NCBI RefSeq assembly: GCF_002127265.1 | Contig: NZ_NFUU01000003.1 | Location: forward strand, 505,055-569,054 | DNA: 64,000 nucleotides | Direction of reading: 5' to 3' | Origin: Hydrogenophaga sp. IBVHS1 | GTDB lineage: Bacteria > Pseudomonadota > Gammaproteobacteria > Burkholderiales > Burkholderiaceae_C | Made by a program: the position numbers and the translations under genes | Part shown: piece after piece, positions 1-64,000 of the stretch | Numbering within the stretch: position 1 is the stretch's first letter | How the letters are laid out: every line of letters begins with the position of its first letter | The notes under the pieces: generated by a model | Database searches by the model: none | Seen by the model: the letters and a program-made list of their open reading frames with translations, nothing else | Told to the model about the DNA's origin: nothing

Positions 1-467
1 CTCCACGGTAGAGTTGGTCAATGCGCTGGAAGAAGAGAAGGCCCAAGGCAAGACAGGGCAGATGGCCCACCGGCTTGCATATGTGGATCTGGTGATTCTG
101 GACGAGTTGGGCTACCTGCCGTTCAGTGCATCAGGAGGCGCCTTGCTGTTCCACCTGCTGTCCAAACTCTACGAGCGCACCAGCGTCGTGATCACCACCA
201 ACCTGAGCTTCAGCGAGTGGGCCAGTGTGTTCGGGGATGCCAAGATGACCACGGCACTGCTGGACCGACTCACGCATCACTGCCATATTCTGGAAACCGG
301 CAACGACAGCTACCGATTCAAGAACAGCTCCGCACAGCAACCACCACAGACCACCAGAAAGGAGAAGACAGCCAAGAACTTATCCACAACGTGAGCGTGA
401 AGCTCACGAACCAGGGTGGGTCAAGATTCGATGGAAATGGTGGGTCAGCTTTGCGTGGAAATCAACA
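1..467 (+). mobile_element. IS21-family insertion sequence, right-hand part
   Basis: The window opens inside an IS21-type element. It carries the 3' end of istB, followed from about position 413 by the characteristic right terminus with GGTGGGTCA-type subterminal repeats (starting near 415 and 440). The element ends in GTGGAAATCAACA at 467, which read inward from the right is TGTTGATTTCCAC, typical of IS21-family ends. The left end and istA lie outside the window, so target duplication cannot be checked. Immediately beyond 467 the reading frame becomes the tail of a type I restriction gene, so the element sits within hsdR. Confidence 0.8.
2..394 (+). CDS. istB: IstB-like ATP-binding transposition helper (3' part)
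   Basis: This is the C-terminal 130 residues of an IstB helper ATPase, which assists the IstA transposase of IS21-family elements. The frame is open from the window edge, with a first in-window TTG at 14, so the gene begins upstream. The Walker B region [11 protein letters not shown] and the sensor-like stretch [13 protein letters not shown] are typical of the DnaA/DnaC-like AAA+ fold. The tail [15 protein letters not shown] matches the usual IstB end. The gene stops 73 bp before the element's right terminus. The N-terminal Walker A lies outside the window. Confidence 0.9.
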
Positions 468-468
468 G

Positions 469-888
469 GTGGCCGAACAGAAGCTCGACCTCGAAGCGGC
501 CGAGGTGGTCAAGCTACCCGGCCTGGGTGAGGCTGGCACGGGCGCAGCCCCGGAGGATGAAAAGAAGGCTTTGCGCGAAATCGTCTCAAAGATGAACGAC
601 CTGTTCTCAGGGCACATCACCGAAGCAGACTTCCTCGGCGCCGTCACCACCTGGCAGGGGCACCTGGCAAACGACGAGCGCCTGGCCGCTCAGGCTCGCA
701 ACAACAGCGAGGAGCAGTTCGCGATGGGCGACTTCAAGGACGCCTTCACCGACATCGTCATCGAGGCTCAGGACGCTCACAACCAGATTGCAGAGCAACT
801 GCTCAAGGACGAGCGCATCTTTGGTGCGATGCAGCGGATGGTTGCCAAGATGGTTTGGCAAGGGTTCCAGCAGCACAAGGGTGCCTGA
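469..888 (+). pseudogene. hsdR: Type I restriction endonuclease HsdR, C-terminal remnant cut by IS21
   Basis: About 139 residues in frame directly after the IS end resemble the C-terminal helical domain of type I restriction subunits R. Recognisable stretches include REIVSKMNDLFSGHITEAD, ARNNSEEQFAMGDFKDAF and LLKDERIFGAMQRM. There is no start of its own; the frame runs backwards into the insertion element. The motor and nuclease domains should lie left of the window, separated by the element, so the restriction enzyme is probably inactive. The stop codon overlaps the start of the next gene by one base (TGATG), which shows the original operon order. Family assignment is from remembered sequence pattern; no search was run. 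Confidence 0.75.
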
Positions 889-2048
889 TGATTCAGAAAG
901 ATGTGCTCGACCGTTTGCGATACGAATCCGAGGGCCCCGGAATCGATTTCAAGCGAGCCCAATACCAGCTTCTCTCAAAGGAGGAGGACAAGAAGTCTGA
1001 GCTGTTGAAAGACGTTCTTGCAATGGCGAATTCATGGCGACAGGGAGACGGCCCTGCCTATATCTTGATTGGATTTCAGGACCGAGCCCCGAGCCCCGCA
1101 GAGGTGGTCGGGCTTGATGTGCACCTAGATGACGCTCAGCTCCAGCAGTTTATTGGGAGCAAGGTGAAGCCCAAGTTGGATTTCAGTTACGAGGAGTTCG
1201 AATACGAAGGGAAGGCCGTCGGAGTTATTTCAATTCCGAAGCAGAAGCGTCCGTTCTACGTCGAAAAATCATATGGACGAGTGCATTCGAACGTGGTCTA
1301 CGTAAGGCGCGGGAGCTCGACAGCAGAGGCTGACCCCTTCGAAATCGCGAATATGCGCGACTCTGACCTGGGCCGTCATTCGAGCAGTGAGGTCTCTTTG
1401 AGGCTCCTGGATGTGTGCGGCAAGCCTCTTGGAGGCGAGTACGGTCCAGCCAGAACGGCATGGGATTTCGGAGACATCTCCAGTTTGCCATTGCTGAAAT
1501 CACGCCACTCTTCCTTCTCAATATCCTTGGGAATCTGCAACTCCGAGTATTGGAGAGAGCTCGCCACTTTCATCCAACAAAAAGACGGCGCAGCTTTGAC
1601 CCGGATTGAGCTTCACAACGCTTCGTGTGTAGCATTAACACACTGCAAATTGGAGGTAGTTGCATTTTTAGCTGGCGAGGAAGTTTCAGTGTTGCAGGAC
1701 TTTGAACTTGAGCCACGCCCAAGCGCCAACGACCTGTTTGTCGGGTTGAACTTGTCCGAGCAACAGCGGCGAACGGCGATGCGGAAGGAGCTTCCCATGG
1801 AGGTTGTGGGGGGCAGAAATACTGCAGTATGGAGAATTGACAAGCTCCTCCCGGGGGAAAGCCTGACCTGTCCCCATGCGCTCGCCCTCTTTCCCAAGGT
1901 GTCTGGTGACATTCAGATTCAAGCCAGATTTCTTGCAGCGGACCAAAGGCCTGTCACCTTTGAACCGTCCCTGCGTGTTCAGGTAGAGAACGCAGTCGCA
2001 GACTTCGAGCGGCTTCGCGACTTGGAAAGCGAGCTGGAGCCCGAGTAG
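888..2048 (+). CDS. Schlafen/AlbA_2-domain protein coupled to hsdR
   Basis: A 386-residue protein. Residues about 10-150 look like the AlbA_2 (divergent AAA-4/Schlafen) domain: IDFKRAQ near the N-terminus, a conserved AYILIGFQD strand, KVKPKLDFSYEEF, and GRVHSNVVYVRRGSST. This fold binds nucleic acid and occurs in bacterial regulators and defence proteins. The C-terminal 230 residues have no family I recognise and lack a winged-helix HTH signature I can point to. The ATG shares a base with the hsdR stop, so translation was coupled to the restriction subunit. Base composition is lower in GC than in the downstream core genes, consistent with transferred DNA. A nearby role in anti-phage defence is inference from context. 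Confidence 0.7.
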   Translation: MIQKDVLDRLRYESEGPGIDFKRAQYQLLSKEEDKKSELLKDVLAMANSWRQGDGPAYILIGFQDRAPSPAEVVGLDVHLDDAQLQQFIGSKVKPKLDFSYEEFEYEGKAVGVISIPKQKRPFYVEKSYGRVHSNVVYVRRGSSTAEADPFEIANMRDSDLGRHSSSEVSLRLLDVCGKPLGGEYGPARTAWDFGDISSLPLLKSRHSSFSISLGICNSEYWRELATFIQQKDGAALTRIELHNASCVALTHCKLEVVAFLAGEEVSVLQDFELEPRPSANDLFVGLNLSEQQRRTAMRKELPMEVVGGRNTAVWRIDKLLPGESLTCPHALALFPKVSGDIQIQARFLAADQRPVTFEPSLRVQVENAVADFERLRDLESELEPE

Positions 2049-2057
2049 TCGCTTGCA

Positions 2058-2129
2058 TGCAGAGCACAATAGTCTTGTGATGGCAAAGCACAATACTCGT
2101 GTACCGGCAAAGCGCAATAGTCGTGTGTT
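2058..2129 (+). repeat. Three imperfect 24-bp tandem repeats
   Basis: Units at 2058-2081, 2082-2105 and 2106-2129 share a core like GCAAAGCACAATAGTCGTGT; a fourth degenerate unit may start at 2130. The period is a multiple of three, so the repeat encodes an 8-residue repeat in the small ORF that spans it. The units are head to tail with no unique spacers, so this is not a CRISPR array. Confidence 0.8.
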
Positions 2130-2202
2130 GGCAGCAAGCAAAGCTCTTGGCCTTACTGGCTTGACGCCCAAGGCACGTCGCAACGGACACAAGTGCCGGT
2201 GA
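2080..2202 (+). CDS. Small basic repeat-containing ORF (40 aa)
   Basis: An uninterrupted frame from an ATG 32 bp after the AlbA_2 gene encodes a 40-residue, strongly basic peptide. The three successive blocks AKHNTRVP, AKRNSRVL and AASKALGL are followed by TGLTPKARRNGHKCR. The in-frame sequence extends upstream as AEHNSLV, with TTG 2053 or GTG 2077 as alternative starts. No good ribosome-binding site is visible, so expression would depend on coupling to the upstream gene. I do not recognise a family. The protein-level repeat with mainly conservative changes (H/R, T/S) argues for selection on the frame, but a non-coding repeat remains possible. Confidence 0.4.
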   Translation: MAKHNTRVPAKRNSRVLAASKALGLTGLTPKARRNGHKCR

Positions 2203-2344
2203 CCCTTAGTCCCGCCGGAAGGAGGGGGGGGCGTGCGAATCGGTGAGAGGGTTGGCGGTCGATTTCTTGGGGTGGCCCTAAGATGGAAACGACGGGAGAG
2301 CTCGGCGCCGTACGGGCCGTCTTTTTGCTCCCCAGGAGGTACCC

Positions 2345-3202
2345 TTGCAATTTTCCGCGTTTCAAGATTCTGGTGAGTTCAAACCCAATGTGAGCCAGTC
2401 CGCATCAGATTGGGCGGAACTGGGCACGAACTTGCTCGCCGTCGGTAGGCCTGCTGATGCGGTGACAGCTTTCAGCACAGCGCTTGCTCTGAAAGAGCGT
2501 GGCCTAGACACGATTTGGCCGGAGGATGAGTTTTTCTTCCACCTGGGCGATGCTCTCCTGTACAGCGGGGATGTTTCTGGAGCCCGCGAGGCGTATCAGA
2601 AGTCGTACGCACTCGAGGATTCCGGGTCCGTGGATGAGCAAGACCTGCGGCCTTCCCGTGCCTTGCCGCAGGTGCAGCGCCTGTCTACCGAGAAGGGGGT
2701 GCAGGAGGCACTGGCCAGGCCATACCGGTCGGCGAACCCGGACATGGACTACCTCCATGCGCTGGGGTGCAGCTTTTCTCGTTGTTATTGGGAGGCGGAC
2801 GCTATCGAAGTCTTGGCAAACTTTCTGCCGAGCGCAACGACTGCAGGCGCCGAGGCTTGGTGGGGCTTGGGCATCAGCTACATCGAAGACAAACGCTCGC
2901 TCGAACTTTGCAAAAGAGCGATGCGAAACTGCACCGAGTGGGACCCGAAGTTTGACCTTGCGTTCTCCGAACTTGGAAGGCTCTACGTCCTGCTCAAACA
3001 GCCTCAGGAGGCGGTGGCCTCCTTCGAGGCCGCTATGCGGATTGGCGGGCATGACCCGCAGTACTACGCGCACTATGAGCTCTATGCGCTGGCCGTTGGC
3101 CTGACACAGAAGCAGGAGCAAATTGCCGAGGTCGTGAAAGTCCTGCGCGCGCGGTCCAGCACAAACGAGGCGCTACTGCAGGCGCTGGAGGCCACCCCGT
3201 AG
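2345..3202 (+). CDS. Tetratricopeptide-repeat protein
   Basis: A 285-residue protein without signal peptide. TPR-like helix pairs are visible near residues 15-50 (WAELGTNLLAVGRPADAVTAF), 60-90 (FFHLGDALLYSGDVSGAREAY) and 205-240 (FSELGRLYVLLKQPQEAVASF). TPRs mediate protein-protein contacts, and no catalytic domain is seen. The TTG start at 2345 is chosen because a perfect AGGAGG lies at 2334-2339, five bases upstream, and there is no early in-frame ATG with a similar site. It stands alone between the defence-type remnant and core genes. Function unknown. Confidence 0.75.
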   Translation: MQFSAFQDSGEFKPNVSQSASDWAELGTNLLAVGRPADAVTAFSTALALKERGLDTIWPEDEFFFHLGDALLYSGDVSGAREAYQKSYALEDSGSVDEQDLRPSRALPQVQRLSTEKGVQEALARPYRSANPDMDYLHALGCSFSRCYWEADAIEVLANFLPSATTAGAEAWWGLGISYIEDKRSLELCKRAMRNCTEWDPKFDLAFSELGRLYVLLKQPQEAVASFEAAMRIGGHDPQYYAHYELYALAVGLTQKQEQIAEVVKVLRARSSTNEALLQALEATP

Positions 3203-3426
3203 GTGCGTTGAGCAGGGCCCTGTGTGGGCTCGAGCAACTGCGAAACCCAGCGTGTTGCGCTGGGAAGAGATGGGTTGCTGCCCTCCGAACGCGGGGAGTC
3301 TCATTCGAACCGCGACGTATGCAATTTTCCCGTCCGGGAGCCTAGTAGGCCGTACCGTGAATGCGCTAATTCGTTGTTGTTAAAGGATTTTTTGCGTTCT
3401 TGGGCCATCAGCTTAATAACACCCCG

Positions 3427-3470
3427 CCCCAAGAAAAAAGCCACCGCGTGCGGTGGCTTTTTTCTTGGGG
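3427..3470. terminator. Bidirectional rho-independent terminator
   Basis: A long perfect hairpin: an arm starting CCCCAAG and containing AAAAAAGCCACCGC pairs with GGTGGCTTTTTTCTTGGGG around a GTGC loop. Both strands have a T-run after a GC-rich stem. It lies 10 bp after the pckG stop on the minus strand and can also stop transcription from the TPR gene. The rest of 3203-3426 holds no gene or RNA I can support. Confidence 0.9.
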
Positions 3471-3479
3471 CGAGGGGTT

Positions 3480-5339
3480 TCAGGCCGCCAGGCGCTTCTC
3501 GATCTGTGCCTTGGTGTCCTGCAGTTCCTGTGGCAGGTGGTGCGCGAGCTGGGTGAACAGCTCGCCGTGCAGTTCCATCTCCTTGGCCCAGGCTGCGCGG
3601 TCGATGTGGGTCACGGTGCGGTACTGCTCGGCGGAGAATTCCAGGCCATTCCACTGGATGTCTTCGTAGCGCGGGCTCACGCCGAAGGCATGTTCGGTGC
3701 CTTGTTGCGCGCGGCCTTCCAGGCGATCGATCATCCACTTGAGCACGCGCATGTTTTCACCGAAGCCCGGCCAGACGAACTTGCCGGCTTCGTCCTTGCG
3801 GAACCAGTTCACGCAGAAGATGCCGGGCAGCTTGGCGCCCTGGCTCGCCAGCTTCTGGCCCAGGTCGAGCCAGTGCTGGAAGTAGTCGCTCATGTTGTAG
3901 CCGGTGAACGGCAGCATGGCGAACGGGTCGCGGCGCACCACCCCCTGAGCGCCGAAGGCGGCGGCGGTGGTTTCGGAGCCCATGGTGGCGGCCATGTAGA
4001 CGCCTTCGGTCCAGTTGCGGGCCTCGGTCACCAGCGGCACGGTGGTGGAGCGACGGCCGCCGAAGATGAAGGCGTCGATCGGCACGCCGGCCGGATCGTC
4101 CCAGGCCGGGTCGAGCGCGGGGTTGTTGGTGGCGGCCACGGTAAAGCGGGCGTTCGGGTGCGCGGCCTTGGCGCCGGTTTCCTTCGCGATCTGTGGCGTC
4201 CAGTCCTTGCCCTGCCAGTCGATCGCGTGGGCCGGCGCTTCGCTCATGCCTTCCCACCACACGTCACCGTCGTCGGTGAGTGCGACGTTGGTGAAGATCA
4301 CGTCGCGGTCCAGGCTGGCCATGCAGTTGGGGTTGGTCAGCGAGTTCGTGCCCGGCGCCACGCCGAAGTAACCGGCTTCCGGGTTGATGGCGTACAGGCG
4401 GCCATCGGCATGCGGCTTGATCCAGGCGATGTCGTCACCGATGGTGGTGACCTTCCAGCCCTCGAAGCCCTTGGGCGGGATCAGCATGGCGAAGTTGGTC
4501 TTGCCGCAGGCACTGGGGAAGGCGGCGGCCACGTGGTACTTGCGGCCCTCCGGGTTGGTCACGCCCAGAATGAGCATGTGTTCGGCCAGCCAGCCCTGCT
4601 GCTTGCCCATGGTGGAGGCGATGCGCAGCGCGAAACATTTCTTGCCCAGCAGTGCATTGCCGCCGTAGCCCGAGCCGTAGCTCCAGATCTCACGCGTTTC
4701 GGGGTAGTGAACGATGTACTTGGTGGTGGGGTTGCACGGCCAGGCGTTCTGGTCCTTCTCGCCCTCTGCCAGGGGAGCGCCCACGGTGTGCACGCAAGGC
4801 ACAAACTCGCCATCGGTGCCCAGCACGTCGAACACGGCCTTGCCCATGCGGGTCATGAGCTTCATGTTCACCGCCACATAGGCGCTGTCGGAGAGCTCGA
4901 CGCCAATGTGGGCAATGGGGCTGCCCAGCGGGCCCATGCTGAAGGGAATCACATACATCGTGCGCCCGCGCATGCAGCCTTCAAACAGCGGTTGCAGGGT
5001 GGCACGCATCTCGGCGGGCGCTTTCCAGTTGTTCGTGGGGCCGGCGTCTTCCTGCTTTTCCGAGCAGATGAAAGTGCGGTCTTCCACACGGGCCACATCC
5101 GACGGGTCGGAGCAGGCCAGGAAACTGTTGGGTCGCTTGACCGGGTTGAGCCGCTTCATGGTGCCGGCGTCCACCAGCTGCTGGCACAGGCGCGCGTATT
5201 CCTCGTCGCTGCCATCGCACCAGACGATGTGGTCAGGCTGGCACAGTGCGGCCATGTCGGCCACCCAGGCGACCAGTCGCGCGTTCTTCACATGGGAGGG
5301 GGTGTTGAGGGCCAGGCCCTGCATCACGGGAGAATTCAT
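3480..5339 (-). CDS. pckG: Phosphoenolpyruvate carboxykinase (GTP)
   Basis: This 619-residue enzyme converts oxaloacetate and GTP to phosphoenolpyruvate, GDP and CO2, the committing step of gluconeogenesis from C4 acids. GTP-class features are clear: the P-loop PSACGKTN at residues 275-282, the metal-binding GDDIAWIK at 301-308, and the C-terminal nucleotide site region [14 protein letters not shown]. Length fits the GTP family (about 600). The frame stays open for 68 codons upstream, but the ATG at 5339 is preceded by GGAG at normal spacing, and the sequence from MNSPVMQG onward is family-like, so that start is chosen. It is monocistronic, bounded by a strong terminator downstream and a long leader upstream. 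Confidence 0.96.
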
Positions 5340-5550
5340 GGATGGGCTCCAGAAGTTTGTAAAGCGGCGAGCCTCCAAGACACCGACAGCCGCAGACGTC
5401 ACGGGCGGTGACGGGGCGGCTGTCTCGGGAATCCCGGGGCAAAAATCTGCGGTCGGCGCCTGGCTGCGGTGCGGGTGGCGCATGCAGCGAAAGAGACAAA
5501 AAAACGGGCTTGTGAACCCGGTCTTGATCAGCGTGTCGGCCAATGGGGCA

Positions 5551-5580
5551 ATTTTATGAAAGTGCCCGGATGGTTACCAA
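5551..5580 (-). promoter_or_regulatory. Candidate sigma-70 promoter of pckG
   Basis: On the minus strand TTGGTA (5580-5575) and TAAAAT (5556-5551) are separated by 18 bp, giving a predicted start near 5543 and a 5' leader of about 200 nt. The region 5340-5660 holds no supported gene. It also contains a CCCGCA/TGCGGG inverted pair near 5598-5630 that could be an operator. Predicted by eye only. Confidence 0.4.
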
Positions 5581-5663
5581 GTAGTTACATGCAAAACCCG
5601 CATAACGTGATGCATTAAACGGTTTGCGGGGCTGGATGACCGGTTTTCCGGCGCCCACCCATG

Positions 5664-5695
5664 AAAAAAGCCGGAGTCCCTGGCGGGATTCCGGC
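5664..5695 (-). terminator. Rho-independent terminator
   Basis: Read on the minus strand, GCCGGAATCCC and GGGACTCCGGC form an 11-bp stem (one mismatch) around GCCA, followed by TTTTTT. It lies about 25 bp after the stop of the small membrane protein gene and separates it from pckG. Confidence 0.8.
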
Positions 5696-5721
5696 CTTTC
5701 AACAGGGCGCTGACGAAGCGT

Positions 5722-5865
5722 TCAGGCCATGTAGATGGCGATGAAGGCCAGCAGGAACATGAGCACGGCGCCTGCGACCGGCAGCACGACGGGCATGTAG
5801 GGAACGATGGACTCCACCAGATCCTGGGATGCTTCGCTGGGGGTTTGGTGGTCGTGGCTGGACAT
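5722..5865 (-). CDS. Small single-pass membrane protein (47 aa)
   Basis: A 47-residue protein with a hydrophilic N-terminus (MSSHDHQTPSEASQ) and one hydrophobic segment (VVLPVAGAVLMFLLAFIAIYM) that runs almost to the C-terminus, so it is probably tail-anchored in the inner membrane. The ATG at 5865 has GGAGA eight bases upstream. A terminator follows. I recognise it as the sort of short conserved hypothetical protein found in Comamonadaceae but know no function. Confidence 0.75.
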   Translation of the reverse strand: MSSHDHQTPSEASQDLVESIVPYMPVVLPVAGAVLMFLLAFIAIYMA

Positions 5866-5917
5866 CGTGTTCTCCGTCGGTGGGTTCAAAACTTCGAGGA
5901 TTTTAAGGGAAGCCGCG

Positions 5918-6325
5918 TCAGAGCAACGCGTAGGTGGTGCTTGCCCGGCACACGCTCTTGCCATCGTTCGCACCGGTGATGTCGATCTCGCCGAACACCA
6001 GGTTCTTGCCAGCGCGCACCACGCGCGCGGTGATGCGCGCGTCCTGGCCGGACAGAGGCTTGAGGAAGCTGGTGTTGAGCTGTACCGTTGTCATGGGTCG
6101 CTGGTTGCCGAGCTGGGTCACGATCGCCAGCACCATGGCGGTGTCGGCGGCCGACATCATGGCCTGGCCGCACAGCATGCCGCCCACGCGCGAAAGCTGG
6201 TCGTTCTGCGGCAGCCGCAGCGTGACTTCGCCATCGGAGAACGACTCGACCTGCAGGCCCATGGCCTGGATCCAGGGAGCGAACCAGTCGGCCAGCAGGC
6301 CCTGAAGGGATTCCACAGTCGTCAT
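5918..6325 (-). CDS. PaaI-family hotdog thioesterase
   Basis: A 135-residue single hotdog domain. The segment GGMLCGQAMMSAADTAMVLAI contains the long central helix with an acidic residue that in PaaI-type thioesterases sits at the active site, followed by the strand pair TTVQLNTSFLKPL. Members hydrolyse acyl-CoA thioesters, often phenylacetyl-CoA-type or medium-chain substrates; the substrate cannot be read here. The ATG at 6325 starts one base after the stop of the upstream channel gene, so the two are translationally coupled. It ends about 50 bp before the small membrane protein gene on the same strand. Confidence 0.85.
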   Translation of the reverse strand: MTTVESLQGLLADWFAPWIQAMGLQVESFSDGEVTLRLPQNDQLSRVGGMLCGQAMMSAADTAMVLAIVTQLGNQRPMTTVQLNTSFLKPLSGQDARITARVVRAGKNLVFGEIDITGANDGKSVCRASTTYALL

Positions 6326-6326
6326 G

Positions 6327-7787
6327 TCATTCCTCGCGACGGAAACGGGCGAGCCAGTGGTCCATAAGCTTGCCCGCCGCTTCGCGCCCACCCAGGCCGA
6401 ACGACAGCGCCACCGCCACCGCCACCGCGCCCAGCGTGAGGCCAAAGGCGAGGTTGACGATGTCGTCGGCAATGCCCATGGCGCGCAGGCCCATGGCGAT
6501 CACCAGCGCCAGGATGGCATAACGCCCGATGCGCGCCAGGCCTTTGGTGCCGGCGCCACTGGCCCGGTCGATGGCTTCGTAGGCCACGTTGGCGAGCCAG
6601 AAGCCAATGACCAGGATCGCCGAGCCGAGCAGGATGTCGCCGCCGAAGCGGATAAAGCTGCTGACGATGTCGCTGACTTGCGCAAAGCCGAGCTGCGCGG
6701 CGGCTTCCACGGTGGCAAACAGCATGGCGAAGAAAAGGGCGACGCGGCCGACCACTGCGGAGGCGCTGGTGCGCTCGAAGGCGTGCGCCATCTGGATGCG
6801 CGCGGGCAAGGTATCGAAGCCCAGCGTGGCCAGCAGTGTGGCGAGCAACTGGCTGGCAAAGGAGGCCACCAGCCAGGTGACCACCAGAATGAGCGCCGCA
6901 GCAATCAGGTTGGGCACCGCCTGCAACATGGTGTGCAGCATGTCGGTGGCCGGGCGCGAGATGGCCTCGACCTTGAGCGCGTCCAGCGCAGCAATCAGGG
7001 AAGGAAGGAAAACTGCCACGAAGACCAGCAGCCCGATCACGCGCGAGAGCCGCACGGTTTCAGCCAGGCCGGCGCGGTTGCCCAGTTTGTCCACGCCAGC
7101 GGTGTGGCTCAGGTGGGTGGTGAGGTTGCGCAGCACGGTGGCCAGGATCCAGCCTACCCCGCCGATGATCAGTGCGGCCACGGCGTTGGGCAGCATGTCC
7201 AGCGTCTTGGTGACCATGGCGCGCAGCGGGTCCAGCAAACCTTCGAGCTGCAGGGCACCCAGGATCGCCGGCACGAACAACAGGATCACCAGCCAGAAGA
7301 GCGCACCCGAAAGACTCTGGCCGATCGGCGCCATGTCGGCGTGTTCGGAGAGCTTCTCATCCAGCTGCGTCCGGTCCAGCAGCTTCTGCGAAACCGCGCG
7401 CACCACGCTGGCCACCAGCCAGCCCACCAGTGCAAGCACCAGACCACCCAGCATGCGCGGTGCGTATTCAAACAGTTGGGTGGTGAAGGCCGAGAAAGGC
7501 CCCGAGACCAGCGCCAGGTTCAGTGAGTTGAACACCGCGACCAGCGTGAGCAGGATCACCAGCCAGAACAGCGCCAGCGCCACTGCACCCTCGATGTCCA
7601 CACCGGTGCCGGTGAGTTTGCCGAAGCGGTGGTTCACGCCGATGAAGCCCAGCGTCTTGCGCGCTGCCGCCCGCACCAGCACCGCAATCAACCAGCCCAG
7701 AATGAAGATGGCCAATGCGCCCAGCAACTGCGGAATGTGGGTGCCGAGCGCGCTTTGCAGCGAGTCCCACAGGGCGTTGGTGTTCAT
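6327..7787 (-). CDS. CmpX-like mechanosensitive-channel family membrane protein
   Basis: A 486-residue integral membrane protein with at least eight hydrophobic segments arranged as repeats: LLGALAIFILGWLIAVLVR near 20-40, MLGGLVLALVGWLVASVVR near 110-130, and similar blocks later. This is the conserved TM-helix repeat of CmpX-type proteins, usually annotated as mechanosensitive ion channel family. The canonical MscS beta-domain after the last helix is not obvious, because the protein ends shortly after GLGGREAAGKLM. GGAGGAAGCC precedes the ATG. It forms a two-gene unit with the downstream thioesterase. A role in osmotic or membrane homeostasis is family knowledge, not shown. Confidence 0.8.
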   Translation of the reverse strand: MNTNALWDSLQSALGTHIPQLLGALAIFILGWLIAVLVRAAARKTLGFIGVNHRFGKLTGTGVDIEGAVALALFWLVILLTLVAVFNSLNLALVSGPFSAFTTQLFEYAPRMLGGLVLALVGWLVASVVRAVSQKLLDRTQLDEKLSEHADMAPIGQSLSGALFWLVILLFVPAILGALQLEGLLDPLRAMVTKTLDMLPNAVAALIIGGVGWILATVLRNLTTHLSHTAGVDKLGNRAGLAETVRLSRVIGLLVFVAVFLPSLIAALDALKVEAISRPATDMLHTMLQAVPNLIAAALILVVTWLVASFASQLLATLLATLGFDTLPARIQMAHAFERTSASAVVGRVALFFAMLFATVEAAAQLGFAQVSDIVSSFIRFGGDILLGSAILVIGFWLANVAYEAIDRASGAGTKGLARIGRYAILALVIAMGLRAMGIADDIVNLAFGLTLGAVAVAVALSFGLGGREAAGKLMDHWLARFRREE

Positions 7788-7870
7788 GGCTTCCTCCTTG
7801 GGGCGATGGAAATGCGGGGCATGATCTCAGAGCGCGGCGCGCCGCGTCAACCCGACAGCACGAAGATCTC

Positions 7871-9091
7871 TCACAACAGCGAGGCTTCAAAGCCGGCTTC
7901 CTGGAGGCGAGCGATGACTTGTCCCACGTGCTCACGCCCCCGTGTCTGCAACACCAGTTCAATGGCCACGTTCTGCGCCGCCAGCAACGTGAACGCGCGC
8001 TGGTGGTGCACTTCGTCGATGTTCGCGCCTGCGTCGGCCACGGTGGCGGTGATGCGCGCCAGGTTGCCCGGCACGTCGCGCGCGTTCACCTGGATGCGTG
8101 CGAGCCTACCGGCGCGCACCATGCCGCGTTCGATGATCGAGGCCAGCAGCAGCGGGTCGATGTTGCCGCCGCACAGCACCAGGCCCACGCGCTTGCCCGC
8201 GAAGCGTTTGGGGTGCTTGAGCAGCGCGGCCAGGCCGGCGGCGCCCGCGCCTTCCACCAGCGTCTTCTCGATCTCGAGCAGCATCACGATGGCTTGCTCG
8301 ATGTCGCCCTCGTCGACCAGCACCATGTCGTCGACCAGATCGCGAATGATGGCTTGCGTGATCTCGCCCGGCGTGCCCACTGCGATGCCTTCGGCGATGG
8401 TGCTGCTGCCCTGTGGCAGGTGCGTGCCTTTGATGGCGTTGTACATCGCGGGGAACCGCTCGGTCTGCACGCCCACGATTTCAATGTCGGGCCGGATCGC
8501 CTTGGCCGCGGTGGCCATGCCGGAGATCAAGCCACCGCCACCCACCGCGATCACCAGCGTGTCCAGGTCGGGTTGCTCGCGCAGCATCTCGAGCGCCACC
8601 GTGCCCTGCCCGGCCACGATTTCCGCGTCGTCGTAGGGATGAACGAACACCAGCCCCTGCTGGTCGGCCATTTCGCGTGCGTGCGCCCGCGCTGCTTCCA
8701 GCGTATCGCCATGCAACACCACCTCCGCGCCGAAGCCGCGCGTGCGCTCAACCTTCACGCCCGGTGTGAAGCGCGGCATGACGATCACCGCGCGCAGTCC
8801 CAGCCGCTGGGCGTGGTAAGCCACACCCTGCGCGTGGTTGCCCGCGCTCATCGCGATCACACCGCGCGCTCGTTCATCGGCGTCGAGCTGCGCCAGCTTG
8901 TTGCACGCGCCGCGCTCTTTGAACGAGGCGGTGTATTGGAGGTTCTCGAATTTCAGGAAAACCTGGCAGCCGGTGAGCTGTGACAGTGTGCGGGATTCCA
9001 CACAAGGCGTGTCCAGAATCTGGCCCGCCAGACGGTCGGCCGCGGCCTCGATATCGCTTGGATGCACTTGAATGTCGTTTGGTTGCTGCAT
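7871..9091 (-). CDS. ilvA: Threonine ammonia-lyase (ACT-domain type)
   Basis: A 406-residue PLP enzyme that deaminates threonine to 2-oxobutanoate and ammonia, feeding isoleucine synthesis or threonine catabolism. The PLP-binding lysine is K58 in TASFKERGA, and the phosphate-binding glycine loop is VGGGGLISG. The C-terminal 75 residues form a single ACT-like domain (RLARIQVNARDVPGNLARI). That architecture resembles the shorter TdcB/IlvA forms of about 400 residues rather than the 500-residue two-ACT biosynthetic IlvA, so feedback control by isoleucine is uncertain. The ATG at 9091 has only a weak ribosome-binding site but is the only good start. It is divergent from the AAA+ gene. Confidence 0.9.
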   Translation of the reverse strand: MQQPNDIQVHPSDIEAAADRLAGQILDTPCVESRTLSQLTGCQVFLKFENLQYTASFKERGACNKLAQLDADERARGVIAMSAGNHAQGVAYHAQRLGLRAVIVMPRFTPGVKVERTRGFGAEVVLHGDTLEAARAHAREMADQQGLVFVHPYDDAEIVAGQGTVALEMLREQPDLDTLVIAVGGGGLISGMATAAKAIRPDIEIVGVQTERFPAMYNAIKGTHLPQGSSTIAEGIAVGTPGEITQAIIRDLVDDMVLVDEGDIEQAIVMLLEIEKTLVEGAGAAGLAALLKHPKRFAGKRVGLVLCGGNIDPLLLASIIERGMVRAGRLARIQVNARDVPGNLARITATVADAGANIDEVHHQRAFTLLAAQNVAIELVLQTRGREHVGQVIARLQEAGFEASLL

Positions 9092-9261
9092 GGCGCGATT
9101 GTGAACGCGCGCTGGTCGCCGAGCTGCCGTTAAAGCCCCACAGATTCGTCAAACACGCTGCATCAGTCACTTCCATGATTGATCAAGCTGGGTTATGGTC
9201 CGATCGAATGTCCGGCGATGTCCGGCATGGCGTCACTGGAAGGACTTCTGGAGGTGTCTGA

Positions 9262-11667
9262 ATGAACAAGCGATCGTTGCCGCCGCCGGCCGCCGCGACC
9301 CGCTCGGTGCTGGATGCACGTGAGGGGCGCTCGCCCTTCGTGGGCGAAGGGCGCGTGTTCGTGCCGCACGGCCTGCGTCAGGCGCCGGTGCTCGATCTCA
9401 TGTGCTCGCACTTCGTTCTCACCCTGGCCGCCCGCCAGGGTCCGCGCTTCAATGTGCGGCGCGACCTCAACACGCTGCTCTCGCTCGCTGGCCGCCACCT
9501 CGTGTGGCCTCACACCGTGCTCTCGCGCCTGCGCGAGTTCCTGCAGCGGCGCTGCAAGGAAAACGAACTCTGGCTCGATCACGACCGCCTGGCCACCAAT
9601 GGCTTCATGGAGCGCTACGGCGTCTGGCGTGGTCCCTACGAGGAAGGCACGCTGTTCTTCTATCTGGATGAATACGCCAAGGAGTCGCCCAAAGATCTGC
9701 TCTCGGTGCTCGCCGTCACCGGCGAGTGGCTCAGCCAGGCGCTGAAGAAGCAGTCGACCCTGGTGGAGAAGAACATCGACGCGCTGGCGGGCTTGCTGCA
9801 ACTGAACCGCGCCGAGCGCGCGCTGCTGCTGTACGGCACCCTGGCGCGTTACCAGCGCGACCTGCGCTCGATCCTGGTGGAGTTCAAGGTCAACAACGCA
9901 CCCGAGGCCTACGCGGCCATCGCCGATGTGGCGGGCGTGAAGGCCAGCGAGGTCGGCGAAGCGCTGCGCGCGGGCTCGCGGCTGGAGCGCATCGGCATGG
10001 TGGAGAACCTCATCTCCGAGCACAACATCACCGACCTGGCCGATCTCATGAAGGTGAGTGAAAAGCTGCCACCGGTGCTCATGCGCGAGTACCGCACGCA
10101 GAGCGAACTGATGGCGGTGTTCACCCGCCCGGCGGCACGCTCGGCGCTCACGCCGAAAGACTTCGACTACGTGGGCGAAGACGTGCGCCTGCTCTGCGGC
10201 CTGCTGCGCGAGGCCGTGGCGCGCAAGGAGCCCGGTGTGAACGTGCTCATGTACGGCCCGCCCGGCACCGGCAAGACCGAGCTGGCGCGCGTGGTGGCAC
10301 AAGCCGCCGGGCTGGAGCTGTTCGAGGTGGAGTACGCCGACCGCGACGGCAACGCGCTCTCGGGCCGCGACCGCTACCGGTCTTTGCAGATCGCTCAGGT
10401 GTTCCTGAAAGGCACGGCGCACTCGGCGCTGCTGTTCGACGAGGTGGAAGACGTGTTTCCGCCGATCTCCAGCGAAGCCGCCCAGATCATGGCGCGTGCA
10501 GAGCACGTGGCGGCCTCGCACAGCAGCAGCGTCAGCGGCAAGGCATGGGTGAACCAGATTCTGGAAACCAATGCCGTGCCCACGCTGTGGGTGACCAACC
10601 GCATCGAGCAGATCGACCCGGCGTTTCGCCGCCGTTTTGCCTACCACCTGGAGCTCAAGAGCCCGCCGCCCGGTGCGCGCGAGCAACTGGTGCGCAAGAC
10701 GCTGGAAAATGCGCCGGTGTCCGACGCGTTGGTGGCGCGCCTGACCGAGCGCAAGGGACTTACCCCAGCGCAGATTCGCACCGCGCTGCGCTTCGCCCAG
10801 CTCGCTGCCAGCCCGGTGCGTCCCGCCACGCGGCGCCGCAGCAAGGCGGCCGATGGCCCGGCCCCCGTGCTGGACGCCTTGATCGAACGCCAGCTCAAGA
10901 ACGCCGACCTTGCCCTGGGTCGCAAGCCCGATCTGGTGCAGCGGCCCAGCGCCACGCAGTACAGCCTGGACATGCTCAACGTCGAGTCGCGCTACGAGCT
11001 GCCGCGCATCATTGCCGCGCTCAAGGCGCGCGGCCACGGCTGCCTGTGCTTTCATGGCGCACCCGGCACGGGCAAGACGGCACTCGCCGAACACCTTGCT
11101 CAGCAGCTCGAGCGCCCGCTCATGATCCGCCGCGCCAGTGACCTGGTGAGCAAGTTCGTGGGAGAGACGGAGCAGCACATGGCCGCCATGTTCCGCGAGG
11201 CCGAGGCCGAGAAGGCCGTGCTGCTGCTCGACGAGGCCGACAGCTTTCTGCAGGACCGGCGCGGCGCACAGCGCACCTACGAAGTGACGGAAGTCAACGA
11301 GATGCTGCAGGGCATGGAGCGCTTCGCCGGCATCTTCGTCTGCACCACGAACCTGATGGACAGCATCGACCAGGCGGCGCTCAGGCGCTTCACCTTCAAG
11401 ATCCGTTTCAAGCCTCTCACGGCGACACAGCGCGAAACGATGTTCGTGGTCGAAGCTCTGGGTGGCGATGCATCGAGGCTGGAGTCTTCACTGGCCGCGC
11501 GACTCGCAAAGCTCGATCAGCTCTGCCCCGGCGATTTCGCCGCCGTGAAGCGCCAGGTGGAAATCCTCGCGGAGGCTCTGGAGCCCGAGGAATTCATGGC
11601 CCAGCTCGAAGCCGAGCACCGCATCAAGCCCGAAGTGCGCGAAGCCCGGAACATGGGCTTCACCTGA
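9262..11667 (+). CDS. Tandem AAA+ domain ATPase
   Basis: An 801-residue cytoplasmic protein with an N-terminal 250-residue region I do not recognise, then two AAA+ modules. Module 1 has Walker A GPPGTGKT at residues 332-339 and Walker B ALLFDEVED near 388-396. Module 2 has GAPGTGKT at 599-606 and VLLLDEADSF near 653-662. Sensor/arginine-finger segments are visible (TLWVTNRIEQIDPAFRRRF and CTTNLMDSIDQAALRRF). The layout resembles unfoldase/remodelling ATPases such as the VAT/CDC48-like class, but the N-domain is different. GGAGGT precedes the ATG at 9262. It is alone, divergent from ilvA and convergent with a hypothetical gene. Substrate unknown. Confidence 0.85.
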   Translation: MNKRSLPPPAAATRSVLDAREGRSPFVGEGRVFVPHGLRQAPVLDLMCSHFVLTLAARQGPRFNVRRDLNTLLSLAGRHLVWPHTVLSRLREFLQRRCKENELWLDHDRLATNGFMERYGVWRGPYEEGTLFFYLDEYAKESPKDLLSVLAVTGEWLSQALKKQSTLVEKNIDALAGLLQLNRAERALLLYGTLARYQRDLRSILVEFKVNNAPEAYAAIADVAGVKASEVGEALRAGSRLERIGMVENLISEHNITDLADLMKVSEKLPPVLMREYRTQSELMAVFTRPAARSALTPKDFDYVGEDVRLLCGLLREAVARKEPGVNVLMYGPPGTGKTELARVVAQAAGLELFEVEYADRDGNALSGRDRYRSLQIAQVFLKGTAHSALLFDEVEDVFPPISSEAAQIMARAEHVAASHSSSVSGKAWVNQILETNAVPTLWVTNRIEQIDPAFRRRFAYHLELKSPPPGAREQLVRKTLENAPVSDALVARLTERKGLTPAQIRTALRFAQLAASPVRPATRRRSKAADGPAPVLDALIERQLKNADLALGRKPDLVQRPSATQYSLDMLNVESRYELPRIIAALKARGHGCLCFHGAPGTGKTALAEHLAQQLERPLMIRRASDLVSKFVGETEQHMAAMFREAEAEKAVLLLDEADSFLQDRRGAQRTYEVTEVNEMLQGMERFAGIFVCTTNLMDSIDQAALRRFTFKIRFKPLTATQRETMFVVEALGGDASRLESSLAARLAKLDQLCPGDFAAVKRQVEILAEALEPEEFMAQLEAEHRIKPEVREARNMGFT

Positions 11668-11680
11668 CGGGCAAATCCGC

Positions 11681-12025
11681 TCAGTGAAGCAGAGCCATTG
11701 GGCCGCTGGGGAGTTCTTCTGGCGAATAGTCGGGGTGGTTGGACACGAAGAAGCGCAGCTTCTGGTCCAGCCGCGCCACGCGGGTGTTGGCTTCGCTCTC
11801 GCAGTGGTGCTTTGAAATCAGGTTGAACAGCTTGCCGCGCAGGAACCAAAGGTCCTTCGGTGTTTCGCAGGACATGAGAGCGGCGTGGATGCGCGTGCGA
11901 AGCGGGTCCTTGATGTCGGCCATTGCCTCGTGGAATTCGTCCACCAGGAAGTCGAGCTCAAGCACCTGGGTGTCCTGGTCGTGAACTGGCTGGGTTTTGC
12001 CAAACCATGGCAACCTGAAAAACAT
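11681..12025 (-). CDS. Hypothetical protein (114 aa)
   Basis: A soluble, mostly helical protein beginning MFFRLPWFGKTQ, with an acidic middle (LELDFLVDEFHEAMADIKD) and a short basic stretch (RLDQKLRFFVSNH). GGAGCG lies upstream of the ATG at 12025. It ends 13 bp from the convergent AAA+ gene with no terminator between them. The 175 bp upstream (12026-12200) contain nothing I can name. No family recognised. Confidence 0.65.
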   Translation of the reverse strand: MFFRLPWFGKTQPVHDQDTQVLELDFLVDEFHEAMADIKDPLRTRIHAALMSCETPKDLWFLRGKLFNLISKHHCESEANTRVARLDQKLRFFVSNHPDYSPEELPSGPMALLH

Positions 12026-12200
12026 GAAGCGCTCCGTTGTCTGACGTCCGGGAGATGAAGGAAATCCCGGCTACCTTCCATTCATCGACAGACGAACGGC
12101 GCGCTTGAGCGTGAAACAGTTCCTAAAGAGGGGTCGCCCGATGGGCGGCGTGCCCTGTCAGCCGTTGGTGAACAGTGGCGCAGGCGAGGGGGTTGTCACA

Positions 12201-14117
12201 TCAACCAAAAGCACTCACCACCCGCAGCACCTCGGTGCCATAGGCTTCGCGCTTTTTCTGGCCGATGCCGGAAACGCCGTCCAGATCGGACAGGTTGCGA
12301 GGCAAGCGCGTGGCGATGGCACGCAAGGTGGCGTCGTGAAAGATCACGAAGGCGGGCAGGTTGTGCTCGCGCGCCACGCCGGCGCGCCAGGCCTTGAGGG
12401 CCTCCAGGCAATCGCGCTCGGCCAGGCTGAGCGGCTGGCCATCGTCGTTCTTCACGGTGGCACGCGATGCGCGCTGGCGGCTGCCGCGCGCCACGCCGGG
12501 CGCCTTGTCGGCCAGGGTGCGCAGCCACACCTGGCATTGGCCTTTGAGGATTTCACGCGCCCCATCGGCCAGGTGCAGCGTGTTGTAGGGCGCGTCGTGC
12601 ACCTGCACGGCTTCACGCGCAATCAGCTGGCGCAGCAGGGCGCGCCACTGCGTTTCCGACCAGTCGGCGCCGATGCCGAAGGTGGAGAGCTTGTCGTGCC
12701 CGTGCTGCGTCATCTTCTCGGTCGACTTGCCGCGCAGGATGTCCATGATGTGGCCGGCACCGAAAGCCGTGCCGCTGGCTTGTTGCACACGGTAAATGCA
12801 GGAGAGCAGCTTGCGCGCCGATTCGGTGGCGTCGTGCAGCTCCGGCGGATGCAGGCAGTTGTCGCAATTGCCGCAGGGCTGGCTGTCTTCGCCGAAATAC
12901 TTCAGCAATCTGACCCGACGGCAATCCGAGGCTTCAGCCAGCCCCAGCAACGCGTCGAGCTTGCCGCGCAGCACCTGCTTGAACTCGTCCGCCGCCGGGC
13001 TCTCGTCGATCATGCGGCGCTGGTTCACGACGTCCTGCAGGCCGTAGGCCATCCAGGCATTCGCGGGCTCGCCATCGCGGCCCGCGCGGCCGGTTTCCTG
13101 GTAGTAGCCTTCGATGTTCTTGGGCATGTCGAGGTGGGCGACAAAGCGCACATCGGGCTTGTCGATGCCCATGCCAAAGGCGATGGTGGCCACCATGATC
13201 ACGCCTTCCTCGCGCAGAAAACGGTCCTGGTGCCGCTGGCGCACCGCGCCGTCCAGGCCGGCGTGGTACGGCAACGCGTTCAGCCCCGCCTCGCACAGCA
13301 TCGCGGCCACCTCTTCCACGCGGCGGCGCGACTGGCAGTAGATGATGCCGGCGTCGTGCCCGTCGGGGCCCGTGTGTTCGTCGCGGATGAAGCGCAGCAA
13401 CTGCGTGGTGGCGTCCTTCTTCTCCACCAGCTGGTAGCGGATGTTGGGCCGGTCGAAACTGCTGATGAAGGTGCGCGCCTGCTGCAGCTGCAGGCGCTCG
13501 ACGATGTCGGCCCGTGTGAGGTCGTCGGCCGTGGCGGTGAGGGCCACGCGCGGCACGCCGGCGTAGCGCTCGTGCAGCACCACCAGCGCGCGGTATTCGG
13601 GGCGGAAGTCGTGGCCCCACTGGCTGACGCAGTGCGCCTCGTCAATCGCGAACAGGCTGAGCTTGCCGCGCTCCTGAAGCGAATCCAGCAACGCCAGAAA
13701 GCGCGGTGTGGTCAGGCGCTCGGGCGCGGCGTACAGCAGCGTGAGCTCGCCGCGCAGCATCTGTTTTTCGACCTTCTGGGCGTCTTCGCTGGACAGGCTG
13801 GAGTTGAGGAAGGCGGCCGCCACGCCGGCCTCCTTCAGGGCGCCCACCTGGTCGTGCATCAGCGCGATCAGCGGCGACACCACCACCGCAAGCCCTTGCC
13901 CAGCGCGCTCGCGCACGATCGCCGGCACCTGGTAACACAGCGACTTGCCGCCGCCCGTGGGCATGAGCACCAGGGCATCGCCGCCCCCACCCACATGCGT
14001 CACGATCTCGGCTTGCGGACCGCGGAAGGCGTCGTAGCCGAACACCTCGTGCAGCACGCCGAGGCTGTTTTCCAGCAGTTCGCCCGCGGGGGCGATGTCG
14101 ATGGTGTCTTCGTGCAT
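12201..14117 (-). CDS. recQ: ATP-dependent DNA helicase RecQ
   Basis: A 638-residue 3'-5' superfamily-2 helicase for recombination repair and replication-fork processing. Walker A MPTGGGKS is at residues 52-59 and the DEAH box at 159-162 within [21 protein letters not shown]. The RecQ zinc module shows [12 protein letters not shown] followed by CGNCDNC. A winged-helix region comes next, and the C-terminal 80 residues ([19 protein letters not shown]) form an HRDC domain. It starts four bases after the stop of the rhodanese gene on the same strand, so the two are likely co-transcribed. Confidence 0.95.
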
Positions 14118-14121
14118 CGGG

Positions 14122-14541
14122 CTACATCTGTTCCCAGGGCAGGCCGTCGAAGCGCCAGCCGTTGAGGCTGGAGCGCTTGAAGGATTCGTTCAGCTCACCC
14201 TCGAAACCGTGCACCACGTGAGCCACGTCGGTGAAGCCGGCGGCTTCCAGCGCCTTGCCCGCATCGAGCGTGCGCTTGCCGCTGCGGCAGATGAGCAGCA
14301 CGGGGCGCTCCTTGTCGCCGGCTTCTGCCGCCACCGCCTCTGCAAATCGCGCCGGGTCGGGCGTGAGGTCGGGGTACTCGTACCAGGGGATGTTTTCCAC
14401 GCCGGGCGGGCGCCCCACATAGAGCGATTCGATCTCCATGCGCACGTCCACGAACAGCGGTGGCTCTTCGCCACGGGCGACGCGTTGTTCGCGCTCGGCC
14501 TGCAGCCAGGCCCAAGCCTGCTGAGGCGTGAGGTGTTTCAT
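14122..14541 (-). CDS. Single-domain rhodanese-like sulfurtransferase
   Basis: A 139-residue rhodanese domain. The catalytic cysteine is C85 in the loop [11 protein letters not shown], whose CRSGKR form is typical of GlpE/PspE-like single-domain enzymes that carry a persulfide sulfur. The ATG at 14541 is preferred over an upstream GTG at 14565 because the domain begins immediately after it; neither has a strong ribosome-binding site. It sits directly upstream of recQ. Sulfur donor and acceptor are unknown. Confidence 0.85.
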
Positions 14542-14621
14542 GCCCGGTATTGTCGGGGAATTCACAGGGCCGCCCGTCTGGCGCCACCCGGCCCACCCAC
14601 GGTGCTTCTTACAATCCGGGC

Positions 14622-15668
<1,047 letters not shown>

Positions 15669-15717
15669 TTCCCGATACCTTGCGGGGTCAATCGGCCTCG
15701 CACACAATCGGCGTTCC

Positions 15718-15868
15718 CTTCAAGGGGAGTAGTCAGCTTGCCACCCGGCGCCATGCCGGGTTTCGGTGAGCGGGGTTTTCGTCAATACGCAGCCTGACGG
15801 CCGCCGGAAACCCCCAGCCACGCATTCAAGCGTGGCGGTGGCAAGACCTTGGGGTGTTTGTTCAACAC
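15718..15868 (+). ncRNA. yybP-ykoY manganese riboswitch
   Basis: The leader of the Alx/TerC gene contains the diagnostic 5' element CAAGGGGAGTAG (15721-15732). A long arm follows (ACCCGGCGCC/GCCGGGT), then the second conserved part around CGTCAATACGCAGCC. A GC-rich helix with a CCACGC/GCGTGG hairpin comes next, and the closing strand ACCTTGGGG ends near 15855. yybP-ykoY aptamers sense Mn2+ and usually switch on TerC-type or MntP-type exporters. Placement just before a TerC-family start strongly supports the call. Exact ends are approximate. Confidence 0.85.
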
Positions 15869-15883
15869 CAACCCGAGGTTTTT

Positions 15884-16834
15884 ATGGAAAGCATTGCCCC
15901 GCTGTGGCTGTGGGTCGTCTTCGTCGTGTTCGTCGTCGCGGCCCTGTTTGTCGATTTTGTCGTGCTCAAGAAGCAGGGCTCCCACGCCGTGGGCGTGAAG
16001 GAAGCGCTCAACTGGTCGCTCATCTGGGTGGCCTTGAGCTTTGTCTTCAACGCGCTTTTCTGGTGGGCGGTGAAAGACACCACCGGTTCGAGTGCGCTGG
16101 CCAACGAGAAATCGCTGGAGTTCCTCACCGGCTACCTCATCGAGAAGAGCCTGGCGGTGGACAACATCTTTGTCTTCCTGCTCATCTTCACCTACTTCGC
16201 CGTGCCGGCGGAGTTTCAGAAACGCGTGCTCATGATCGGCATCGTGGGCGCCATCGTGCTGCGCACGGTGATGATCCTGGTGGGCGGCTGGCTGATCTCG
16301 GAGTTCCACTGGGTGCTGTATGTGTTCGGCGCGTTCCTGGTGCTCACCGGCATCAAGATGTGGTGGGCCGCCGGCAAGGAGTCCAGCCTGGACGACAACC
16401 CCGCGCTGAAACTGCTGCGCAAGGTGCTGCCCGTGAGCAAGGGCTTTGATGGCGAGAAGTTTTTCACCATCGAGAACGGCAAGCGCATCGCCACGCCGCT
16501 CTTCATGGTGATCTGCCTCGTGGGCCTGACCGACGTGATCTTCGCGGTGGACTCCATCCCCGCCATCTTCGCCATCACGCAGGACCCGTTCATCGTGCTC
16601 ACGAGCAATGTGTTTGCCATCCTCGGCCTGCGCGCCATGTTCTTCCTGCTGCAGGCCGCCGCCGGGCGTTTCCACCTGCTCAACTACGGGCTGGCGCTGA
16701 TCCTGGTGTTCATCGGCGGCAAGATGCTGTTGATCGACATCTACAAGATTCCGGTGGCGGTGTCCCTGGGCGTGGTGTTCACCATTCTGGCCATCACCAT
16801 GCTCTGGAGCAGCAAGACGGCCCCGAACACTTGA
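15884..16834 (+). CDS. alx: TerC/Alx-family membrane protein, probable manganese exporter
   Basis: A 316-residue protein with about nine transmembrane helices. It carries the TerC-family signatures VDFVVLKKQGS near the start, LEFLTGYLIEKSLAVDNIFVF near 80-100, and GLTDVIFAVDSIPAIFAITQDPF near 210-230, whose acidic residues in the membrane are thought to bind metal. Length matches E. coli Alx (about 320). The start ATG at 15884 follows CGAGGT and lies 16 bp after the riboswitch. Control by Mn2+ and, by analogy to alx, alkaline pH is inferred from that leader. It converges with the cyclic-nucleotide-binding gene, separated by six bases. Confidence 0.88.
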   Translation: MESIAPLWLWVVFVVFVVAALFVDFVVLKKQGSHAVGVKEALNWSLIWVALSFVFNALFWWAVKDTTGSSALANEKSLEFLTGYLIEKSLAVDNIFVFLLIFTYFAVPAEFQKRVLMIGIVGAIVLRTVMILVGGWLISEFHWVLYVFGAFLVLTGIKMWWAAGKESSLDDNPALKLLRKVLPVSKGFDGEKFFTIENGKRIATPLFMVICLVGLTDVIFAVDSIPAIFAITQDPFIVLTSNVFAILGLRAMFFLLQAAAGRFHLLNYGLALILVFIGGKMLLIDIYKIPVAVSLGVVFTILAITMLWSSKTAPNT

Positions 16835-16840
16835 AGCCGT

Positions 16841-17437
16841 TCAGTCTGGAATCAGCCGGTCGATTTCCTTCTGCATGGAAAAGACCAGCTGGCTGTAGAG
16901 GTGCAGCTTTATGTCGGTCTGCCGCAGGCGCGCGCTCAGTCGCTGGGCCACGGCGCTGAGCAGCTTGGCGGCGGCGGTGGGTTCCTCGAGGATCAGGGCC
17001 TCGAGGGATTTGCGCGTGAGCACGGCGCACTGCACGGCGGTGCTCGCGGTGCAGGTGGCCGAGCGGGCAGCGCCGTCCATGAGCGAGATCTCGCCCATCA
17101 GGCTGCCCGGCCCCAGCACATTCACGGTCAGCTTGTCGAGGCGGCTGACCACGTCGGCCTCCACGGTCACTTCCCCATCGACCACCAGCGCCATGAAGCC
17201 GTCGTCACCGGTGCCGCCGCTGGCGCCCTGGCGGATGATGGCTTCGCCTTCCGCATAGCGCCGCAGCTCCATGAAGCCCATGGCCGTGAGGGCCTCGGCC
17301 TCGCTGAGCTGCACCAGCGCATGCGATGAACGCAGCAACTGCGCCGCCCGCAAGGCGGTGGGTGAGCCTTTCACGCGCGCGCGCCTGGCACCCGAAGCAT
17401 TCAGGTGCGGGTTGAACAGTCGCTGGAGCAGGGCCAT
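16841..17437 (-). CDS. Cyclic-nucleotide-binding domain protein without a DNA-binding domain
   Basis: A 198-residue protein. Residues about 60-165 form a CRP-type beta-roll: MELRRYAEGEAIIRQG, then GPGSLMGEISLMDGAARSATCTA, which contains the phosphate-binding cassette with its conserved Glu and Arg. Unlike CRP/FNR there is no C-terminal winged helix; the end is a helix (LSARLRQTDIKLHLYSQLVFSMQKEIDRLI). It may therefore act as a ligand-dependent partner rather than a transcription factor. The start at 17437 is a choice of convenience, because the frame is open further upstream and no strong ribosome-binding site is visible. It is divergent from the kinase gene. Confidence 0.75.
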   Translation of the reverse strand: MALLQRLFNPHLNASGARRARVKGSPTALRAAQLLRSSHALVQLSEAEALTAMGFMELRRYAEGEAIIRQGASGGTGDDGFMALVVDGEVTVEADVVSRLDKLTVNVLGPGSLMGEISLMDGAARSATCTASTAVQCAVLTRKSLEALILEEPTAAAKLLSAVAQRLSARLRQTDIKLHLYSQLVFSMQKEIDRLIPD

Positions 17438-17531
17438 GGCAAGGAAGGCTGAGAGCAGGAACGAGCCGCGATTGTCGTCGGTCGAAGGGCGATGCACCGC
17501 TTTGGCACATCCGTTGCTTGGGGGATGTTCC

Positions 17532-18827
17532 ATGCCGCTCGAATCTTCCGCCATCGTCAGCCGCCCGGAGGCGCCCCCCACCGACGCGTGGCGCGACCCG
17601 CTGGGCCTGTTGCTGGCCTCCACCGGCGAAGGCGTGTTCGGCGTGGACCTGGACGGTCTTTGCGTCTTCATCAACCATGCCGGCGCCCGCATGATCGGCT
17701 TCGTGCCCGACGAGCTGCTGGGTTGCAACATGCACGAGCTCACCCACCATTCGCATGCCGACGGCCTGCACTACCCGGTGGAAGACTGCCCGATCTTCAA
17801 CGCCTTTCGCCAGGGCCTGCCCTGCCGCATCGACAGCGAGGTGTTCTGGCGCCGCGATGGCACGTCGTTCCCGGTCGAGTACTCCAGCCACCCGATCGTG
17901 GACGGCGGCCAGGTGCGTGGCGCGGTGGTGACCTTTGTCGACATCACCGAGCGCAAGCGTGCCGCCGACGCGCTGCGGCGCGCCAAGGATGAGCTGGAAG
18001 AGCGCGTGCGCGAGCGCACACTCGCACTGGAGACGGCGCTGAAACAAGTGCGTGAACTGGCAGCGTGGTCTGAGACCGTGCGCGAGGACGAGCGCACTCG
18101 CATCGCCCGCGAGGTGCACGACGAGCTGGGCAGCCTGCTGGTGGCGCTCAAGATGGACGTGAACTGGATGGACAAGCGCCTGGCCGAACAGGAGCAGCGA
18201 ACCGCCGAAGCCGCGCACGACATGCGCGACCGCATGCGCTGCAAATGCCAGAACATGAGCCGACTGATCGAGAACGCGGTGGACAACGTCGGCCGCATCA
18301 TCACCGACCTGCGCCCCAGCATCCTGGACCACCAGGGCCTGTGGGCTGCGCTGGAATGGCAGGCGCAGGAATTCGTGCAGTCGGCCGAGATGGCCCTGGA
18401 TTGGTGCACGGCCGTGAGCGACGAGCCCGACCCTCCCGAACCGCTGGCCATGGCGGTGTTCCGAATCTTTCAGGAAATGCTCAGCAACGTCGGCCGCCAC
18501 GCCAGTGCCGACCGCCTGAGTGTGGACATCGTCGTGCAGGAGACCGTGCTGCGCCTGACGGTGCAAGACAATGGCGTGGGCGCACCAGCGCAGGCCTTTG
18601 AAGCCGCAGATGCCTACGGCGTGATGGGCATGCGCGAGCGGGCGAGGCATTTCGGCGGCGACATACAAATCGACAGCGCACCAGGAAGGGGCACGCGAAT
18701 GTGTTTGACTTTGACGCTTCCCCCCGCGCCGCCTGCGGCGTCACCCCCACGGGGGGCGACACCAGAGGCCCGTCCTGAGCCTGTCGAAGGGCGGTTCCTC
18801 GGTGTCCCTGGATCGGAGCACCCATGA
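17532..18827 (+). CDS. PAS-domain sensor histidine kinase (NarX/DegS class)
   Basis: A 431-residue cytosolic kinase with no clear membrane segments. A PAS domain spans about residues 25-140 (GVFGVDLDGLCVFINHAGARMIG to VTFVDITERK). A coiled coil of about 40 residues follows, then a HisKA_3 dimerisation box with phospho-acceptor H196 in IAREVHDELG, and an HATPase domain ending GYGVMGMRERARHFGG-like with DNGVGA. The last 35 residues are a proline-rich tail encoded by a dispersed repeat and are probably not functional. The stop overlaps the regulator start (ATGA). It probably senses a cytoplasmic nitrogen or redox signal for the adjacent cyanate genes; that is inference from position. Confidence 0.88.
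   Translation: MPLESSAIVSRPEAPPTDAWRDPLGLLLASTGEGVFGVDLDGLCVFINHAGARMIGFVPDELLGCNMHELTHHSHADGLHYPVEDCPIFNAFRQGLPCRIDSEVFWRRDGTSFPVEYSSHPIVDGGQVRGAVVTFVDITERKRAADALRRAKDELEERVRERTLALETALKQVRELAAWSETVREDERTRIAREVHDELGSLLVALKMDVNWMDKRLAEQEQRTAEAAHDMRDRMRCKCQNMSRLIENAVDNVGRIITDLRPSILDHQGLWAALEWQAQEFVQSAEMALDWCTAVSDEPDPPEPLAMAVFRIFQEMLSNVGRHASADRLSVDIVVQETVLRLTVQDNGVGAPAQAFEAADAYGVMGMRERARHFGGDIQIDSAPGRGTRMCLTLTLPPAPPAASPPRGATPEARPEPVEGRFLGVPGSEHP
18719..18793. repeat. Dispersed repeats read into the kinase C-terminus
   Basis: Two repeat types lie side by side: CCCCCGCGCCGCCTGCGGCG followed by TCACCCCCACGGGGGG (18721-18757), and CCTGAGCCTGTCGAAGGGC (about 18774-18792). The first type recurs at 49758-49795. 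The second is a motif I know as widespread in Comamonadaceae genomes. Here both are translated as the last residues of the kinase. Confidence 0.7.
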
Positions 18828-19507
18828 ACACATCGTTTGATCTTCTGGCCGAAACCATCCGCGTGCTCATCGGCGACGACCACCGCATCGTGCGCGAAGG
18901 GCTCAAACAGATCCTGGCGGACGCGCCCGACGTGCAGGTGGTGGCCGAAGCGCAGACCGGTGAAGAGGTGCTGGCGCAGGTGCGCGAACTGGGCGGCAGC
19001 CTGGGGCTCGATCTGGTGCTGCTCGATATCGCCATGCCCGGACTCGATGGGCTCGATGTGCTGCAGACCATCAAGCGCGAGCACCCGCGCCTGCCCGTGC
19101 TGATGCTCAGCACCTACCCGGAGAAGCAGTACGCGGTGCGCTGCATTCGCCTGGGGGCCTGCGGCTACCTGAACAAAAGCGCCGACCCTGACGACATGCT
19201 GGCGGCGGTGCGCAAGGCCGCGGGTGGTGCGGTGTTCGTGAGCCAGGCCACGGCCGAGGCGCTGGCCGCCGCCGTGGGCAGCACCGGCGCGCAGGCCGGG
19301 CCCGAAGCGCTCTCGCACCGCGAGTACCAGGTGTACCGCTTGCTCACGCAGGGCCGCACCGTGAGCGAGATTGGTGCACAGCTGGGCCTGGCGCCCAACA
19401 CGGTGAGCACCTACCGCGCGCGCATCCTGGAAAAGACCGGCGCGAAGAACGACGTGGAGCTCGCGCTGTACGCCGAGCGCCACGCCCGCGCGCCCAAAAC
19501 CGCCTGA
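18824..19507 (+). CDS. NarL/FixJ-type response regulator
   Basis: A 227-residue regulator. The receiver domain (residues 12-130) has the acidic pair in IGDDH, phospho-acceptor D68 in LVLLDIAMPG, and the KSA loop lysine (NKSADP). A LuxR-type helix-turn-helix (LSHREYQVYRLLTQGRTVSEIGAQLGLAPNTVSTYRARI) occupies residues 160-210. It is coupled to the upstream kinase by an ATGA overlap, so the two form a pair. A perfect 8-bp inverted repeat lies 12 bp after its stop and just before the cyanate operon's sigma-54 promoter, which makes that operon its likely target. Confidence 0.92.
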   Translation: MNTSFDLLAETIRVLIGDDHRIVREGLKQILADAPDVQVVAEAQTGEEVLAQVRELGGSLGLDLVLLDIAMPGLDGLDVLQTIKREHPRLPVLMLSTYPEKQYAVRCIRLGACGYLNKSADPDDMLAAVRKAAGGAVFVSQATAEALAAAVGSTGAQAGPEALSHREYQVYRLLTQGRTVSEIGAQLGLAPNTVSTYRARILEKTGAKNDVELALYAERHARAPKTA

Positions 19508-19519
19508 ACGGCGCGGATT

Positions 19520-19537
19520 TGTAGGGCTGGCCCTACA
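19520..19537. promoter_or_regulatory. Inverted repeat, candidate response-regulator operator
   Basis: TGTAGGGC and GCCCTACA flank TG as a perfect 8-bp inverted repeat. It lies about 67 bp upstream of the predicted sigma-54 promoter and immediately after a LuxR-type regulator gene. A Rho-independent terminator is less likely because no T-run follows. Confidence 0.5.
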
Positions 19538-19603
19538 CGGCGTCGTCAGGCGTCCCACGAAATCCGGCAGGACGCCGCCCGACGGTCGCGCTGGCACGGG
19601 TTC

Positions 19604-19619
19604 TGGCCCGTTGCTTGCA
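19604..19619 (+). promoter_or_regulatory. Sigma-54 promoter of the cyanate operon
   Basis: TGGCCC-GTTGC-TTGCA matches the RpoN consensus (GG at -24, GC at -12, correct spacing). It lies 35 bp before the ATG of the substrate-binding protein. Sigma-54 control fits nitrogen-limited expression. Confidence 0.7.
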
Positions 19620-19653
19620 AATGCCACCTCGTCTTCAACTCACGAGGTGCGCC

Positions 19654-21063
19654 ATGTCCGAATTCTTCGATCCCTACAACGCCGACCGTCCGCTCATGAT
19701 GAAGTGCAGCTGCGGGCGCGACCACACCGTGGCCGACCACCACGCCGAAGTGGCCGCCGACGGTGCGGCGATCGAGCTGCGCCAGCGCAGCGAGACCGCC
19801 GAGTTCGAGGCCTACAGCAACGAGTTCATTGAAGCGACGCTGGTCAAGGCGCTGTTCCCGCACGACGAAGTGCGTCGCCGCTTCCTGCGCGCGGTGGGCA
19901 AGGGCACGGCGATGGCCGCCATTGCCAGCGTGCTGCCGGTGACCAGCCTGCAGGCCATGGCGCAGGAGAAGCAGGGCGCGCTGGAGAAGACCAACCTCAA
20001 GATCGGCTTCATTCCCATCACCTGCGCCACGCCGCTGATCATGGCGCACCCGCTGGGCTTCTACAGCAAGCAGGGCCTGAATGTGGAAGTCACCAAGACG
20101 GCCGGCTGGGCCCTGGTGCGCGACAAGATGATCAACAAGGAGTACGACGCCTCGCACTTCCTTTCGCCCATGCCACTGGCGATCAGCCTGGGCCTGGGCA
20201 GCAATGCCGTGCCGATGAACGTGGCCACGGTGCAGAACATCAACGGCCAGGCGATCACGCTGGCGCTGAAGCACAAGGACAACCGCGATCCAAAGAACTG
20301 GAAGGGCTTCAAGTTCGGCATCCCGTTCGATTATTCGATGCACAACTTTTTGCTGCGCTACTACCTGGCCGAGAACGGCCTGAACCCGGACACCGACGTG
20401 CAGCTGCGCGTGATCCCGCCGGCCGAGATGGTGGCCAACCTGCGCGCCGGCAACATCGACGGCTTCCTCGGCCCCGATCCGTTCAACCAACGCGCCGTGT
20501 TCGATGAAGTGGGCTTCATCCACGTGCTCACCAAAGACCTCTGGAACGGCCACCCCTGCTGCGCCTTCGGCACCAGCACCGAGTTCATCCAGAAGAACCC
20601 CAACACCTTCGCGGCGCTCTACCGTGCGGTGCTCACCTCGGCCGCCATGGCGCGAGACCCGAAGAACCGCGAGCTCATTGCCAAGGTGATCGCGCCCAGC
20701 CAGTACCTGAACCAGCCCGAGGCCGTGCTCACGCAGGTGCTCACCGGCCGCTTCGCCGACGGCCTGGGCAAGATCCAGACCGTGCCGGATCGCGCCGACT
20801 TCGACCCGATGCCCTGGCAGAGCATGGCCGTTTGGATGCTCACGCAGATGCAGCGCTGGGGCTACATCAAGGGCGATGTCGACTACAAGCAGGTGGCCGA
20901 GAAGGTGTTCCTGATCACCGATGCGCGCAAGTACATGAAGGACCTGGGCCAGCCGTTCGCGCCGGGTTCGGGCTACACGAAGCACACCATCATGGGCAAG
21001 CCGTTCGATGCCGCAAAGCCCGCCGAGTATTTGAAGAGCTTCGCCATCAGCAAGGCGGCCTGA
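19654..21063 (+). CDS. ABC transporter substrate-binding protein (NrtA/CynA type, probably cyanate)
   Basis: A 469-residue periplasmic binding protein of the CmpA/NrtA family. An unusual 70-residue N-terminal extension contains a short Cys motif (MMKCSCGRDHTV). A twin-arginine-like signal follows (RRRFLRAVGKGTAMAAIASVLPV), then the binding fold from LKIGFIPITCATPLIMAHPLGFY to the end. Homologues bind nitrate, bicarbonate or cyanate. Cyanate is favoured here because the operon continues with permease, ATPase and cyanase. GAGGTG precedes the ATG at 19654. Expression probably comes from the sigma-54 promoter at 19604. Confidence 0.85.
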   Translation: MSEFFDPYNADRPLMMKCSCGRDHTVADHHAEVAADGAAIELRQRSETAEFEAYSNEFIEATLVKALFPHDEVRRRFLRAVGKGTAMAAIASVLPVTSLQAMAQEKQGALEKTNLKIGFIPITCATPLIMAHPLGFYSKQGLNVEVTKTAGWALVRDKMINKEYDASHFLSPMPLAISLGLGSNAVPMNVATVQNINGQAITLALKHKDNRDPKNWKGFKFGIPFDYSMHNFLLRYYLAENGLNPDTDVQLRVIPPAEMVANLRAGNIDGFLGPDPFNQRAVFDEVGFIHVLTKDLWNGHPCCAFGTSTEFIQKNPNTFAALYRAVLTSAAMARDPKNRELIAKVIAPSQYLNQPEAVLTQVLTGRFADGLGKIQTVPDRADFDPMPWQSMAVWMLTQMQRWGYIKGDVDYKQVAEKVFLITDARKYMKDLGQPFAPGSGYTKHTIMGKPFDAAKPAEYLKSFAISKAA

Positions 21064-21065
21064 CC

Positions 21066-21929
21066 ATGAAGGCGGCCACCCTCAACCTGCGCGCCGCGCT
21101 GGTGTCGCTGCTCATCTTCTTCGTGTTCGTGGGAGCGTGGCAGCTCTCGACCACGGGGCCGAGCATCGGCGGTGCTTCGGCCGGCATGACGGCCGAGGAG
21201 ATCGAGTACGCGAAGATGATGGGCAAGGACCCCGGTGCCGCCAAGAGCACCGGTTTCCCGCCACCCATCGAGGTGGCCAAGGCCAGTTGGGAGCACCTGT
21301 CCGACCCGTTCTACGACAAGGGTCCGAACGACAAGGGCATCGGCATCCAGCTCGCGCATTCTCTGGCGCGCGTGGGTCTGGGTTTCCTGCTGGCCATGGC
21401 GGTGGCGATTCCTCTGGGCTTCCTCATCGGCATGTCGCCGCTCATGCGCAAGGCGTTTGATCCCTTCGTGCAGGTCTTGAAGCCCATCAGCCCGCTGGCC
21501 TGGATGCCACTCGCGCTCTACACGCTGAAAGACTCGGACGTGAGCGGCATCTTCGTCATCTTCATCTGCTCGGTCTGGCCCATGCTGATCAACACCGCGT
21601 TCGGTGTGGCCTCGGTCAAGCGGGAATGGCTCAACGTGGCCAGCACACTGGAGGTGAACCCGATCCGCAAAGCCTTTCAGGTGATCCTGCCTGCGGCCGC
21701 GCCCACCATCCTCACCGGCATGCGCATCAGCATGGGCATTGCGTGGCTGGTGATCGTGGCCGCCGAGATGCTGGTCGGCGGCACGGGGGTGGGCTACTTC
21801 GTGTGGAACGAGTGGAACAACCTCTCGCTCACCAATGTGATCTTCGCGGTGCTGCTCATCGGTGTGGTCGGCATGCTGCTCGACCTCATGTTCGCCCAGC
21901 TCCAGAAGGCGGTGACCTATGTGGAGTGA
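21066..21929 (+). CDS. ABC transporter permease (NrtB/CynB type)
   Basis: A 287-residue inner-membrane subunit with six hydrophobic helices and the EAA loop around VKREWLNVASTLEVNPIRKAF, where the ATPase docks. A 60-residue loop after the first helix (SIGGASAGM to FYDKGPNDKG) would face the periplasm. The ATG lies two bases after the stop of the binding protein gene, and the 3' end overlaps the ATPase gene by 11 bp. It is part of the probable cyanate importer. Confidence 0.88.
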   Translation: MKAATLNLRAALVSLLIFFVFVGAWQLSTTGPSIGGASAGMTAEEIEYAKMMGKDPGAAKSTGFPPPIEVAKASWEHLSDPFYDKGPNDKGIGIQLAHSLARVGLGFLLAMAVAIPLGFLIGMSPLMRKAFDPFVQVLKPISPLAWMPLALYTLKDSDVSGIFVIFICSVWPMLINTAFGVASVKREWLNVASTLEVNPIRKAFQVILPAAAPTILTGMRISMGIAWLVIVAAEMLVGGTGVGYFVWNEWNNLSLTNVIFAVLLIGVVGMLLDLMFAQLQKAVTYVE

Positions 21930-22791
21930 CACCAGCGCCCGCGAAAGCGCGGTAGCCCCGAAGCCTGCCGCACCGGCTCCAACGAAAGCTCACAAGATGA
22001 CCGGCTTCCTCCAGGTTGAAAAACTCGCCAAGGCCTACCAGGCCGACAAACCGGTGTTTGCCGATGTGTCCTTCGCGATCGACAAGGGCGAGTTCGTCTG
22101 CATCATCGGCCACAGCGGCTGCGGCAAGACCACCATCCTCAACGTGCTGGCGGGCCTGGACACCGCCACGTCCGGCCACTGCTTCATGGACGGTCGCGAG
22201 ATCAGCGGCCCCAGCCTGGAACGCGGCGTGGTGTTCCAGAGCCATGCGCTCATGCCCTGGCTCACGGTGCGGCAGAACATCGCTTTCGCGGTCAAGTCGC
22301 GCTGGCCCGACTGGGGCCGTGCCGCGGTCAACCAGCACGTCGAAAAGTTCGTGGCGCTGGTCGGCCTGAGCCCGGCCATCGACAAGAAGCCGAGTCAGCT
22401 CTCGGGCGGCATGAAGCAGCGTGTGGGCATTGCGCGTGCCTTTGCCATCCAGCCCAAGATGCTGCTGCTCGACGAGCCGTTTGGCGCGCTCGACGCGCTC
22501 ACGCGCGGCACCATTCAGGACGAGCTGATGGGCATCGTGCGCGAAACGCAGCAGACCGTCTTCATGATCACGCACGACGTGGACGAAGCCATTCTGCTGG
22601 CCGACCGCATCCTTCTCATGAGCAACGGCAACGAGGGCCCGAACGGCTACGTGGCCGGTGGCATGGCCGAGGTGGTGGTGAACCCGCTGCCGCGCGAGCG
22701 CACACGCGCGCTGTTGCACCACCTCGATGGCTACTACGAGCTGCGCAATCACATTGTCGATTTCCTGGTCAGCAGGGCAAAAGCCCACTGA
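21919..22791 (+). CDS. ABC transporter ATP-binding protein (NrtD/CynD type)
   Basis: A 290-residue ATPase with Walker A GHSGCGKTT, signature LSGGMKQR, and Walker B MLLLDEPFGALD followed by the H-loop MITHDVDEA. The first 26 residues are a low-complexity Ala/Pro tail, and the conserved domain begins at MTGFLQVEKL, so an ATG at 21997 is an alternative start. The longer form is listed because it overlaps the permease stop in a typical coupled arrangement. It supplies energy to the probable cyanate importer. Confidence 0.88.
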   Translation: MWSDTSARESAVAPKPAAPAPTKAHKMTGFLQVEKLAKAYQADKPVFADVSFAIDKGEFVCIIGHSGCGKTTILNVLAGLDTATSGHCFMDGREISGPSLERGVVFQSHALMPWLTVRQNIAFAVKSRWPDWGRAAVNQHVEKFVALVGLSPAIDKKPSQLSGGMKQRVGIARAFAIQPKMLLLDEPFGALDALTRGTIQDELMGIVRETQQTVFMITHDVDEAILLADRILLMSNGNEGPNGYVAGGMAEVVVNPLPRERTRALLHHLDGYYELRNHIVDFLVSRAKAH

Positions 22792-22831
22792 CCGTCTTTC
22801 ATCCTTCTTTCAACACACAAAGAGGCAACCC

Positions 22832-23275
22832 ATGAGCCGACTCGACGTCACCGAAAAGATCATCACCACCAAAGTCACCAAGGGCCTGAGCTGGGCCGAC
22901 GTGGCGAAGAAGGTGGGCCAGTCCAAGGAATGGACCACCGCGCTGTGCCTGGGCCAGATGACCGCCACGCCGGCGCAAGCGAAGGTGCTGGGCAAGATCT
23001 TCGGCCTGTCCACCGACGAACAGAAGTGGCTGCAGGTCGTGCCCTACAAGGGCTCACTGCCCACCTCGGTGCCCACCGATCCGCTGATCTACCGCTTCTA
23101 CGAACTGGTCAGCGTCTATGGCACCACCTTCAAGGAACTCATCCACGAAGAGTTTGGCGACGGCATCATGAGCGCGATCGATTTCAAGATGGACATGCAG
23201 CGCCAAGCCGACCCGAACGGCGACCGCGTGAACATCGTGATGTCGGGCAAATTTCTCCCCTACAAGCAGTACTGA
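22832..23275 (+). CDS. cynS: Cyanate hydratase (cyanase)
   Basis: A 147-residue enzyme that converts cyanate and bicarbonate to ammonia and CO2 via carbamate. All three catalytic residues are visible: R88 and E91 in [12 protein letters not shown] and S114 in [10 protein letters not shown], equivalent to R96, E99 and S122 of E. coli. The N-terminal helix bundle resembles a DNA-binding fold, as in other cyanases. AGAGG precedes the ATG. It is fourth in the operon, so imported cyanate is hydrolysed directly to usable nitrogen. Confidence 0.96.
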
Positions 23276-23742
23276 TGGAGCCGCGCCCGCCGCTGCCACC
23301 CTTCACCGCCGAAACCGCCGCGCAGAAGGTGCGCATGGCCGAGGACGCGTGGAATTCGCGCGACCCCGACCGCGTGGTGAAGGTCTACACGGAGGACACG
23401 CGCTGGCGCAACCGTGCGGAGTTCCCGGTGGGTCGCGATCAGGTGCATGCGTTTCTGGTGCGCAAGTGGGCCAGGGAACTGGACTACCGGCTCATCAAGG
23501 AGCTGTGGGCGTTTGACGCAAACCGCATCGCCGTGCGCTTCGTCTACGAATGGCACGACGACTCGGGCCAATGGTTCCGTTCGCACGGCAACGAGAACTG
23601 GCAGTTCAATGAGCACGGTTACATGGCACAGCGTCACGCGAGCATCAACGACCGGCCGATCTCTGAAGGCGAACGGCTGTTCCATTGGCCATTGGGGCGG
23701 CGGCCGGACGAGCACGCGAGCTTGAGTGCGCTGGGGCTCTGA
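23275..23742 (+). CDS. DUF1348 (NTF2/SnoaL-like) protein coupled to cyanase
   Basis: A 155-residue protein of the NTF2-like alpha+beta cone fold. It has [30 protein letters not shown] at the start and [23 protein letters not shown] in the middle, the pattern of DUF1348 proteins. Its ATG shares a base with the cynS stop (TGATG), so it is translated with cyanase. No biochemical role is known to me; a link to cyanate, for example handling carbamate or a co-product, is only suggested by the coupling. It converges with ampR, nine bases apart. Confidence 0.8.
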
Positions 23743-23751
23743 TCGGCAAAT

Positions 23752-24609
23752 TCAACTGGCGGGCGCTTCCAGCCAGTCCTGGAACGCCTTCATGGCCGCC
23801 GTCTTGCGCCGTGTCTTCATGCGCGTGAGCCAGTAGCCGCCCACGTCCACCTCGACATCGAACAAGCGCACCAGGCGCCCGCTCTGCAGGTCGCGGGAAA
23901 ACATCGGCACCGGCAGCAGCGCCACGCCGGCGCCTTGTGCCGCTGCTTCGGCCAGCACCTGCGAGGTGTCGAAAACCGGTCCCGTGAGCAGAGGCAAGTG
24001 CGCGCCCGCGGCTTCGAACCACTGCCCCCACTCGTCCGAACGGTAGGAACGCAGCAGCGTCTCGCGCCCGAGATCGCCCACGGTGCGGATGCGGTGCGAC
24101 AGCGAGGGTGCGCACATGGGCGCAAGCGGTGCCGCCATCAGGTGCCGCGTCTGCAGACCCGGCCACTGCCCATCACCGAAACGGATCGCGCAGTCCAGCC
24201 CCTCGGCCGCGAGGTCGATGCGGTTGTTGTGCGTGAACAGACGAAGTTCCACGAAGGGGTGGCGCGCCTGGAAATCGCGCAGCCGAGGCAGCAACCACCC
24301 CACGGCAAAGGTGCCCACCGCGCCCACCGACAGCACTTCGCGCTTGTGCGCACTCTTGAAGCTCTCCAGCGTGGCCGACACGCGCGTGAACGCCTCCACC
24401 AGCGTGGGCAGCAAGGCCATGCCTTCGTCGGTGAGCATGAGCCCGCGCGGCACGCGCCGGAACAGCGGCTTGCCCAGGCGCTGCTCGAGATTCTTCACGT
24501 GCTGGCTCACGGCTGTCTGCGTGAGGTTCAGTTCGTCGGCAGCGCGCGTGAAGCTCAGATGGCGCGCCGAGACTTCGAAGGCGCGCAGGGCGTTCAGTGG
24601 CAGGTCCAT
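23752..24609 (-). CDS. ampR: AmpR-like LysR regulator of the beta-lactamase
   Basis: A 285-residue LysR regulator closely patterned on AmpR. It starts LPLNALRAFEVSARHLSFTRAA with the winged helix through residue 60. The effector domain has VGTFAVGWLLPRL, FTHNNRIDLAAEGLD, LLRSYRSDEWGQWFEAAG and GGYWLTRMKTR. AmpR/PenR-type proteins bind murein peptides and activate a divergent beta-lactamase gene, which is exactly the gene order here. The start at 24609 gives the canonical N-terminus. Confidence 0.9.
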   Translation of the reverse strand: MDLPLNALRAFEVSARHLSFTRAADELNLTQTAVSQHVKNLEQRLGKPLFRRVPRGLMLTDEGMALLPTLVEAFTRVSATLESFKSAHKREVLSVGAVGTFAVGWLLPRLRDFQARHPFVELRLFTHNNRIDLAAEGLDCAIRFGDGQWPGLQTRHLMAAPLAPMCAPSLSHRIRTVGDLGRETLLRSYRSDEWGQWFEAAGAHLPLLTGPVFDTSQVLAEAAAQGAGVALLPVPMFSRDLQSGRLVRLFDVEVDVGGYWLTRMKTRRKTAAMKAFQDWLEAPAS

Positions 24610-24707
24610 GGCATCCCCAAGTTTTTCTCTGGTGAAGCCTTGATTATTTCCGTTTGAGTTTCAGGACGAACTCGACCAGGATGCGAAGCCTGTTTCAAGG
24701 AGAAAAC
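24610..24707. promoter_or_regulatory. ampR-bla divergent control region
   Basis: These 98 bp between the divergent starts should hold both promoters and the LysR-type (T-N11-A) AmpR site. An AT-rich stretch around 24640-24660 is the likely core. I cannot define the operator exactly by eye. Confidence 0.5.
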
Positions 24708-25586
24708 ATGTTTGCAAGACGCACCTTCCTGCTTACCCCCGGCGCTGGTCTGCTCTGCAGCCTGGCAGGTCTTCCCCCCGGAAATGTCTGGGCAGACACC
24801 AGCAACCTGCGCGATTCGCTGCGCGAGATCGAAGCCACCGCGCGCGGACGCCTCGGCGTTCACATCATCGACACCGCCACCGGCCGCGAGCACGGCTGGC
24901 GGTCGGACGAGCGCTTCCTCATGCTCAGTTCATTCAAGCTGCTGGCCAGCGCGCTCGTGCTCGATCGTGTGGACCGCGGCGTGGAGAAGCTGGAGCGGCG
25001 CATCCGCTATCGCAAGCAGGACCTCGTGTCCTGGTCGCCAGTGACCGAGCGCCATGTGGGCGGCGCGGGCCTGAGTCTGGCGCAACTGTGCGAGGCCACC
25101 ATCACCACCAGCGACAACACGGCCGCCAACCTCATCCTCGCCAGCTACGGAGGCCCAGCCGCCCTCACCACGTATGTGCGCGGGCTGGGCGATACGGTGA
25201 CGCGGCACGATCGCATCGAGCCCATGCTCAACAACCGTGCCGCCAGCGGCGAGCCGCTGGACACCACCTCACCGCGTGCGATGGCGCACACGGTGCGCGC
25301 GCTGCTGCTGGGCGACGCGCTCAAGCCGTCATCGCGCGAACAGTTGATGAACTGGCTGCTGGCCAACACCACCGGCGGCAAGCGCCTGCGCGCGGGCTTG
25401 CCGGCGGGATGGCGCATCGGCGAGAAAACCGGTACCGCCAACGACGACGCCAACGACATCGGCATGGCGATGCCGCCGCAGCGCGCGCCCATCATCGTGA
25501 CGGCCTACCTGGCGGAAAGCCGCACCGATGCGGCAACCCGAGAAGCCGCGCTGGCGAGTGTGGGGCGGTTGCTGGCGCAGGCCTGA
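24708..25586 (+). CDS. Class A serine beta-lactamase
   Basis: A 292-residue periplasmic beta-lactam hydrolase. The N-terminal 29 residues form a signal peptide beginning MFARRTFLL (twin-arginine-like) with cleavage near VWA-DTS. All class A motifs are present: SxxK at S74-K77, SDN at 135-137, ExxLN at E171, and KTG at 240-242. AAGGAG precedes the ATG at 24708. The divergent ampR implies induction by cell-wall fragments. The spectrum (penicillinase or carbapenemase) cannot be judged from sequence alone; I see no close named allele. Confidence 0.93.
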   Translation: MFARRTFLLTPGAGLLCSLAGLPPGNVWADTSNLRDSLREIEATARGRLGVHIIDTATGREHGWRSDERFLMLSSFKLLASALVLDRVDRGVEKLERRIRYRKQDLVSWSPVTERHVGGAGLSLAQLCEATITTSDNTAANLILASYGGPAALTTYVRGLGDTVTRHDRIEPMLNNRAASGEPLDTTSPRAMAHTVRALLLGDALKPSSREQLMNWLLANTTGGKRLRAGLPAGWRIGEKTGTANDDANDIGMAMPPQRAPIIVTAYLAESRTDAATREAALASVGRLLAQA

Positions 25587-25592
25587 GTCGGC

Positions 25593-26462
25593 TCAAGCCG
25601 GTAACGGAATCCACTCGCCGTCGTCCCCCGGTGGCAGTGGAATGCGGCCAGCCTTCCAGTCGGCCTTGGCCTGTTCGATGCGCTCCTTGCGCGAGGACAC
25701 GAAGTTCCAGAAGATGTGGCGTTCGCCCAGGGGCTCACCACCGAAGATCATCAGCGTGCTCTTCTCGCGCGCGGTGATCACGGCGTCCGTGTCGTCGCCG
25801 AACACCAGCATCTGACCGGGCACATAGGTCTGCCCTGCGTGCTCGATCTCGCCGCGCGCCACGTACACCGCCTGTTCCTTGTGGCCACCGGGCAGCGACT
25901 TGCTCGCGCCCGCCTGCCATTCGGTGTGCAGGTAGAACAGGGGTGAGTGCGTCTTCACGGGGCTCGTCATGCCGTAGGCCTCGCCGGCGATCAGGCGCAT
26001 CCACACGCCATCGCCCTCGCGCACTGGCAGGTCGCGCGCGGGGTAGTGGGTGAAGGCCGGGTCGGCCTCTTCGTCCTTCTCGGGCAGGGCCACCCAGAGC
26101 TGCATCAGCTCCAGCCCACCGCCTTCGAACGACTCGGGGTGGCTGAAGCGTTCGGAATGAGAGATGCCGCGCCCGGCGGTCATCCAGTTCACGTCGCCTG
26201 GCACGATGGATTGCTTCACGCCCAGGCTGTCGCGGTGCATCACCTGGCCGCTGAGCAGGTAGCTCACGGTGGACAGGCCGATGTGCGGGTGCGGCCGCAC
26301 GTCGGCACCCTTGATGTCCTCGGGCGCCAGCGTCACCGGCCCGGCGTGGTCGACGAAGATCCACGGGCCGACCATGCGGCGTTTTGCGTATGGCAGCACA
26401 CGGCGCACTTTGAGCCCGTGGCCCAGATCGGCTTCGCGGGCGGTGATCACCATTTCAAGCAT
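25593..26462 (-). CDS. Pirin family protein (paralogue 2)
   Basis: A 289-residue bicupin. The N-terminal cupin shows the pirin iron-site pattern HPHIGLSTVSYLLSG and HRDSLG, and the second pirin_C domain runs from HTEWQAGASKSLP to the end. Bacterial pirins bind Fe and some have quercetinase-like dioxygenase activity. AAGGAAA precedes the ATG at 26462. It lies 20 bp downstream of a second pirin gene, so the two are co-transcribed tandem paralogues. It converges with the beta-lactamase gene. Confidence 0.88.
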   Translation of the reverse strand: MLEMVITAREADLGHGLKVRRVLPYAKRRMVGPWIFVDHAGPVTLAPEDIKGADVRPHPHIGLSTVSYLLSGQVMHRDSLGVKQSIVPGDVNWMTAGRGISHSERFSHPESFEGGGLELMQLWVALPEKDEEADPAFTHYPARDLPVREGDGVWMRLIAGEAYGMTSPVKTHSPLFYLHTEWQAGASKSLPGGHKEQAVYVARGEIEHAGQTYVPGQMLVFGDDTDAVITAREKSTLMIFGGEPLGERHIFWNFVSSRKERIEQAKADWKAGRIPLPPGDDGEWIPLPA

Positions 26463-26482
26463 CGTGTTTCCTTTTCTTGGAC

Positions 26483-27358
26483 TCAGGCCGTGGCGCCGAC
26501 GATTCGCCCCATCTTGCCGCTCTGGAAATCGGCAAAGGCCTGGTGGATCTCGGCCTCCGTGTTCATCACGAACGGACCATACCCCACCACGGGCTCGTCG
26601 ATCGGCTCGCCGGTGAGCCACAGTACGGTGGCGTCTTCCAGCACCTCGAAGCGCACGTCCTCGCCCTCGCGGGAGAACACCGGCATCTGCGCCGCGCCCA
26701 CCTCCTGACCGTCGGCCAGGCGCAGGCGCCCGCGCAGCACCAGCGGCGCCGTGGTGTGGCCTTCGGCAGCAGGTAGCGTCACGCTGTGGCCGGCCTTCAG
26801 GCGCAGGTCCCACACCTGCATGGGCGTGAAGGTGTGCGCTGGGCCTTGGGCGCCGTTCAGTTCGCCCGCAATGATTCGGGCCACGCCGGCACCGTCGGCC
26901 AGCTCCACCTGCGGAATCTGGTCTCGCGTGATGCCCTGGTAACCGGGCGCAGCCATCTTGTCGCGCGCCGGCAGGTTCACCCAGAGCTGCACCATCTCGA
27001 ACGGGCCACCTTCTTTGGCGAAACGCTCGCCGTGGTATTCCTCGTGCACGATGCCGGCCGCTGCGGTCATCCACTGCACTTCACCGGGGCCGATGGTGCC
27101 GCCGCCACCGCTGGAATCGCGGTGCGAGACCTCGCCGTCGTAGACGATGGTCACGGTCTCGAATCCGCGGTGCGGGTGCTGGCCCACGCCGCGCTGCTTC
27201 GTGGTCGGCTCGAAGCGCGTCGGGCCGCCGTAGTCGAGCATGAGGAAGGGCGAGAAGCGCTCAGGCCGGTCGTTGTACGAAAACATGCTGCGCACCGGAA
27301 AGCCATCACCGACCCAGTGGCCGCCGGCATTGCGTTGGATGAAGGAAACGGTTTTCAT
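26483..27358 (-). CDS. Pirin family protein (paralogue 1)
   Basis: A 291-residue bicupin with metal-site pattern HPHRGFETVTIVYDG and HRDSSGGGG, followed by the pirin_C domain. It is clearly different in sequence from the adjacent paralogue. AGGAGA precedes the ATG at 27358. It is first of the two-gene unit and divergent from a LysR regulator 97 bp away, which probably controls both. Expected activity is iron-dependent oxidation of a small aromatic or a regulatory role; neither is shown. Confidence 0.88.
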   Translation of the reverse strand: MKTVSFIQRNAGGHWVGDGFPVRSMFSYNDRPERFSPFLMLDYGGPTRFEPTTKQRGVGQHPHRGFETVTIVYDGEVSHRDSSGGGGTIGPGEVQWMTAAAGIVHEEYHGERFAKEGGPFEMVQLWVNLPARDKMAAPGYQGITRDQIPQVELADGAGVARIIAGELNGAQGPAHTFTPMQVWDLRLKAGHSVTLPAAEGHTTAPLVLRGRLRLADGQEVGAAQMPVFSREGEDVRFEVLEDATVLWLTGEPIDEPVVGYGPFVMNTEAEIHQAFADFQSGKMGRIVGATA

Positions 27359-27454
27359 GGGGTGTTCTCCTGAATGAATGAGCACTGTACCGGCCCCGTG
27401 TTCCCGTGATAAGTCGGTAGGATCACAAATCATTTTTCATTGAGCTGAATAATC

Positions 27455-28345
27455 GTGGACTTGAACGACACCCTGGTTTTTGTGCGCGTGGCGCAGGCGG
27501 GCAGCTTCAGCGCGGCTGCGCGGCTCATGGGCATGCCGGTGTCTACGCTGAGCGTGCGCGTCTCGCGGCTGGAGCAGCGCCTGGGCGTCACGCTGCTTCA
27601 GCGCACCACCCGCCGCCTGAACCTCACCGAAGCCGGGCAGGCCTACCTGCTACACGCTGCGCGAGGTCTGGAGGAGATCGCGCAGGCCGAGGCACAGATC
27701 GACGCCGGCCGGCACGAGGCGCAAGGCCTGCTGCGCATCACGCTGCCCATCGACATGGGCGACGAACAATTGCTGGAGATCATCAGCACCTACCGCGCGC
27801 GCCACCCGGGCGTGTCGGTGGAACTGGTGTTTTCCGATGCCCGGCTCGACCTCGTGGAACAGGGCCTGGACGTGGCACTGCGCGCCGGTGAACTGGCCGA
27901 TTCCAGCCTGGTGGCGCGGCAGATCGGGCAGGCCCGCTGGGCGCCGTTTGCGCACCCTGACTATCTGAAGCGCGCGCCCGCGTTGCGCCAGCCCAAAGAC
28001 CTCGCGCAACATGCCGCGCTGTGCTTCAGCCCGCTCGGCCGCGAAAGCTGGACGCTGATGCGAGGCAAGACCCGCGTGAACGTGCCGCTGCAGAGCGCGT
28101 TTGCCGCCAACGACATGCGCCTGATCCGCCAGCTTGCGCTGAACGCCCAGGGTGTGGCGCTGCTGCCCGATTACGTGTGCCGCCGCGAGGTGGACCACGG
28201 GCACCTGGTGCCGCTGCTGCCGGGCTGGCATGCGCGCACCGATCCCATCCACCTCGTCTACCCCAGCCAGCGCTATGTGCCGGCCAAGCTGCGGCACTTC
28301 ATTGATGAAGCGGGGCCTGCACTGTCGGCCCTCTTCGAGCGGTAA
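27455..28345 (+). CDS. LysR-family regulator divergent from the pirins
   Basis: A 296-residue LTTR. The winged helix (MDLNDTLVFVRVAQAGSFSAAARLM to RTTRRLNLTEAG) covers residues 1-65 and the effector-binding domain follows from about residue 90. The GTG at 27455 is chosen because the family N-terminus begins exactly there. The divergent arrangement with the pirin genes is the usual LysR regulator-target layout. It ends 12 bp before the radical SAM gene, which may share its transcript. Confidence 0.88.
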   Translation: MDLNDTLVFVRVAQAGSFSAAARLMGMPVSTLSVRVSRLEQRLGVTLLQRTTRRLNLTEAGQAYLLHAARGLEEIAQAEAQIDAGRHEAQGLLRITLPIDMGDEQLLEIISTYRARHPGVSVELVFSDARLDLVEQGLDVALRAGELADSSLVARQIGQARWAPFAHPDYLKRAPALRQPKDLAQHAALCFSPLGRESWTLMRGKTRVNVPLQSAFAANDMRLIRQLALNAQGVALLPDYVCRREVDHGHLVPLLPGWHARTDPIHLVYPSQRYVPAKLRHFIDEAGPALSALFER

Positions 28346-28357
28346 GCTTCGTTCCCC

Positions 28358-29404
28358 ATGCGCATCGAACACCTCCGCCAGCGCCTGCGTGCGCTCGGCG
28401 CCAACCCCCGCCACGAGCAGCGCGTGCTGCGCCTGTGGTCTCAGGCGCTGCCGCAGGACGCCGGCAGGCGAGAGATCGGGAGCTTCCTGCCCTCCACCCT
28501 GGTGGCCGCGTTGCCCGCGTTCTCCGAAGAGCTCGCCGGCCTGGCCAAGCTGGTCTCCGAGCACCCCGGCGAGGACGGCTCGGCGCGCCTGCTCGTGGCC
28601 CTGCCCGACGGCCAGACGGTGGAGAGCGTGCTGCTGCCGCGCGATGGCCTGTGCGTGTCCACGCAGGTGGGGTGTGCCGTGGGCTGTGTGTTCTGCATGA
28701 CCGGCACCACCGGGCTGATCCGCCAGGTCGGCAGCGCCGAGATCGTGGCGCAGGTGGCGCTGGCGCGCACGCTGCGCCCGGTGAAGAAGGTGGTGTTCAT
28801 GGGCATGGGCGAGCCTGCGCACAACCTGGACAACGTGATGGAAGCCATCGACCTGCTCGGCACCGTGGGCAACATCGGCCACAAGAACCTGGTGTTCTCC
28901 ACGGTGGGCGATCCGCGAGTTTTCGAGGCCTTGCCACAAGGCAGAGTCAAGCCCGCGCTGGCGCTCTCGCTGCACACCACCAAGGCCGACCTGCGCGAGC
29001 GACTGCTGCCGCGCGCGCCGCGCATCACGCCGGAAGAACTGGTCGACGCGGGCGAGGCCTATGCGCGCGCCACCGCCTATCCCATTCAGTACCAGTGGAC
29101 CCTGCTCGAAGGCATCAACGACGGCGACGACGAGATCGAGGGCATCGTGCGCCTGCTGCACGGCAAGTACGCCATCCTCAACCTGATCCCTTACAACACG
29201 GTGGAAGAGCTGCCCTTCAAACGCCCCAGCTGGGAACAGGCCGCCGACATGGCGCGCCGCCTGCACCGCAGGGGCATCCTCACCAAGCTGCGGCAGTCGG
29301 CGGGGCAGGACGTGGAGGGCGGGTGCGGGCAGCTGCGGGCGCGGGCAGAGCGGCCCGGACGCGGGCGGGTGGTGCCGATCCGGGTGGAGGCCGGTGCGCC
29401 ATAG
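28358..29404 (+). CDS. RlmN/Cfr-family radical SAM methyltransferase
   Basis: A 348-residue enzyme with a radical SAM cluster motif CxxxCxxC (C106, C110, C113 in QVGCAVGCVFCMTG), the SAM-binding GMGEP motif at 149-153, and the family's catalytic cysteine C323 in GGCGQL. This family methylates C2 or C8 of an adenosine in 23S rRNA (and tRNA for RlmN). The context (LysR, SPFH) is not that of the housekeeping rlmN, so this may be a second copy. No resistance function is claimed. The C-terminal tail is Arg/Gly-rich. Confidence 0.85.
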   Translation: MRIEHLRQRLRALGANPRHEQRVLRLWSQALPQDAGRREIGSFLPSTLVAALPAFSEELAGLAKLVSEHPGEDGSARLLVALPDGQTVESVLLPRDGLCVSTQVGCAVGCVFCMTGTTGLIRQVGSAEIVAQVALARTLRPVKKVVFMGMGEPAHNLDNVMEAIDLLGTVGNIGHKNLVFSTVGDPRVFEALPQGRVKPALALSLHTTKADLRERLLPRAPRITPEELVDAGEAYARATAYPIQYQWTLLEGINDGDDEIEGIVRLLHGKYAILNLIPYNTVEELPFKRPSWEQAADMARRLHRRGILTKLRQSAGQDVEGGCGQLRARAERPGRGRVVPIRVEAGAP

Positions 29405-29528
29405 CGCACTGCCGGTTCCACAGGCCTGCCGTTCCGTGACTTGATCTGCGAACCCCCGCTTGCTCACAGAGAATCGCCGCGCTTCGCGTCCTGCGCGGCG
29501 ATATCAATAACTCTGGGAGGAATGATTC

Positions 29529-30359
29529 ATGCGGCAACTGGGTTCTCTTGTACTGATCGCGTTTCTGGGTGGATGCACCCAGATCGACACCGGCAACGTG
29601 GGCGTCGAACGGACGCTCGGCAACGTCAAACAGCAGACGCTGGGCCCGGGGGTTTACTTCTCGATGTTCAAGACCGTGGACGAATTCACTGCCAAGGAAA
29701 TTCCGCTGCAGATTCAGAACCTCAGACCGAAGAGCCGTGACAACCTCACCATGACCGACGTGGACCTGGACGTCTACTTCAAGGTGAATCCCGGCAAGAT
29801 GGCGGTGCTCTTCACCAAGTACCAGGGTGATGTCTCCCGGGTCATGAAGCCCCATGAAGACGGCTCGTTCAGGGAAACTGGAGATGAGGTGGTTGGTATG
29901 GGCCGCGTGCTTCGTGAGGCCCGCGAAGCCGTGTACCGTGCGGTGGCAACTTTTGACGCCACCACCATGCACCTCAAACGCGACGAGATTGCCAACGCGG
30001 TGCGCGATGTTCTTCAGCGCGAGCTCAACAAGACCGACCCGGAGTGCTTTGAGATCACGAACATCAATGTTCGGTCGCTGGTGACCGATCCCGCTCTGGA
30101 ATCCGCGATCCGTGATCGTGCGAAAGTGGATCAGGAGATCGAAGCGAAGCGAAAGCAGGGCGAGCTGGCCAAGGTGGAGGCAGAGCGCCGCCAGATCGAG
30201 GCAGAGGGTGAGGCGCGGGCGAACCGCATCATTGCCGACTCATTGACCAGCACGCTCATGCGGGCCCGTGAGATCGAGGCCATGTCGAAGTTTGCCGGCT
30301 CGGGCACCCACACCGTGATCCTGCCTTCGGGTGTCCAGCCGCTGGTTCAACTCAAGTGA
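29529..30359 (+). CDS. SPFH/prohibitin-domain lipoprotein
   Basis: A 276-residue protein with a lipoprotein signal (LIAFLGGC, lipidated C16) in place of the transmembrane anchor usual in SPFH proteins. The SPFH domain covers about residues 20-200 (VGVERTLGNVKQQTLGPGVYF to INVRSLVTDPALESAI). A charged coiled coil (VDQEIEAKRKQGELAKVEAERRQIEAEGEARANRI) follows and should drive oligomerisation. GGGAGG precedes the ATG. It probably forms a ring scaffold at the periplasmic face of a membrane. It is single-gene and convergent with the rubredoxin operon. Confidence 0.82.
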   Translation: MRQLGSLVLIAFLGGCTQIDTGNVGVERTLGNVKQQTLGPGVYFSMFKTVDEFTAKEIPLQIQNLRPKSRDNLTMTDVDLDVYFKVNPGKMAVLFTKYQGDVSRVMKPHEDGSFRETGDEVVGMGRVLREAREAVYRAVATFDATTMHLKRDEIANAVRDVLQRELNKTDPECFEITNINVRSLVTDPALESAIRDRAKVDQEIEAKRKQGELAKVEAERRQIEAEGEARANRIIADSLTSTLMRAREIEAMSKFAGSGTHTVILPSGVQPLVQLK

Positions 30360-30366
30360 TGCAGTC

Positions 30367-31623
30367 TCAATGCAGCGTAAGCGGCCTTGAAGTCGTCTTG
30401 ACCCGCACCACCGCCGGGCGCGGCTCGTAGGGCGCGGGCGTCGTGCCGCAGATCTCCGCCGCAATCGCGCGCGCCTGCCGCGCAATCGGTTCGATGAATC
30501 GGCTGGGTTGACCGTCGATGGCGATGCAGTCGCCCATGGCGTGGATGCGCTCATCGCTCGTGCGCAGCGTGGCGGCATCCACCGCAATGCCGTTGTTCCA
30601 CACGAGGCCTGCGCTCTGTGCCAGACGCGGTGGGGTCTGCAGGCCGGCAGCGGCGATCACCTGGTCGGCGGCGAAGCGCTGGCCGCAGGTGGTGGTGAGG
30701 CGGTACCGGCCGGCGATCTGTTCCAGGGCAGCGATCTGAACGCCGCCGACAAAATGAATCGAGAGGTCCTTCCAGGCTTCCAGCAACGGCGCGCCTGCCG
30801 CTGCGGTGGGCCAGCGCGCGAGGGGCGCGGCCTGCACGTCGAGCAGCGTGATGCGGTGGCCGCCGAGAGCGAGGTCGTTGGCGAGTTCGCTGCCGATGAG
30901 GCCGGCGCCGACGATGGCCACGTCCTTCGGTGTGTCGCCCAGCGCGGTGCGCAGCTTCTGGTAGGCGGACAGGTGGTTGATGCGCCAGCACAGCGCGGCG
31001 GGCAGGCTGGCTGGCAGCGCGGCTTGCGCGCCGTGCGCGAGCACGAGCTGGTCGTACTTGAGGGTGCCGCGCGTGGTGCGCAGCGTGCGGGTGTCGGGGC
31101 AGATGCGCACGGCCTGCGTGTTCGCCAGCAGTCGCACGTTGAGGCGGTCCGCTGCCGCTGCGCCGCTCTGCCGTGCCAGCGACTCGGGCGCAAGGCCGCG
31201 CGCCATGGCGATGGACAGCATGGGCTTGTCGTACACGTCGCCCGCGCAGTTGCTCACGATCGTGATGGGCAGGTCGGCATCGTGCGCGCGCAGGGCTTCG
31301 GCCATCTGCCATCCGGCGCGGCCCGCGCCAACAATGACCACACCCGCTTCACCTCGCGTGGCCACCGGCGCGCTGCCGGCCATGCCGGCGCGCAGAGCGT
31401 CCATCGTGGGCGCGGTGTAGGGCGTGAAATCGGCCTTGGTCACGCCGCACAGCGGACAGGACCAGTCGTCGGGAATGTCGGCGTAGCGCGTGCCTGGCGG
31501 CAGACCACCGTCCGGGTCGCCGTCGGCTTCGTTGTAGATGTAGCCGCAGGCTTTGCAGATGTACGACTGGTACGGAGCAAGTGCCTGCACCGCCGCCGCG
31601 ACGGTGGTCAAGGCGGTCTTCAT
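30367..31623 (-). CDS. Rubredoxin / rubredoxin reductase fusion
   Basis: A 418-residue fusion. Residues 18-68 are a rubredoxin with iron ligands C23, C26, C56 and C59 ([10 protein letters not shown] and SCPLCG). From residue 92 it is a FAD/NAD(P)H oxidoreductase: [11 protein letters not shown] dinucleotide fold, [14 protein letters not shown] for NAD(P)H, and [11 protein letters not shown] motif. It should pass electrons from NAD(P)H through FAD to its own rubredoxin, then to an oxygenase or oxidase. The ATG overlaps the preceding acyl-CoA-dehydrogenase-like gene by ATGA, and that protein is its probable partner. It is last in a four-gene operon. Confidence 0.92.
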
Positions 31624-32768
31624 GACGGCATCACCTCCGCAGACAGCCGCGCCATCTCTTTGCGCAGGTGCTTGATGGCTGGCGTGACGATAGCCACGAA
31701 ATGAGATTCGCGCACGCGGCGCTGCACCTCCGAGCTCATGAGGTAACCGCGCGCGCCCTGATGCAGCAGCGCCGACTGCGCAGCACGCAGGCAGAGCTCG
31801 GCGCCGTGCGCGCGTGCATCCAGCACGTCGATGAAAAAGTCCACTGAAGGGTTGAACGGTGTCTCTGCGAGCCGCATCACGCGAACGGTCAGAGCGTCCA
31901 GTTCGGCCTGCAGCGCATCGGGCCGGTCTTCCAGGAACTGGTTCACGTGGCCGAGCTGTGCTTCCACCGCCCACATGGAATCGATGGCGCCCTGCGTGAC
32001 GCCCACGGCCATACCGCACTGGAGCATGACGAAGGCGGCGCGGATGCGCGCGATGTACGGCTTGGCCGGGTCGGCCATCACCTCGTCGCTGCCGATGAAC
32101 ACGTCCTTGAGCCGCAGCGCGTAGGTGCCGGTGCCCTCCATGGCCGAGAAGCTCGGGCATTCGCGCAGCTCCACGCCAGGCGCGTCGCAGCGCAGGAGAA
32201 ACATCACTTCCCGGCCCGCAAGTTGGTCGCCGTCCATCAACGCCGCCAGCACACCACAGGCGTGGTCGGGCCCGAGGTTGCTCACCCAGGGCAGGCTGCC
32301 GTTGACGAGATAGCCACCGTCCACCGGTGTGGCCTTGAGCAGCAGGCTTTCGATCTGGGCGTAGCTCTTCATGGGGTTGGACATGCCGGTGCCGCCCAGG
32401 GTGACGCCGCTGGCGTGTGCCGACAACGCATCACCCATGAGCGCCGGATTGCCCGAGGCCTGCATGTACAGGCCACACACCGCCTGGCACCACACCATGA
32501 AGCCGGTGGCGCCGCACACGCGCGAAACTTCGGCCATGGCGCGAATCGCCAGGCCGTAGTCGGCGCGGCCCACGGGAGCGTCCAGGTGTGCGCTGAAGGC
32601 GCCGAGTGTGCCGAGCTGCTGCAGCACCTCGCGCGGGTAGAAGCCTTCGCGGTCACAGGCTTCCACCACATCGGCCAGCGGGCCCTGCGCCACGGCGCGC
32701 ACGGCGGCGATCAGCTCGTCGGCCGATGTCTCGTGGGTGAGCTCGCGGGGCAGGTCGTTCGGGTTCAT
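31620..32768 (-). CDS. Acyl-CoA-dehydrogenase-fold flavoprotein
   Basis: A 382-residue protein of the acyl-CoA dehydrogenase superfamily: helical N-domain with [18 protein letters not shown], middle beta-domain with [20 protein letters not shown], and C-terminal helical domain. The catalytic glutamate of true dehydrogenases is not evident. This, and the redox neighbour, leave room for a flavin monooxygenase of the DszC/desulfurisation type. Start and stop both overlap the neighbouring genes by four bases. The substrate cannot be assigned; context suggests a sulfur-containing compound. Confidence 0.75.
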
Positions 32769-33340
32769 GCGTCCACCAGTCCGATCGTCATCGGAATCGG
32801 ATTGCGCATGGAGTTCGCCACCGGTGAATAGAAGTTGGCGTGCTGCACGATTTCATCGAGCACCTCGCGCGTGGCATCGCCTTCCACCAGCACCTTCACG
32901 CGGATCGCCTGAAAGCCCATTTCTGGTGGCGTTTTCTCCAGCGCGCCACCGGCACCCCAGGCAGCGGGGTTGCCGATGTCGCCTTCCAGAAACACCTCCA
33001 GCTTGCTGAGTTTCACGCCTTTCCAGGTGGCCACCGCGGTGATGCCCACCGCCAGGCAACCGCCCAGGCCCGACAGCACGATCTCGCCCGGCGCGGGCGC
33101 CGTGTCTTCACCGAACAGGTGCAGCGGCTCGTCCACCACCACCGGCGCGTGCTGGCCCACATACGACAGCGAGCGGTACTGCCCCTCCATCACGGTGTGG
33201 ACCTTGTTGGTGCCCCGGCTGGCCGGGTTGCCCTTGCCCTTGGCGGCGAAGGCGGCGAGGCCGGTGCCGTCGATGGGGCGAAGGTATGCCTTTACGGTGG
33301 TGACAGGGCTGGTGGGTTCTAGGGTGTCGGTGGCGGACAT
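32765..33340 (-). CDS. OsmC-like protein lacking one of the two cysteines
   Basis: A 191-residue OsmC/Ohr-fold protein with the conserved helix LSGLGGCLAVGITAVATWKG, which holds the peroxidatic cysteine. The second (resolving) cysteine normally found in a CPVS motif near the C-terminus is replaced in HANFYSPVANSM, so classical thiol peroxidase cycling is unlikely. A single persulfide or sulfenate chemistry is possible. GGAGA precedes the ATG at 33340. It lies between a sulfurtransferase and the flavoprotein in one operon, coupled by ATGA to the latter. Confidence 0.82.
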   Translation of the reverse strand: MSATDTLEPTSPVTTVKAYLRPIDGTGLAAFAAKGKGNPASRGTNKVHTVMEGQYRSLSYVGQHAPVVVDEPLHLFGEDTAPAPGEIVLSGLGGCLAVGITAVATWKGVKLSKLEVFLEGDIGNPAAWGAGGALEKTPPEMGFQAIRVKVLVEGDATREVLDEIVQHANFYSPVANSMRNPIPMTIGLVDA

Positions 33341-33376
33341 GGTGTCTCCGGGGTGTTGAATGGATGCGATGAAAAA

Positions 33377-34267
33377 TCAGGCGGCGAGGGCGAGACTGGG
33401 CTTGCGGCTCGACTTCGCCACCGGCAGGCCGGTCTCGATCGGCAGGCTGTCATCGCGCGACCACTCGTTCCACGAGCCGAAGTACATGCGCACATCGCTG
33501 AAGCCGGCCTGCTTGAGCGCGAGGAAGGTGTTGGACGCGCGCGCGCCCTTGAAGCAGTAGAGGTACACCGTGTCGTCGGGCGCCACACCGGCGGTGGCGC
33601 ACTCGGCCTTCACCTCGTCGGGCGTCTTGAACACCGGGCCTTGCGCCGAAGGCTTCATGAAGCGGTACCACTCCACCCACTTGGCGCCCGGCAGGCGGCC
33701 CTTGCGCGGCGCGAAGTCCTTGCCGTAGGGCGACGAGCTGTCGCCGATCCACTCGTCCACATCGCGCACGTCGAGCAACACGGTGTCGGTGCCCAGGGCA
33801 GCCTGCACGTCGGCCTGGGTCAGCATCACGTCGGCCATGGGCAGCTCGGGGAATGTGGCGGGCACGGGGGTAGCGGCCTCGGTGGACACCGGCAGGTCAG
33901 CGGCTTTCCACGCGCTGAAGCCGCCATTGAGCACCTTGATCTTCGGGTAGCCCAGCCAGGTCAGCAGGTAGTAGCCCCGGCACGACTGGCCGTAGCCGCT
34001 GTTCATCGCGTCTTCGTAGAACACAGCCGTTTCCTTGCCCGAGAGTCCGGCGGCGCCCAGCGCTTCGGCGAAGGTGGCCTTCAACGCCTGCAGGCCTTCG
34101 GGCGTGGAGGTGGCCAGATACGTGAAGACCTCGCGCAGGTTCACCGCGCCGGGAATGTGGCCAGCGGCAAAGGTGTCTGCGTCTCGCGTGTCGATGACCA
34201 CGACGGGTTCGGACGACTGCAGGGCCTGCAACTGGGCGGGGGCGATCAGGATGGCGTCGATGCTCAT
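33377..34267 (-). CDS. Two-domain sulfurtransferase (rhodanese/TST type)
   Basis: A 296-residue tandem rhodanese. The N-terminal domain (VVVIDTRDADTFAAGHIPGA) is structural. The C-terminal domain has the active cysteine C238 in YLYCFKGARASN. The loop CFKGARA differs from mercaptopyruvate sulfurtransferase (CGSGVTA) and from classic rhodanese (CRKGVTA), so the sulfur donor is unclear. It is first of a four-gene operon with OsmC-like, flavoprotein and rubredoxin-reductase genes. A 21-bp-arm palindrome lies about 170 bp upstream. Confidence 0.9.
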   Translation of the reverse strand: MSIDAILIAPAQLQALQSSEPVVVIDTRDADTFAAGHIPGAVNLREVFTYLATSTPEGLQALKATFAEALGAAGLSGKETAVFYEDAMNSGYGQSCRGYYLLTWLGYPKIKVLNGGFSAWKAADLPVSTEAATPVPATFPELPMADVMLTQADVQAALGTDTVLLDVRDVDEWIGDSSSPYGKDFAPRKGRLPGAKWVEWYRFMKPSAQGPVFKTPDEVKAECATAGVAPDDTVYLYCFKGARASNTFLALKQAGFSDVRMYFGSWNEWSRDDSLPIETGLPVAKSSRKPSLALAA

Positions 34268-34438
34268 GGCAACCTCGTGAAGAAGGGGTGGTGGGCGGGA
34301 TGGCCTGTGACCTTCTTTGCAACTGGCGTGCCAAGGTGGTGAGCACGTGGGTTAATGAGCGAGGAGCGTTGAATTTGCTGGAGTTATTGGGGGTGGGGCG
34401 GGCATGCGTCGGTGGCGGTAGCAACCTGGATGGTCCGC

Positions 34439-34483
34439 AGCACCAACACTGTGTCGACATAGTGTCGACACAGTGTTGGTGCT
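34439..34483. repeat. Perfect 21-bp inverted repeat with 3-bp spacer
   Basis: Arms 34439-34459 and 34463-34483 are exact reverse complements around TAG. The centre reads TGTCGACATAGTGTCGACA, so each arm carries an inner GTCGAC palindrome. There is no T-run, so it is not a standard terminator, though it could stop transcripts from the AbiE-like genes. It may equally be an operator for the sulfurtransferase operon or a recombination site. Nothing else is identified in 34268-34537. Confidence 0.85.
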
Positions 34484-34537
34484 ATGGGTGGCGTATGGTT
34501 GGGGGCCGTTTGAAGCTGTTCGGTGACCTTGACGTTG

Positions 34538-35446
34538 TCAACGCACGCCCTGCGCGATCGCAGCCTGCACCAGCTGCACATATCTTTCGACCAGCGAGCT
34601 TGCCTGCCGCTGGAGCAGCAGGCGTTCTTCGGTGTTGTCTGGTTGGTGGAACCGCCCGAACGCAAGCGCGCCCTTCATGAGGTGGCCATCCGTGTCACCG
34701 TGGGTGCAAAAGCTTCGCTGCATGCAATCGAGTGCCGCTTCTAGCGAAGTCCGATGCGGTCCTCGGTGAAACTGTTCTGCGAAGGCGCGGGCGCCCTCTT
34801 CCAGTTCACAGCCGTATTGCAGGACATGGACAAGATCGCCCGCATCTTTGTTGGCGCTGCGTTGATCGAATGCGATGGCCTTCAAAACGACAAACGCGAG
34901 TTGGTTGGCGTAGTGCACGCGCTCCACCGCAATGCCCTTTCCATCCAGAAGCTCGGCCTTGACCTCCTTCGTCTCATAGAGCGTTTGAGCAATGGACATA
35001 TGGGGCATCGACATCACCGATATCGATTCCGCCCCAAGGGTCTTGAGTTTCGCCAGCTCTTCCTCGGACGCGTCGCACAGAAACTCCACGCGCACGGGCA
35101 CGCCTCCCAAAGTCTTCGCTTCCCACTGCCAAGAGGAGACGCCGCCCTTCTCAAGCCGCATTTTCGAGAACCCGCGTTGCTTGAGCCGGTCGGCGATGGG
35201 AGCGTAGTCCTGGCCAGCGGCGATCACGGCAAGGTCGATCACCAGATCGAGGTCGGACGTGCCGGCGTGTGCCGGGATGTCTGGAGCACGCTCTGGCGTG
35301 AGGTACCTGGGTACCAGTCCGCCCATCAGGCGAACCGTGTCCTTCAGGCTGCCCATGCATCCGAGCACAGTGACCAGTGCCTGTTCACAGGCATCGGTGA
35401 CTTCCGGCAGGTACTCGGACGCGGTTTCTGGCTTGAAGTCAGACAT
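34538..35446 (-). CDS. AbiEii-like nucleotidyltransferase toxin
   Basis: A 302-residue protein with a DNA-polymerase-beta-type nucleotidyltransferase core: GG at 42-43 (LMGGLVPRYL) and metal ligands D65 and D67 in TSDLDLVIDL. These are the hallmarks of AbiEii/type IV toxins, which can modify tRNA in better-studied members. The ATG at 35446 overlaps the upstream antitoxin gene by 8 bp; an upstream GTG at 35455 is possible. Position behind an AbiEi-like gene supports a toxin-antitoxin or phage-defence pair. Activity is not shown. Confidence 0.8.
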   Translation of the reverse strand: MSDFKPETASEYLPEVTDACEQALVTVLGCMGSLKDTVRLMGGLVPRYLTPERAPDIPAHAGTSDLDLVIDLAVIAAGQDYAPIADRLKQRGFSKMRLEKGGVSSWQWEAKTLGGVPVRVEFLCDASEEELAKLKTLGAESISVMSMPHMSIAQTLYETKEVKAELLDGKGIAVERVHYANQLAFVVLKAIAFDQRSANKDAGDLVHVLQYGCELEEGARAFAEQFHRGPHRTSLEAALDCMQRSFCTHGDTDGHLMKGALAFGRFHQPDNTEERLLLQRQASSLVERYVQLVQAAIAQGVR

Positions 35447-36521
35447 TGGGCGCACCCTTGACGAGAAGTTGGCCTTTTAATGCGTTGGCCAGTTCCCGAC
35501 TGCGCCCTCCTGCGTTTGCCAATTCAAGGTACTGGACCACGGGGCTGGCGAAGCTACCCGGTCGATCTGCCAGTTCGAGGCGATGCTGCAGTGCGAATTC
35601 GTCGCACTCGTGGAGAGTGACGTTGAAGCCTTTGTCGGCGCGCTTGAGTCCCAGATGCTCTGCAACGGACGCAGTTGCCCCCACCCGCACGATCAGGTCG
35701 TAGCCACTGACTGCGGTAAGAAGTCGTGTGAAGCTGTTCGCAGCGTACTGTCCGGTGAAGGCCCAGTCATGGGGCTGTCCTTCGCCCATGCGTTTGGCCA
35801 GCATCTCCCCAAGGGACGCCGGGTTCTGCGTAAAGGCGAACCAGCGCAGCTTGCTCACCTTCCTGCTCTCCCAGTCGTTCGCCCATGTGTCGAGCAGTTC
35901 GCCCGGATCCAAGAGCCGACGGCGCACACTGCGCCCGTTCCCTTCGCTTTGAACCATGCCGCGCTTTTCCAGCTCTCGCATGAGCACTGAGACCGTATTG
36001 GGGCTGGCACCCGACGCATCCGCAAGGTCAGTGCCAGTGCGCCAGGTGTCCCAGTGGAGCAGCAGGGCGTGCAGAACTTTCTCACGCTCGGGAGTGAACA
36101 GCGAGCCCACATCTCTCCAGTTGGGCTTGAGGGGTGGGCGGTCAATGAGCACCTGTCGCATCCCCAGGCGAATAGAGAGGCTTCCACTGGCGTCAAAGTA
36201 GCCAATGCCTGATGCTTCCAGCAACCTGCGCGCGCCTTCGCTGAGCGTTTCGGCCCACACCATCACCTGATCGGTGCCGGCCTGTTTTGCAGCTTGCGTC
36301 CGCACGCGCTCGATGTCGCGGGGGTAGGCGTGCCGCTTGACCTCGACCAGGATGTTGCTGCGCTCGCCGTCAACCGTGATGCCCAAGCGCAGATCCCCTC
36401 TCTGCCCGTCGCTCAGGTCGGGTTCAAGCTCGATCTCGATGTCTTCAATTTGGACACGCTCAAAGAGCACCGAGCGGAATTGAGAAAGCAGCTTTTCAGT
36501 GGTTTGGTGTTCCTGGTTCAT
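35439..36521 (-). CDS. AbiEi-like antitoxin/repressor with nuclease-like N-domain
   Basis: A 360-residue protein, longer than typical AbiEi antitoxins. Residues 40-75 (GDLRLGITVDGE to ILVEVKRHAYP) resemble a PD-(D/E)xK core with D43, E60 and K62. Residues 145-205 form a winged helix (REKVLHALLLHWDTWRTGTDLA to MRELEKRGMVQ). The C-terminal 150 residues match the AbiEi-type C-domain only loosely. It is first of the pair and overlaps the toxin by 8 bp. Palindromic half-sites upstream fit autorepression, as known for AbiEi. Whether the nuclease-like domain is active or just recognises nucleic acid is open. Confidence 0.72.
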   Translation of the reverse strand: MNQEHQTTEKLLSQFRSVLFERVQIEDIEIELEPDLSDGQRGDLRLGITVDGERSNILVEVKRHAYPRDIERVRTQAAKQAGTDQVMVWAETLSEGARRLLEASGIGYFDASGSLSIRLGMRQVLIDRPPLKPNWRDVGSLFTPEREKVLHALLLHWDTWRTGTDLADASGASPNTVSVLMRELEKRGMVQSEGNGRSVRRRLLDPGELLDTWANDWESRKVSKLRWFAFTQNPASLGEMLAKRMGEGQPHDWAFTGQYAANSFTRLLTAVSGYDLIVRVGATASVAEHLGLKRADKGFNVTLHECDEFALQHRLELADRPGSFASPVVQYLELANAGGRSRELANALKGQLLVKGAPNV

Positions 36522-36540
36522 GGCGGGCCCTGGACATGGT

Positions 36541-36610
36541 GTGCTGTACAGCGTATTAATTGGTTCTTACATATGATACGCTGCAAACCATTAATACGCT
36601 GTACAGCGTA
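36541..36610. promoter_or_regulatory. Palindromic operator cluster of the AbiE-like pair
   Basis: A perfect 18-bp palindrome ATACGCTGTACAGCGTAT is at 36593-36610. A second GCTGTACAGCGTAT is at 36542-36555, and a lone ATACGCTG half-site at 36575-36582. The outer sites flank an AT-rich interval containing the likely promoter of the antitoxin gene. Spaced inverted repeats are typical of negatively autoregulated AbiE systems. Confidence 0.7.
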
Positions 36611-36665
36611 TCATTGCATCCACGCCCGCGCGTTGGTTTTCATCAAAGTTTTTACCCCCCACCCC

Positions 36666-38282
36666 TCATCGCAACCCCGCCTTGCGCAGCCGGTAGCTGA
36701 ACTGCCGCAACGTGAGCCCCAGGCTCTGCGCCGCGCGAGACTGGTTGCCCTGGTGCTGCGCCAGCGCATCCCGCAAGGCCTGTGCACTGTGCGAACGCAC
36801 GCTCTGGTAGTCGCGCACCTGGCCCACCTCGCCAGGCAGCGCAGGTGGCGGTGGCGCGCCAGCACCCGGAGTCTGCGGCATGAAACGCTCCAGCGTCTCG
36901 GCCGTCACCAGCGTGTGGTCGGCCAGCAGCACCAGCCGCTCGATCAGGTTGCCCAGCTCGCGAATGTTGCCGGGCCAGGGGTGCGCTTCCAGCCGCGCCA
37001 GCGCATCGGGCGCCAGGTTCACGTTGCGCTGGTGCGTCTGGTTCGCGCGGTTCACAAAGTGCAGCGCGAGCGCTCGGATGTCCTCACCGCGCTCGCGCAG
37101 GCTGGGCAGGCGGATCGGGATCACGTTGAGGCGGTAATACAGGTCTTGCCGGAAGCGCCCGGCCTGCACCTCGGCGGCCAGCTCGCGGTTGGTGGCGGCC
37201 ACCAGCCGCACGTTCACCTTCACCTCGCGCGTGCCGCCCAGGCGCACCAGCGTGCCTTCCTGCAAGGTGCGCAGCAGTTTGGATTGCATCGCCAGTGGCA
37301 GCTCGCCAATCTCGTCCAGAAAAATGGTGCCGCCATTCGCCTGCTCGAACCAGCCCGCGCGGGCCGCGTTGGCGCCCGTGAAGGCGCCTTTTTCGTAGCC
37401 GAACAGCTCGGATTCGAACAGCGTCTCCGGAATGGCCGAGCAGTTCACCTTGATGAACGGCTGGTCGTGCCGGCCGCTGGCCAGGTGCACCGCACGCGCA
37501 AACAATTCCTTGCCTGTGCCCGATTCGCCCAGCAGCAGCACCGTGGCCTGCGATTGCGACACCCGTTCCAGTTCGCTCAGCGCCTGCAGCAGCGCGGGTG
37601 AACGGCCGATGAGGCCGTAGCGTGCGCTCGCGCTGTCCAGCGCGCGGGCCAGCGCCGCGTTGCGCACCACCAGCTGGCGCGTCTGCTCCGCCACCAGCTG
37701 CTCCAGCTGCAGCAGCTGGCCCGCCAGCGTGGCCAGAATGCGCAGCACCGCCAGGTCGTCGTTCAGGTGGCGTTGCCGGCTGCGGATGCGGTGGCAGGCC
37801 AGCACGCCGATGGTCGCGCCGTTCACGTCGATCGGCAGCGCAATGAAGGCCACGGTCTGCGGCGGCAGCCGCTCGCGCGGTACGGTGCGAAACAGAAACA
37901 GCGGCTCGGCGTCCACGTCCTGCACGATGGCCGGCAGGCCCGAAGCCAGCACCCGCCCGGTGATGCCCTCGCCCCACCGAAAGGTGCCGCGCTGCACTTC
38001 CTCGGCGGTGAGGCCGTAGGAATGGCGAATGGCCGCCGTGCGCTCGCTCAGCTTGCCGCCCAGCGGCGCCTCGCTGGCCAGCACCATGCGCCCCCGGTTC
38101 AGCCCCAGCAGCTCACTCATCAGGTGCATCATTTCCCGCAGCACGAAGGCCGGCGCCAGGCTGCGCCCCACCAGCTTCATCACCTCGCGCATCAGCAGCA
38201 GCTCCTGCGCATGCCAGTCGGTGCCGGGCGGGGTGTCGGGGTCGGTGCGGTGGGGAGGCATGGGCGCGAGGCAAGCAAGCAT
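36666..38282 (-). CDS. GAF-domain sigma-54 activator (NifA-like)
   Basis: A 538-residue enhancer-binding protein. A GAF domain (about residues 40-200) is followed by the AAA+ central domain with Walker A GESGTGKE, the RpoN-contact loop ELFGYEKGAFTGA, and Walker B GGTIFLDEIGEL. The C-terminus is a Fis-type helix-turn-helix (NQSRAAQSLGLTLRQFSYRL). NifA-subfamily regulators respond to cytoplasmic signals through GAF. Targets are not evident. Sigma-54 promoters occur elsewhere in the window (19604, 62413), but no link is shown. Start 38282 or the in-frame ATG at 38261; neither has a strong ribosome site. Confidence 0.88.
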   Translation of the reverse strand: MLACLAPMPPHRTDPDTPPGTDWHAQELLLMREVMKLVGRSLAPAFVLREMMHLMSELLGLNRGRMVLASEAPLGGKLSERTAAIRHSYGLTAEEVQRGTFRWGEGITGRVLASGLPAIVQDVDAEPLFLFRTVPRERLPPQTVAFIALPIDVNGATIGVLACHRIRSRQRHLNDDLAVLRILATLAGQLLQLEQLVAEQTRQLVVRNAALARALDSASARYGLIGRSPALLQALSELERVSQSQATVLLLGESGTGKELFARAVHLASGRHDQPFIKVNCSAIPETLFESELFGYEKGAFTGANAARAGWFEQANGGTIFLDEIGELPLAMQSKLLRTLQEGTLVRLGGTREVKVNVRLVAATNRELAAEVQAGRFRQDLYYRLNVIPIRLPSLRERGEDIRALALHFVNRANQTHQRNVNLAPDALARLEAHPWPGNIRELGNLIERLVLLADHTLVTAETLERFMPQTPGAGAPPPPALPGEVGQVRDYQSVRSHSAQALRDALAQHQGNQSRAAQSLGLTLRQFSYRLRKAGLR

Positions 38283-38427
38283 CGCGCCCGCACTCGCACC
38301 GCCGCCTCCGCGCGCCGTTCAGAGGGGTAACGCCTGGCTGGGTAGACGCCAACCTTTTGGGTCGGTAGGCTCCGGCTGGTTTAAAGCTGAGCAGGACGGC
38401 GCTTTCCATTCCCTCTTGAGAAACCCC

Positions 38428-38649
38428 ATGAAAAGAAATGTTGGAGATGGCTCTAGCGCGGGCCGACTTGTCACGGCGGCGTTCGGGCTGTTGTTCGTGG
38501 CGCTGGCCGTGGCCGTTGTGGTTGTTTCTGACCGCTCGATCGGCCCCTTGATGGCTGCCGCGGTCCTGGGCATCCTGGGTGTCGACGCCATGGTCAGCGC
38601 ATGCCGTGGAAAGCGGTCTTTGCTTTCCCGCATCGGGCCACTGCCGTAA
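38428..38649 (+). CDS. Small two-helix membrane protein (73 aa)
   Basis: A 73-residue protein with two adjacent hydrophobic helices (LVTAAFGLLFVALAVAVVVV and PLMAAAVLGILGVDAMVSA) and a basic C-terminus (CRGKRSLLSRIG). It probably sits in the inner membrane with short cytoplasmic ends. Only a weak purine stretch (TTGAGAAA) lies upstream. It is divergent from the sigma-54 activator. No function recognised. Confidence 0.55.
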   Translation: MKRNVGDGSSAGRLVTAAFGLLFVALAVAVVVVSDRSIGPLMAAAVLGILGVDAMVSACRGKRSLLSRIGPLP

Positions 38650-38708
38650 GCGCCGCAGCTTGGGTACGCTTCTTGCAAAAAGGTGGACCACGCCCTCTGG
38701 AGAAAACG

Positions 38709-39020
38709 ATGGAATATGTGTACATGCCGCTGCAGCTGGCCCCGGCCGGCTTGAACCAGCCCATCCTGCCGAACTGGTCGTTCCATCTGTTCAACGTGAA
38801 CCTGGGTGCGTCGTCCAACGCCGATCTTGAACAGGCGGCGCTGCAGAAGGTCGGCAGCTACGGCAAACAGATCGGACATCTTTCCGAGGCCCTTGAAGTG
38901 GTCATCCGCCAACTGCGGCTGCTTGACAGCAAGAACCTCTCGCGCGAAGAGCGGGACACCATCGCCGTCTTCCTCGGCGACGTGGCGGCGGTGCGCAAGT
39001 TGAAGGTTGAGGCCACCTAG
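38709..39020 (+). CDS. Hypothetical helical protein (103 aa)
   Basis: A 103-residue soluble protein. The first 40 residues are non-charged (LQLAPAGLNQPILPNWSFHLFNVNL) and the rest is predicted helical and charged (IGHLSEALEVVIRQLRLLD, LSREERDTIAVFLGD). GGAGAAAA lies just before the ATG. It lies 60 bp after the small membrane protein gene and may be co-transcribed. It converges with the response regulator gene, 48 bp apart. No family recognised. Confidence 0.6.
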   Translation: MEYVYMPLQLAPAGLNQPILPNWSFHLFNVNLGASSNADLEQAALQKVGSYGKQIGHLSEALEVVIRQLRLLDSKNLSREERDTIAVFLGDVAAVRKLKVEAT

Positions 39021-39068
39021 ACATGGCGACAGCGCCAGCGCAGCCAGGCGTGGCGCCACTTCGCTCGC

Positions 39069-39989
39069 TCAATCCTGCGGCAACAGCCGTCCCGCAATCG
39101 CTGCCGCCGCCGACCGCGTCTCCACCCCCAGCTTCTCGAACACATGCTCCAGGTGCTTGTTCACCGTGCGGTGGCTCATGCCCAAGATGTCGGCGATGTC
39201 GCGGTTGGTCTTGCCTTTGGCGAGCCACGAGAGCACCTCGGTTTCGCGCGGGGTCAGGGCGACGTCGCGCAGGCGCTGGGCGGCGGCGTTTTCCAGCGGG
39301 CTCCAGCTCAACAGCAGCATCGATTCGCCCAAACTCCCCTGGCCGAGGTGGCGGGCGAGCAGGCGGCCCTGGTCGCGGTCGCGGGTGGCGGTGCCATCGC
39401 GGCGGGCGGTGGCCAGCCATTGCGCAGCTTGCTCCAGTGCCGCAGTGCCGGTGCCGAAGGCGCGCTCGAGCCACACCATGGCCTGGGGCGATCGCCAGGC
39501 CATGCGGCCCAATGAATCCAACACCACGCTGCCGAGGCCTGCCACGTCCACCGCTTCCTGCGCGAGCCGCGCCACGCGGGCGTTGCGCACGTGGGTGGCC
39601 AGGCGGGCCATCACCTCGGGAATGCGCAGCGGCTTGACCACATAGTCCACGCCGCCGCTGGCGAAGCCGCGCAAGATCGGTTCGCTGTCGGACAGGCCGG
39701 TCATGAACACCACCGGCACGTGCGACCAAGCCGGTGTGGCCTTGATGCGCTGGCACAGGTCGAAGCCGTCCATGCCGGGCATCACGGCGTCGAGCAGCAC
39801 GCCATCGGGAATCGCCACCTCGAAGCGTTCCAGCGCTTCGTCGGCGTCGCGTGCCGCCAGCACCACATAACCTTCGGCCACGAGCGCGTCGCCCAGCATG
39901 CGCAGGGTGTCGAGGGAATCGTCCACCACCAGAATCACCGGCTGGGTGGTCGGGGTGTCGGGCGGCGCAGTTTCAGACCAGGGTGTCAT
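39069..39989 (-). CDS. LuxR-type response regulator of the amide system
   Basis: A 306-residue regulator. The receiver has the acidic pocket in LVVDDS, phospho-acceptor D67 in GVLLDAVMPGMDG, and the conserved lysine in VVKPL. A 90-residue linker of unknown fold follows (about 140-235), then a LuxR/NarL helix-turn-helix (LTPRETEVLSWLAKGKTNRDIADILGMSHRTVNKHL). The start overlaps the 3' end of the hybrid kinase gene by 17 bp, so the two form a phosphorelay pair. The expected DNA target is the TACGT-N6-ACGTA site found before urtA and amiE; this is inference. Confidence 0.9.
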   Translation of the reverse strand: MTPWSETAPPDTPTTQPVILVVDDSLDTLRMLGDALVAEGYVVLAARDADEALERFEVAIPDGVLLDAVMPGMDGFDLCQRIKATPAWSHVPVVFMTGLSDSEPILRGFASGGVDYVVKPLRIPEVMARLATHVRNARVARLAQEAVDVAGLGSVVLDSLGRMAWRSPQAMVWLERAFGTGTAALEQAAQWLATARRDGTATRDRDQGRLLARHLGQGSLGESMLLLSWSPLENAAAQRLRDVALTPRETEVLSWLAKGKTNRDIADILGMSHRTVNKHLEHVFEKLGVETRSAAAAIAGRLLPQD

Positions 39990-42900
39990 CGTCTGAGAGT
40001 TCCTCGGTGTCCCTGAGGTATTCGATCAGGGTTTGAAAGTCGAAACGGTCTGCGCAGGATTGCAGCAGGGCCAGTGTGGCGGCGTGGGCGGGCTCGGCAC
40101 CCTGTGCTTGCCAGAGCCGCTGGCGCAGCGCGGCGGCCTGGCCTTGCCGCGCCAGCCGTTGAAGTTCTTCGCGCAGCGCCTCGGGCAGCGGCAGGCCGCT
40201 CACGCGCTGCCGGGTGCTGCTCTCGGCCGACAGGGCGGGGGCTTGCTCGGTGACCCAATCCAGCGCCAGCGCGTCGCGCAAGGCGTCCAGCAATTCGGAC
40301 TCGGTCATGGGTTTGGCGACGAAGCCCTGGTAGTCGAGCGCCTTGAACTCTTCGGGCCGGTTGTCGATGAGGTTGGCCGAAACGAACACGATCGGCAGGC
40401 GAGAAGAAGGCAGCAGCTTGCGCACCGCTTCGGCGGTCTGCCAGCCGTCGAGCCCGTCCATGGTCAGGTCCAGCAGCAGCAGATCGGGTGGGTGCTGTTC
40501 GATGATCTCCAGGCATTCCTGGCCGCTCGCCGCCTCGCGCACCACGAAGCCCAGCGGCATCAGGATGCTGGCGAGCAACTGGCGGTGCAGCGGCTGGTCG
40601 TCCACCACCAGCACGGTGCGGCGTTCGCCCAGGTAGCCCGTGACCGCGCGCAAGGTCGACGGAATCGGCAGCGGGTGCTTGGGGTCCGACGGAATCGGCG
40701 GCAGGTAGAGGCGCAGCGAGAACGTGCTGCCATGTCCCTGCCGGCTCTTGAGCAGCAGTTCGCCGCCCATCATGTCGGTGAGCAGGTGCGTGATGGTCAG
40801 GCCCAGGCCGGTGCCGGAATCGCGCGCGCGCCGGCCAGCGCTGCCGCGCTCGAACGGTAAAAAGATGCGCTTCTGGTCCTGCGCGGCAATCCCGATGCCG
40901 GTGTCCACCACGTCGATGCGCGCCACCTGCTGGCGGAAGTCGAGCTTCAGCGTCACTTCGCCCTCGTCGGTGAAGCGCACCGCGTTGCTCAGCAGGTTGA
41001 TAAGGATCTGCCGCAGGCGCTTGGCATCGGCGCGCACCCAGGCGGGCAACTCGCCTGCGCGGTGCACCGTGAACTTCAACCCCTTGGCTTCGGCCTGCGG
41101 GCGGATCATGCGCTCCACGTCTTCCAGCAGCTGACCCAGCGGCAGGGGCACCGGATCCAGCCGCAGGCGGCCGGCTTCGATGCGCGCCAGATCGAGCGAG
41201 CCGTCAATGAGGGTGTGCATGTGCTGGCCGCTGCGCTGCATGGTGGCAATCGTCTCGCGCACCCACACCGAGATGTCGCTGTTCTTCAGCAGAATCTGTG
41301 CGTAGCCCAGGATGCTGGTGAGTGGCGTGCGCAGCTCGTGCGTCATGCCCGCCACGTAGCGCGTCTTGGCCTGGCTAGCGGCCTCGGCGCGGTCGCGGGC
41401 CGACTGCAGTTCGGCATCGGTGCGCTTGTGCGCGTCGATCTCCAGCATCAGCAGCTGCGTCTGGCGTTCCGATTCGTCCTGCGCCATGCGCCGGCTGTCG
41501 GTGGTGAGCACCACCCACCAAGAGCACACCGCCGCGAACGGCACCAGGAAAGCATAGATCTTGAGGAGGGGCAGTTGCAGTGTTTCGGCCGGCGCGTGCA
41601 GGCTCTCCTGCACATACACCATGCCGATCAGCACCGCCATGATCGCGCTGATGGACAGCCACACCGTGAGGAACTGGCCAGCCCGGAAATTGATGCGCAC
41701 CGCCAGGCCCCGGGGCAGCATGGCCGTGATCAACGCGCGCACCTGGTCGATGGCGCGCGAGTTGGTCTTGCAGCGGTCGTGGCAGCGCGATTCGAGCGAG
41801 CAGCACAGCGAGCAGATGGGCGCGCGGTAGGCCGGGCAACTGGCCATGTCTTCCGATTCAAACTGGTTCTGGCACACCGCGCAGCGCACCACCTCACCCG
41901 GCTTCCACTCGGCCGATGGCGTGCGGGCCAGGTAGTAGCGGCCTTTGGTGGCCCAGGCCAGCAGGGGCGCGAGCAGCAGCGCCAGGCCCAGTGCAATGAA
42001 GGGTGAAAACGCGGCGGCTTCTTCGCCCATCACCCCCGTGTAGGCCACGCTGGCCACCAGTGCCGCAATGATCATGGAGCCCATGCCCACGGGGTTGAAG
42101 TCGTAGAGGTGCGCACGCCGGAACTCGATGCCCTTGGGGCTCAGGCCCAGTGGCTTGTTGATGATCAGGTCGGCCACCAGCGCACCCACCCAGGCAATGG
42201 CCACGTTGCTGTAGACGCCCAGCACCTTCTCGATGCCGGCGAACACGCCGAGCAGCATCAGCAGCGTGGCAATCGCCACGTTGAACACCAGCCACACCAC
42301 GCGCCCGGGGTGGCTGTGCGTCACCCGCGCAAAGAAGTTGGACCACGCGAGCGAGCCCGCATACGCATTGGTCACGTTGATCTTGATCTGCGCCAGGATC
42401 ACGAACACCACCGTCATGAGCACCGCCAGGCCCGGGTGGCCCACGGCCTCGGTGAACCCGGCCAGGAACATCTGCGTGGGCTCGGCGGTGCGCTCGGGCG
42501 CCACCTCGAACTGCATGGCGGCAAACGCGAGAAAGGCACCGCCCGTCATCTTGAGCATGCCCATCACGATCCAGCCGGGCCCGGGAATCAGCACGGCCAG
42601 CCACCAGCGCACGCGGTTCTGGCGCGTGCGCTCGGGCATGAAGCGCAAAAAGTCCACCTGCTCGCCAATCTGCACCACCAGCGAGAAGATCACCGCCGCT
42701 GCCGCGCCGAACATCAGCGGCTGGAACTGATTGCTGCCCGAGCGCAGGCCCGTGAGGCTGGAAAAATCGCGGTACATCTGCGGCTGTGAGAGCGCGATCC
42801 ACACAAACGGCAGCAGCAGCAGAAACAGGTACAGCGGCTGCGTCCAGGCCTGCAGGCGCGAAATGAGCGTGATGCCGCGCATGGCCAGCGGAATCACCAC

Positions 42901-43398
42901 CACCGCCGAGATCAAGTAGCACTGCGGCAGCGGCCAGTCGGTCGCCATCTGCAGCGCCAGCGCCATGATCACCGCCTCCAGCGCGAAGAAGATGAAGGTG
43001 AACATCGCGTAGATCAGCGACGTGATGGTGGAGCCCAGGTAGCCAAAGCCCGCACCACGCGTGAGCAGGTCCATGTCCAGCCCATAGCGCGCCGCGTAGT
43101 AGGCAATGGGCAGGCCGGTGAAAAAGATGATCGCGCCCACCACCAGGATCGCCCACATGGCATTGGCGAAGCCGTAGTTCACGGCGATGGCGCCGCCGAT
43201 GGCTTCCAGCGCCAGGAACGAGAGCGAGCCGAACGCGGTGTTGGCCACCCGCCACTCGCTCCATTTCCGGAAACTGCGCGGCGTGTAGCGCAGGGCGTAG
43301 TCCTCCATGGTCTCGTCGGCCACCCACGAGTTGTACTCCCGGCGGAACCGGAAGATTTTCTGGGTGGCCACGGGCGTGGCGGACTCGGGCAAGGGCAT
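39973..43398 (-). CDS. NCS1-permease / histidine kinase / receiver fusion (transporter-like sensor)
   Basis: A 1141-residue membrane sensor. Residues 15-490 form a complete NCS1-type (cytosine/purine/allantoin permease) domain of about twelve helices, with AFGSLSFLALEAIGG and INVTNAYAGSLAWSNFF typical of that family. Residues 500-545 are a linker with eight cysteines (506, 509, 521, 529, 532, 533, 539, 543) that may bind metal. Two more membrane segments follow (about 575-595 and 612-632). A HisKA box (H687 in GMTHELRTPLTS), an HATPase domain (N805, DTGIG 832-836, GTGLGL 862-867) and a receiver (D977) complete it. It is divergent from urtA. It may sense an imported amide or urea directly through the permease fold. 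The ATG at 43398 is chosen over an upstream GTG. Confidence 0.92.
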   Translation of the reverse strand: MPLPESATPVATQKIFRFRREYNSWVADETMEDYALRYTPRSFRKWSEWRVANTAFGSLSFLALEAIGGAIAVNYGFANAMWAILVVGAIIFFTGLPIAYYAARYGLDMDLLTRGAGFGYLGSTITSLIYAMFTFIFFALEAVIMALALQMATDWPLPQCYLISAVVVIPLAMRGITLISRLQAWTQPLYLFLLLLPFVWIALSQPQMYRDFSSLTGLRSGSNQFQPLMFGAAAAVIFSLVVQIGEQVDFLRFMPERTRQNRVRWWLAVLIPGPGWIVMGMLKMTGGAFLAFAAMQFEVAPERTAEPTQMFLAGFTEAVGHPGLAVLMTVVFVILAQIKINVTNAYAGSLAWSNFFARVTHSHPGRVVWLVFNVAIATLLMLLGVFAGIEKVLGVYSNVAIAWVGALVADLIINKPLGLSPKGIEFRRAHLYDFNPVGMGSMIIAALVASVAYTGVMGEEAAAFSPFIALGLALLLAPLLAWATKGRYYLARTPSAEWKPGEVVRCAVCQNQFESEDMASCPAYRAPICSLCCSLESRCHDRCKTNSRAIDQVRALITAMLPRGLAVRINFRAGQFLTVWLSISAIMAVLIGMVYVQESLHAPAETLQLPLLKIYAFLVPFAAVCSWWVVLTTDSRRMAQDESERQTQLLMLEIDAHKRTDAELQSARDRAEAASQAKTRYVAGMTHELRTPLTSILGYAQILLKNSDISVWVRETIATMQRSGQHMHTLIDGSLDLARIEAGRLRLDPVPLPLGQLLEDVERMIRPQAEAKGLKFTVHRAGELPAWVRADAKRLRQILINLLSNAVRFTDEGEVTLKLDFRQQVARIDVVDTGIGIAAQDQKRIFLPFERGSAGRRARDSGTGLGLTITHLLTDMMGGELLLKSRQGHGSTFSLRLYLPPIPSDPKHPLPIPSTLRAVTGYLGERRTVLVVDDQPLHRQLLASILMPLGFVVREAASGQECLEIIEQHPPDLLLLDLTMDGLDGWQTAEAVRKLLPSSRLPIVFVSANLIDNRPEEFKALDYQGFVAKPMTESELLDALRDALALDWVTEQAPALSAESSTRQRVSGLPLPEALREELQRLARQGQAAALRQRLWQAQGAEPAHAATLALLQSCADRFDFQTLIEYLRDTEELSDDDTLV

Positions 43399-43445
43399 GC
43401 CCTGCACGCTAGCAAGAAGCGTCCCCGCCGCACAGATGCGCGCTC

Positions 43446-43461
43446 TACGTTATTTGACGTA
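43446..43461. promoter_or_regulatory. TACGT-N6-ACGTA site upstream of urtA
   Basis: TACGTTATTTGACGTA is an imperfect 16-bp inverted repeat located 86 bp before the urtA start and 48 bp before the kinase start. Its right half TTGACGTA is identical to that of the site before amiE. Probable binding site of the LuxR-type regulator, possibly controlling both divergent transcripts. Confidence 0.65.
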
Positions 43462-43546
43462 TGGGACGCGGGGGGTGTTTTCCCTAGTCTTCAACCCAGT
43501 CGGCACGTCGCCGTTCTCACCCTCCCAACCGTTCCAGGAGCCCCCC

Positions 43547-44815
43547 ATGAAGCACCTCACCGATCCGAATGCCGTCTCCCTTGAAACCCCGGAAGCCAGC
43601 CGCCGCCGCGTGCTGCAGATGATGGGTGCCGCCGGCCTGGCCGGTCTGCCCGCCTGGAGCTTCGGCCAGCCCACTGCGCAGGTCAACACCACCAAGCTGG
43701 CCGTGACCGACACCGAAGTCACCGTCGGGCAGTTGCATTCTTCTACGGGCACGATGGCGATTTCGGAAACGGGTTCCATCCAGGCCGAGCAGCTCGCCAT
43801 CGACGAGATCAACGCGATGGGCGGCATCCTGGGTCGCAAGATCAAGGTGATCAAGGAAGACGGCGCCTCCGACTGGCCGACCTTCGCGGAAAAATCGAAG
43901 AAGCTGCTGATCAACGACCGCTGCGCCGCCGTGTTCGGCTGCTGGACCAGCGCTTCGCGCAAGGCCGTGCTGCCGGTGTTCGAGAAGGAAAACGGCCTGC
44001 TGTACTACCCCACGTTCTACGAAGGCCTGGAGCAATCCAAGAACGTGATCTACACCGGCCAGGAAGCCACACAGCAGATTCTGTACAGCCTGGACTGGGC
44101 ACAGAAAGAGAAGAAAGCCAAGACCTTCTTCCTGATCGGTTCCGACTACATCTGGCCGCGCACCTCGATGAAGATCGCGCGCAAGCACATCGAGAACTTC
44201 CAGAAGGGCAAGGTGGTGGGCGAGGAGTACTACCCGCTGGGCAGCACCAACTTCGGCTCGCTGATGAACAAGATCAAGCTGCAGAAGCCCGACTGCATCT
44301 TCGCCGCCGTGGTCGGTGGCTCCAACGTGGCCTTCTACAAGGCGCTCAAGGCAGCCGGCATCACCGGCGACAAGCAACTGCTGGTGACGCTCTCGGTGAC
44401 CGAGGATGAAATGACCGGCGTGGGCGGTGAAAACTTCCAGGGCTTCTACTCGTCCATGAAGTACTTCCAGTCGCTCGACAACGAGAACAACAAGAAGTTC
44501 GTGGCCGCATTCAAGGCCAAGTACGGCAAAGACGCCGTGATCGGCGACGTGACGCAGGCCGGCTACCTCGGCCCCTGGCTGTGGAAGGCCGCGGTGGAGA
44601 AGGCCAAGAGCTTCGACGTGGACAAGGTGGTGGCCGCCTCGCGCACCGGCATCGAGCTCAAGACCGCACCCGAAGGCTACGTGAAGCTCGACCCGAACCA
44701 CCACCTGTGGAGCAAGTCGCGCATCGCCATGGGCATGCCGGACGCGACGTTCAAGGTCGTAGCCGAGTCACCAGAGTTGATCAAGCCCGATCCATTCCCC
44801 AAGGGTTATCAGTAA
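43547..44815 (+). CDS. urtA: Urea/short-chain amide ABC transporter substrate-binding protein
   Basis: A 422-residue periplasmic binding protein of the HAAT/UrtA family, equivalent to FmdD of amide-using methylotrophs. The N-terminus has a twin-arginine-like signal (SRRRVLQMMGAAGLAGLPAW, cleaved near FGQ). The binding domain has VTVGQLHSSTGTMAISE and GCWTSASRKAVLPVFE, typical of urea/amide binders. It is first of a tight transport and hydrolysis operon. Urea or formamide/acetamide are equally plausible ligands by family; the downstream formamidase and amidase favour amides. Confidence 0.9.
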   Translation: MKHLTDPNAVSLETPEASRRRVLQMMGAAGLAGLPAWSFGQPTAQVNTTKLAVTDTEVTVGQLHSSTGTMAISETGSIQAEQLAIDEINAMGGILGRKIKVIKEDGASDWPTFAEKSKKLLINDRCAAVFGCWTSASRKAVLPVFEKENGLLYYPTFYEGLEQSKNVIYTGQEATQQILYSLDWAQKEKKAKTFFLIGSDYIWPRTSMKIARKHIENFQKGKVVGEEYYPLGSTNFGSLMNKIKLQKPDCIFAAVVGGSNVAFYKALKAAGITGDKQLLVTLSVTEDEMTGVGGENFQGFYSSMKYFQSLDNENNKKFVAAFKAKYGKDAVIGDVTQAGYLGPWLWKAAVEKAKSFDVDKVVAASRTGIELKTAPEGYVKLDPNHHLWSKSRIAMGMPDATFKVVAESPELIKPDPFPKGYQ

Positions 44816-44875
44816 GCCCACCCACGCCGCGGCGCGCGTGCGCCGCGGTGCGTCCCTTTGCCTTGGAGATCTGAA

Positions 44876-45790
44876 ATGAGTTTCAACGACCTGCTCAACA
44901 TCGGCCTGATGCAGGGCTTCGCGGGCCTGAGCCTCTTTGCGGTGCTGCTGCTCATGGGGCTGGGCCTGGCCATCATCTTCGGGCAGATGGGCGTGATCAA
45001 CATGGCGCATGGCGAGTTCATGACCATCGGTGCCTACACCATCTTTCTCGGCTCCACGCTCGCCAACTCCATCAGTCCCGGCGCCGTGGCCGCCTACTTT
45101 CCGTTTGCCATCGTCGCGGCCTTCGTGTTCGCCTTCGCCGCTGGCTGGTTCATCGAGTGGGCGCTGATCCGCCACCTGTACAAGCGCCCGCTCGACACGC
45201 TGCTCGCCACCTGGGGCATCAGCCTGGCGATGCAGCAATGCTTTCGCACTTTCATCGGGCCGAAGGAAGTGAGCCCCACGCTGCCCGACTGGCTGCTGGG
45301 CTCGTGGGCACCCGCCGAGGGCCTGGACATCCCCATCAACGGCATGTTCGTGCTCGCCCTCACCGCGGTCGTCACGTGTGGCGTGCTGATTGCCCTGCAC
45401 AAGAGTCGCTGGGGTCTGCGGGTGCGCGCCACGGTGAGCAACCGGGTGATGGCCAACGCCACCGGCATCGACACGAAAAAGACCGATCGCCTCACCTTCG
45501 CCATTGGCTGTGGCATTGCCGGCGTGGCGGGTGCGGCCTTCACCACCATTGGCTCCACCGGCCCCACCTCGGGCTCGCTCTACATCGTCGACGCTTTCCT
45601 GGTCGTCACCTTCGGCGGCGCGGCCAGTCTGCTGGGCACCGTGGTGTCCGCCTTCGGCATCGCGCAGACGCAATCGATCACCGAATTTTTCATGGCCGGC
45701 TCCATGGCCAAGATGCTCACGCTCTCGCTCATCGTGGTGATCCTGATGCTGCGTCCGCAAGGCTTGTTCGCATCCAAAGTGCGTCGCTGA
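44876..45790 (+). CDS. urtB: Urea/amide ABC transporter permease (LivH type)
   Basis: A 304-residue branched-chain-type permease with about eight hydrophobic helices. Family stretches are LGLAIIFGQMGVINMAHGEFM near 35-55 and TGIDTKKTDRLTFAIGCGIAG near 200-220. GGAG lies eight bases upstream of the ATG at 44876. It pairs with the next gene to form the membrane channel. Confidence 0.92.
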   Translation: MSFNDLLNIGLMQGFAGLSLFAVLLLMGLGLAIIFGQMGVINMAHGEFMTIGAYTIFLGSTLANSISPGAVAAYFPFAIVAAFVFAFAAGWFIEWALIRHLYKRPLDTLLATWGISLAMQQCFRTFIGPKEVSPTLPDWLLGSWAPAEGLDIPINGMFVLALTAVVTCGVLIALHKSRWGLRVRATVSNRVMANATGIDTKKTDRLTFAIGCGIAGVAGAAFTTIGSTGPTSGSLYIVDAFLVVTFGGAASLLGTVVSAFGIAQTQSITEFFMAGSMAKMLTLSLIVVILMLRPQGLFASKVRR

Positions 45791-45814
45791 ATTTTTGACT
45801 CCCGGAGTACGTTC

Positions 45815-47020
45815 ATGAACGCCCTGAAAGCCTGGATCCTTCGCTACCAGCTCGCCAGCCTGGTGCTGCTGACGGTGCTGCTCGCGGTGGTATTGCCACT
45901 CAGCCTCGACATCTTCCGACTCAACCTGGTGGGCAAATACCTCACCTACGCGTTTGTCGCCATCGGCCTGGTGATGCTCTGGGGCTACGGCGGTGTGCTG
46001 AGCCTCGGGCAGGGCGTGTTCTTCGGCCTCGGCGGCTACGCCATGGCCATGTTCCTCAAACTCGAAGCCTCAGACCCCGAGAGCACCAAGATCCAGTCCA
46101 CCCCCGGCATTCCAGACTTCATGGACTGGAACCAGATCACCGAGCTGCCCGCGTTCTGGGTGCCGTTCAAGAGCTTTCCGTTCGCACTGGCCGCCGTCAT
46201 CGTGGTGCCCACGCTGCTGGCCTGGCTCATCAGCTTCGCCATGTTCAAGCGCCGCGTCGGTGGCGTGTATTTCGCCATCATCACGCAGGCGGTGGCGCTC
46301 ATCCTCACCGTGGCCATCATCGGCCAGCAGGGTTACACCGGCGGCGTGAACGGCATGACCGACCTCAAGACGCTGATGGGCTGGGACACCCGCACCGACA
46401 GCGCCAAGTACATCCTGTACTACGTCTGCGTGGGCATGCTGGTGCTGTCCATGGTGGTGTGCCGCTGGATTCAGACCAGCAAGCTCGGCACGTTGCTGCT
46501 GGCCATGCGCGACAAGGAAGACCGTGTGCGTTTCTCGGGCTACGACGTGGCCGACTTCCGCATCTTCGTGTTCTGCCTGGCCGCCGCGCTGTCCGGCATC
46601 GGCGGCGCGCTGTTCACGCTGCAGGTGGGCTTCATGTCACCCAGCTTCGTGGGCATCGTGCCTTCCATCGAGATGGTGATCTACGCCGCCGTGGGCGGGC
46701 GCATGAGCCTGGTGGGCGCGGTCTACGGCACGTTGCTGGTCAACGCCGGCAAGACCTTCTTCTCCGAGAGCTTCCCGGACCTCTGGCTGTTCCTCATGGC
46801 CGGCCTCTTTATCGGAGTGACCATGGCCTTTCCCATGGGCCTTGCAGGCGTGTGGGAAGAACGCATCGTGCCCTGGTGGAAGGGTCGCCGTGCCGCGCTG
46901 CGCGATGCCTCTGCCTCGCGCCCCCAGCCGCCTTCGCCACCGCCCCACGCGCCCATGATGAAGCAACCCCCCACGACCACCGTGAAGCTGCCCGAAGGCA
47001 CCAGCGGCCAGAGCGTCTAG
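45815..47020 (+). CDS. urtC: Urea/amide ABC transporter permease (LivM type)
   Basis: A 401-residue permease with about ten helices. Signature segments include LWGYGGVLSLGQGVFFGLGGYAMAMF and RFSGYDVADFRIFVFCLAAALSGIGGAL. A cytoplasmic tail of 45 residues is rich in proline and charged residues (RPQPPSPPPHAP) and is not conserved. GGAG precedes the ATG. It is third in the operon. Confidence 0.92.
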   Translation: MNALKAWILRYQLASLVLLTVLLAVVLPLSLDIFRLNLVGKYLTYAFVAIGLVMLWGYGGVLSLGQGVFFGLGGYAMAMFLKLEASDPESTKIQSTPGIPDFMDWNQITELPAFWVPFKSFPFALAAVIVVPTLLAWLISFAMFKRRVGGVYFAIITQAVALILTVAIIGQQGYTGGVNGMTDLKTLMGWDTRTDSAKYILYYVCVGMLVLSMVVCRWIQTSKLGTLLLAMRDKEDRVRFSGYDVADFRIFVFCLAAALSGIGGALFTLQVGFMSPSFVGIVPSIEMVIYAAVGGRMSLVGAVYGTLLVNAGKTFFSESFPDLWLFLMAGLFIGVTMAFPMGLAGVWEERIVPWWKGRRAALRDASASRPQPPSPPPHAPMMKQPPTTTVKLPEGTSGQSV

Positions 47021-47039
47021 GCCACACGGAACACACGAA

Positions 47040-47783
47040 ATGAGCAACACCGACTTCGCCCTTTCCGTGGAAGACCTCACCGTCTCGTTCGACGGCTTCA
47101 AGGCCATCGACGACCTCACGCTCTACATCGACAAGAACGAGCTGCGCGTGATCATCGGCCCCAACGGCGCGGGCAAGACCACGCTGCTGGACCTGATCTG
47201 CGGAAAGACCAAGGCCAGCAGCGGCAGCATCAAGTTCAAGAACCACGAAATCATCCAGGTGGCCGAGCACAAGCGCGTGCGCCTGGGCATTGGCCGCAAG
47301 TTCCAGACGCCTTCGATCTACGAGAACCTCTCGGTGTTCCAGAACCTCGAAGTGTCGTATCCGTCCGGCCGCTCGGTCTGGGGCGCACTCGCCTTCACCG
47401 CCACGGCAGAAATCCAGGCACGCGTGAAAGCCGTGGCGCAGGAGATCAGTCTGGGCGACAAGCTCGACACCGAGGCTGGCCTGCTCTCGCACGGGCAGAA
47501 GCAGTGGCTGGAGATCGGCATGCTGCTGATGCAGGAGCCCGAGCTGCTGATGCTCGATGAACCCATTGCCGGCATGAGCGCGCGGGAGCGCGACCTCACC
47601 GCCGAATTGCTGCAACGCATCTGCCAGAACCGCGCCGTGATCGTGATCGAGCACGACATGGACTTCGTCAAGAAGATCGCCCACAAGGTCACGGTCATGC
47701 ACCAGGGAAAGATCCTGGCCGAGGGTCCCATGGACCAGGTGCAGGCGGACCCGAAGGTCATCGACGTGTACCTCGGCCACTGA
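47040..47783 (+). CDS. urtD: Urea/amide ABC transporter ATPase (UrtD)
   Basis: A 247-residue ATPase with Walker A GPNGAGKTT, Walker B LLMLDEPIAGM and H-loop IVIEHDMDFV. Its signature is LSHGQKQWLEIG instead of LSGGQ, which is characteristic of the UrtD subgroup and supports the urea/amide assignment. It works as a heterodimer with the next gene product. Confidence 0.93.
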   Translation: MSNTDFALSVEDLTVSFDGFKAIDDLTLYIDKNELRVIIGPNGAGKTTLLDLICGKTKASSGSIKFKNHEIIQVAEHKRVRLGIGRKFQTPSIYENLSVFQNLEVSYPSGRSVWGALAFTATAEIQARVKAVAQEISLGDKLDTEAGLLSHGQKQWLEIGMLLMQEPELLMLDEPIAGMSARERDLTAELLQRICQNRAVIVIEHDMDFVKKIAHKVTVMHQGKILAEGPMDQVQADPKVIDVYLGH

Positions 47784-47793
47784 AGGAACCACC

Positions 47794-48483
47794 ATGCTGA
47801 AAGTCAAGGACCTCGTCGTCGCCTACGGCCAGAGCCAGGCCCTGCACGGTCTCTCTTTTGAGACGCGCGAGAACGAATGCGTGGCCATCATGGGCCGCAA
47901 CGGCATGGGCAAGACCACGCTGTTCAAGAGCCTCATGGGCGTGCTGCCCACCAAGACTGGCCATGTCTCGATCGCGGGCCAGGACGTGACGAACGACGAG
48001 AGTTTCAAGCGTGTGGCCAAGGGCCTGGCCTACGTGCCGCAGGGCCGCATGATCTTCCCCACCCTCACGGTGGAAGAGAACATCCAGACCGGACTGGAGA
48101 ACGCGAAGGATCGCACCATTCCGGAAGAGATCTACGCGCTGTTCCCGGTGCTGTGGGATATGCGCCGGCGCAAGGGCGGCAATCTCTCGGGTGGCCAGCA
48201 GCAGCAGCTCGCCATTGCGCGCGCGCTCGTCACCGACCCCAAGGTGCTGCTGCTCGACGAGCCCACCGAGGGCATCCAGCCGTCCATCATCAAGGACATC
48301 GCCAAGGCGCTCAACGAGATCCGCAAGATGCGCAAGATCACCATCGTGGTCTCCGAGCAGGTGCTGTCGTTCGCCATGGATGTCGCTGACCGGCTGTTCG
48401 TCATCGAAGGTGGTCGCCTGGTGCACGAGACCGAGCGCGGCGACACCGACCAGCAGCGCATCAAGTCCTACCTGTCTGTCTGA
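47794..48483 (+). CDS. urtE: Urea/amide ABC transporter ATPase (UrtE)
   Basis: A 229-residue ATPase with Walker A GRNGMGKTT, signature LSGGQQQQLAIARAL, and Walker B VLLLDEPTEGIQPS. It starts 10 bp after urtD and completes the five-subunit importer. Confidence 0.93.
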   Translation: MLKVKDLVVAYGQSQALHGLSFETRENECVAIMGRNGMGKTTLFKSLMGVLPTKTGHVSIAGQDVTNDESFKRVAKGLAYVPQGRMIFPTLTVEENIQTGLENAKDRTIPEEIYALFPVLWDMRRRKGGNLSGGQQQQLAIARALVTDPKVLLLDEPTEGIQPSIIKDIAKALNEIRKMRKITIVVSEQVLSFAMDVADRLFVIEGGRLVHETERGDTDQQRIKSYLSV

Positions 48484-48525
48484 TCCCCACCCTTTCCCTG
48501 TCCACCATCGAAGGAGCAACACGCC

Positions 48526-49752
48526 ATGGCCGAAACGCTGATCAAGGTCGACCTCACGAAGTCACCGCTGGAAAACGAGAACATCCACAACCGCTGGCAC
48601 CCTGACATCCCCATGGCCTGCTGGGTCAAGCCGGGGGATGAATTCATTCTGGAAACCTTCGACTGGACGGGTGGCTTCATCAAGAACAACGACAGCGCCG
48701 ACGACGTGCGCGACATCGACCTGACGACGGTGCATTACCTGAGCGGCCCGGTGGGTGTGAAGGGGGCCGAACCTGGCGACCTGCTGGTGGTGGACCTGCT
48801 GGACATCGGCGCCAAGGAAGACAGCCTCTGGGGCTTCAACGGCTTCTTCAGCAAGAAAAACGGTGGCGGTTTCCTGACCGAACATTTCCCGCAGGCCCAG
48901 AAATCCATCTGGGATTTCCACGGCATGTTCACCAGCTCGCGCCACGTGCCCGGCGTGAAGTACGCGGGGCTGATCCACCCCGGCCTCATCGGCTGTCTGC
49001 CCGACCCCAGGATGCTGGAGATGTGGAACACGCGCGAGCAGGCGCTGATCGATTCCGACCCCGCCACCAGCGGCCTGGCCAACCCGCCCTTTGCCGGCAC
49101 GGCGCACATGGGCAAGATGACCGGTGCCGCGCGCGACAAGGCCGCCGCCGAAGGCGCGCGCACCGTGCCGCCGCGCGAGCACGGTGGCAACTGCGACATC
49201 AAGGACCTCTCCCGCGGCGCCAAGGTGTTCTTCCCGGTCTACGTGGAAGGCGCGGGCCTTTCCGTGGGCGACCTGCACTTCAGCCAGGGTGATGGCGAGA
49301 TCACCTTCTGCGGCGCTATCGAGATGGCGGGCTGGGTGCACATGAAGGTCACGCTCATCAAGGGCGGCATGGCCAAGTACGGCATCAAGAACCCGATCTT
49401 CAAGCCCAGCCCGATCACGCCCACCTACAACGACTACGTGATTTTTGAAGGCATCAGCGTGGATGAGAGCGGCAGGCAGTACTACCTCGACGTGAACGTG
49501 GCCTACCGCCAGGCCTGCCTGAACGCCATCGAGTACCTGAAGAAGTTTGGCTACTCGGGCGCGCAGGCTTACTCCATCCTCGGCACCGCGCCGGTGCAGG
49601 GCCACATCAGCGGCGTGGTCGACGTGCCCAACGCCTGCGCCACGCTGTGGCTGCCCACCCAGATCTTCGACTTCGACATCAACCCCAACGCCAGCGGCCC
49701 GATCAAGCACATCGACGGCTCGATCCAGATGCCGCTGTCGCCCGACAAGTAA
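48526..49752 (+). CDS. fmdA: Formamidase (FmdA/AmdA family)
   Basis: A 408-residue acetamidase/formamidase-family enzyme that hydrolyses formamide to formate and ammonia. Family stretches include NRWHPDIPMACWVKPGDEF near the start, HHL-type metal-binding context replaced by TVHYLSGPVGVKGAEPGDLL, and the conserved GGNCDIKDLSRGAKVFFPVYVEGA. Length is typical (about 400). AAGGAG precedes the ATG. It lies 42 bp after the transporter genes, so import and hydrolysis are co-expressed. Confidence 0.93.
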   Translation: MAETLIKVDLTKSPLENENIHNRWHPDIPMACWVKPGDEFILETFDWTGGFIKNNDSADDVRDIDLTTVHYLSGPVGVKGAEPGDLLVVDLLDIGAKEDSLWGFNGFFSKKNGGGFLTEHFPQAQKSIWDFHGMFTSSRHVPGVKYAGLIHPGLIGCLPDPRMLEMWNTREQALIDSDPATSGLANPPFAGTAHMGKMTGAARDKAAAEGARTVPPREHGGNCDIKDLSRGAKVFFPVYVEGAGLSVGDLHFSQGDGEITFCGAIEMAGWVHMKVTLIKGGMAKYGIKNPIFKPSPITPTYNDYVIFEGISVDESGRQYYLDVNVAYRQACLNAIEYLKKFGYSGAQAYSILGTAPVQGHISGVVDVPNACATLWLPTQIFDFDINPNASGPIKHIDGSIQMPLSPDK

Positions 49753-49757
49753 ATTCC

Positions 49758-49830
49758 ACCCCCGCGCCGCTTCGCGTCACCCCCTCAAGGGGGCCACACC
49801 TACGGCCCGGCAAAGCCGGTTCGGTGGTGC
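49758..49830. repeat. Dispersed GC-rich repeat between fmdA and fmdB
   Basis: CCCCCGCGCCGCTTCGCGTC then ACCCCCTCAAGGGGG, followed by GGCCCGGCAAAGCCGGTTC, repeats the element found at 18721. Nested GC palindromes could form a hairpin and act as an attenuator or mRNA-stabilising element between the two cistrons. Confidence 0.65.
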
Positions 49831-49866
49831 GTGCTGGCGAAGACACGCGAACCAAGGAGCTTGAAT

Positions 49867-50208
49867 ATGCCGACCTACGACTACGACTGCCCGTCCTGCG
49901 GTGGCTTCGATGCGTTCCGCTCTTTGAGTGAGCGCAACGAGCCAGCGACCTGCCCGGACTGCGGCACGGCTTCGGCGCGCGTGTTTGTGACCGCGCCGCG
50001 CCTGGCGCTCATGGACAGCGGCACGCGCTCGGCCATGGGTGTGAACGAGCGTGCGCGGCACGAGCCCAAGCGCTCGGGCGACTATGCGCGCCTGAAGCAC
50101 CCGGCCGGCTGTGGGTGCTGCAGCACCGGCCGCAGCAAGGCGACGGTAACGGCACCGAACGGCGCAAAGGCCTTCCCCAGCAAACGCCCCTGGATGATCA
50201 GTCACTGA
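49867..50208 (+). CDS. fmdB: FmdB zinc-ribbon protein
   Basis: A 113-residue protein with the FmdB zinc ribbon at its N-terminus: MPTYDYDCPSC (C8, C11) and CPDCG (C29, C32). The tail is basic and has an extra Cys cluster (GCGCCS). In amide-using methylotrophs FmdB is encoded with formamidase and was proposed to regulate it; its true role is unsettled. AAGGAG lies eight bases before the ATG. Its 3' end overlaps a convergent gene by seven bases. Confidence 0.9.
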   Translation: MPTYDYDCPSCGGFDAFRSLSERNEPATCPDCGTASARVFVTAPRLALMDSGTRSAMGVNERARHEPKRSGDYARLKHPAGCGCCSTGRSKATVTAPNGAKAFPSKRPWMISH

Positions 50209-50711
50209 GCACGTCGGGGCCGAACTCCGGTCCCCGCGCGAACCAGCGGCCCATCGGCGGCAGGCAGCTGGCGCACCGGCACGGTGACGATCACGGTGCT
50301 GTGCTGGCGTCGTTCCTTCAGGTCGCCGTGGGCTTCGATGCGCAGTCCAAGTTCACCACCGCCGTCTGCCAGGCCGCGCAGCAGGTCGGCCACGGGAATG
50401 TGGCAGTCCCACGACCCCGGGTCCCGTGGACCGCAGGCCACGTGGGGGCGCAGGCGTGCCGGCCCGTCGGGGGTGCGGCGCACGAAGGGAAACACGTTGA
50501 CCTGCTCCAGCGGGTCGGTGGCGATGAAGGTGAGCGTGAGGCGGGTCGAGGCTTCACCCAGGCTGGTGGGCGTCACGCCAAAGACGACGAAAGGGGCGTC
50601 GTTCGAGAGGTACTGGGTGACCGACGGATGCCCGTCCAGCGACGCGTGTGACTCGGCTGCCACGGCCGCCAGCAGGATCGCGCTCGCCAGCATCGCGTTC
50701 GCGGTTCGCAT
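50202..50711 (-). CDS. Hypothetical secreted protein
   Basis: A 169-residue protein with a signal peptide (MRTANAMLASAILLAAVAAESHA). A beta-rich mature part has two cysteines (HVACGPRDPGSWDCHI) that could form a disulfide. GAGGAGA precedes the ATG at 50711. It is divergent from amiE and its 5' region includes the same palindromic site, so it may belong to the amide regulon. No family recognised. Confidence 0.7.
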   Translation of the reverse strand: MRTANAMLASAILLAAVAAESHASLDGHPSVTQYLSNDAPFVVFGVTPTSLGEASTRLTLTFIATDPLEQVNVFPFVRRTPDGPARLRPHVACGPRDPGSWDCHIPVADLLRGLADGGGELGLRIEAHGDLKERRQHSTVIVTVPVRQLPAADGPLVRAGTGVRPRRAQ

Positions 50712-50757
50712 GTGGGTTGTCTCCTCTTGTGGAGCAGATTCTGACGCCATCGCCGGC

Positions 50758-50773
50758 TACGTCAATTGACGTA
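50758..50773. promoter_or_regulatory. TACGT-N6-ACGTA site upstream of amiE
   Basis: TACGTCAATTGACGTA is a perfect 16-bp palindrome, 72 bp before the amiE start and 47 bp before the divergent secreted-protein gene. It matches the site before urtA in 13 of 16 positions including both outer ACGT blocks. Probable operator of the LuxR-type regulator. Confidence 0.7.
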
Positions 50774-50844
50774 TTCGCCACCTGCGAAGCGCCTCCCACA
50801 ATGACCGAACTCCCATCCATTTCCAACAGCGAGCGCGTACAGCC

Positions 50845-51885
50845 ATGATGCACGGCGACATTTCAAGCAGCAAGGACACGGTCGGTGTGGCCGTGGTGAA
50901 CTACAAGATGCCCCGGCTGCACACCAAGGCCGAGGTGCTGGACAACGCGCGCAAGATCGCGGACATGATCGTCGGCATGAAGTCGGGCCTGCCGGGCATG
51001 GATCTGGTGATCTTTCCCGAGTACAGCACGCACGGCATCATGTACGACGCCAAGGAGATGTACGACACGGCCGCCACCGTGCCCGGCGCGGAGACCGACA
51101 TCTTCGCCGAGGCCTGCCGCAAGGCGAAGGTGTGGGGCGTGTTCTCGCTCACCGGCGAGCAGCACGAGGAGCACCCCTACAAGGCGCCGTACAACACGCT
51201 CATCCTCATGAACGACCAGGGCGAGATCGTGCAGAAGTACCGCAAGATCATGCCGTGGGTGCCCATCGAAGGCTGGTACCCGGGCGACTGCACCTACGTG
51301 AGCGAAGGCCCCAAGGGCCTGAAGATCAGCCTGATCATTTGCGACGACGGCAACTACCCCGAGATCTGGCGCGACTGCGCCATGAAGGGCGCCGAACTGA
51401 TCGTGCGTTGCCAGGGCTACATGTATCCCGCGAAAGACCAGCAGGTGCTGATGGCCAAGGCCATGGCCTGGGCCAACAACACCTATGTGGCGGTCGCCAA
51501 TGCCTCGGGCTTCGACGGCGTGTACAGCTACTTCGGCCACAGCGCGCTGATCGGCTTCGACGGCCGCACGCTCGGCGAATGTGGCGAGGAAGACTACGGC
51601 GTGCAGTACGCCGCGCTCTCCACCAGCCTGATCCGCGACTTCCGCAAAAACGCGCAGAGCGAGAACCACCTCTTCAAGCTGCTGCACCGGGGTTACACCG
51701 GCCTGATCAATTCGCGCGAAGGCGACAAGGGCGTGGCCGCTTGTCCGTATGGTTTTTACGCCAACTGGATCAACGACCCCGAGGGCACGCAAAAGGCGGT
51801 GGAAGCGATCACGCGGCCCATGGTGGGCACGGAGGAATGCCCGATCGAAGGCATTCCCAATCCGTCCACCGCAGGCCACCGCTGA
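50845..51885 (+). CDS. amiE: Aliphatic amidase
   Basis: A 346-residue nitrilase-superfamily enzyme hydrolysing short aliphatic amides (acetamide, propionamide) to acid and ammonia. It is nearly collinear with Pseudomonas Ami[21 protein letters not shown] at the start and the catalytic triad at the same numbers, E59, K134 and C166 ([15 protein letters not shown]). The P. aeruginosa control genes amiC and amiR are absent; the amide-sensing kinase system and the palindrome upstream probably replace them. The start at 50845 follows the family's N-terminus. The AAA+ gene begins two bases after its stop. Confidence 0.96.
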
Positions 51886-51887
51886 AC

Positions 51888-52697
51888 GTGTCTTCCGCCG
51901 ACCCGCTGGCCGACTGGCGCCTGCACGAGCAACCCTTTTACCAGCCAGTGGGCAGCGAGATCGCCGCGTTCGAGGCCGCGCGATCGGCGCGACTGCCGCT
52001 GCTGCTCAAAGGCCCTACCGGCTGCGGCAAGACGCGTTTCGTCGAGCACATGGCCTGGCGCCTGAAGCTGCCCCTGGTGACCGTGGCCTGCCACGAAGAC
52101 CTGAGCGCGGGCGACCTCGCCGGCCGCTGGCTGCTCGACGCCCAGGGCACGCGCTGGATGGACGGCCCGCTCGCGCTCGCCGCGCGCCACGGTGCCATCT
52201 GCTACCTCGATGAACTGCTGGAAGCCCGCGCCGACACCACCGTGCTGCTGCACCCGCTGGCGGACACGCGCCGCGCATTGCCACTGGAACGGCGCGGCGA
52301 GCTGCTGCAGGCGCACCGCGATTTCCAGCTCGTGGTCAGCTACAACCCCGGCTACCAGGGCCTGCACCGGGACCTGAAACCGTCCACGCGGCAGCGCTTC
52401 GTGGCGCTCGGTTTCGACTACCCCGCACCCGCAGCGGAAGCCAGCATCGTGGCTCACGAAGGCGGTGCCGGCGACGAACTGGCCATGCGCCTGGTGCAGC
52501 TCGCCACGCGCACGCGCCACCTGCGCGACGAGGGTCTGGACGAAGGCGTATCCACCCGCATGCTGGTGCACGCCGCGCTGCTGGTGCGCGCCGGCCTCAC
52601 GCCGCACGACGCCGCATTGCAGGCCATCGCCGAGCCGCTGAGCGACGACCCCGACGTGGGCGCCGCGCTTCGCGCTCTGGTGCGCGCGAGCTTCTGA
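51888..52697 (+). CDS. NorQ/CbbQ-type MoxR AAA+ ATPase
   Basis: A 269-residue AAA+ protein of the MoxR/CbbQ/NorQ group. Walker A GPTGCGKT is at 42-49, Walker B-like ICYLDELLEAR near 101-111, and LVVSYNPGYQG carries the sensor-1 asparagine. GTG start at 51888, two bases after amiE. CbbQ and NorQ act with a vWA partner to activate or load metal into Rubisco and nitric oxide reductase. The amiB product of the Pseudomonas amidase operon is also an AAA+ protein, so an amidase-activation role is plausible but unproven. Confidence 0.85.
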   Translation: MSSADPLADWRLHEQPFYQPVGSEIAAFEAARSARLPLLLKGPTGCGKTRFVEHMAWRLKLPLVTVACHEDLSAGDLAGRWLLDAQGTRWMDGPLALAARHGAICYLDELLEARADTTVLLHPLADTRRALPLERRGELLQAHRDFQLVVSYNPGYQGLHRDLKPSTRQRFVALGFDYPAPAAEASIVAHEGGAGDELAMRLVQLATRTRHLRDEGLDEGVSTRMLVHAALLVRAGLTPHDAALQAIAEPLSDDPDVGAALRALVRASF

Positions 52698-52700
52698 ACC

Positions 52701-54338
52701 GTGGATGCGCCGGGCCAGGTTCGTCGCGTGGCGCGGGCCTTGTGGGGGCGGCCCTTGCAGACCGCCTGGCAGCTCGCTGATCTGCGCGCCGATCGCCGCG
52801 CCGTGCTGACGCTGGAGGAGGGGACCGATCCCGTGCTGCACCTGCCTGTCCTTGTGGATGGTTCTTCCGATCTCTGGCTGGCCACAGCCGCGCACGCTGC
52901 TGCCCATCTGCGCTTCGGCGGCGAGCGGCAGTCGCGCAAGGGCCTCAAGCCCGTGCAGCAGGCGCTGCTCGGGGTGCTGGAAGACGCCCGGGTGGAGTGG
53001 CTCGCGTTGCAGGAACTGCCCGGCCTGCGCGCCGTGTGGTGGGCCTTCCATGCCGACGCGGCCGCTTTGCGCGGCGCCGGTTTCGAGGACCTGCTCGCGC
53101 GCCTGTCCGCCAGCCTGCTCGACCCTTCGCACGAAGACCCGCACGCCTGGGTGGCGCGCGTGCGCCGCCTGTTCTTCAAGCCGGATGGCCACACCCTCGC
53201 ACTGCGCACGCCCGAGCAAGTGCGCGAAGCGGCCTCACTGCTCGGCAACGACATCGGCCAGATGCGCCTGCCCTTCAACGCCCGCACCTACAGCGTGCAA
53301 GCGCGCTACCGCGACGACAACACCCATCTCTGGTGGCCCGACGCGTCCCTGCCACCCTCTGACACCACGCTGCAGGCCGACGCCGCGCCACCCATCGAGG
53401 ATGCACCCGCTGCATCGCCCGAACCGGCGCACACCGAGCCCGACGCCGTGCACGCCGAGTGGGACCACCGCATCGGCCGCTACCGGCCTCGCTGGTGCAG
53501 CGTGTACGGCGGCGCCACGCCCGCAGGACCACCGGCCTGGGCGCCCGGCGCGCTGGCCCAGGCGCAACGCTTGATGGTGAAACGCCTGGCGGGTCTGGGC
53601 GGCCCGTGGCGGCACGGCAGCGGTCGCTCCACCGAAGGCGACGAGCTGCACCACGCGGCGCTGATGGACAACGCGCTCGATCGGCGTGCCCTGCGCACGC
53701 CGGACCCGCGCATCCACCGCCGCCCCTGGCGGCCCCCGCCACCCCTGGCCGTGCTGCTGCTGCTGGACGCCTCGGCGTCCACCGCGCGCGCCGACGGGCG
53801 TGAGGGCAAGGGCGAAGGGGAATTGCTCGCGAGCATGCAGCGCAGCGCCGCCACCGCGTCGCTCGCCTTGCAGCGCCTTGGCCACCGCAGCGGCCTGTGG
53901 GCGTTCTCCAGCCAGGGCCGCCACCGCATCGACATGCCCTGCCTGAAACACTGGGACGAACAACTGCCCGCGCTGTCTCGCCTGCGCGGTGGCGGTTCCA
54001 CCCGCCTGGGCGCTGCGCTGCGCCATGCGGTGCACCTGTGTGAGCTGGACGCGCGCCAGCATCCGGGCTGGCAGCACGTGGTGGTGGTGCTGACCGACGG
54101 CGAGCTGCACGACATCGACGTGCACGACCCGGGATATCTGACCGCCGACCTGCAGCGCGCCGCGCGCGAAGCCCGGTCGCTCGGCGTGGCGGTGCGGGCG
54201 CTGGTGTTCGAGCCCGGTGATGCCCGCACGCTGGAGAACACACTGGGACGGCGAAATGTCACATGTTGCACGACCACCGCGGGCTTGCCCCGTGCGCTGA
54301 CGGGCCTGCTGGCGACGGCGCAGCGATCCAAAGGCTAA
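52701..54338 (+). CDS. NorD/CbbO-type von Willebrand A domain protein
   Basis: A 545-residue protein. The N-terminal 330 residues are helical with a variable acidic/proline linker (about 220-260). The C-terminal 200 residues form a vWA domain with the MIDAS motif DASAS (D356, S358, S360) in [14 protein letters not shown], and the metal-site threonine/aspartate in GGGSTRLG and [10 protein letters not shown]. The pairing directly behind the NorQ-like ATPase is the standard CbbQO/NorQD arrangement. GTG start at 52701, three bases after the ATPase stop. It should target the ATPase to its client, here presumably amidase or formamidase. Confidence 0.85.
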
Positions 54339-54344
54339 AATCGC

Positions 54345-54440
54345 ACCTCTCAAGGAGCGTTGCAGCGCCGGCGGGTTTTCACAGCCCCCACCGTGCGTCA
54401 GGCTTGAGTGGGCGCGAACAGGCCCAAACGGCGCTCACCC
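54345..54440 (+). ncRNA. SAH riboswitch
   Basis: The leader matches the S-adenosylhomocysteine riboswitch. CTCAAG (54349-54354) pairs with CTTGAG (54403-54408) as helix P1, GAGCG (54355-54359) is free to pair with CGCTC (54432-54436) as the pseudoknot, and the conserved strings AGGAGCGTTGCAG and AAACGGCGCTCACC are present. A GC-rich variable hairpin lies between. Such RNAs activate SAH-recycling and methionine synthase genes when SAH rises. It ends 34 bp before the MetH ATG. Confidence 0.9.
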
Positions 54441-54474
54441 AGTCTGTTGTCCGCAACCTGCCTTGGTGAGTCTC

Positions 54475-57213
<2,739 letters not shown>

Positions 57214-57384
57214 TCGGTCGCGGCGCCACATCGACGATGTCTCCACGGCAGAGCTGCGAAAGTTGCTGCCCTGACCGAGGGCGCTAGCTGCGTGACGTCA
57301 ACTGCGCGGGAACCGATTCGTCGGGCTCGAGTCAGCCTTCAGTGACAATCGCCCGTTCTTCAATCACCGTCATTTCTTCAGCCA

Positions 57385-57786
57385 ATGAACGCACTGAACA
57401 ATCTCTTCAACCAACCCCGCCTCGGCATCATCCTCCTGCGCTGGACGCTGGCCATCCTCATGATCTTCCACGGTTGGGCCAAGGTCACCGGCGGTGTGGG
57501 TGGCATCGAAGGCATGCTGGTCGCCAAGGGCTTGCCCGGCGCGCTTGCCTACGGTGCCTACTTGGGCGAACTGATTGCGCCACTGATGTTGCTGGTGGGT
57601 TTCTGGGTGGTGCCGGCGGCGCTGGTGATCGCCATCAACATGGTGTTCGCCCTGGTGCTCGCGCACTCAGGTCACTTCATGGACATCACGCAAACCGGCG
57701 GCTGGCGGCTGGAGCTGCAGGCGTTCTTCCTGATGACGGCGCTGGTGGTGGCGTTCACGAACCGCCTGGGTCCGAACAAAGGATGA
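57385..57786 (+). CDS. DoxX-family membrane protein
   Basis: A 133-residue protein with four transmembrane helices in the DoxX pattern: LLRWTLAILMIFHGWAKVTGG, YLGELIAPLMLLVGFWVVPAAL and a last helix at LQAFFLMTALVVAF. Members serve in quinone-linked or thiol redox processes, but most are uncharacterised. The 170 bp before the gene show no regulatory element I can name. It converges with the aldehyde dehydrogenase gene, 24 bp apart. Confidence 0.85.
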   Translation: MNALNNLFNQPRLGIILLRWTLAILMIFHGWAKVTGGVGGIEGMLVAKGLPGALAYGAYLGELIAPLMLLVGFWVVPAALVIAINMVFALVLAHSGHFMDITQTGGWRLELQAFFLMTALVVAFTNRLGPNKG

Positions 57787-57810
57787 GCACCACCAGCACG
57801 TCGCCGACGA

Positions 57811-59250
57811 TTAAACGTTCATGATCGTCACGGCCCGCGCGTTCAGGTAGGCATCCATCGCCTCCGGCCCACCCTCGGAGCCGTAGCCCGAATCCTTGAT
57901 CCCGCCGAACGGCATTTCGGCCGAAGGCATGGCGGGCATGTTCACCCACAGCATGCCCACTTCAACGCGGCGCGCCAGCAGGTCAGCGTTCTTGAGTGAG
58001 CGGGTGAAGGCGTAGCCGGCCAGCCCGAACGGCAGGCGGTTGGCCTCGGCAATCGCTTCCTCCAGCAGGTTGAAACTGCGCACGGCGGCCATGGGGCCGA
58101 AGGGTTCGTCGTTGAACACCCGGGCGTTCAGCGGCACGTCGGTCAGGATGGTGGGCTGCCAGAAATTGCCGGCCTCTCCGATGCGCTCACCACCGGTGGC
58201 GAGTGTGGCACCTTGTTCCACGGCATCCCTGGTGAACTCGGCCATCGCGGTCACACGGCGCGGGTTGGCCAGCGGGCCCATCTGCGTGCCGTCGGCGGTG
58301 CCATCGCCCACGGCCAGGCCCTTGGCCTGCTTCACGAGTGCGGCGGAAAACTCTTTCGCGATGCTCTCGTGCACGAGGAAACGCGTGGGCGAGATGCACA
58401 CCTGCCCGGCGTTGCGAAACTTCGCGGCGCCGGCGGCTTTCACGGCCAGGGCGATGTCCGCGTCCTCACAGACGATCACCGGTGCGTGGCCGCCCAGCTC
58501 CATGGTCACACGCTTCATGTGCTGGCCGGCCATGGCGGCCAGTTGCTTGCCCACCGGGGTGGAGCCCGTGAACGTGATCTTGCGGATCACGGGGTGCGCG
58601 ATCAAGTAGGTGGAGATTTCGGCGGGCGTGCCATAGACCAGACCCAGCACGCCGGGCGGCAGGCCGGCGTCGGCAAAGGCGCGCACCAGCTCGGCGGGCG
58701 CAGCCGGGGTTTCTTCGGGCGCCTTCACGATCATCGAGCAGCCGGTGGCCAGCGCGGCGGCCAGTTTGCGCACCACCTGGTTGATGGGGAAGTTCCAGGG
58801 CGTGAACGCGGCCACCGGGCCGATCGGGTCCTTCAGCACCATCTGGCGCATGGCCAGGTTGCCGCGCGAAGGCACGATGCGGCCATACACGCGCAGGCCT
58901 TCGTCGGCGAACCAGTCGATGATGTCGGCGCCCGCCAGCACCTCGCCCTTGGCTTCAGCCAGCGGCTTGCCTTGCTCAAGCGTGAGCAACCGGGCGATGT
59001 CGCCCGCGCGTTCGCGCAACAAGACCGCGGCCGCGCGCATGGTCTTCGAGCGGTTGATGGCGGGGGTATCGCGCCAGGTCTCAAAGCCCTTCTGAGCGGC
59101 ATCCAGCGCCAGGTCCAGGTCGGCCTTGCGCGCATGCGCCACGCGACCGATTTCCTGGCCGGTGGCCGGGTTGAACACCGCCAGCGATTCGCCAGCAGTG
59201 GCTTCGCGCCATTGGCCGTGGATGAAGAGAAGCGTGTTCGGATAGCTCAT
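57811..59250 (-). CDS. gabD: NAD(P)-dependent succinate-semialdehyde dehydrogenase
   Basis: A 479-residue aldehyde dehydrogenase. The NAD(P)-binding [23 protein letters not shown] and FTGSTPVGK, general base in [11 protein letters not shown], and catalytic cysteine in [12 protein letters not shown] are those of the GabD subgroup, which oxidises succinate semialdehyde to succinate. Substrate assignment is by resemblance; related semialdehydes are possible. It is monocistronic with no gab genes beside it. Confidence 0.88.
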
Positions 59251-59335
59251 GTCTTGTTCCTGAAAAGAAGGGCTTCGGTTGCGTAGAACCGGGAACCATA
59301 CCAGTTGCGCGGCAATGGCGTGCAGGCCAGACGGC

Positions 59336-60577
59336 TCAGGCGGACAGCAGTGCTTTTCGCTGATCGAGAAGGAACGGCCGGTCGATCTGGTCCCCCAGCA
59401 GCGTGATGGTGTTCCCATCCACGCCAAGGGATGAGAAATGGGATCGCCAACCTTCCACCACGCGCGCCACGCGTGCGGCCTCGTCTCGCGCCTCGCGCCC
59501 CGTCAGTCCGTAGGATGCCGACATCGACAAGGCGTTGTCCACATGGCTCACAGCGCCGTCGTCGCCCACACCCATGGACTGATAGCCCAGCGCCTGGCCA
59601 GCAGGCAACACGTCGAACGCGGGGCTCAGACGGTATTGCTGGTTGTCCATCGCCAGCAGCGCGTGGTTTTTTTCGTGGTCGTCGGTGTTGTCGATCAGGA
59701 TGTTGAACACCAGTCGGCGAAACAGCTCTTGCATGTCCTGCCGGTGCAGGTCACCGGTCACCACGCCGCGGCGGCGCAACCACTGGGCCAGGGCGGGGTA
59801 GCTCATCTCGCTGCCCGCAGCGCGCAGCGCCACATGGGCAGAAATGGCGTGCAGGCGCTGGTCATGCGCGCGGTCGAAGCGTTCAACGGCCACCGCAGTT
59901 CCGCGGGCCAGCGCAATGGCGCGCGTGCGTGCCACACGGATGCCGGCCATGGAGGCCAGTGTCATGCTCGCATGCTCGATCAACCCGTCCTGCGAGCCGG
60001 CTTCTTCGCCAAATTTCAATACCCAGGCCTGTCCGTCCACCTGCATCAGCGCCTTGGGCCGCGCACCGCCCATGGTGGCGCCAGGCGCGATCAAGCGGCG
60101 TTCGTGCTCCTGCATCGGCGCACCGATCTGCACCTTTCGGACCAATGCGTGGACTTGTTCCACTTCGCCCAGGGAGGGCAGGGCGGGCTGTGTGTGGGGG
60201 AGGTACCGATCGGAGTCTTTGGACACGCCGAGTGCGCCAAAGCGGTCGTCCCCAGTGAAGTACAGCAGCTCCAGCAGCGACATTCGTGGCGGTCGCTCCA
60301 ACAGCCTGATCACGCGTTCACCCCAGTTGCCCGGCCGAGTGTCTTCGACCGCACCTGCCACGCAGTCCTTTGCGGGAGGATGGTGCTCTCGTTCGAGGAA
60401 AGGAAGGTCTTCGCTGAGCGCAAAACCCTGGCGCAGCCAATGAGTTGTATAGCGAAGCGAAACGCCGCGTCCAGACATCACCAGATTCAACTCCCCCACC
60501 AGCGCTGGCTGCCGTGGTCGTCCGAGGTACCAGAGATACAACCTATCGGGCGGCTGGTATGGCATGGCGTCGCCCAT
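59336..60577 (-). CDS. HipA-like Ser/Thr kinase without a visible antitoxin
   Basis: A 413-residue HipA-domain protein. The N-subdomain 1 pattern ([22 protein letters not shown]-like) precedes the kinase core. The catalytic loop [16 protein letters not shown] and the metal-binding SPAFDVLP are present. In HipBA the partner HipB is encoded just upstream; here the upstream gene is comM, and no HTH gene is adjacent. It is therefore an orphan or a YjjJ-type stand-alone kinase. Start 60577 or 60565. Confidence 0.82.
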
Positions 60578-60621
60578 CAAGGTAAATCAAGCTCGGATTT
60601 CCTCTGGCTGGGGTATCTGGC

Positions 60622-62175
60622 TCAACCACCCTGCTGCAGAACCCGCCGGTACTGCACCGCCTCCGCCACATGCCCCACCCCCACCGTCTCCGTGCCGGCC
60701 AGATCGGCAATGGTGCGGGCCACGCGCAAAGCGCGGTGGGTGCTGCGGGCGCTCCAGCCCAGGCGCGCGGCGGCGTTGTTCAGGAACTGGATGGCCTGGG
60801 CGTCGGCACGGGCGTGTTCGGTGAGCGCCTGTCCGGCCAGGGCCTGGTTGGCGGTGCCCTGTCGGGTGTCAGCCCGCGCGCGGGCAGCGATCACACGCTC
60901 ACGCACCGCCGCGCTGCTCTCGCCCTTCACTTTGTCGTCCAGCAGATCGCCGGGTGCCAGCGCGGGCACTTCCACGTGCAGGTCGATGCGGTCGAGCAAA
61001 GGCCCGCTGAGCTTGCCCTGGTAGCGCGAGATCTGATCGGGCGTGCAGCGGCAGGCCCGGGTGGGGTGGCCCAGAAAGCCGCAGGGGCACGGGTTCATGG
61101 CGCCGATGAGTTGAAAGCGGGCCGGGAACTCGCTCTGCATGGCCGCGCGCGAAATGCGGATGTGGCCGCTCTCCAGCGGCTGGCGCAAGGCCTCCAACGC
61201 GGTGCGCGGGAACTCGGGCAGCTCGTCCAGAAACAACACACCATGGTGGGCCAGCGAGATTTCTCCCGGGCGCGGAGGTGAGCCCCCACCCACCAGCGCG
61301 ACCGCACTGGCGCTGTGGTGCGGCGCGCAGGTGGGCCGCTGGGCCCAGCGCTCCAGCGTGAAGCGGCCCGCCAGCGAAGCCACCGCCGCGCTCTCCAGCG
61401 CCTCGGTGGTGCTCATGGGCGGCAGCAGGCCGGCGAAGCGCTGCGCCAGCATCGATTTGCCCGAACCCGGCGGTCCCACCATCAACATGCTGTGGCCGCC
61501 GGCGGCCGCAATCTCCAGTGCGCGGCGCGCGGCGGCCTGGCCTTTCACGTCCGCCAGGTCGGCACAGGCCGGGTCCACGGACACCAGGGTCGGCACCAGG
61601 CGCGCCCAGCCGCCGTCATCGGGTGGCTCGGCGTGGTCTTTACCTTCAGGGAGGAAGCGGGCCACCACATCCAGCAAGTGGCGGGCTCGGTACACCTCGG
61701 CCTGGGGCACCAGCGCGGCTTCTTCGGCGCTGCCGGGTGGCAGCACCAGCCGGGCGGGCGCTTCGTGGGGGCCGGCGTCGCGGTGCAGGGCCAGGCTCAT
61801 GGCCAGCGCGCCGCGCACCGGGCGCAGTTCACCGCCCAGCGAGAGTTCGCCGGCAAACTCCCAGCCCGCCAGCCGCGAGCTGTCAATCTGGCCACTGGCG
61901 GCAAGGATGCCGAGCGCGATGGGCAGGTCGAACCGGCCCGAGTCCTTGGGCAGGTCCGCCGGGGCGAGATTCACGGTGATGCGCTTGTTGGACGGGAATT
62001 CGAGCCCTGCGTTGGCAATGGCCGAACGCACCCGTTCGCGCGCTTCCTTCACTTCGGTGTCCGCCAGCCCCACCAGGGTGAAGCTGGGCAGGCCGTTGGC
62101 CAGATGAACTTCCACACAAACGGGCCGTGCTTCCAGACCGAGCAGCGCACGGCTGTGCACCAATGACAAACCCAT
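60622..62175 (-). CDS. comM: ComM/YifB-family Mg-chelatase-like helicase
   Basis: A 517-residue protein with an N-terminal Lon-protease-like fold (MGLSLVHSRALLGLEARPVCVEVHL), a central MCM-like AAA+ domain (Walker A GPPGSGKS, Walker B GVLFLDELPEF) with a zinc-like CPCG...C motif (NPCPCGFLGHPTRACRC), and a Mg_chelatase_C end. ComM promotes branch migration during natural transformation. GGGAGAAA precedes the ATG at 62175. Confidence 0.92.
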   Translation of the reverse strand: MGLSLVHSRALLGLEARPVCVEVHLANGLPSFTLVGLADTEVKEARERVRSAIANAGLEFPSNKRITVNLAPADLPKDSGRFDLPIALGILAASGQIDSSRLAGWEFAGELSLGGELRPVRGALAMSLALHRDAGPHEAPARLVLPPGSAEEAALVPQAEVYRARHLLDVVARFLPEGKDHAEPPDDGGWARLVPTLVSVDPACADLADVKGQAAARRALEIAAAGGHSMLMVGPPGSGKSMLAQRFAGLLPPMSTTEALESAAVASLAGRFTLERWAQRPTCAPHHSASAVALVGGGSPPRPGEISLAHHGVLFLDELPEFPRTALEALRQPLESGHIRISRAAMQSEFPARFQLIGAMNPCPCGFLGHPTRACRCTPDQISRYQGKLSGPLLDRIDLHVEVPALAPGDLLDDKVKGESSAAVRERVIAARARADTRQGTANQALAGQALTEHARADAQAIQFLNNAAARLGWSARSTHRALRVARTIADLAGTETVGVGHVAEAVQYRRVLQQGG

Positions 62176-62243
62176 CGCCGATTTCTCCCTGTTTCGGTGC
62201 GTTTTTGGGGCCAACGCGTGTGAAGGGACACGGCCGGCGCAAC

Positions 62244-62258
62244 GCACTCATTTGGTGC
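62244..62258. promoter_or_regulatory. NtrC-like enhancer site
   Basis: GCAC-TCATT-TGGTGC fits the NtrC half-site pattern (GCAC-N5-TGGTGC). It lies 155 bp upstream of the sigma-54 promoter of glnK, a normal enhancer distance. Confidence 0.6.
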
Positions 62259-62412
62259 GCACGGCTTTGGGGTGGCAGTCCTGGCCGGTGCGAAGGCGCG
62301 GATGATGGCACAGCCGACGTGGAGCGAGCGATACCCGATACCCGCACCGGCATGGGGAAGTAGGTGAATGCGGTCCATTGGACGGACCAAAGGTGACGGG
62401 CACTCAGCTCGC

Positions 62413-62428
62413 TGGCATGGTCCGTGCT
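62413..62428 (+). promoter_or_regulatory. Sigma-54 promoter of glnK-amtB
   Basis: TGGCAT-GGTCC-GTGCT has GG and GC with correct -24/-12 spacing. The predicted start is near 62440. The inverted pair GGTCC/GGACC at 62372-62388 lies just upstream. The 408-bp stretch 62176-62583 otherwise holds only the small ORF listed next. Confidence 0.75.
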
Positions 62429-62467
62429 TGGGGGTGTAAGCGATTGATTCAAGCCCAGGGAGTTCCC

Positions 62468-62551
62468 ATGAAACAGTCCGCTTTCCGTGTTTGGTCTGCC
62501 TCCGGGGTAGATCAAGCCCGTTTCACCATCGGTGTCGGCCTCGCGGCCTGA
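62468..62551 (+). CDS. Small ORF in the glnK leader (27 aa)
   Basis: An ATG-to-TGA frame of 28 codons with a good ribosome site (GGGAG five bases before the ATG). It starts about 28 bp after the predicted transcription start. The peptide begins MKQSAFRVWSASG and ends IGVGLAA. It is either a leader peptide or the collapsed remnant of a protein gene; in related genomes a porin-like gene often precedes glnK (from memory, unchecked). Confidence 0.35.
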   Translation: MKQSAFRVWSASGVDQARFTIGVGLAA

Positions 62552-62568
62552 TCACCCTCCTGTTCTAG

Positions 62569-62922
<354 letters not shown>

Positions 62923-62953
62923 TCACCGCCACTGGAAAAGAAAGATCACCGAA

Positions 62954-64000
62954 ATGAAAAAACTCATTGCAACCCTGTTCCTGGGCATGGGCCTGGCCTT
63001 TGGTGGCCTCAACGCCATCGCTCAAACCGCGGCACCGCCCGAGGCGCCTGCGGCCTCTGCGCCTGCAGCCACCGAAGCGCCTGCTGCCATGCCGGCGCCC
63101 GCCGCCGAGGCTCCTGCTGCCGCCGCGCCCGCCGAAGCACCCGCTGAGGCTGTCAAGGAAACCATGGACAAGGGCGACGTGGCCTGGATGATGATTTCCA
63201 CCGTGCTCGTCGTCCTCATGGTCGTGCCGGGTCTGGCACTGTTCTATGGCGGCCTGGTCCGCAGCAAGAACATGCTGTCGGTGCTGATGCAGGTGATGGT
63301 GGTGTTCTCGCTCATCGTTGTGCTGTGGGCCATTTACGGCTACAGCCTGGCGTTCGGCGGAGAAGGCCTGATCATCGCCAACCTCGACAAGGTGTTCCTG
63401 CTGGGCATCAAGTCCGACACCATGTCGGCCACCTTCACGCCTGGCGTGGTGATTCCCGAGCTGATCTTCGTGACCTTCCAGGCCACGTTCGCCGGCATCA
63501 CCTGCGCGCTGATCGTGGGCTCGTTCGCCGAGCGCATGAAGTTCGCTGCCGTGCTGCTGTTCTGCGCCCTGTGGTTCACCTTCAGCTACATCCCGATCGC
63601 TCACATGGTGTGGGGCGCTGGCGGCTACCTGTTCGACAAGGGCGCGCTGGACTTCGCAGGCGGCACCGTGGTGCACATCAACGCCGCCATGGCAGGCCTG
63701 GTGGGCGCCTACATGCTGGGCAAGCGCCTGGGCTACGGCAAGGAATCCATGGCGCCTCACAGCCTGACGCTGACCATGGTCGGTGCCTCGCTGCTGTGGG
63801 TGGGCTGGTTCGGCTTCAACGCCGGCTCCAACCTGGAAGCCAACGGCGGCGCGGGTCTGGCCTTCATCAACACGCTTCTGGCCACCGCCGCTGCCGTGCT
63901 GGCCTGGTGCATCGGTGAAGCACTGGGCAAGGGCAAGGCGTCCATGCTGGGCGCAGCGTCCGGCGCCGTGGCTGGTCTGGTGGCCATCACCCCGGCCTGC
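62954..64000 (+). CDS. amtB: Ammonium transporter AmtB (3' end beyond window)
   Basis: The first 349 residues of an ammonium channel. A signal peptide (1-23) is followed by an unusual linker of about 45 residues rich in Ala, Pro and Glu (25-70), then the AmtB fold from DVAWMMISTVLVVLMVVPG. The conserved DFAGGTVVHINAA contains the first pore histidine, and FGFNAGSN marks the later helix. The gene starts 31 bp after glnK and is still open at 64000. Periplasmic exposure of the linker is expected from topology. Confidence 0.94.
   Translation, partial: MKKLIATLFLGMGLAFGGLNAIAQTAAPPEAPAASAPAATEAPAAMPAPAAEAPAAAAPAEAPAEAVKETMDKGDVAWMMISTVLVVLMVVPGLALFYGGLVRSKNMLSVLMQVMVVFSLIVVLWAIYGYSLAFGGEGLIIANLDKVFLLGIKSDTMSATFTPGVVIPELIFVTFQATFAGITCALIVGSFAERMKFAAVLLFCALWFTFSYIPIAHMVWGAGGYLFDKGALDFAGGTVVHINAAMAGLVGAYMLGKRLGYGKESMAPHSLTLTMVGASLLWVGWFGFNAGSNLEANGGAGLAFINTLLATAAAVLAWCIGEALGKGKASMLGAASGAVAGLVAITPAC

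Follow-up and report, generated by a model that had tools for sequence, protein, structure and literature searches.

The window, that is, the whole stretch of 64,000 nucleotides that was analysed, contains a minus-strand gene for a transporter-fold hybrid sensor histidine kinase together with that of a LuxR/NarL-type response regulator, and a divergent series of plus-strand urea and amide genes. The features are:

39069..39989, minus strand: LuxR/NarL-type response regulator (REC + GerE, by Pfam), 306 aa
39973..43407, minus strand: transporter-fold hybrid sensor histidine kinase gene, 1144 aa from GTG 43407 (alternative ATG 43398)
40279..40614, minus strand: receiver domain (Response_reg), residues 932-1043, phospho-acceptor Asp980 (Pfam and alignment)
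40702..41028, minus strand: HATPase_c domain, residues 794-902 (Pfam)
41170..41370, minus strand: HisKA domain, residues 680-746, phospho-acceptor His690 (Pfam and alignment)
41491..41688, minus strand: two further predicted helices, residues 574-639 (AlphaFold2 models), presumably in the membrane
41764..41892, minus strand: eight-cysteine segment, residues 506-548, probable zinc site
41938..43308, minus strand: NCS1-like permease-fold domain, approximately residues 34-490 (AlphaFold2, Foldseek/VIA, hhalign)
43446..43461, no strand: candidate operator palindrome TACGTTATTTGACGTA in the kinase/urtA gap, 85 bp upstream of the urtA start codon (ATG)
43547..44815, plus strand: urtA, urea ABC transporter binding protein (TIGR03407, above cut-off)
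44858..45790, plus strand: urtB-type permease (BPD_transp_2; urt name by position)
45815..47020, plus strand: urtC-type permease (BPD_transp_2; name by position)
47040..47783, plus strand: urtD-type ATPase (Pfam; name by position)
47794..48483, plus strand: urtE-type ATPase (Pfam; name by position)
48526..49752, plus strand: fmdA formamidase (NF045496, above cut-off)
49831..50208, plus strand: FmdB-like zinc-ribbon protein (Zn_ribbon_8), which we take to be fmdB
50758..50773, no strand: second exact palindrome TACGTCAATTGACGTA and the genome's only other exact copy, 71 bp upstream of the amiE start codon (ATG)
50845..51885, plus strand: amiE aliphatic amidase (NF009802, above cut-off)

Domain organization of the fused kinase

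The kinase gene is one unbroken minus-strand frame from 43407 (GTG) or 43398 (ATG) to 39973 and shares a 17-bp overlap with the regulator gene. The first-pass annotation had described a permease, an eight-cysteine linker, a HisKA/HATPase core and a receiver in a single protein, as well as the 17-bp overlap, and the frame, the Pfam matches and the coordinates agree with that description. The fused protein carries the elements of a hybrid histidine kinase, namely the HisKA histidine, the N and G boxes and the receiver aspartate; His690 is conserved in 94 of the 95 aligned fused rows with a letter there, and Asp980 in 89 of 91. The product of 39069-39989 combines the REC and GerE domains of a LuxR/NarL regulator. 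A sequencing or assembly artefact, the condition under which the earlier proposal would have failed, was checked in the closest 80 titled-record loci among at least 572, the set used for both fusion and linkage. The frame runs into the HisKA region in 77 of these best 80, and in the remaining three (L072, L074 and L085) the contig ends before it. The permease-kinase fusion is therefore confirmed as genuine.

Sequence searches of Pfam, NCBIfam and the PDB gave the membrane domain no name, so fold and profile comparisons were used. Residues 1-640, modelled with AlphaFold2 (pLDDT 82.4, pTM 0.83), are predicted to form a transporter core with a 12-helix permease fold and two more helices past the cysteines. 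Foldseek/VIA comparison of this predicted model places CodB nearest (Z 34.1, rmsd 3.4, 392 aligned) and Mhp1 at Z 28.1 (rmsd 4.1, 429 aligned), with the best non-NCS1 family at Z 23.1. In hhalign, the membrane-domain profile (A2; 51 of the 80 loci plus the window protein, L073 omitted for a bad frame and the rest by choice) matches NCS1 (A3; 7 of 10 PF02133 loci, three omitted for wrong frames) with Prob 94.6 and E 7e-8. The corresponding Prob values are 1.3 for SSS (10 of 12 loci), 0.2 for APC (6 of 7) and 0.3 for BCCT (10 of 10); reversed decoys stay below 1, and comparisons among the other families themselves reach at most 34.7. The isolated domain is not matched by SSF (PF00474) in Pfam. 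PF02133, the Pfam NCS1 model, is matched in hmmscan neither by this domain up to E=10 nor by any of 52 alignment members, and its search of the host genome reports a different gene only. The NCS1 label therefore rests on fold and profile-profile comparison, by which the domain appears closest to NCS1 transporters. The "NCS1 permease" of the first-pass annotation thus stands as a likeness of fold and profile, and the proposed joint search for PF02133 and HisKA in one protein returned the HisKA match alone.

The linker cysteines are C509, C512, C524, C532, C535, C536, C542 and C546, and this segment probably binds zinc. Modelled alone, the segment and the two helices give a pLDDT of 87.3, and a comparison with the PDB returned no significant match (lowest Foldseek E 0.61; highest VIA Z 7.8, covering the helices only). 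Kinase-free permeases can carry segment cysteines too: L033 has all eight and L050 has four.

Urea and amide genes and the predicted operator

Linkage to urea uptake recurs in the neighbourhood comparison that had been suggested earlier: urtA lies within 10 kb of the kinase in 72 of the 80 closest titled loci (best 80 of at least 572), where the regulator accompanies it in 71, fmdA in 51 and amiE in 28. Since these loci were taken as the closest of at least 572, the linkage is biased upward; in an evenly drawn sample of the class, a urea/amide gene occurs in the stretch read for only 10 of 18 fused loci, some of these stretches being short. Across the fused rows the count is 108 of 128, in which L034 and L035 are the same gene twice, two A. 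baumannii strains are counted separately and co-located kinases share a label. Gene distances were measured by script to tblastn alignment starts rather than to start codons. The host genome has a second kinase copy, 49% identical, between urt and ureABC, and the available text of a genome paper (PMC13296017) records, as annotation, a third urtABCDE with an adjoining histidine kinase and LuxR regulator. In the window the kinase is divergent from urt-fmd as first described, but amiE lies beyond the urt-fmd genes and not beside the kinase.

The palindrome consensus is TACGT-N6-ACGTA. The 4.43-Mb host genome has exactly two exact copies, one in the kinase/urtA gap and one before amiE. The dyad is present in 50 of 64 non-redundant intergenic regions, as against 14 for the most frequent dyad of any kind in five shuffled sets; the 76 divergent kinase/urtA gaps have a loose site in 60 cases and an exact site in 44. 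Across 129 loci (2.46 Mb), 63 of 64 exact sites precede genes of the urea/amide-kinase set. In 12 other kinase-bearing genomes, picked by hand and including G388 and G249 with sites already known from the gap search, 17 of 21 exact copies lie ahead of urtA/kinase, fmdA or amiE; in one of the 17 the gene is an amiE on another contig. A loose site upstream of the kinase itself is commonest in fmdA-linked copies (47 of 64), less common where urt is the only link (12 of 23), and rare in urease-linked (2 of 21) and unlinked copies (3 of 20). A different dyad, GGCA-N6-TTGC, is seen in 9 of the 21 urease-linked upstream stretches.

Among urtA genes with no kinase in the stretch read, the exact site is found in 0 of 70 and the loose site in 2 (one control locus, L295, has a kinase just outside the stretch read, L041). 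The initial 30 control loci were nearly all of another UrtA type, and 40 were therefore added; identity to the window UrtA is below 45% for 62 of the 70, 45-60% for two and at least 60% for six. These six same-type genes, a small control, have no site, as against an exact site in 43 and a loose site in 59 of 72 same-type urtA genes with the kinase. By number the motif is not over-represented: with one mismatch allowed the host genome has 8 places versus 57 for a backwards control pattern, the 21 exact sites in the 12 genomes compare with 43 for that control, and with two mismatches the 8 matches in the window are at chance level. The evidence from the palindrome is hence one of position. A search for sigma-54 sites returned 3 matches in the 76 kinase/urtA gaps.

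The recognition residue of the regulator varies with the half-site: all 36 exact-type loci with a residue aligned at this position have N (4 exact-type loci are gapped, 5 loci have no regulator, and alignment A4 omits L084 and the regulator of the second copy), and all 12 TACGC-type loci have D. The latter form a single alphaproteobacterial group, representing about one event. Given the placement of the palindrome and kinase-free urtA controls lacking exact sites, the kinase-regulator pair very probably controls urtABCDE-fmdAB and amiE. Control of amide and urea use, as first proposed, thereby gains a conserved predicted operator.

Pocket residues and the proposed signalling mechanism

The pocket residues are invariant in the alignment in all 98 fused rows covered by the membrane-residue counts (L073, a wrong-frame piece of 30 residues, is omitted). 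E144, Q246, K342, N344 and Y349 are identical in two kinase-free relatives, one adjoining urease genes and the other fmdA and amiE. By alignment, the Arg216/Tyr285 pair of CodB appears to be answered by R255/Y349 and its Asn280 by N344, and Lys342 would occupy the Na2 position, so that the fold may be proton-responsive. The NCS1 stacking aromatics and Na2 hydroxyls are not retained in this alignment. In profile alignment, without superposed coordinates, CodB Trp108 corresponds to F140 (F in 87, L in 11 of 98) and Phe204 to L243 (L in 94, M in 3, F in 1); both aromatics stack on the substrate and are conserved throughout NCS1 according to the authors of CodB (PMC9379551).

Four core positions separate the sensors from kinase-free forms. 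F64, E68 and A350 occur in 92 of 92 fused rows and A145 in 90 of 92, whereas all three solo forms carry Y, F/Q, S and G at positions 64, 68, 350 and 145, respectively; a distant fourth, L201, has A64, yet F68, G145 and S350 as in the solo forms. These substitutions suggest an altered job of the sensor domain. The tree is a quick one, built from the 96 rows (of 133) left by filtering at 88% identity; L201 and the A. baumannii kinase sit on long branches, and label clusters arise partly from related rows.

Next to the computationally established fusion, NCS1-like fold, conserved kinase residues, urea/amide linkage and genome-wide palindrome placement stands a full model that we consider probable, that of an NCS1-fold urea/amide "transceptor" kinase. 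The membrane domain would have lost its transport ability and would now serve as a receptor for urea, short aliphatic amides or both. Binding in the central pocket would shift the conformation of the rocking bundle, and the cysteine (probably zinc) segment with the two extra helices would relay this shift to the HisKA dimer, leading to autophosphorylation at His690. Phosphate would then pass, probably via Asp980, to the co-encoded LuxR-type regulator, which is predicted to bind TACGT-N6-ACGTA and to activate, rather than repress, urtABCDE-fmdAB and amiE; it would probably activate its own gene too.

The same data can be read in other ways. A membrane domain that is still a working urea/amide permease, with the kinase reading transport turnover rather than mere occupancy, would fit the five residues shared with kinase-free relatives near urease or fmdA/amiE, and the SLC5 domain of CbrA does transport histidine (PMC13022988); this flux reading is nevertheless unlikely, as the genes next to the kinase already supply a dedicated Urt importer of the ABC type and the four core substitutions set the sensors apart. 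Less probable still is a kinase that responds to the energy state of the membrane, to ions or, by way of its cysteines, to redox, and that does no more than tune the gain of the nitrogen-scavenging genes. Lys342 on the Na2 position would suit it, as would the induction of A. baumannii AmsSR expression by CCCP and the altered membrane potential of the mutants (PMC10112286), but exact operator copies before urea/amide genes point to a specific inducer, and the segment cysteines are not peculiar to the kinase-bearing forms.

BceS-type kinases read the state of their neighbouring ABC transporter, and the permease fold could by analogy be an anchor, with no ligand of its own, that reads the state of Urt. 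Close synteny with urtABCDE agrees with this; the invariant pocket, the members, A. baumannii among them, whose stretch read has no urt, and the predicted A. baumannii operator located instead between kinase and solo permease make it improbable. Least credible is a nucleobase, hydantoin or allantoin ligand, as in classical NCS1 transporters. CodB and Mhp1 are indeed the closest folds, but the two aromatics that stack on flat bases are not kept by alignment, which renders a nucleobase unlikely, and no purine or pyrimidine gene is named among the neighbours annotated, which are part of the total. The nucleobase option of the first-pass annotation is accordingly disfavoured, and the urea/amide receptor is retained as the preferred reading.

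AmsSR/StkSR and other known systems

The AmsSR/StkSR system of Acinetobacter baumannii (ABUW_2427/2426) almost certainly belongs to the NCS1-fold kinase group. That ABUW_2427 is the A. baumannii member found here is likely because AB5075 has one LuxR-type two-component system (PMC5382811) and A. baumannii records match at two places, of which one is fused and the other solo. Like the window system, AmsSR is described as having 14 predicted TM helices, a hybrid kinase, an adjoining LuxR-type regulator and no Hpt (PMC10112286). The fused member is 51% identical to the window protein across the membrane part, its kinase and regulator genes overlap by 4 nt in agreement with the AmsSR paper, and its long branch in the tree lies among the fused forms (SH-aLRT 88). 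In contrast to the window, the 30 kb read contain neither urt nor urease genes; in their place is a divergently oriented solo permease, with a degenerate palindrome in the gap before the kinase gene, and the kinase adjoins an ABC transporter whose binding protein is of family 3. The locus also rules out AmsS as a CrbS orthologue. The published phenotype is one of broad energy metabolism (PMC10112286). The main text of that paper does not contain "permease", "urea" or "NCS1", nor does the main text of the StkSR paper contain "permease", "urea", "domain" or "transmembrane". The earlier statement that no NCS1 example is characterised thus holds for recognition in these main texts, but almost certainly not for the system itself.

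The transporter-fold kinase is a new form of transporter-kinase "transceptor" and represents a widespread, almost unrecognised family. Our literature search returned no paper recognised as describing an NCS1-kinase fusion and none naming a dedicated sensor for the formamidase/urea-amide operon, an operon reportedly of Methylophilus. It is induced by formamide and urea according to a review (PMC10781810), and the kinase family offers a candidate sensor for such operons, with a predicted operator and regulon testable in pseudomonads. Whether NCS1-fold receptors derived from urea/amide permeases through F64, E68, A145 and A350 are the long-missing bacterial urea/short-amide sensor is, in our estimate, almost evenly balanced, leaning slightly against; AmsSR/StkSR would then be a repurposed member whose direct target is the adjoining permease and not energy metabolism at large. 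The source permeases would, on that reading, be a little-known class. For AmsSR/StkSR, so far interpreted as a system of general energy or colistin-related function, the assignment offers a way in through both structure and regulation.

With CodB and Mhp1 the fused protein shares the fold, and differs in lacking a PF02133 match and in carrying a kinase. GrtK (PMC12918730; 427 aa, PilS-like) was considered as a relative and is unrelated. CbrA and CrbS/MxtR likewise join a transporter-fold receptor to a kinase, and their LuxR-type regulator CrbR acts on an inverted repeat (PMC5715377), as proposed here for the window regulator. However, CbrA/CrbS combine an SLC5 fold with STAC and PAS (PMC7918813), whereas the window protein has an NCS1-like fold, the cysteine segment and no PAS match; the position of STAC is taken by the eight-cysteine segment and two helices, for which Pfam, which may or may not include a STAC model, gives a sub-threshold zinc finger only. 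Their targets are acetate or histidine, and their DNA motif, ACTU, is unlike TACGT-N6-ACGTA. In Ks-Amt5, as proposed here, a transporter module has been recruited as a sensor of a nitrogen compound (PMC5764959). Unlike the window protein, Ks-Amt5 has an Amt fold to which the kinase part is joined directly. To our knowledge SLC5 and Amt are the kinase-fused transceptor folds known so far, and the NCS1-like fold would extend them.

The permease-kinase fusion and its gene neighbourhood

The first-pass annotation described a permease fused to a kinase with a HisKA/HATPase core and a receiver, and this is borne out by a single unbroken frame of 1,144 residues in which Pfam finds HisKA, HATPase_c and Response_reg. 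For residues 1-640, Pfam gives one sub-threshold zinc-finger match and nothing else. The LuxR-type regulator gene comes after the kinase gene with the 17 bp overlap that had been proposed.

39973-43407, minus strand: kinase gene
Divergent from the kinase gene: urtABCDE, fmdA, an FmdB-like gene and, farther out, amiE (domain and family profile matches)
L040 (stretch around the second kinase) 7952-11446, minus strand, equal to host genome C1:2837979-2841422: second kinase, ~100 bp from divergent ureA, with a urt operon on the far side

Downstream of the regulator gene lies a NifA-like GAF/sigma-54 activator (36666-38282, minus strand); 3 of the 80 named relatives (the best 80 of at least 572 loci) have a similar gene close to their locus. 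The matches of the protein encoded at 35439-36521 (minus strand), AbiEi-antitoxin-like and winged-helix, are weak.

A scan of genome contigs confirmed at least 572 loci, and the best 80 of these, which were kept, include Beta-, Gamma- and Alphaproteobacteria and Cyanobacteria. The closest named relatives, among the matches listed, are Hydrogenophaga MAGs (90% over the membrane part), which makes a comamonad the probable host. Matches occur in 18 of 369 genomes of the class sample and in 60 of 398 of the phylum sample (8 weak or partial ones included); for the Pseudomonas order the figure is 105 of 341, with weak matches among them. Within up to 10 kb on either side of the best 80 of at least 572 loci, urtA is found at 72, the regulator at 71, fmdA at 51, amiE at 28 and ureC at 4. 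Of all 128 fused rows examined, 108 have one or more urea/amide genes in the stretch, as do 10/18 loci of a less biased class draw. Labels for gene context are grouped rather than scattered over the tree (28 changes vs 45.0 when shuffled; as low in 0/200). The second family kinase of the host genome is 49% identical overall and lies between the second urt operon and ureABC. The fusion is real and conserved, and was known until now only indirectly. Shorter fused forms, with frames 894 aa and 899 aa long, adjoin fmdA in L206 and L207 (~9.7-9.8 kb), and neither stretch showed a regulator of this family.

An NCS1-like membrane domain

The claim of an NCS1 permease holds in part: the predicted fold and the profile are nearest NCS1, but neither the window protein nor any of the 52 alignment members gives a PF02133 hit at E<=10. 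A different gene is the sole PF02133 match in the host genome, and every sequence library used leaves the membrane part unnamed. An AlphaFold2 model built on the 52-row alignment (pLDDT 82.4, pTM 0.83) ranked Mhp1 (E 1.3e-9) and then CodB (E 4.4e-9) highest in Foldseek. VIA-align gave Z 34.1 for CodB, Z 28.1 for Mhp1 and Z 23.1 for the top chain from another family. With hhalign, a 7-row NCS1 alignment scored Prob 94.6 (E 7e-8), vs Prob <=1.3 for SSS, APC, BCCT and column-reversed decoys. Because fold search, structure alignment and hhalign all fall closest to NCS1 while PF02133 is unmatched, the predicted domain is named NCS1-like: related to NCS1, but not part of the curated Pfam family.

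Pocket correspondences come from profile alignment only, with CodB residues as given in PMC9379551. F140 aligns with CodB Trp108 (F 87, L 11, n=98) and L243 with CodB Phe204 (L 94, M 3, F 1, n=98); E144 aligns with Mhp1 Gln121, N344 with CodB Asn280, and R255/Y349 with the CodB Arg216/Tyr285 pair, these four being unchanged in 98/98. K342 (98/98) and I343 align with the Na2 hydroxyls Thr278/Thr279. These aligned residues suggest a small, non-aromatic ligand and a membrane domain that may be independent of sodium. The main rival to a receptor role is that the membrane domain still transports.

Kinase-free (solo) homologues adjoin urease genes in L050, adjoin fmdA and amiE in L033, where they are divergent from a kinase-fused copy, and in A. 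baumannii (L261) lie divergently to the kinase. The L261 gene (12180-13796, minus strand), opposite an amsS-like gene, has no Pfam match at E 0.001. On a 96-row quick tree the solo forms split from all 92 fused forms (SH-aLRT 99; one long branch, hence a warning). F64, E68 and A350 occur in 92/92 fused forms and A145 in 90/92; positions 64, 68, 350 and 145 are Y, F/Q, S and G in three solo forms, a small sample completed by one very distant form.

A candidate operator palindrome

Among 76 gaps that separate divergent kinase and urtA genes, 64 of them non-redundant, an inverted-repeat dyad occurs in 50/64; across five shuffled sets, no dyad exceeded a count of 14. The consensus is TACGT-N6-ACGTA, exact in 44/76 and in the loose form TACG-N8-CGTA in 60/76. 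The whole host genome holds exactly two exact matches, at 43446-43461 and at 50758-50773, the latter 71 bp ahead of the amiE ATG. By our own estimate about one is expected at this genome's base composition, and the backwards control has more one-mismatch places (57 vs 8), so site number by itself is no evidence; the case for a putative operator is the position of the sites, not their count.

Of the 64 exact sites across 129 loci (2.46 Mb), 63 lie at most 500 bp ahead of a gene of the set, mostly the kinase and/or urtA, with fmdA 8, amiE 3, a porin-like gene 2 and urtC one. Twelve further whole genomes hold 21 exact sites vs 43 for the control: 12 lie in the kinase/urtA gap, 3 ahead of fmdA, 2 ahead of amiE (one of these on a different contig) and 4 elsewhere, the single one of the 4 inspected having no gene of the set. 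One of the twelve, G405, lacks an exact site at its kinase. A loose site lies in the 450 bp preceding the kinase in 47/64 fmdA-linked, 12/23 urt-only, 2/21 urease-linked and 3/20 unlinked copies.

Kinase-adjacent urtA of the window's type carry the exact site in 43/72 and the loose site in 59/72. At urtA loci lacking a kinase in the stretch read, the counts are 0/70 and 2/70, most of these 70 being another UrtA type; the only 6 of the window's type (>=60% identity) have a site in 0/6. Both loose control sites read as the variant palindrome TACGCC-N4-GGCGTA: one stands in front of the urtA of the urease-type locus in the host, with the second kinase ~3 kb away, and the other belongs to the counterpart of that urtA in a same-genus genome. 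The regulator recognition residue is N in 36/36 exact-type loci having a letter there and D in 12/12 TACGC-type loci, all of one bacterial group; judged from these alignments, it tracks the half-site sequence.

Proposed signalling and related systems

A ligand would bind the NCS1-fold receptor domain, and the signal would be relayed through the cysteine-bearing segment and the pair of extra helices to His690, then to Asp980 and/or the regulator, which would act through the palindrome on urt-fmd and amiE. The early steps (ligand binding, relay, phosphotransfer) are those that we infer; the last two, the palindrome and then urt-fmd and amiE, are strongly supported by sequence placement. The window kinase adds a variant to the kinase-fused transceptors, with a precise and testable putative regulon.

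In A. baumannii, the chromosome stretch encodes a kinase of 1,157 aa (51% over the membrane part) and a regulator of 319 aa; the gap between this kinase and the divergent solo permease contains a degenerate copy of the palindrome. Three plasmid-labelled records (NZ_CP104448.1, NZ_CP077849.1, NZ_CP064203.1; 3.7-4.1 Mb) resemble A. baumannii chromosomes and are apparently mislabelled. PMC10112286, and PMC9146086 for StkSR, describe AmsSR/StkSR as a cryptic 14-TM hybrid kinase and a LuxR-type regulator with a 4-nt gene overlap, with AmsSR in 17/55 Acinetobacter species (PMC10112286); AB5075 is credited with one single LuxR-type two-component system in PMC5382811. The published AmsSR and the A. 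baumannii pair here share the 4-nt overlap and the hybrid kinase plus LuxR-type regulator. From this gene layout and the single AB5075 system, the pair is very probably AmsSR/StkSR, ABUW_2427 being the kinase. The Na2 site of CbrA likewise holds a lysine, K196 (PMC13022988), a feature common to CbrA and, by alignment of K342, the window kinase.
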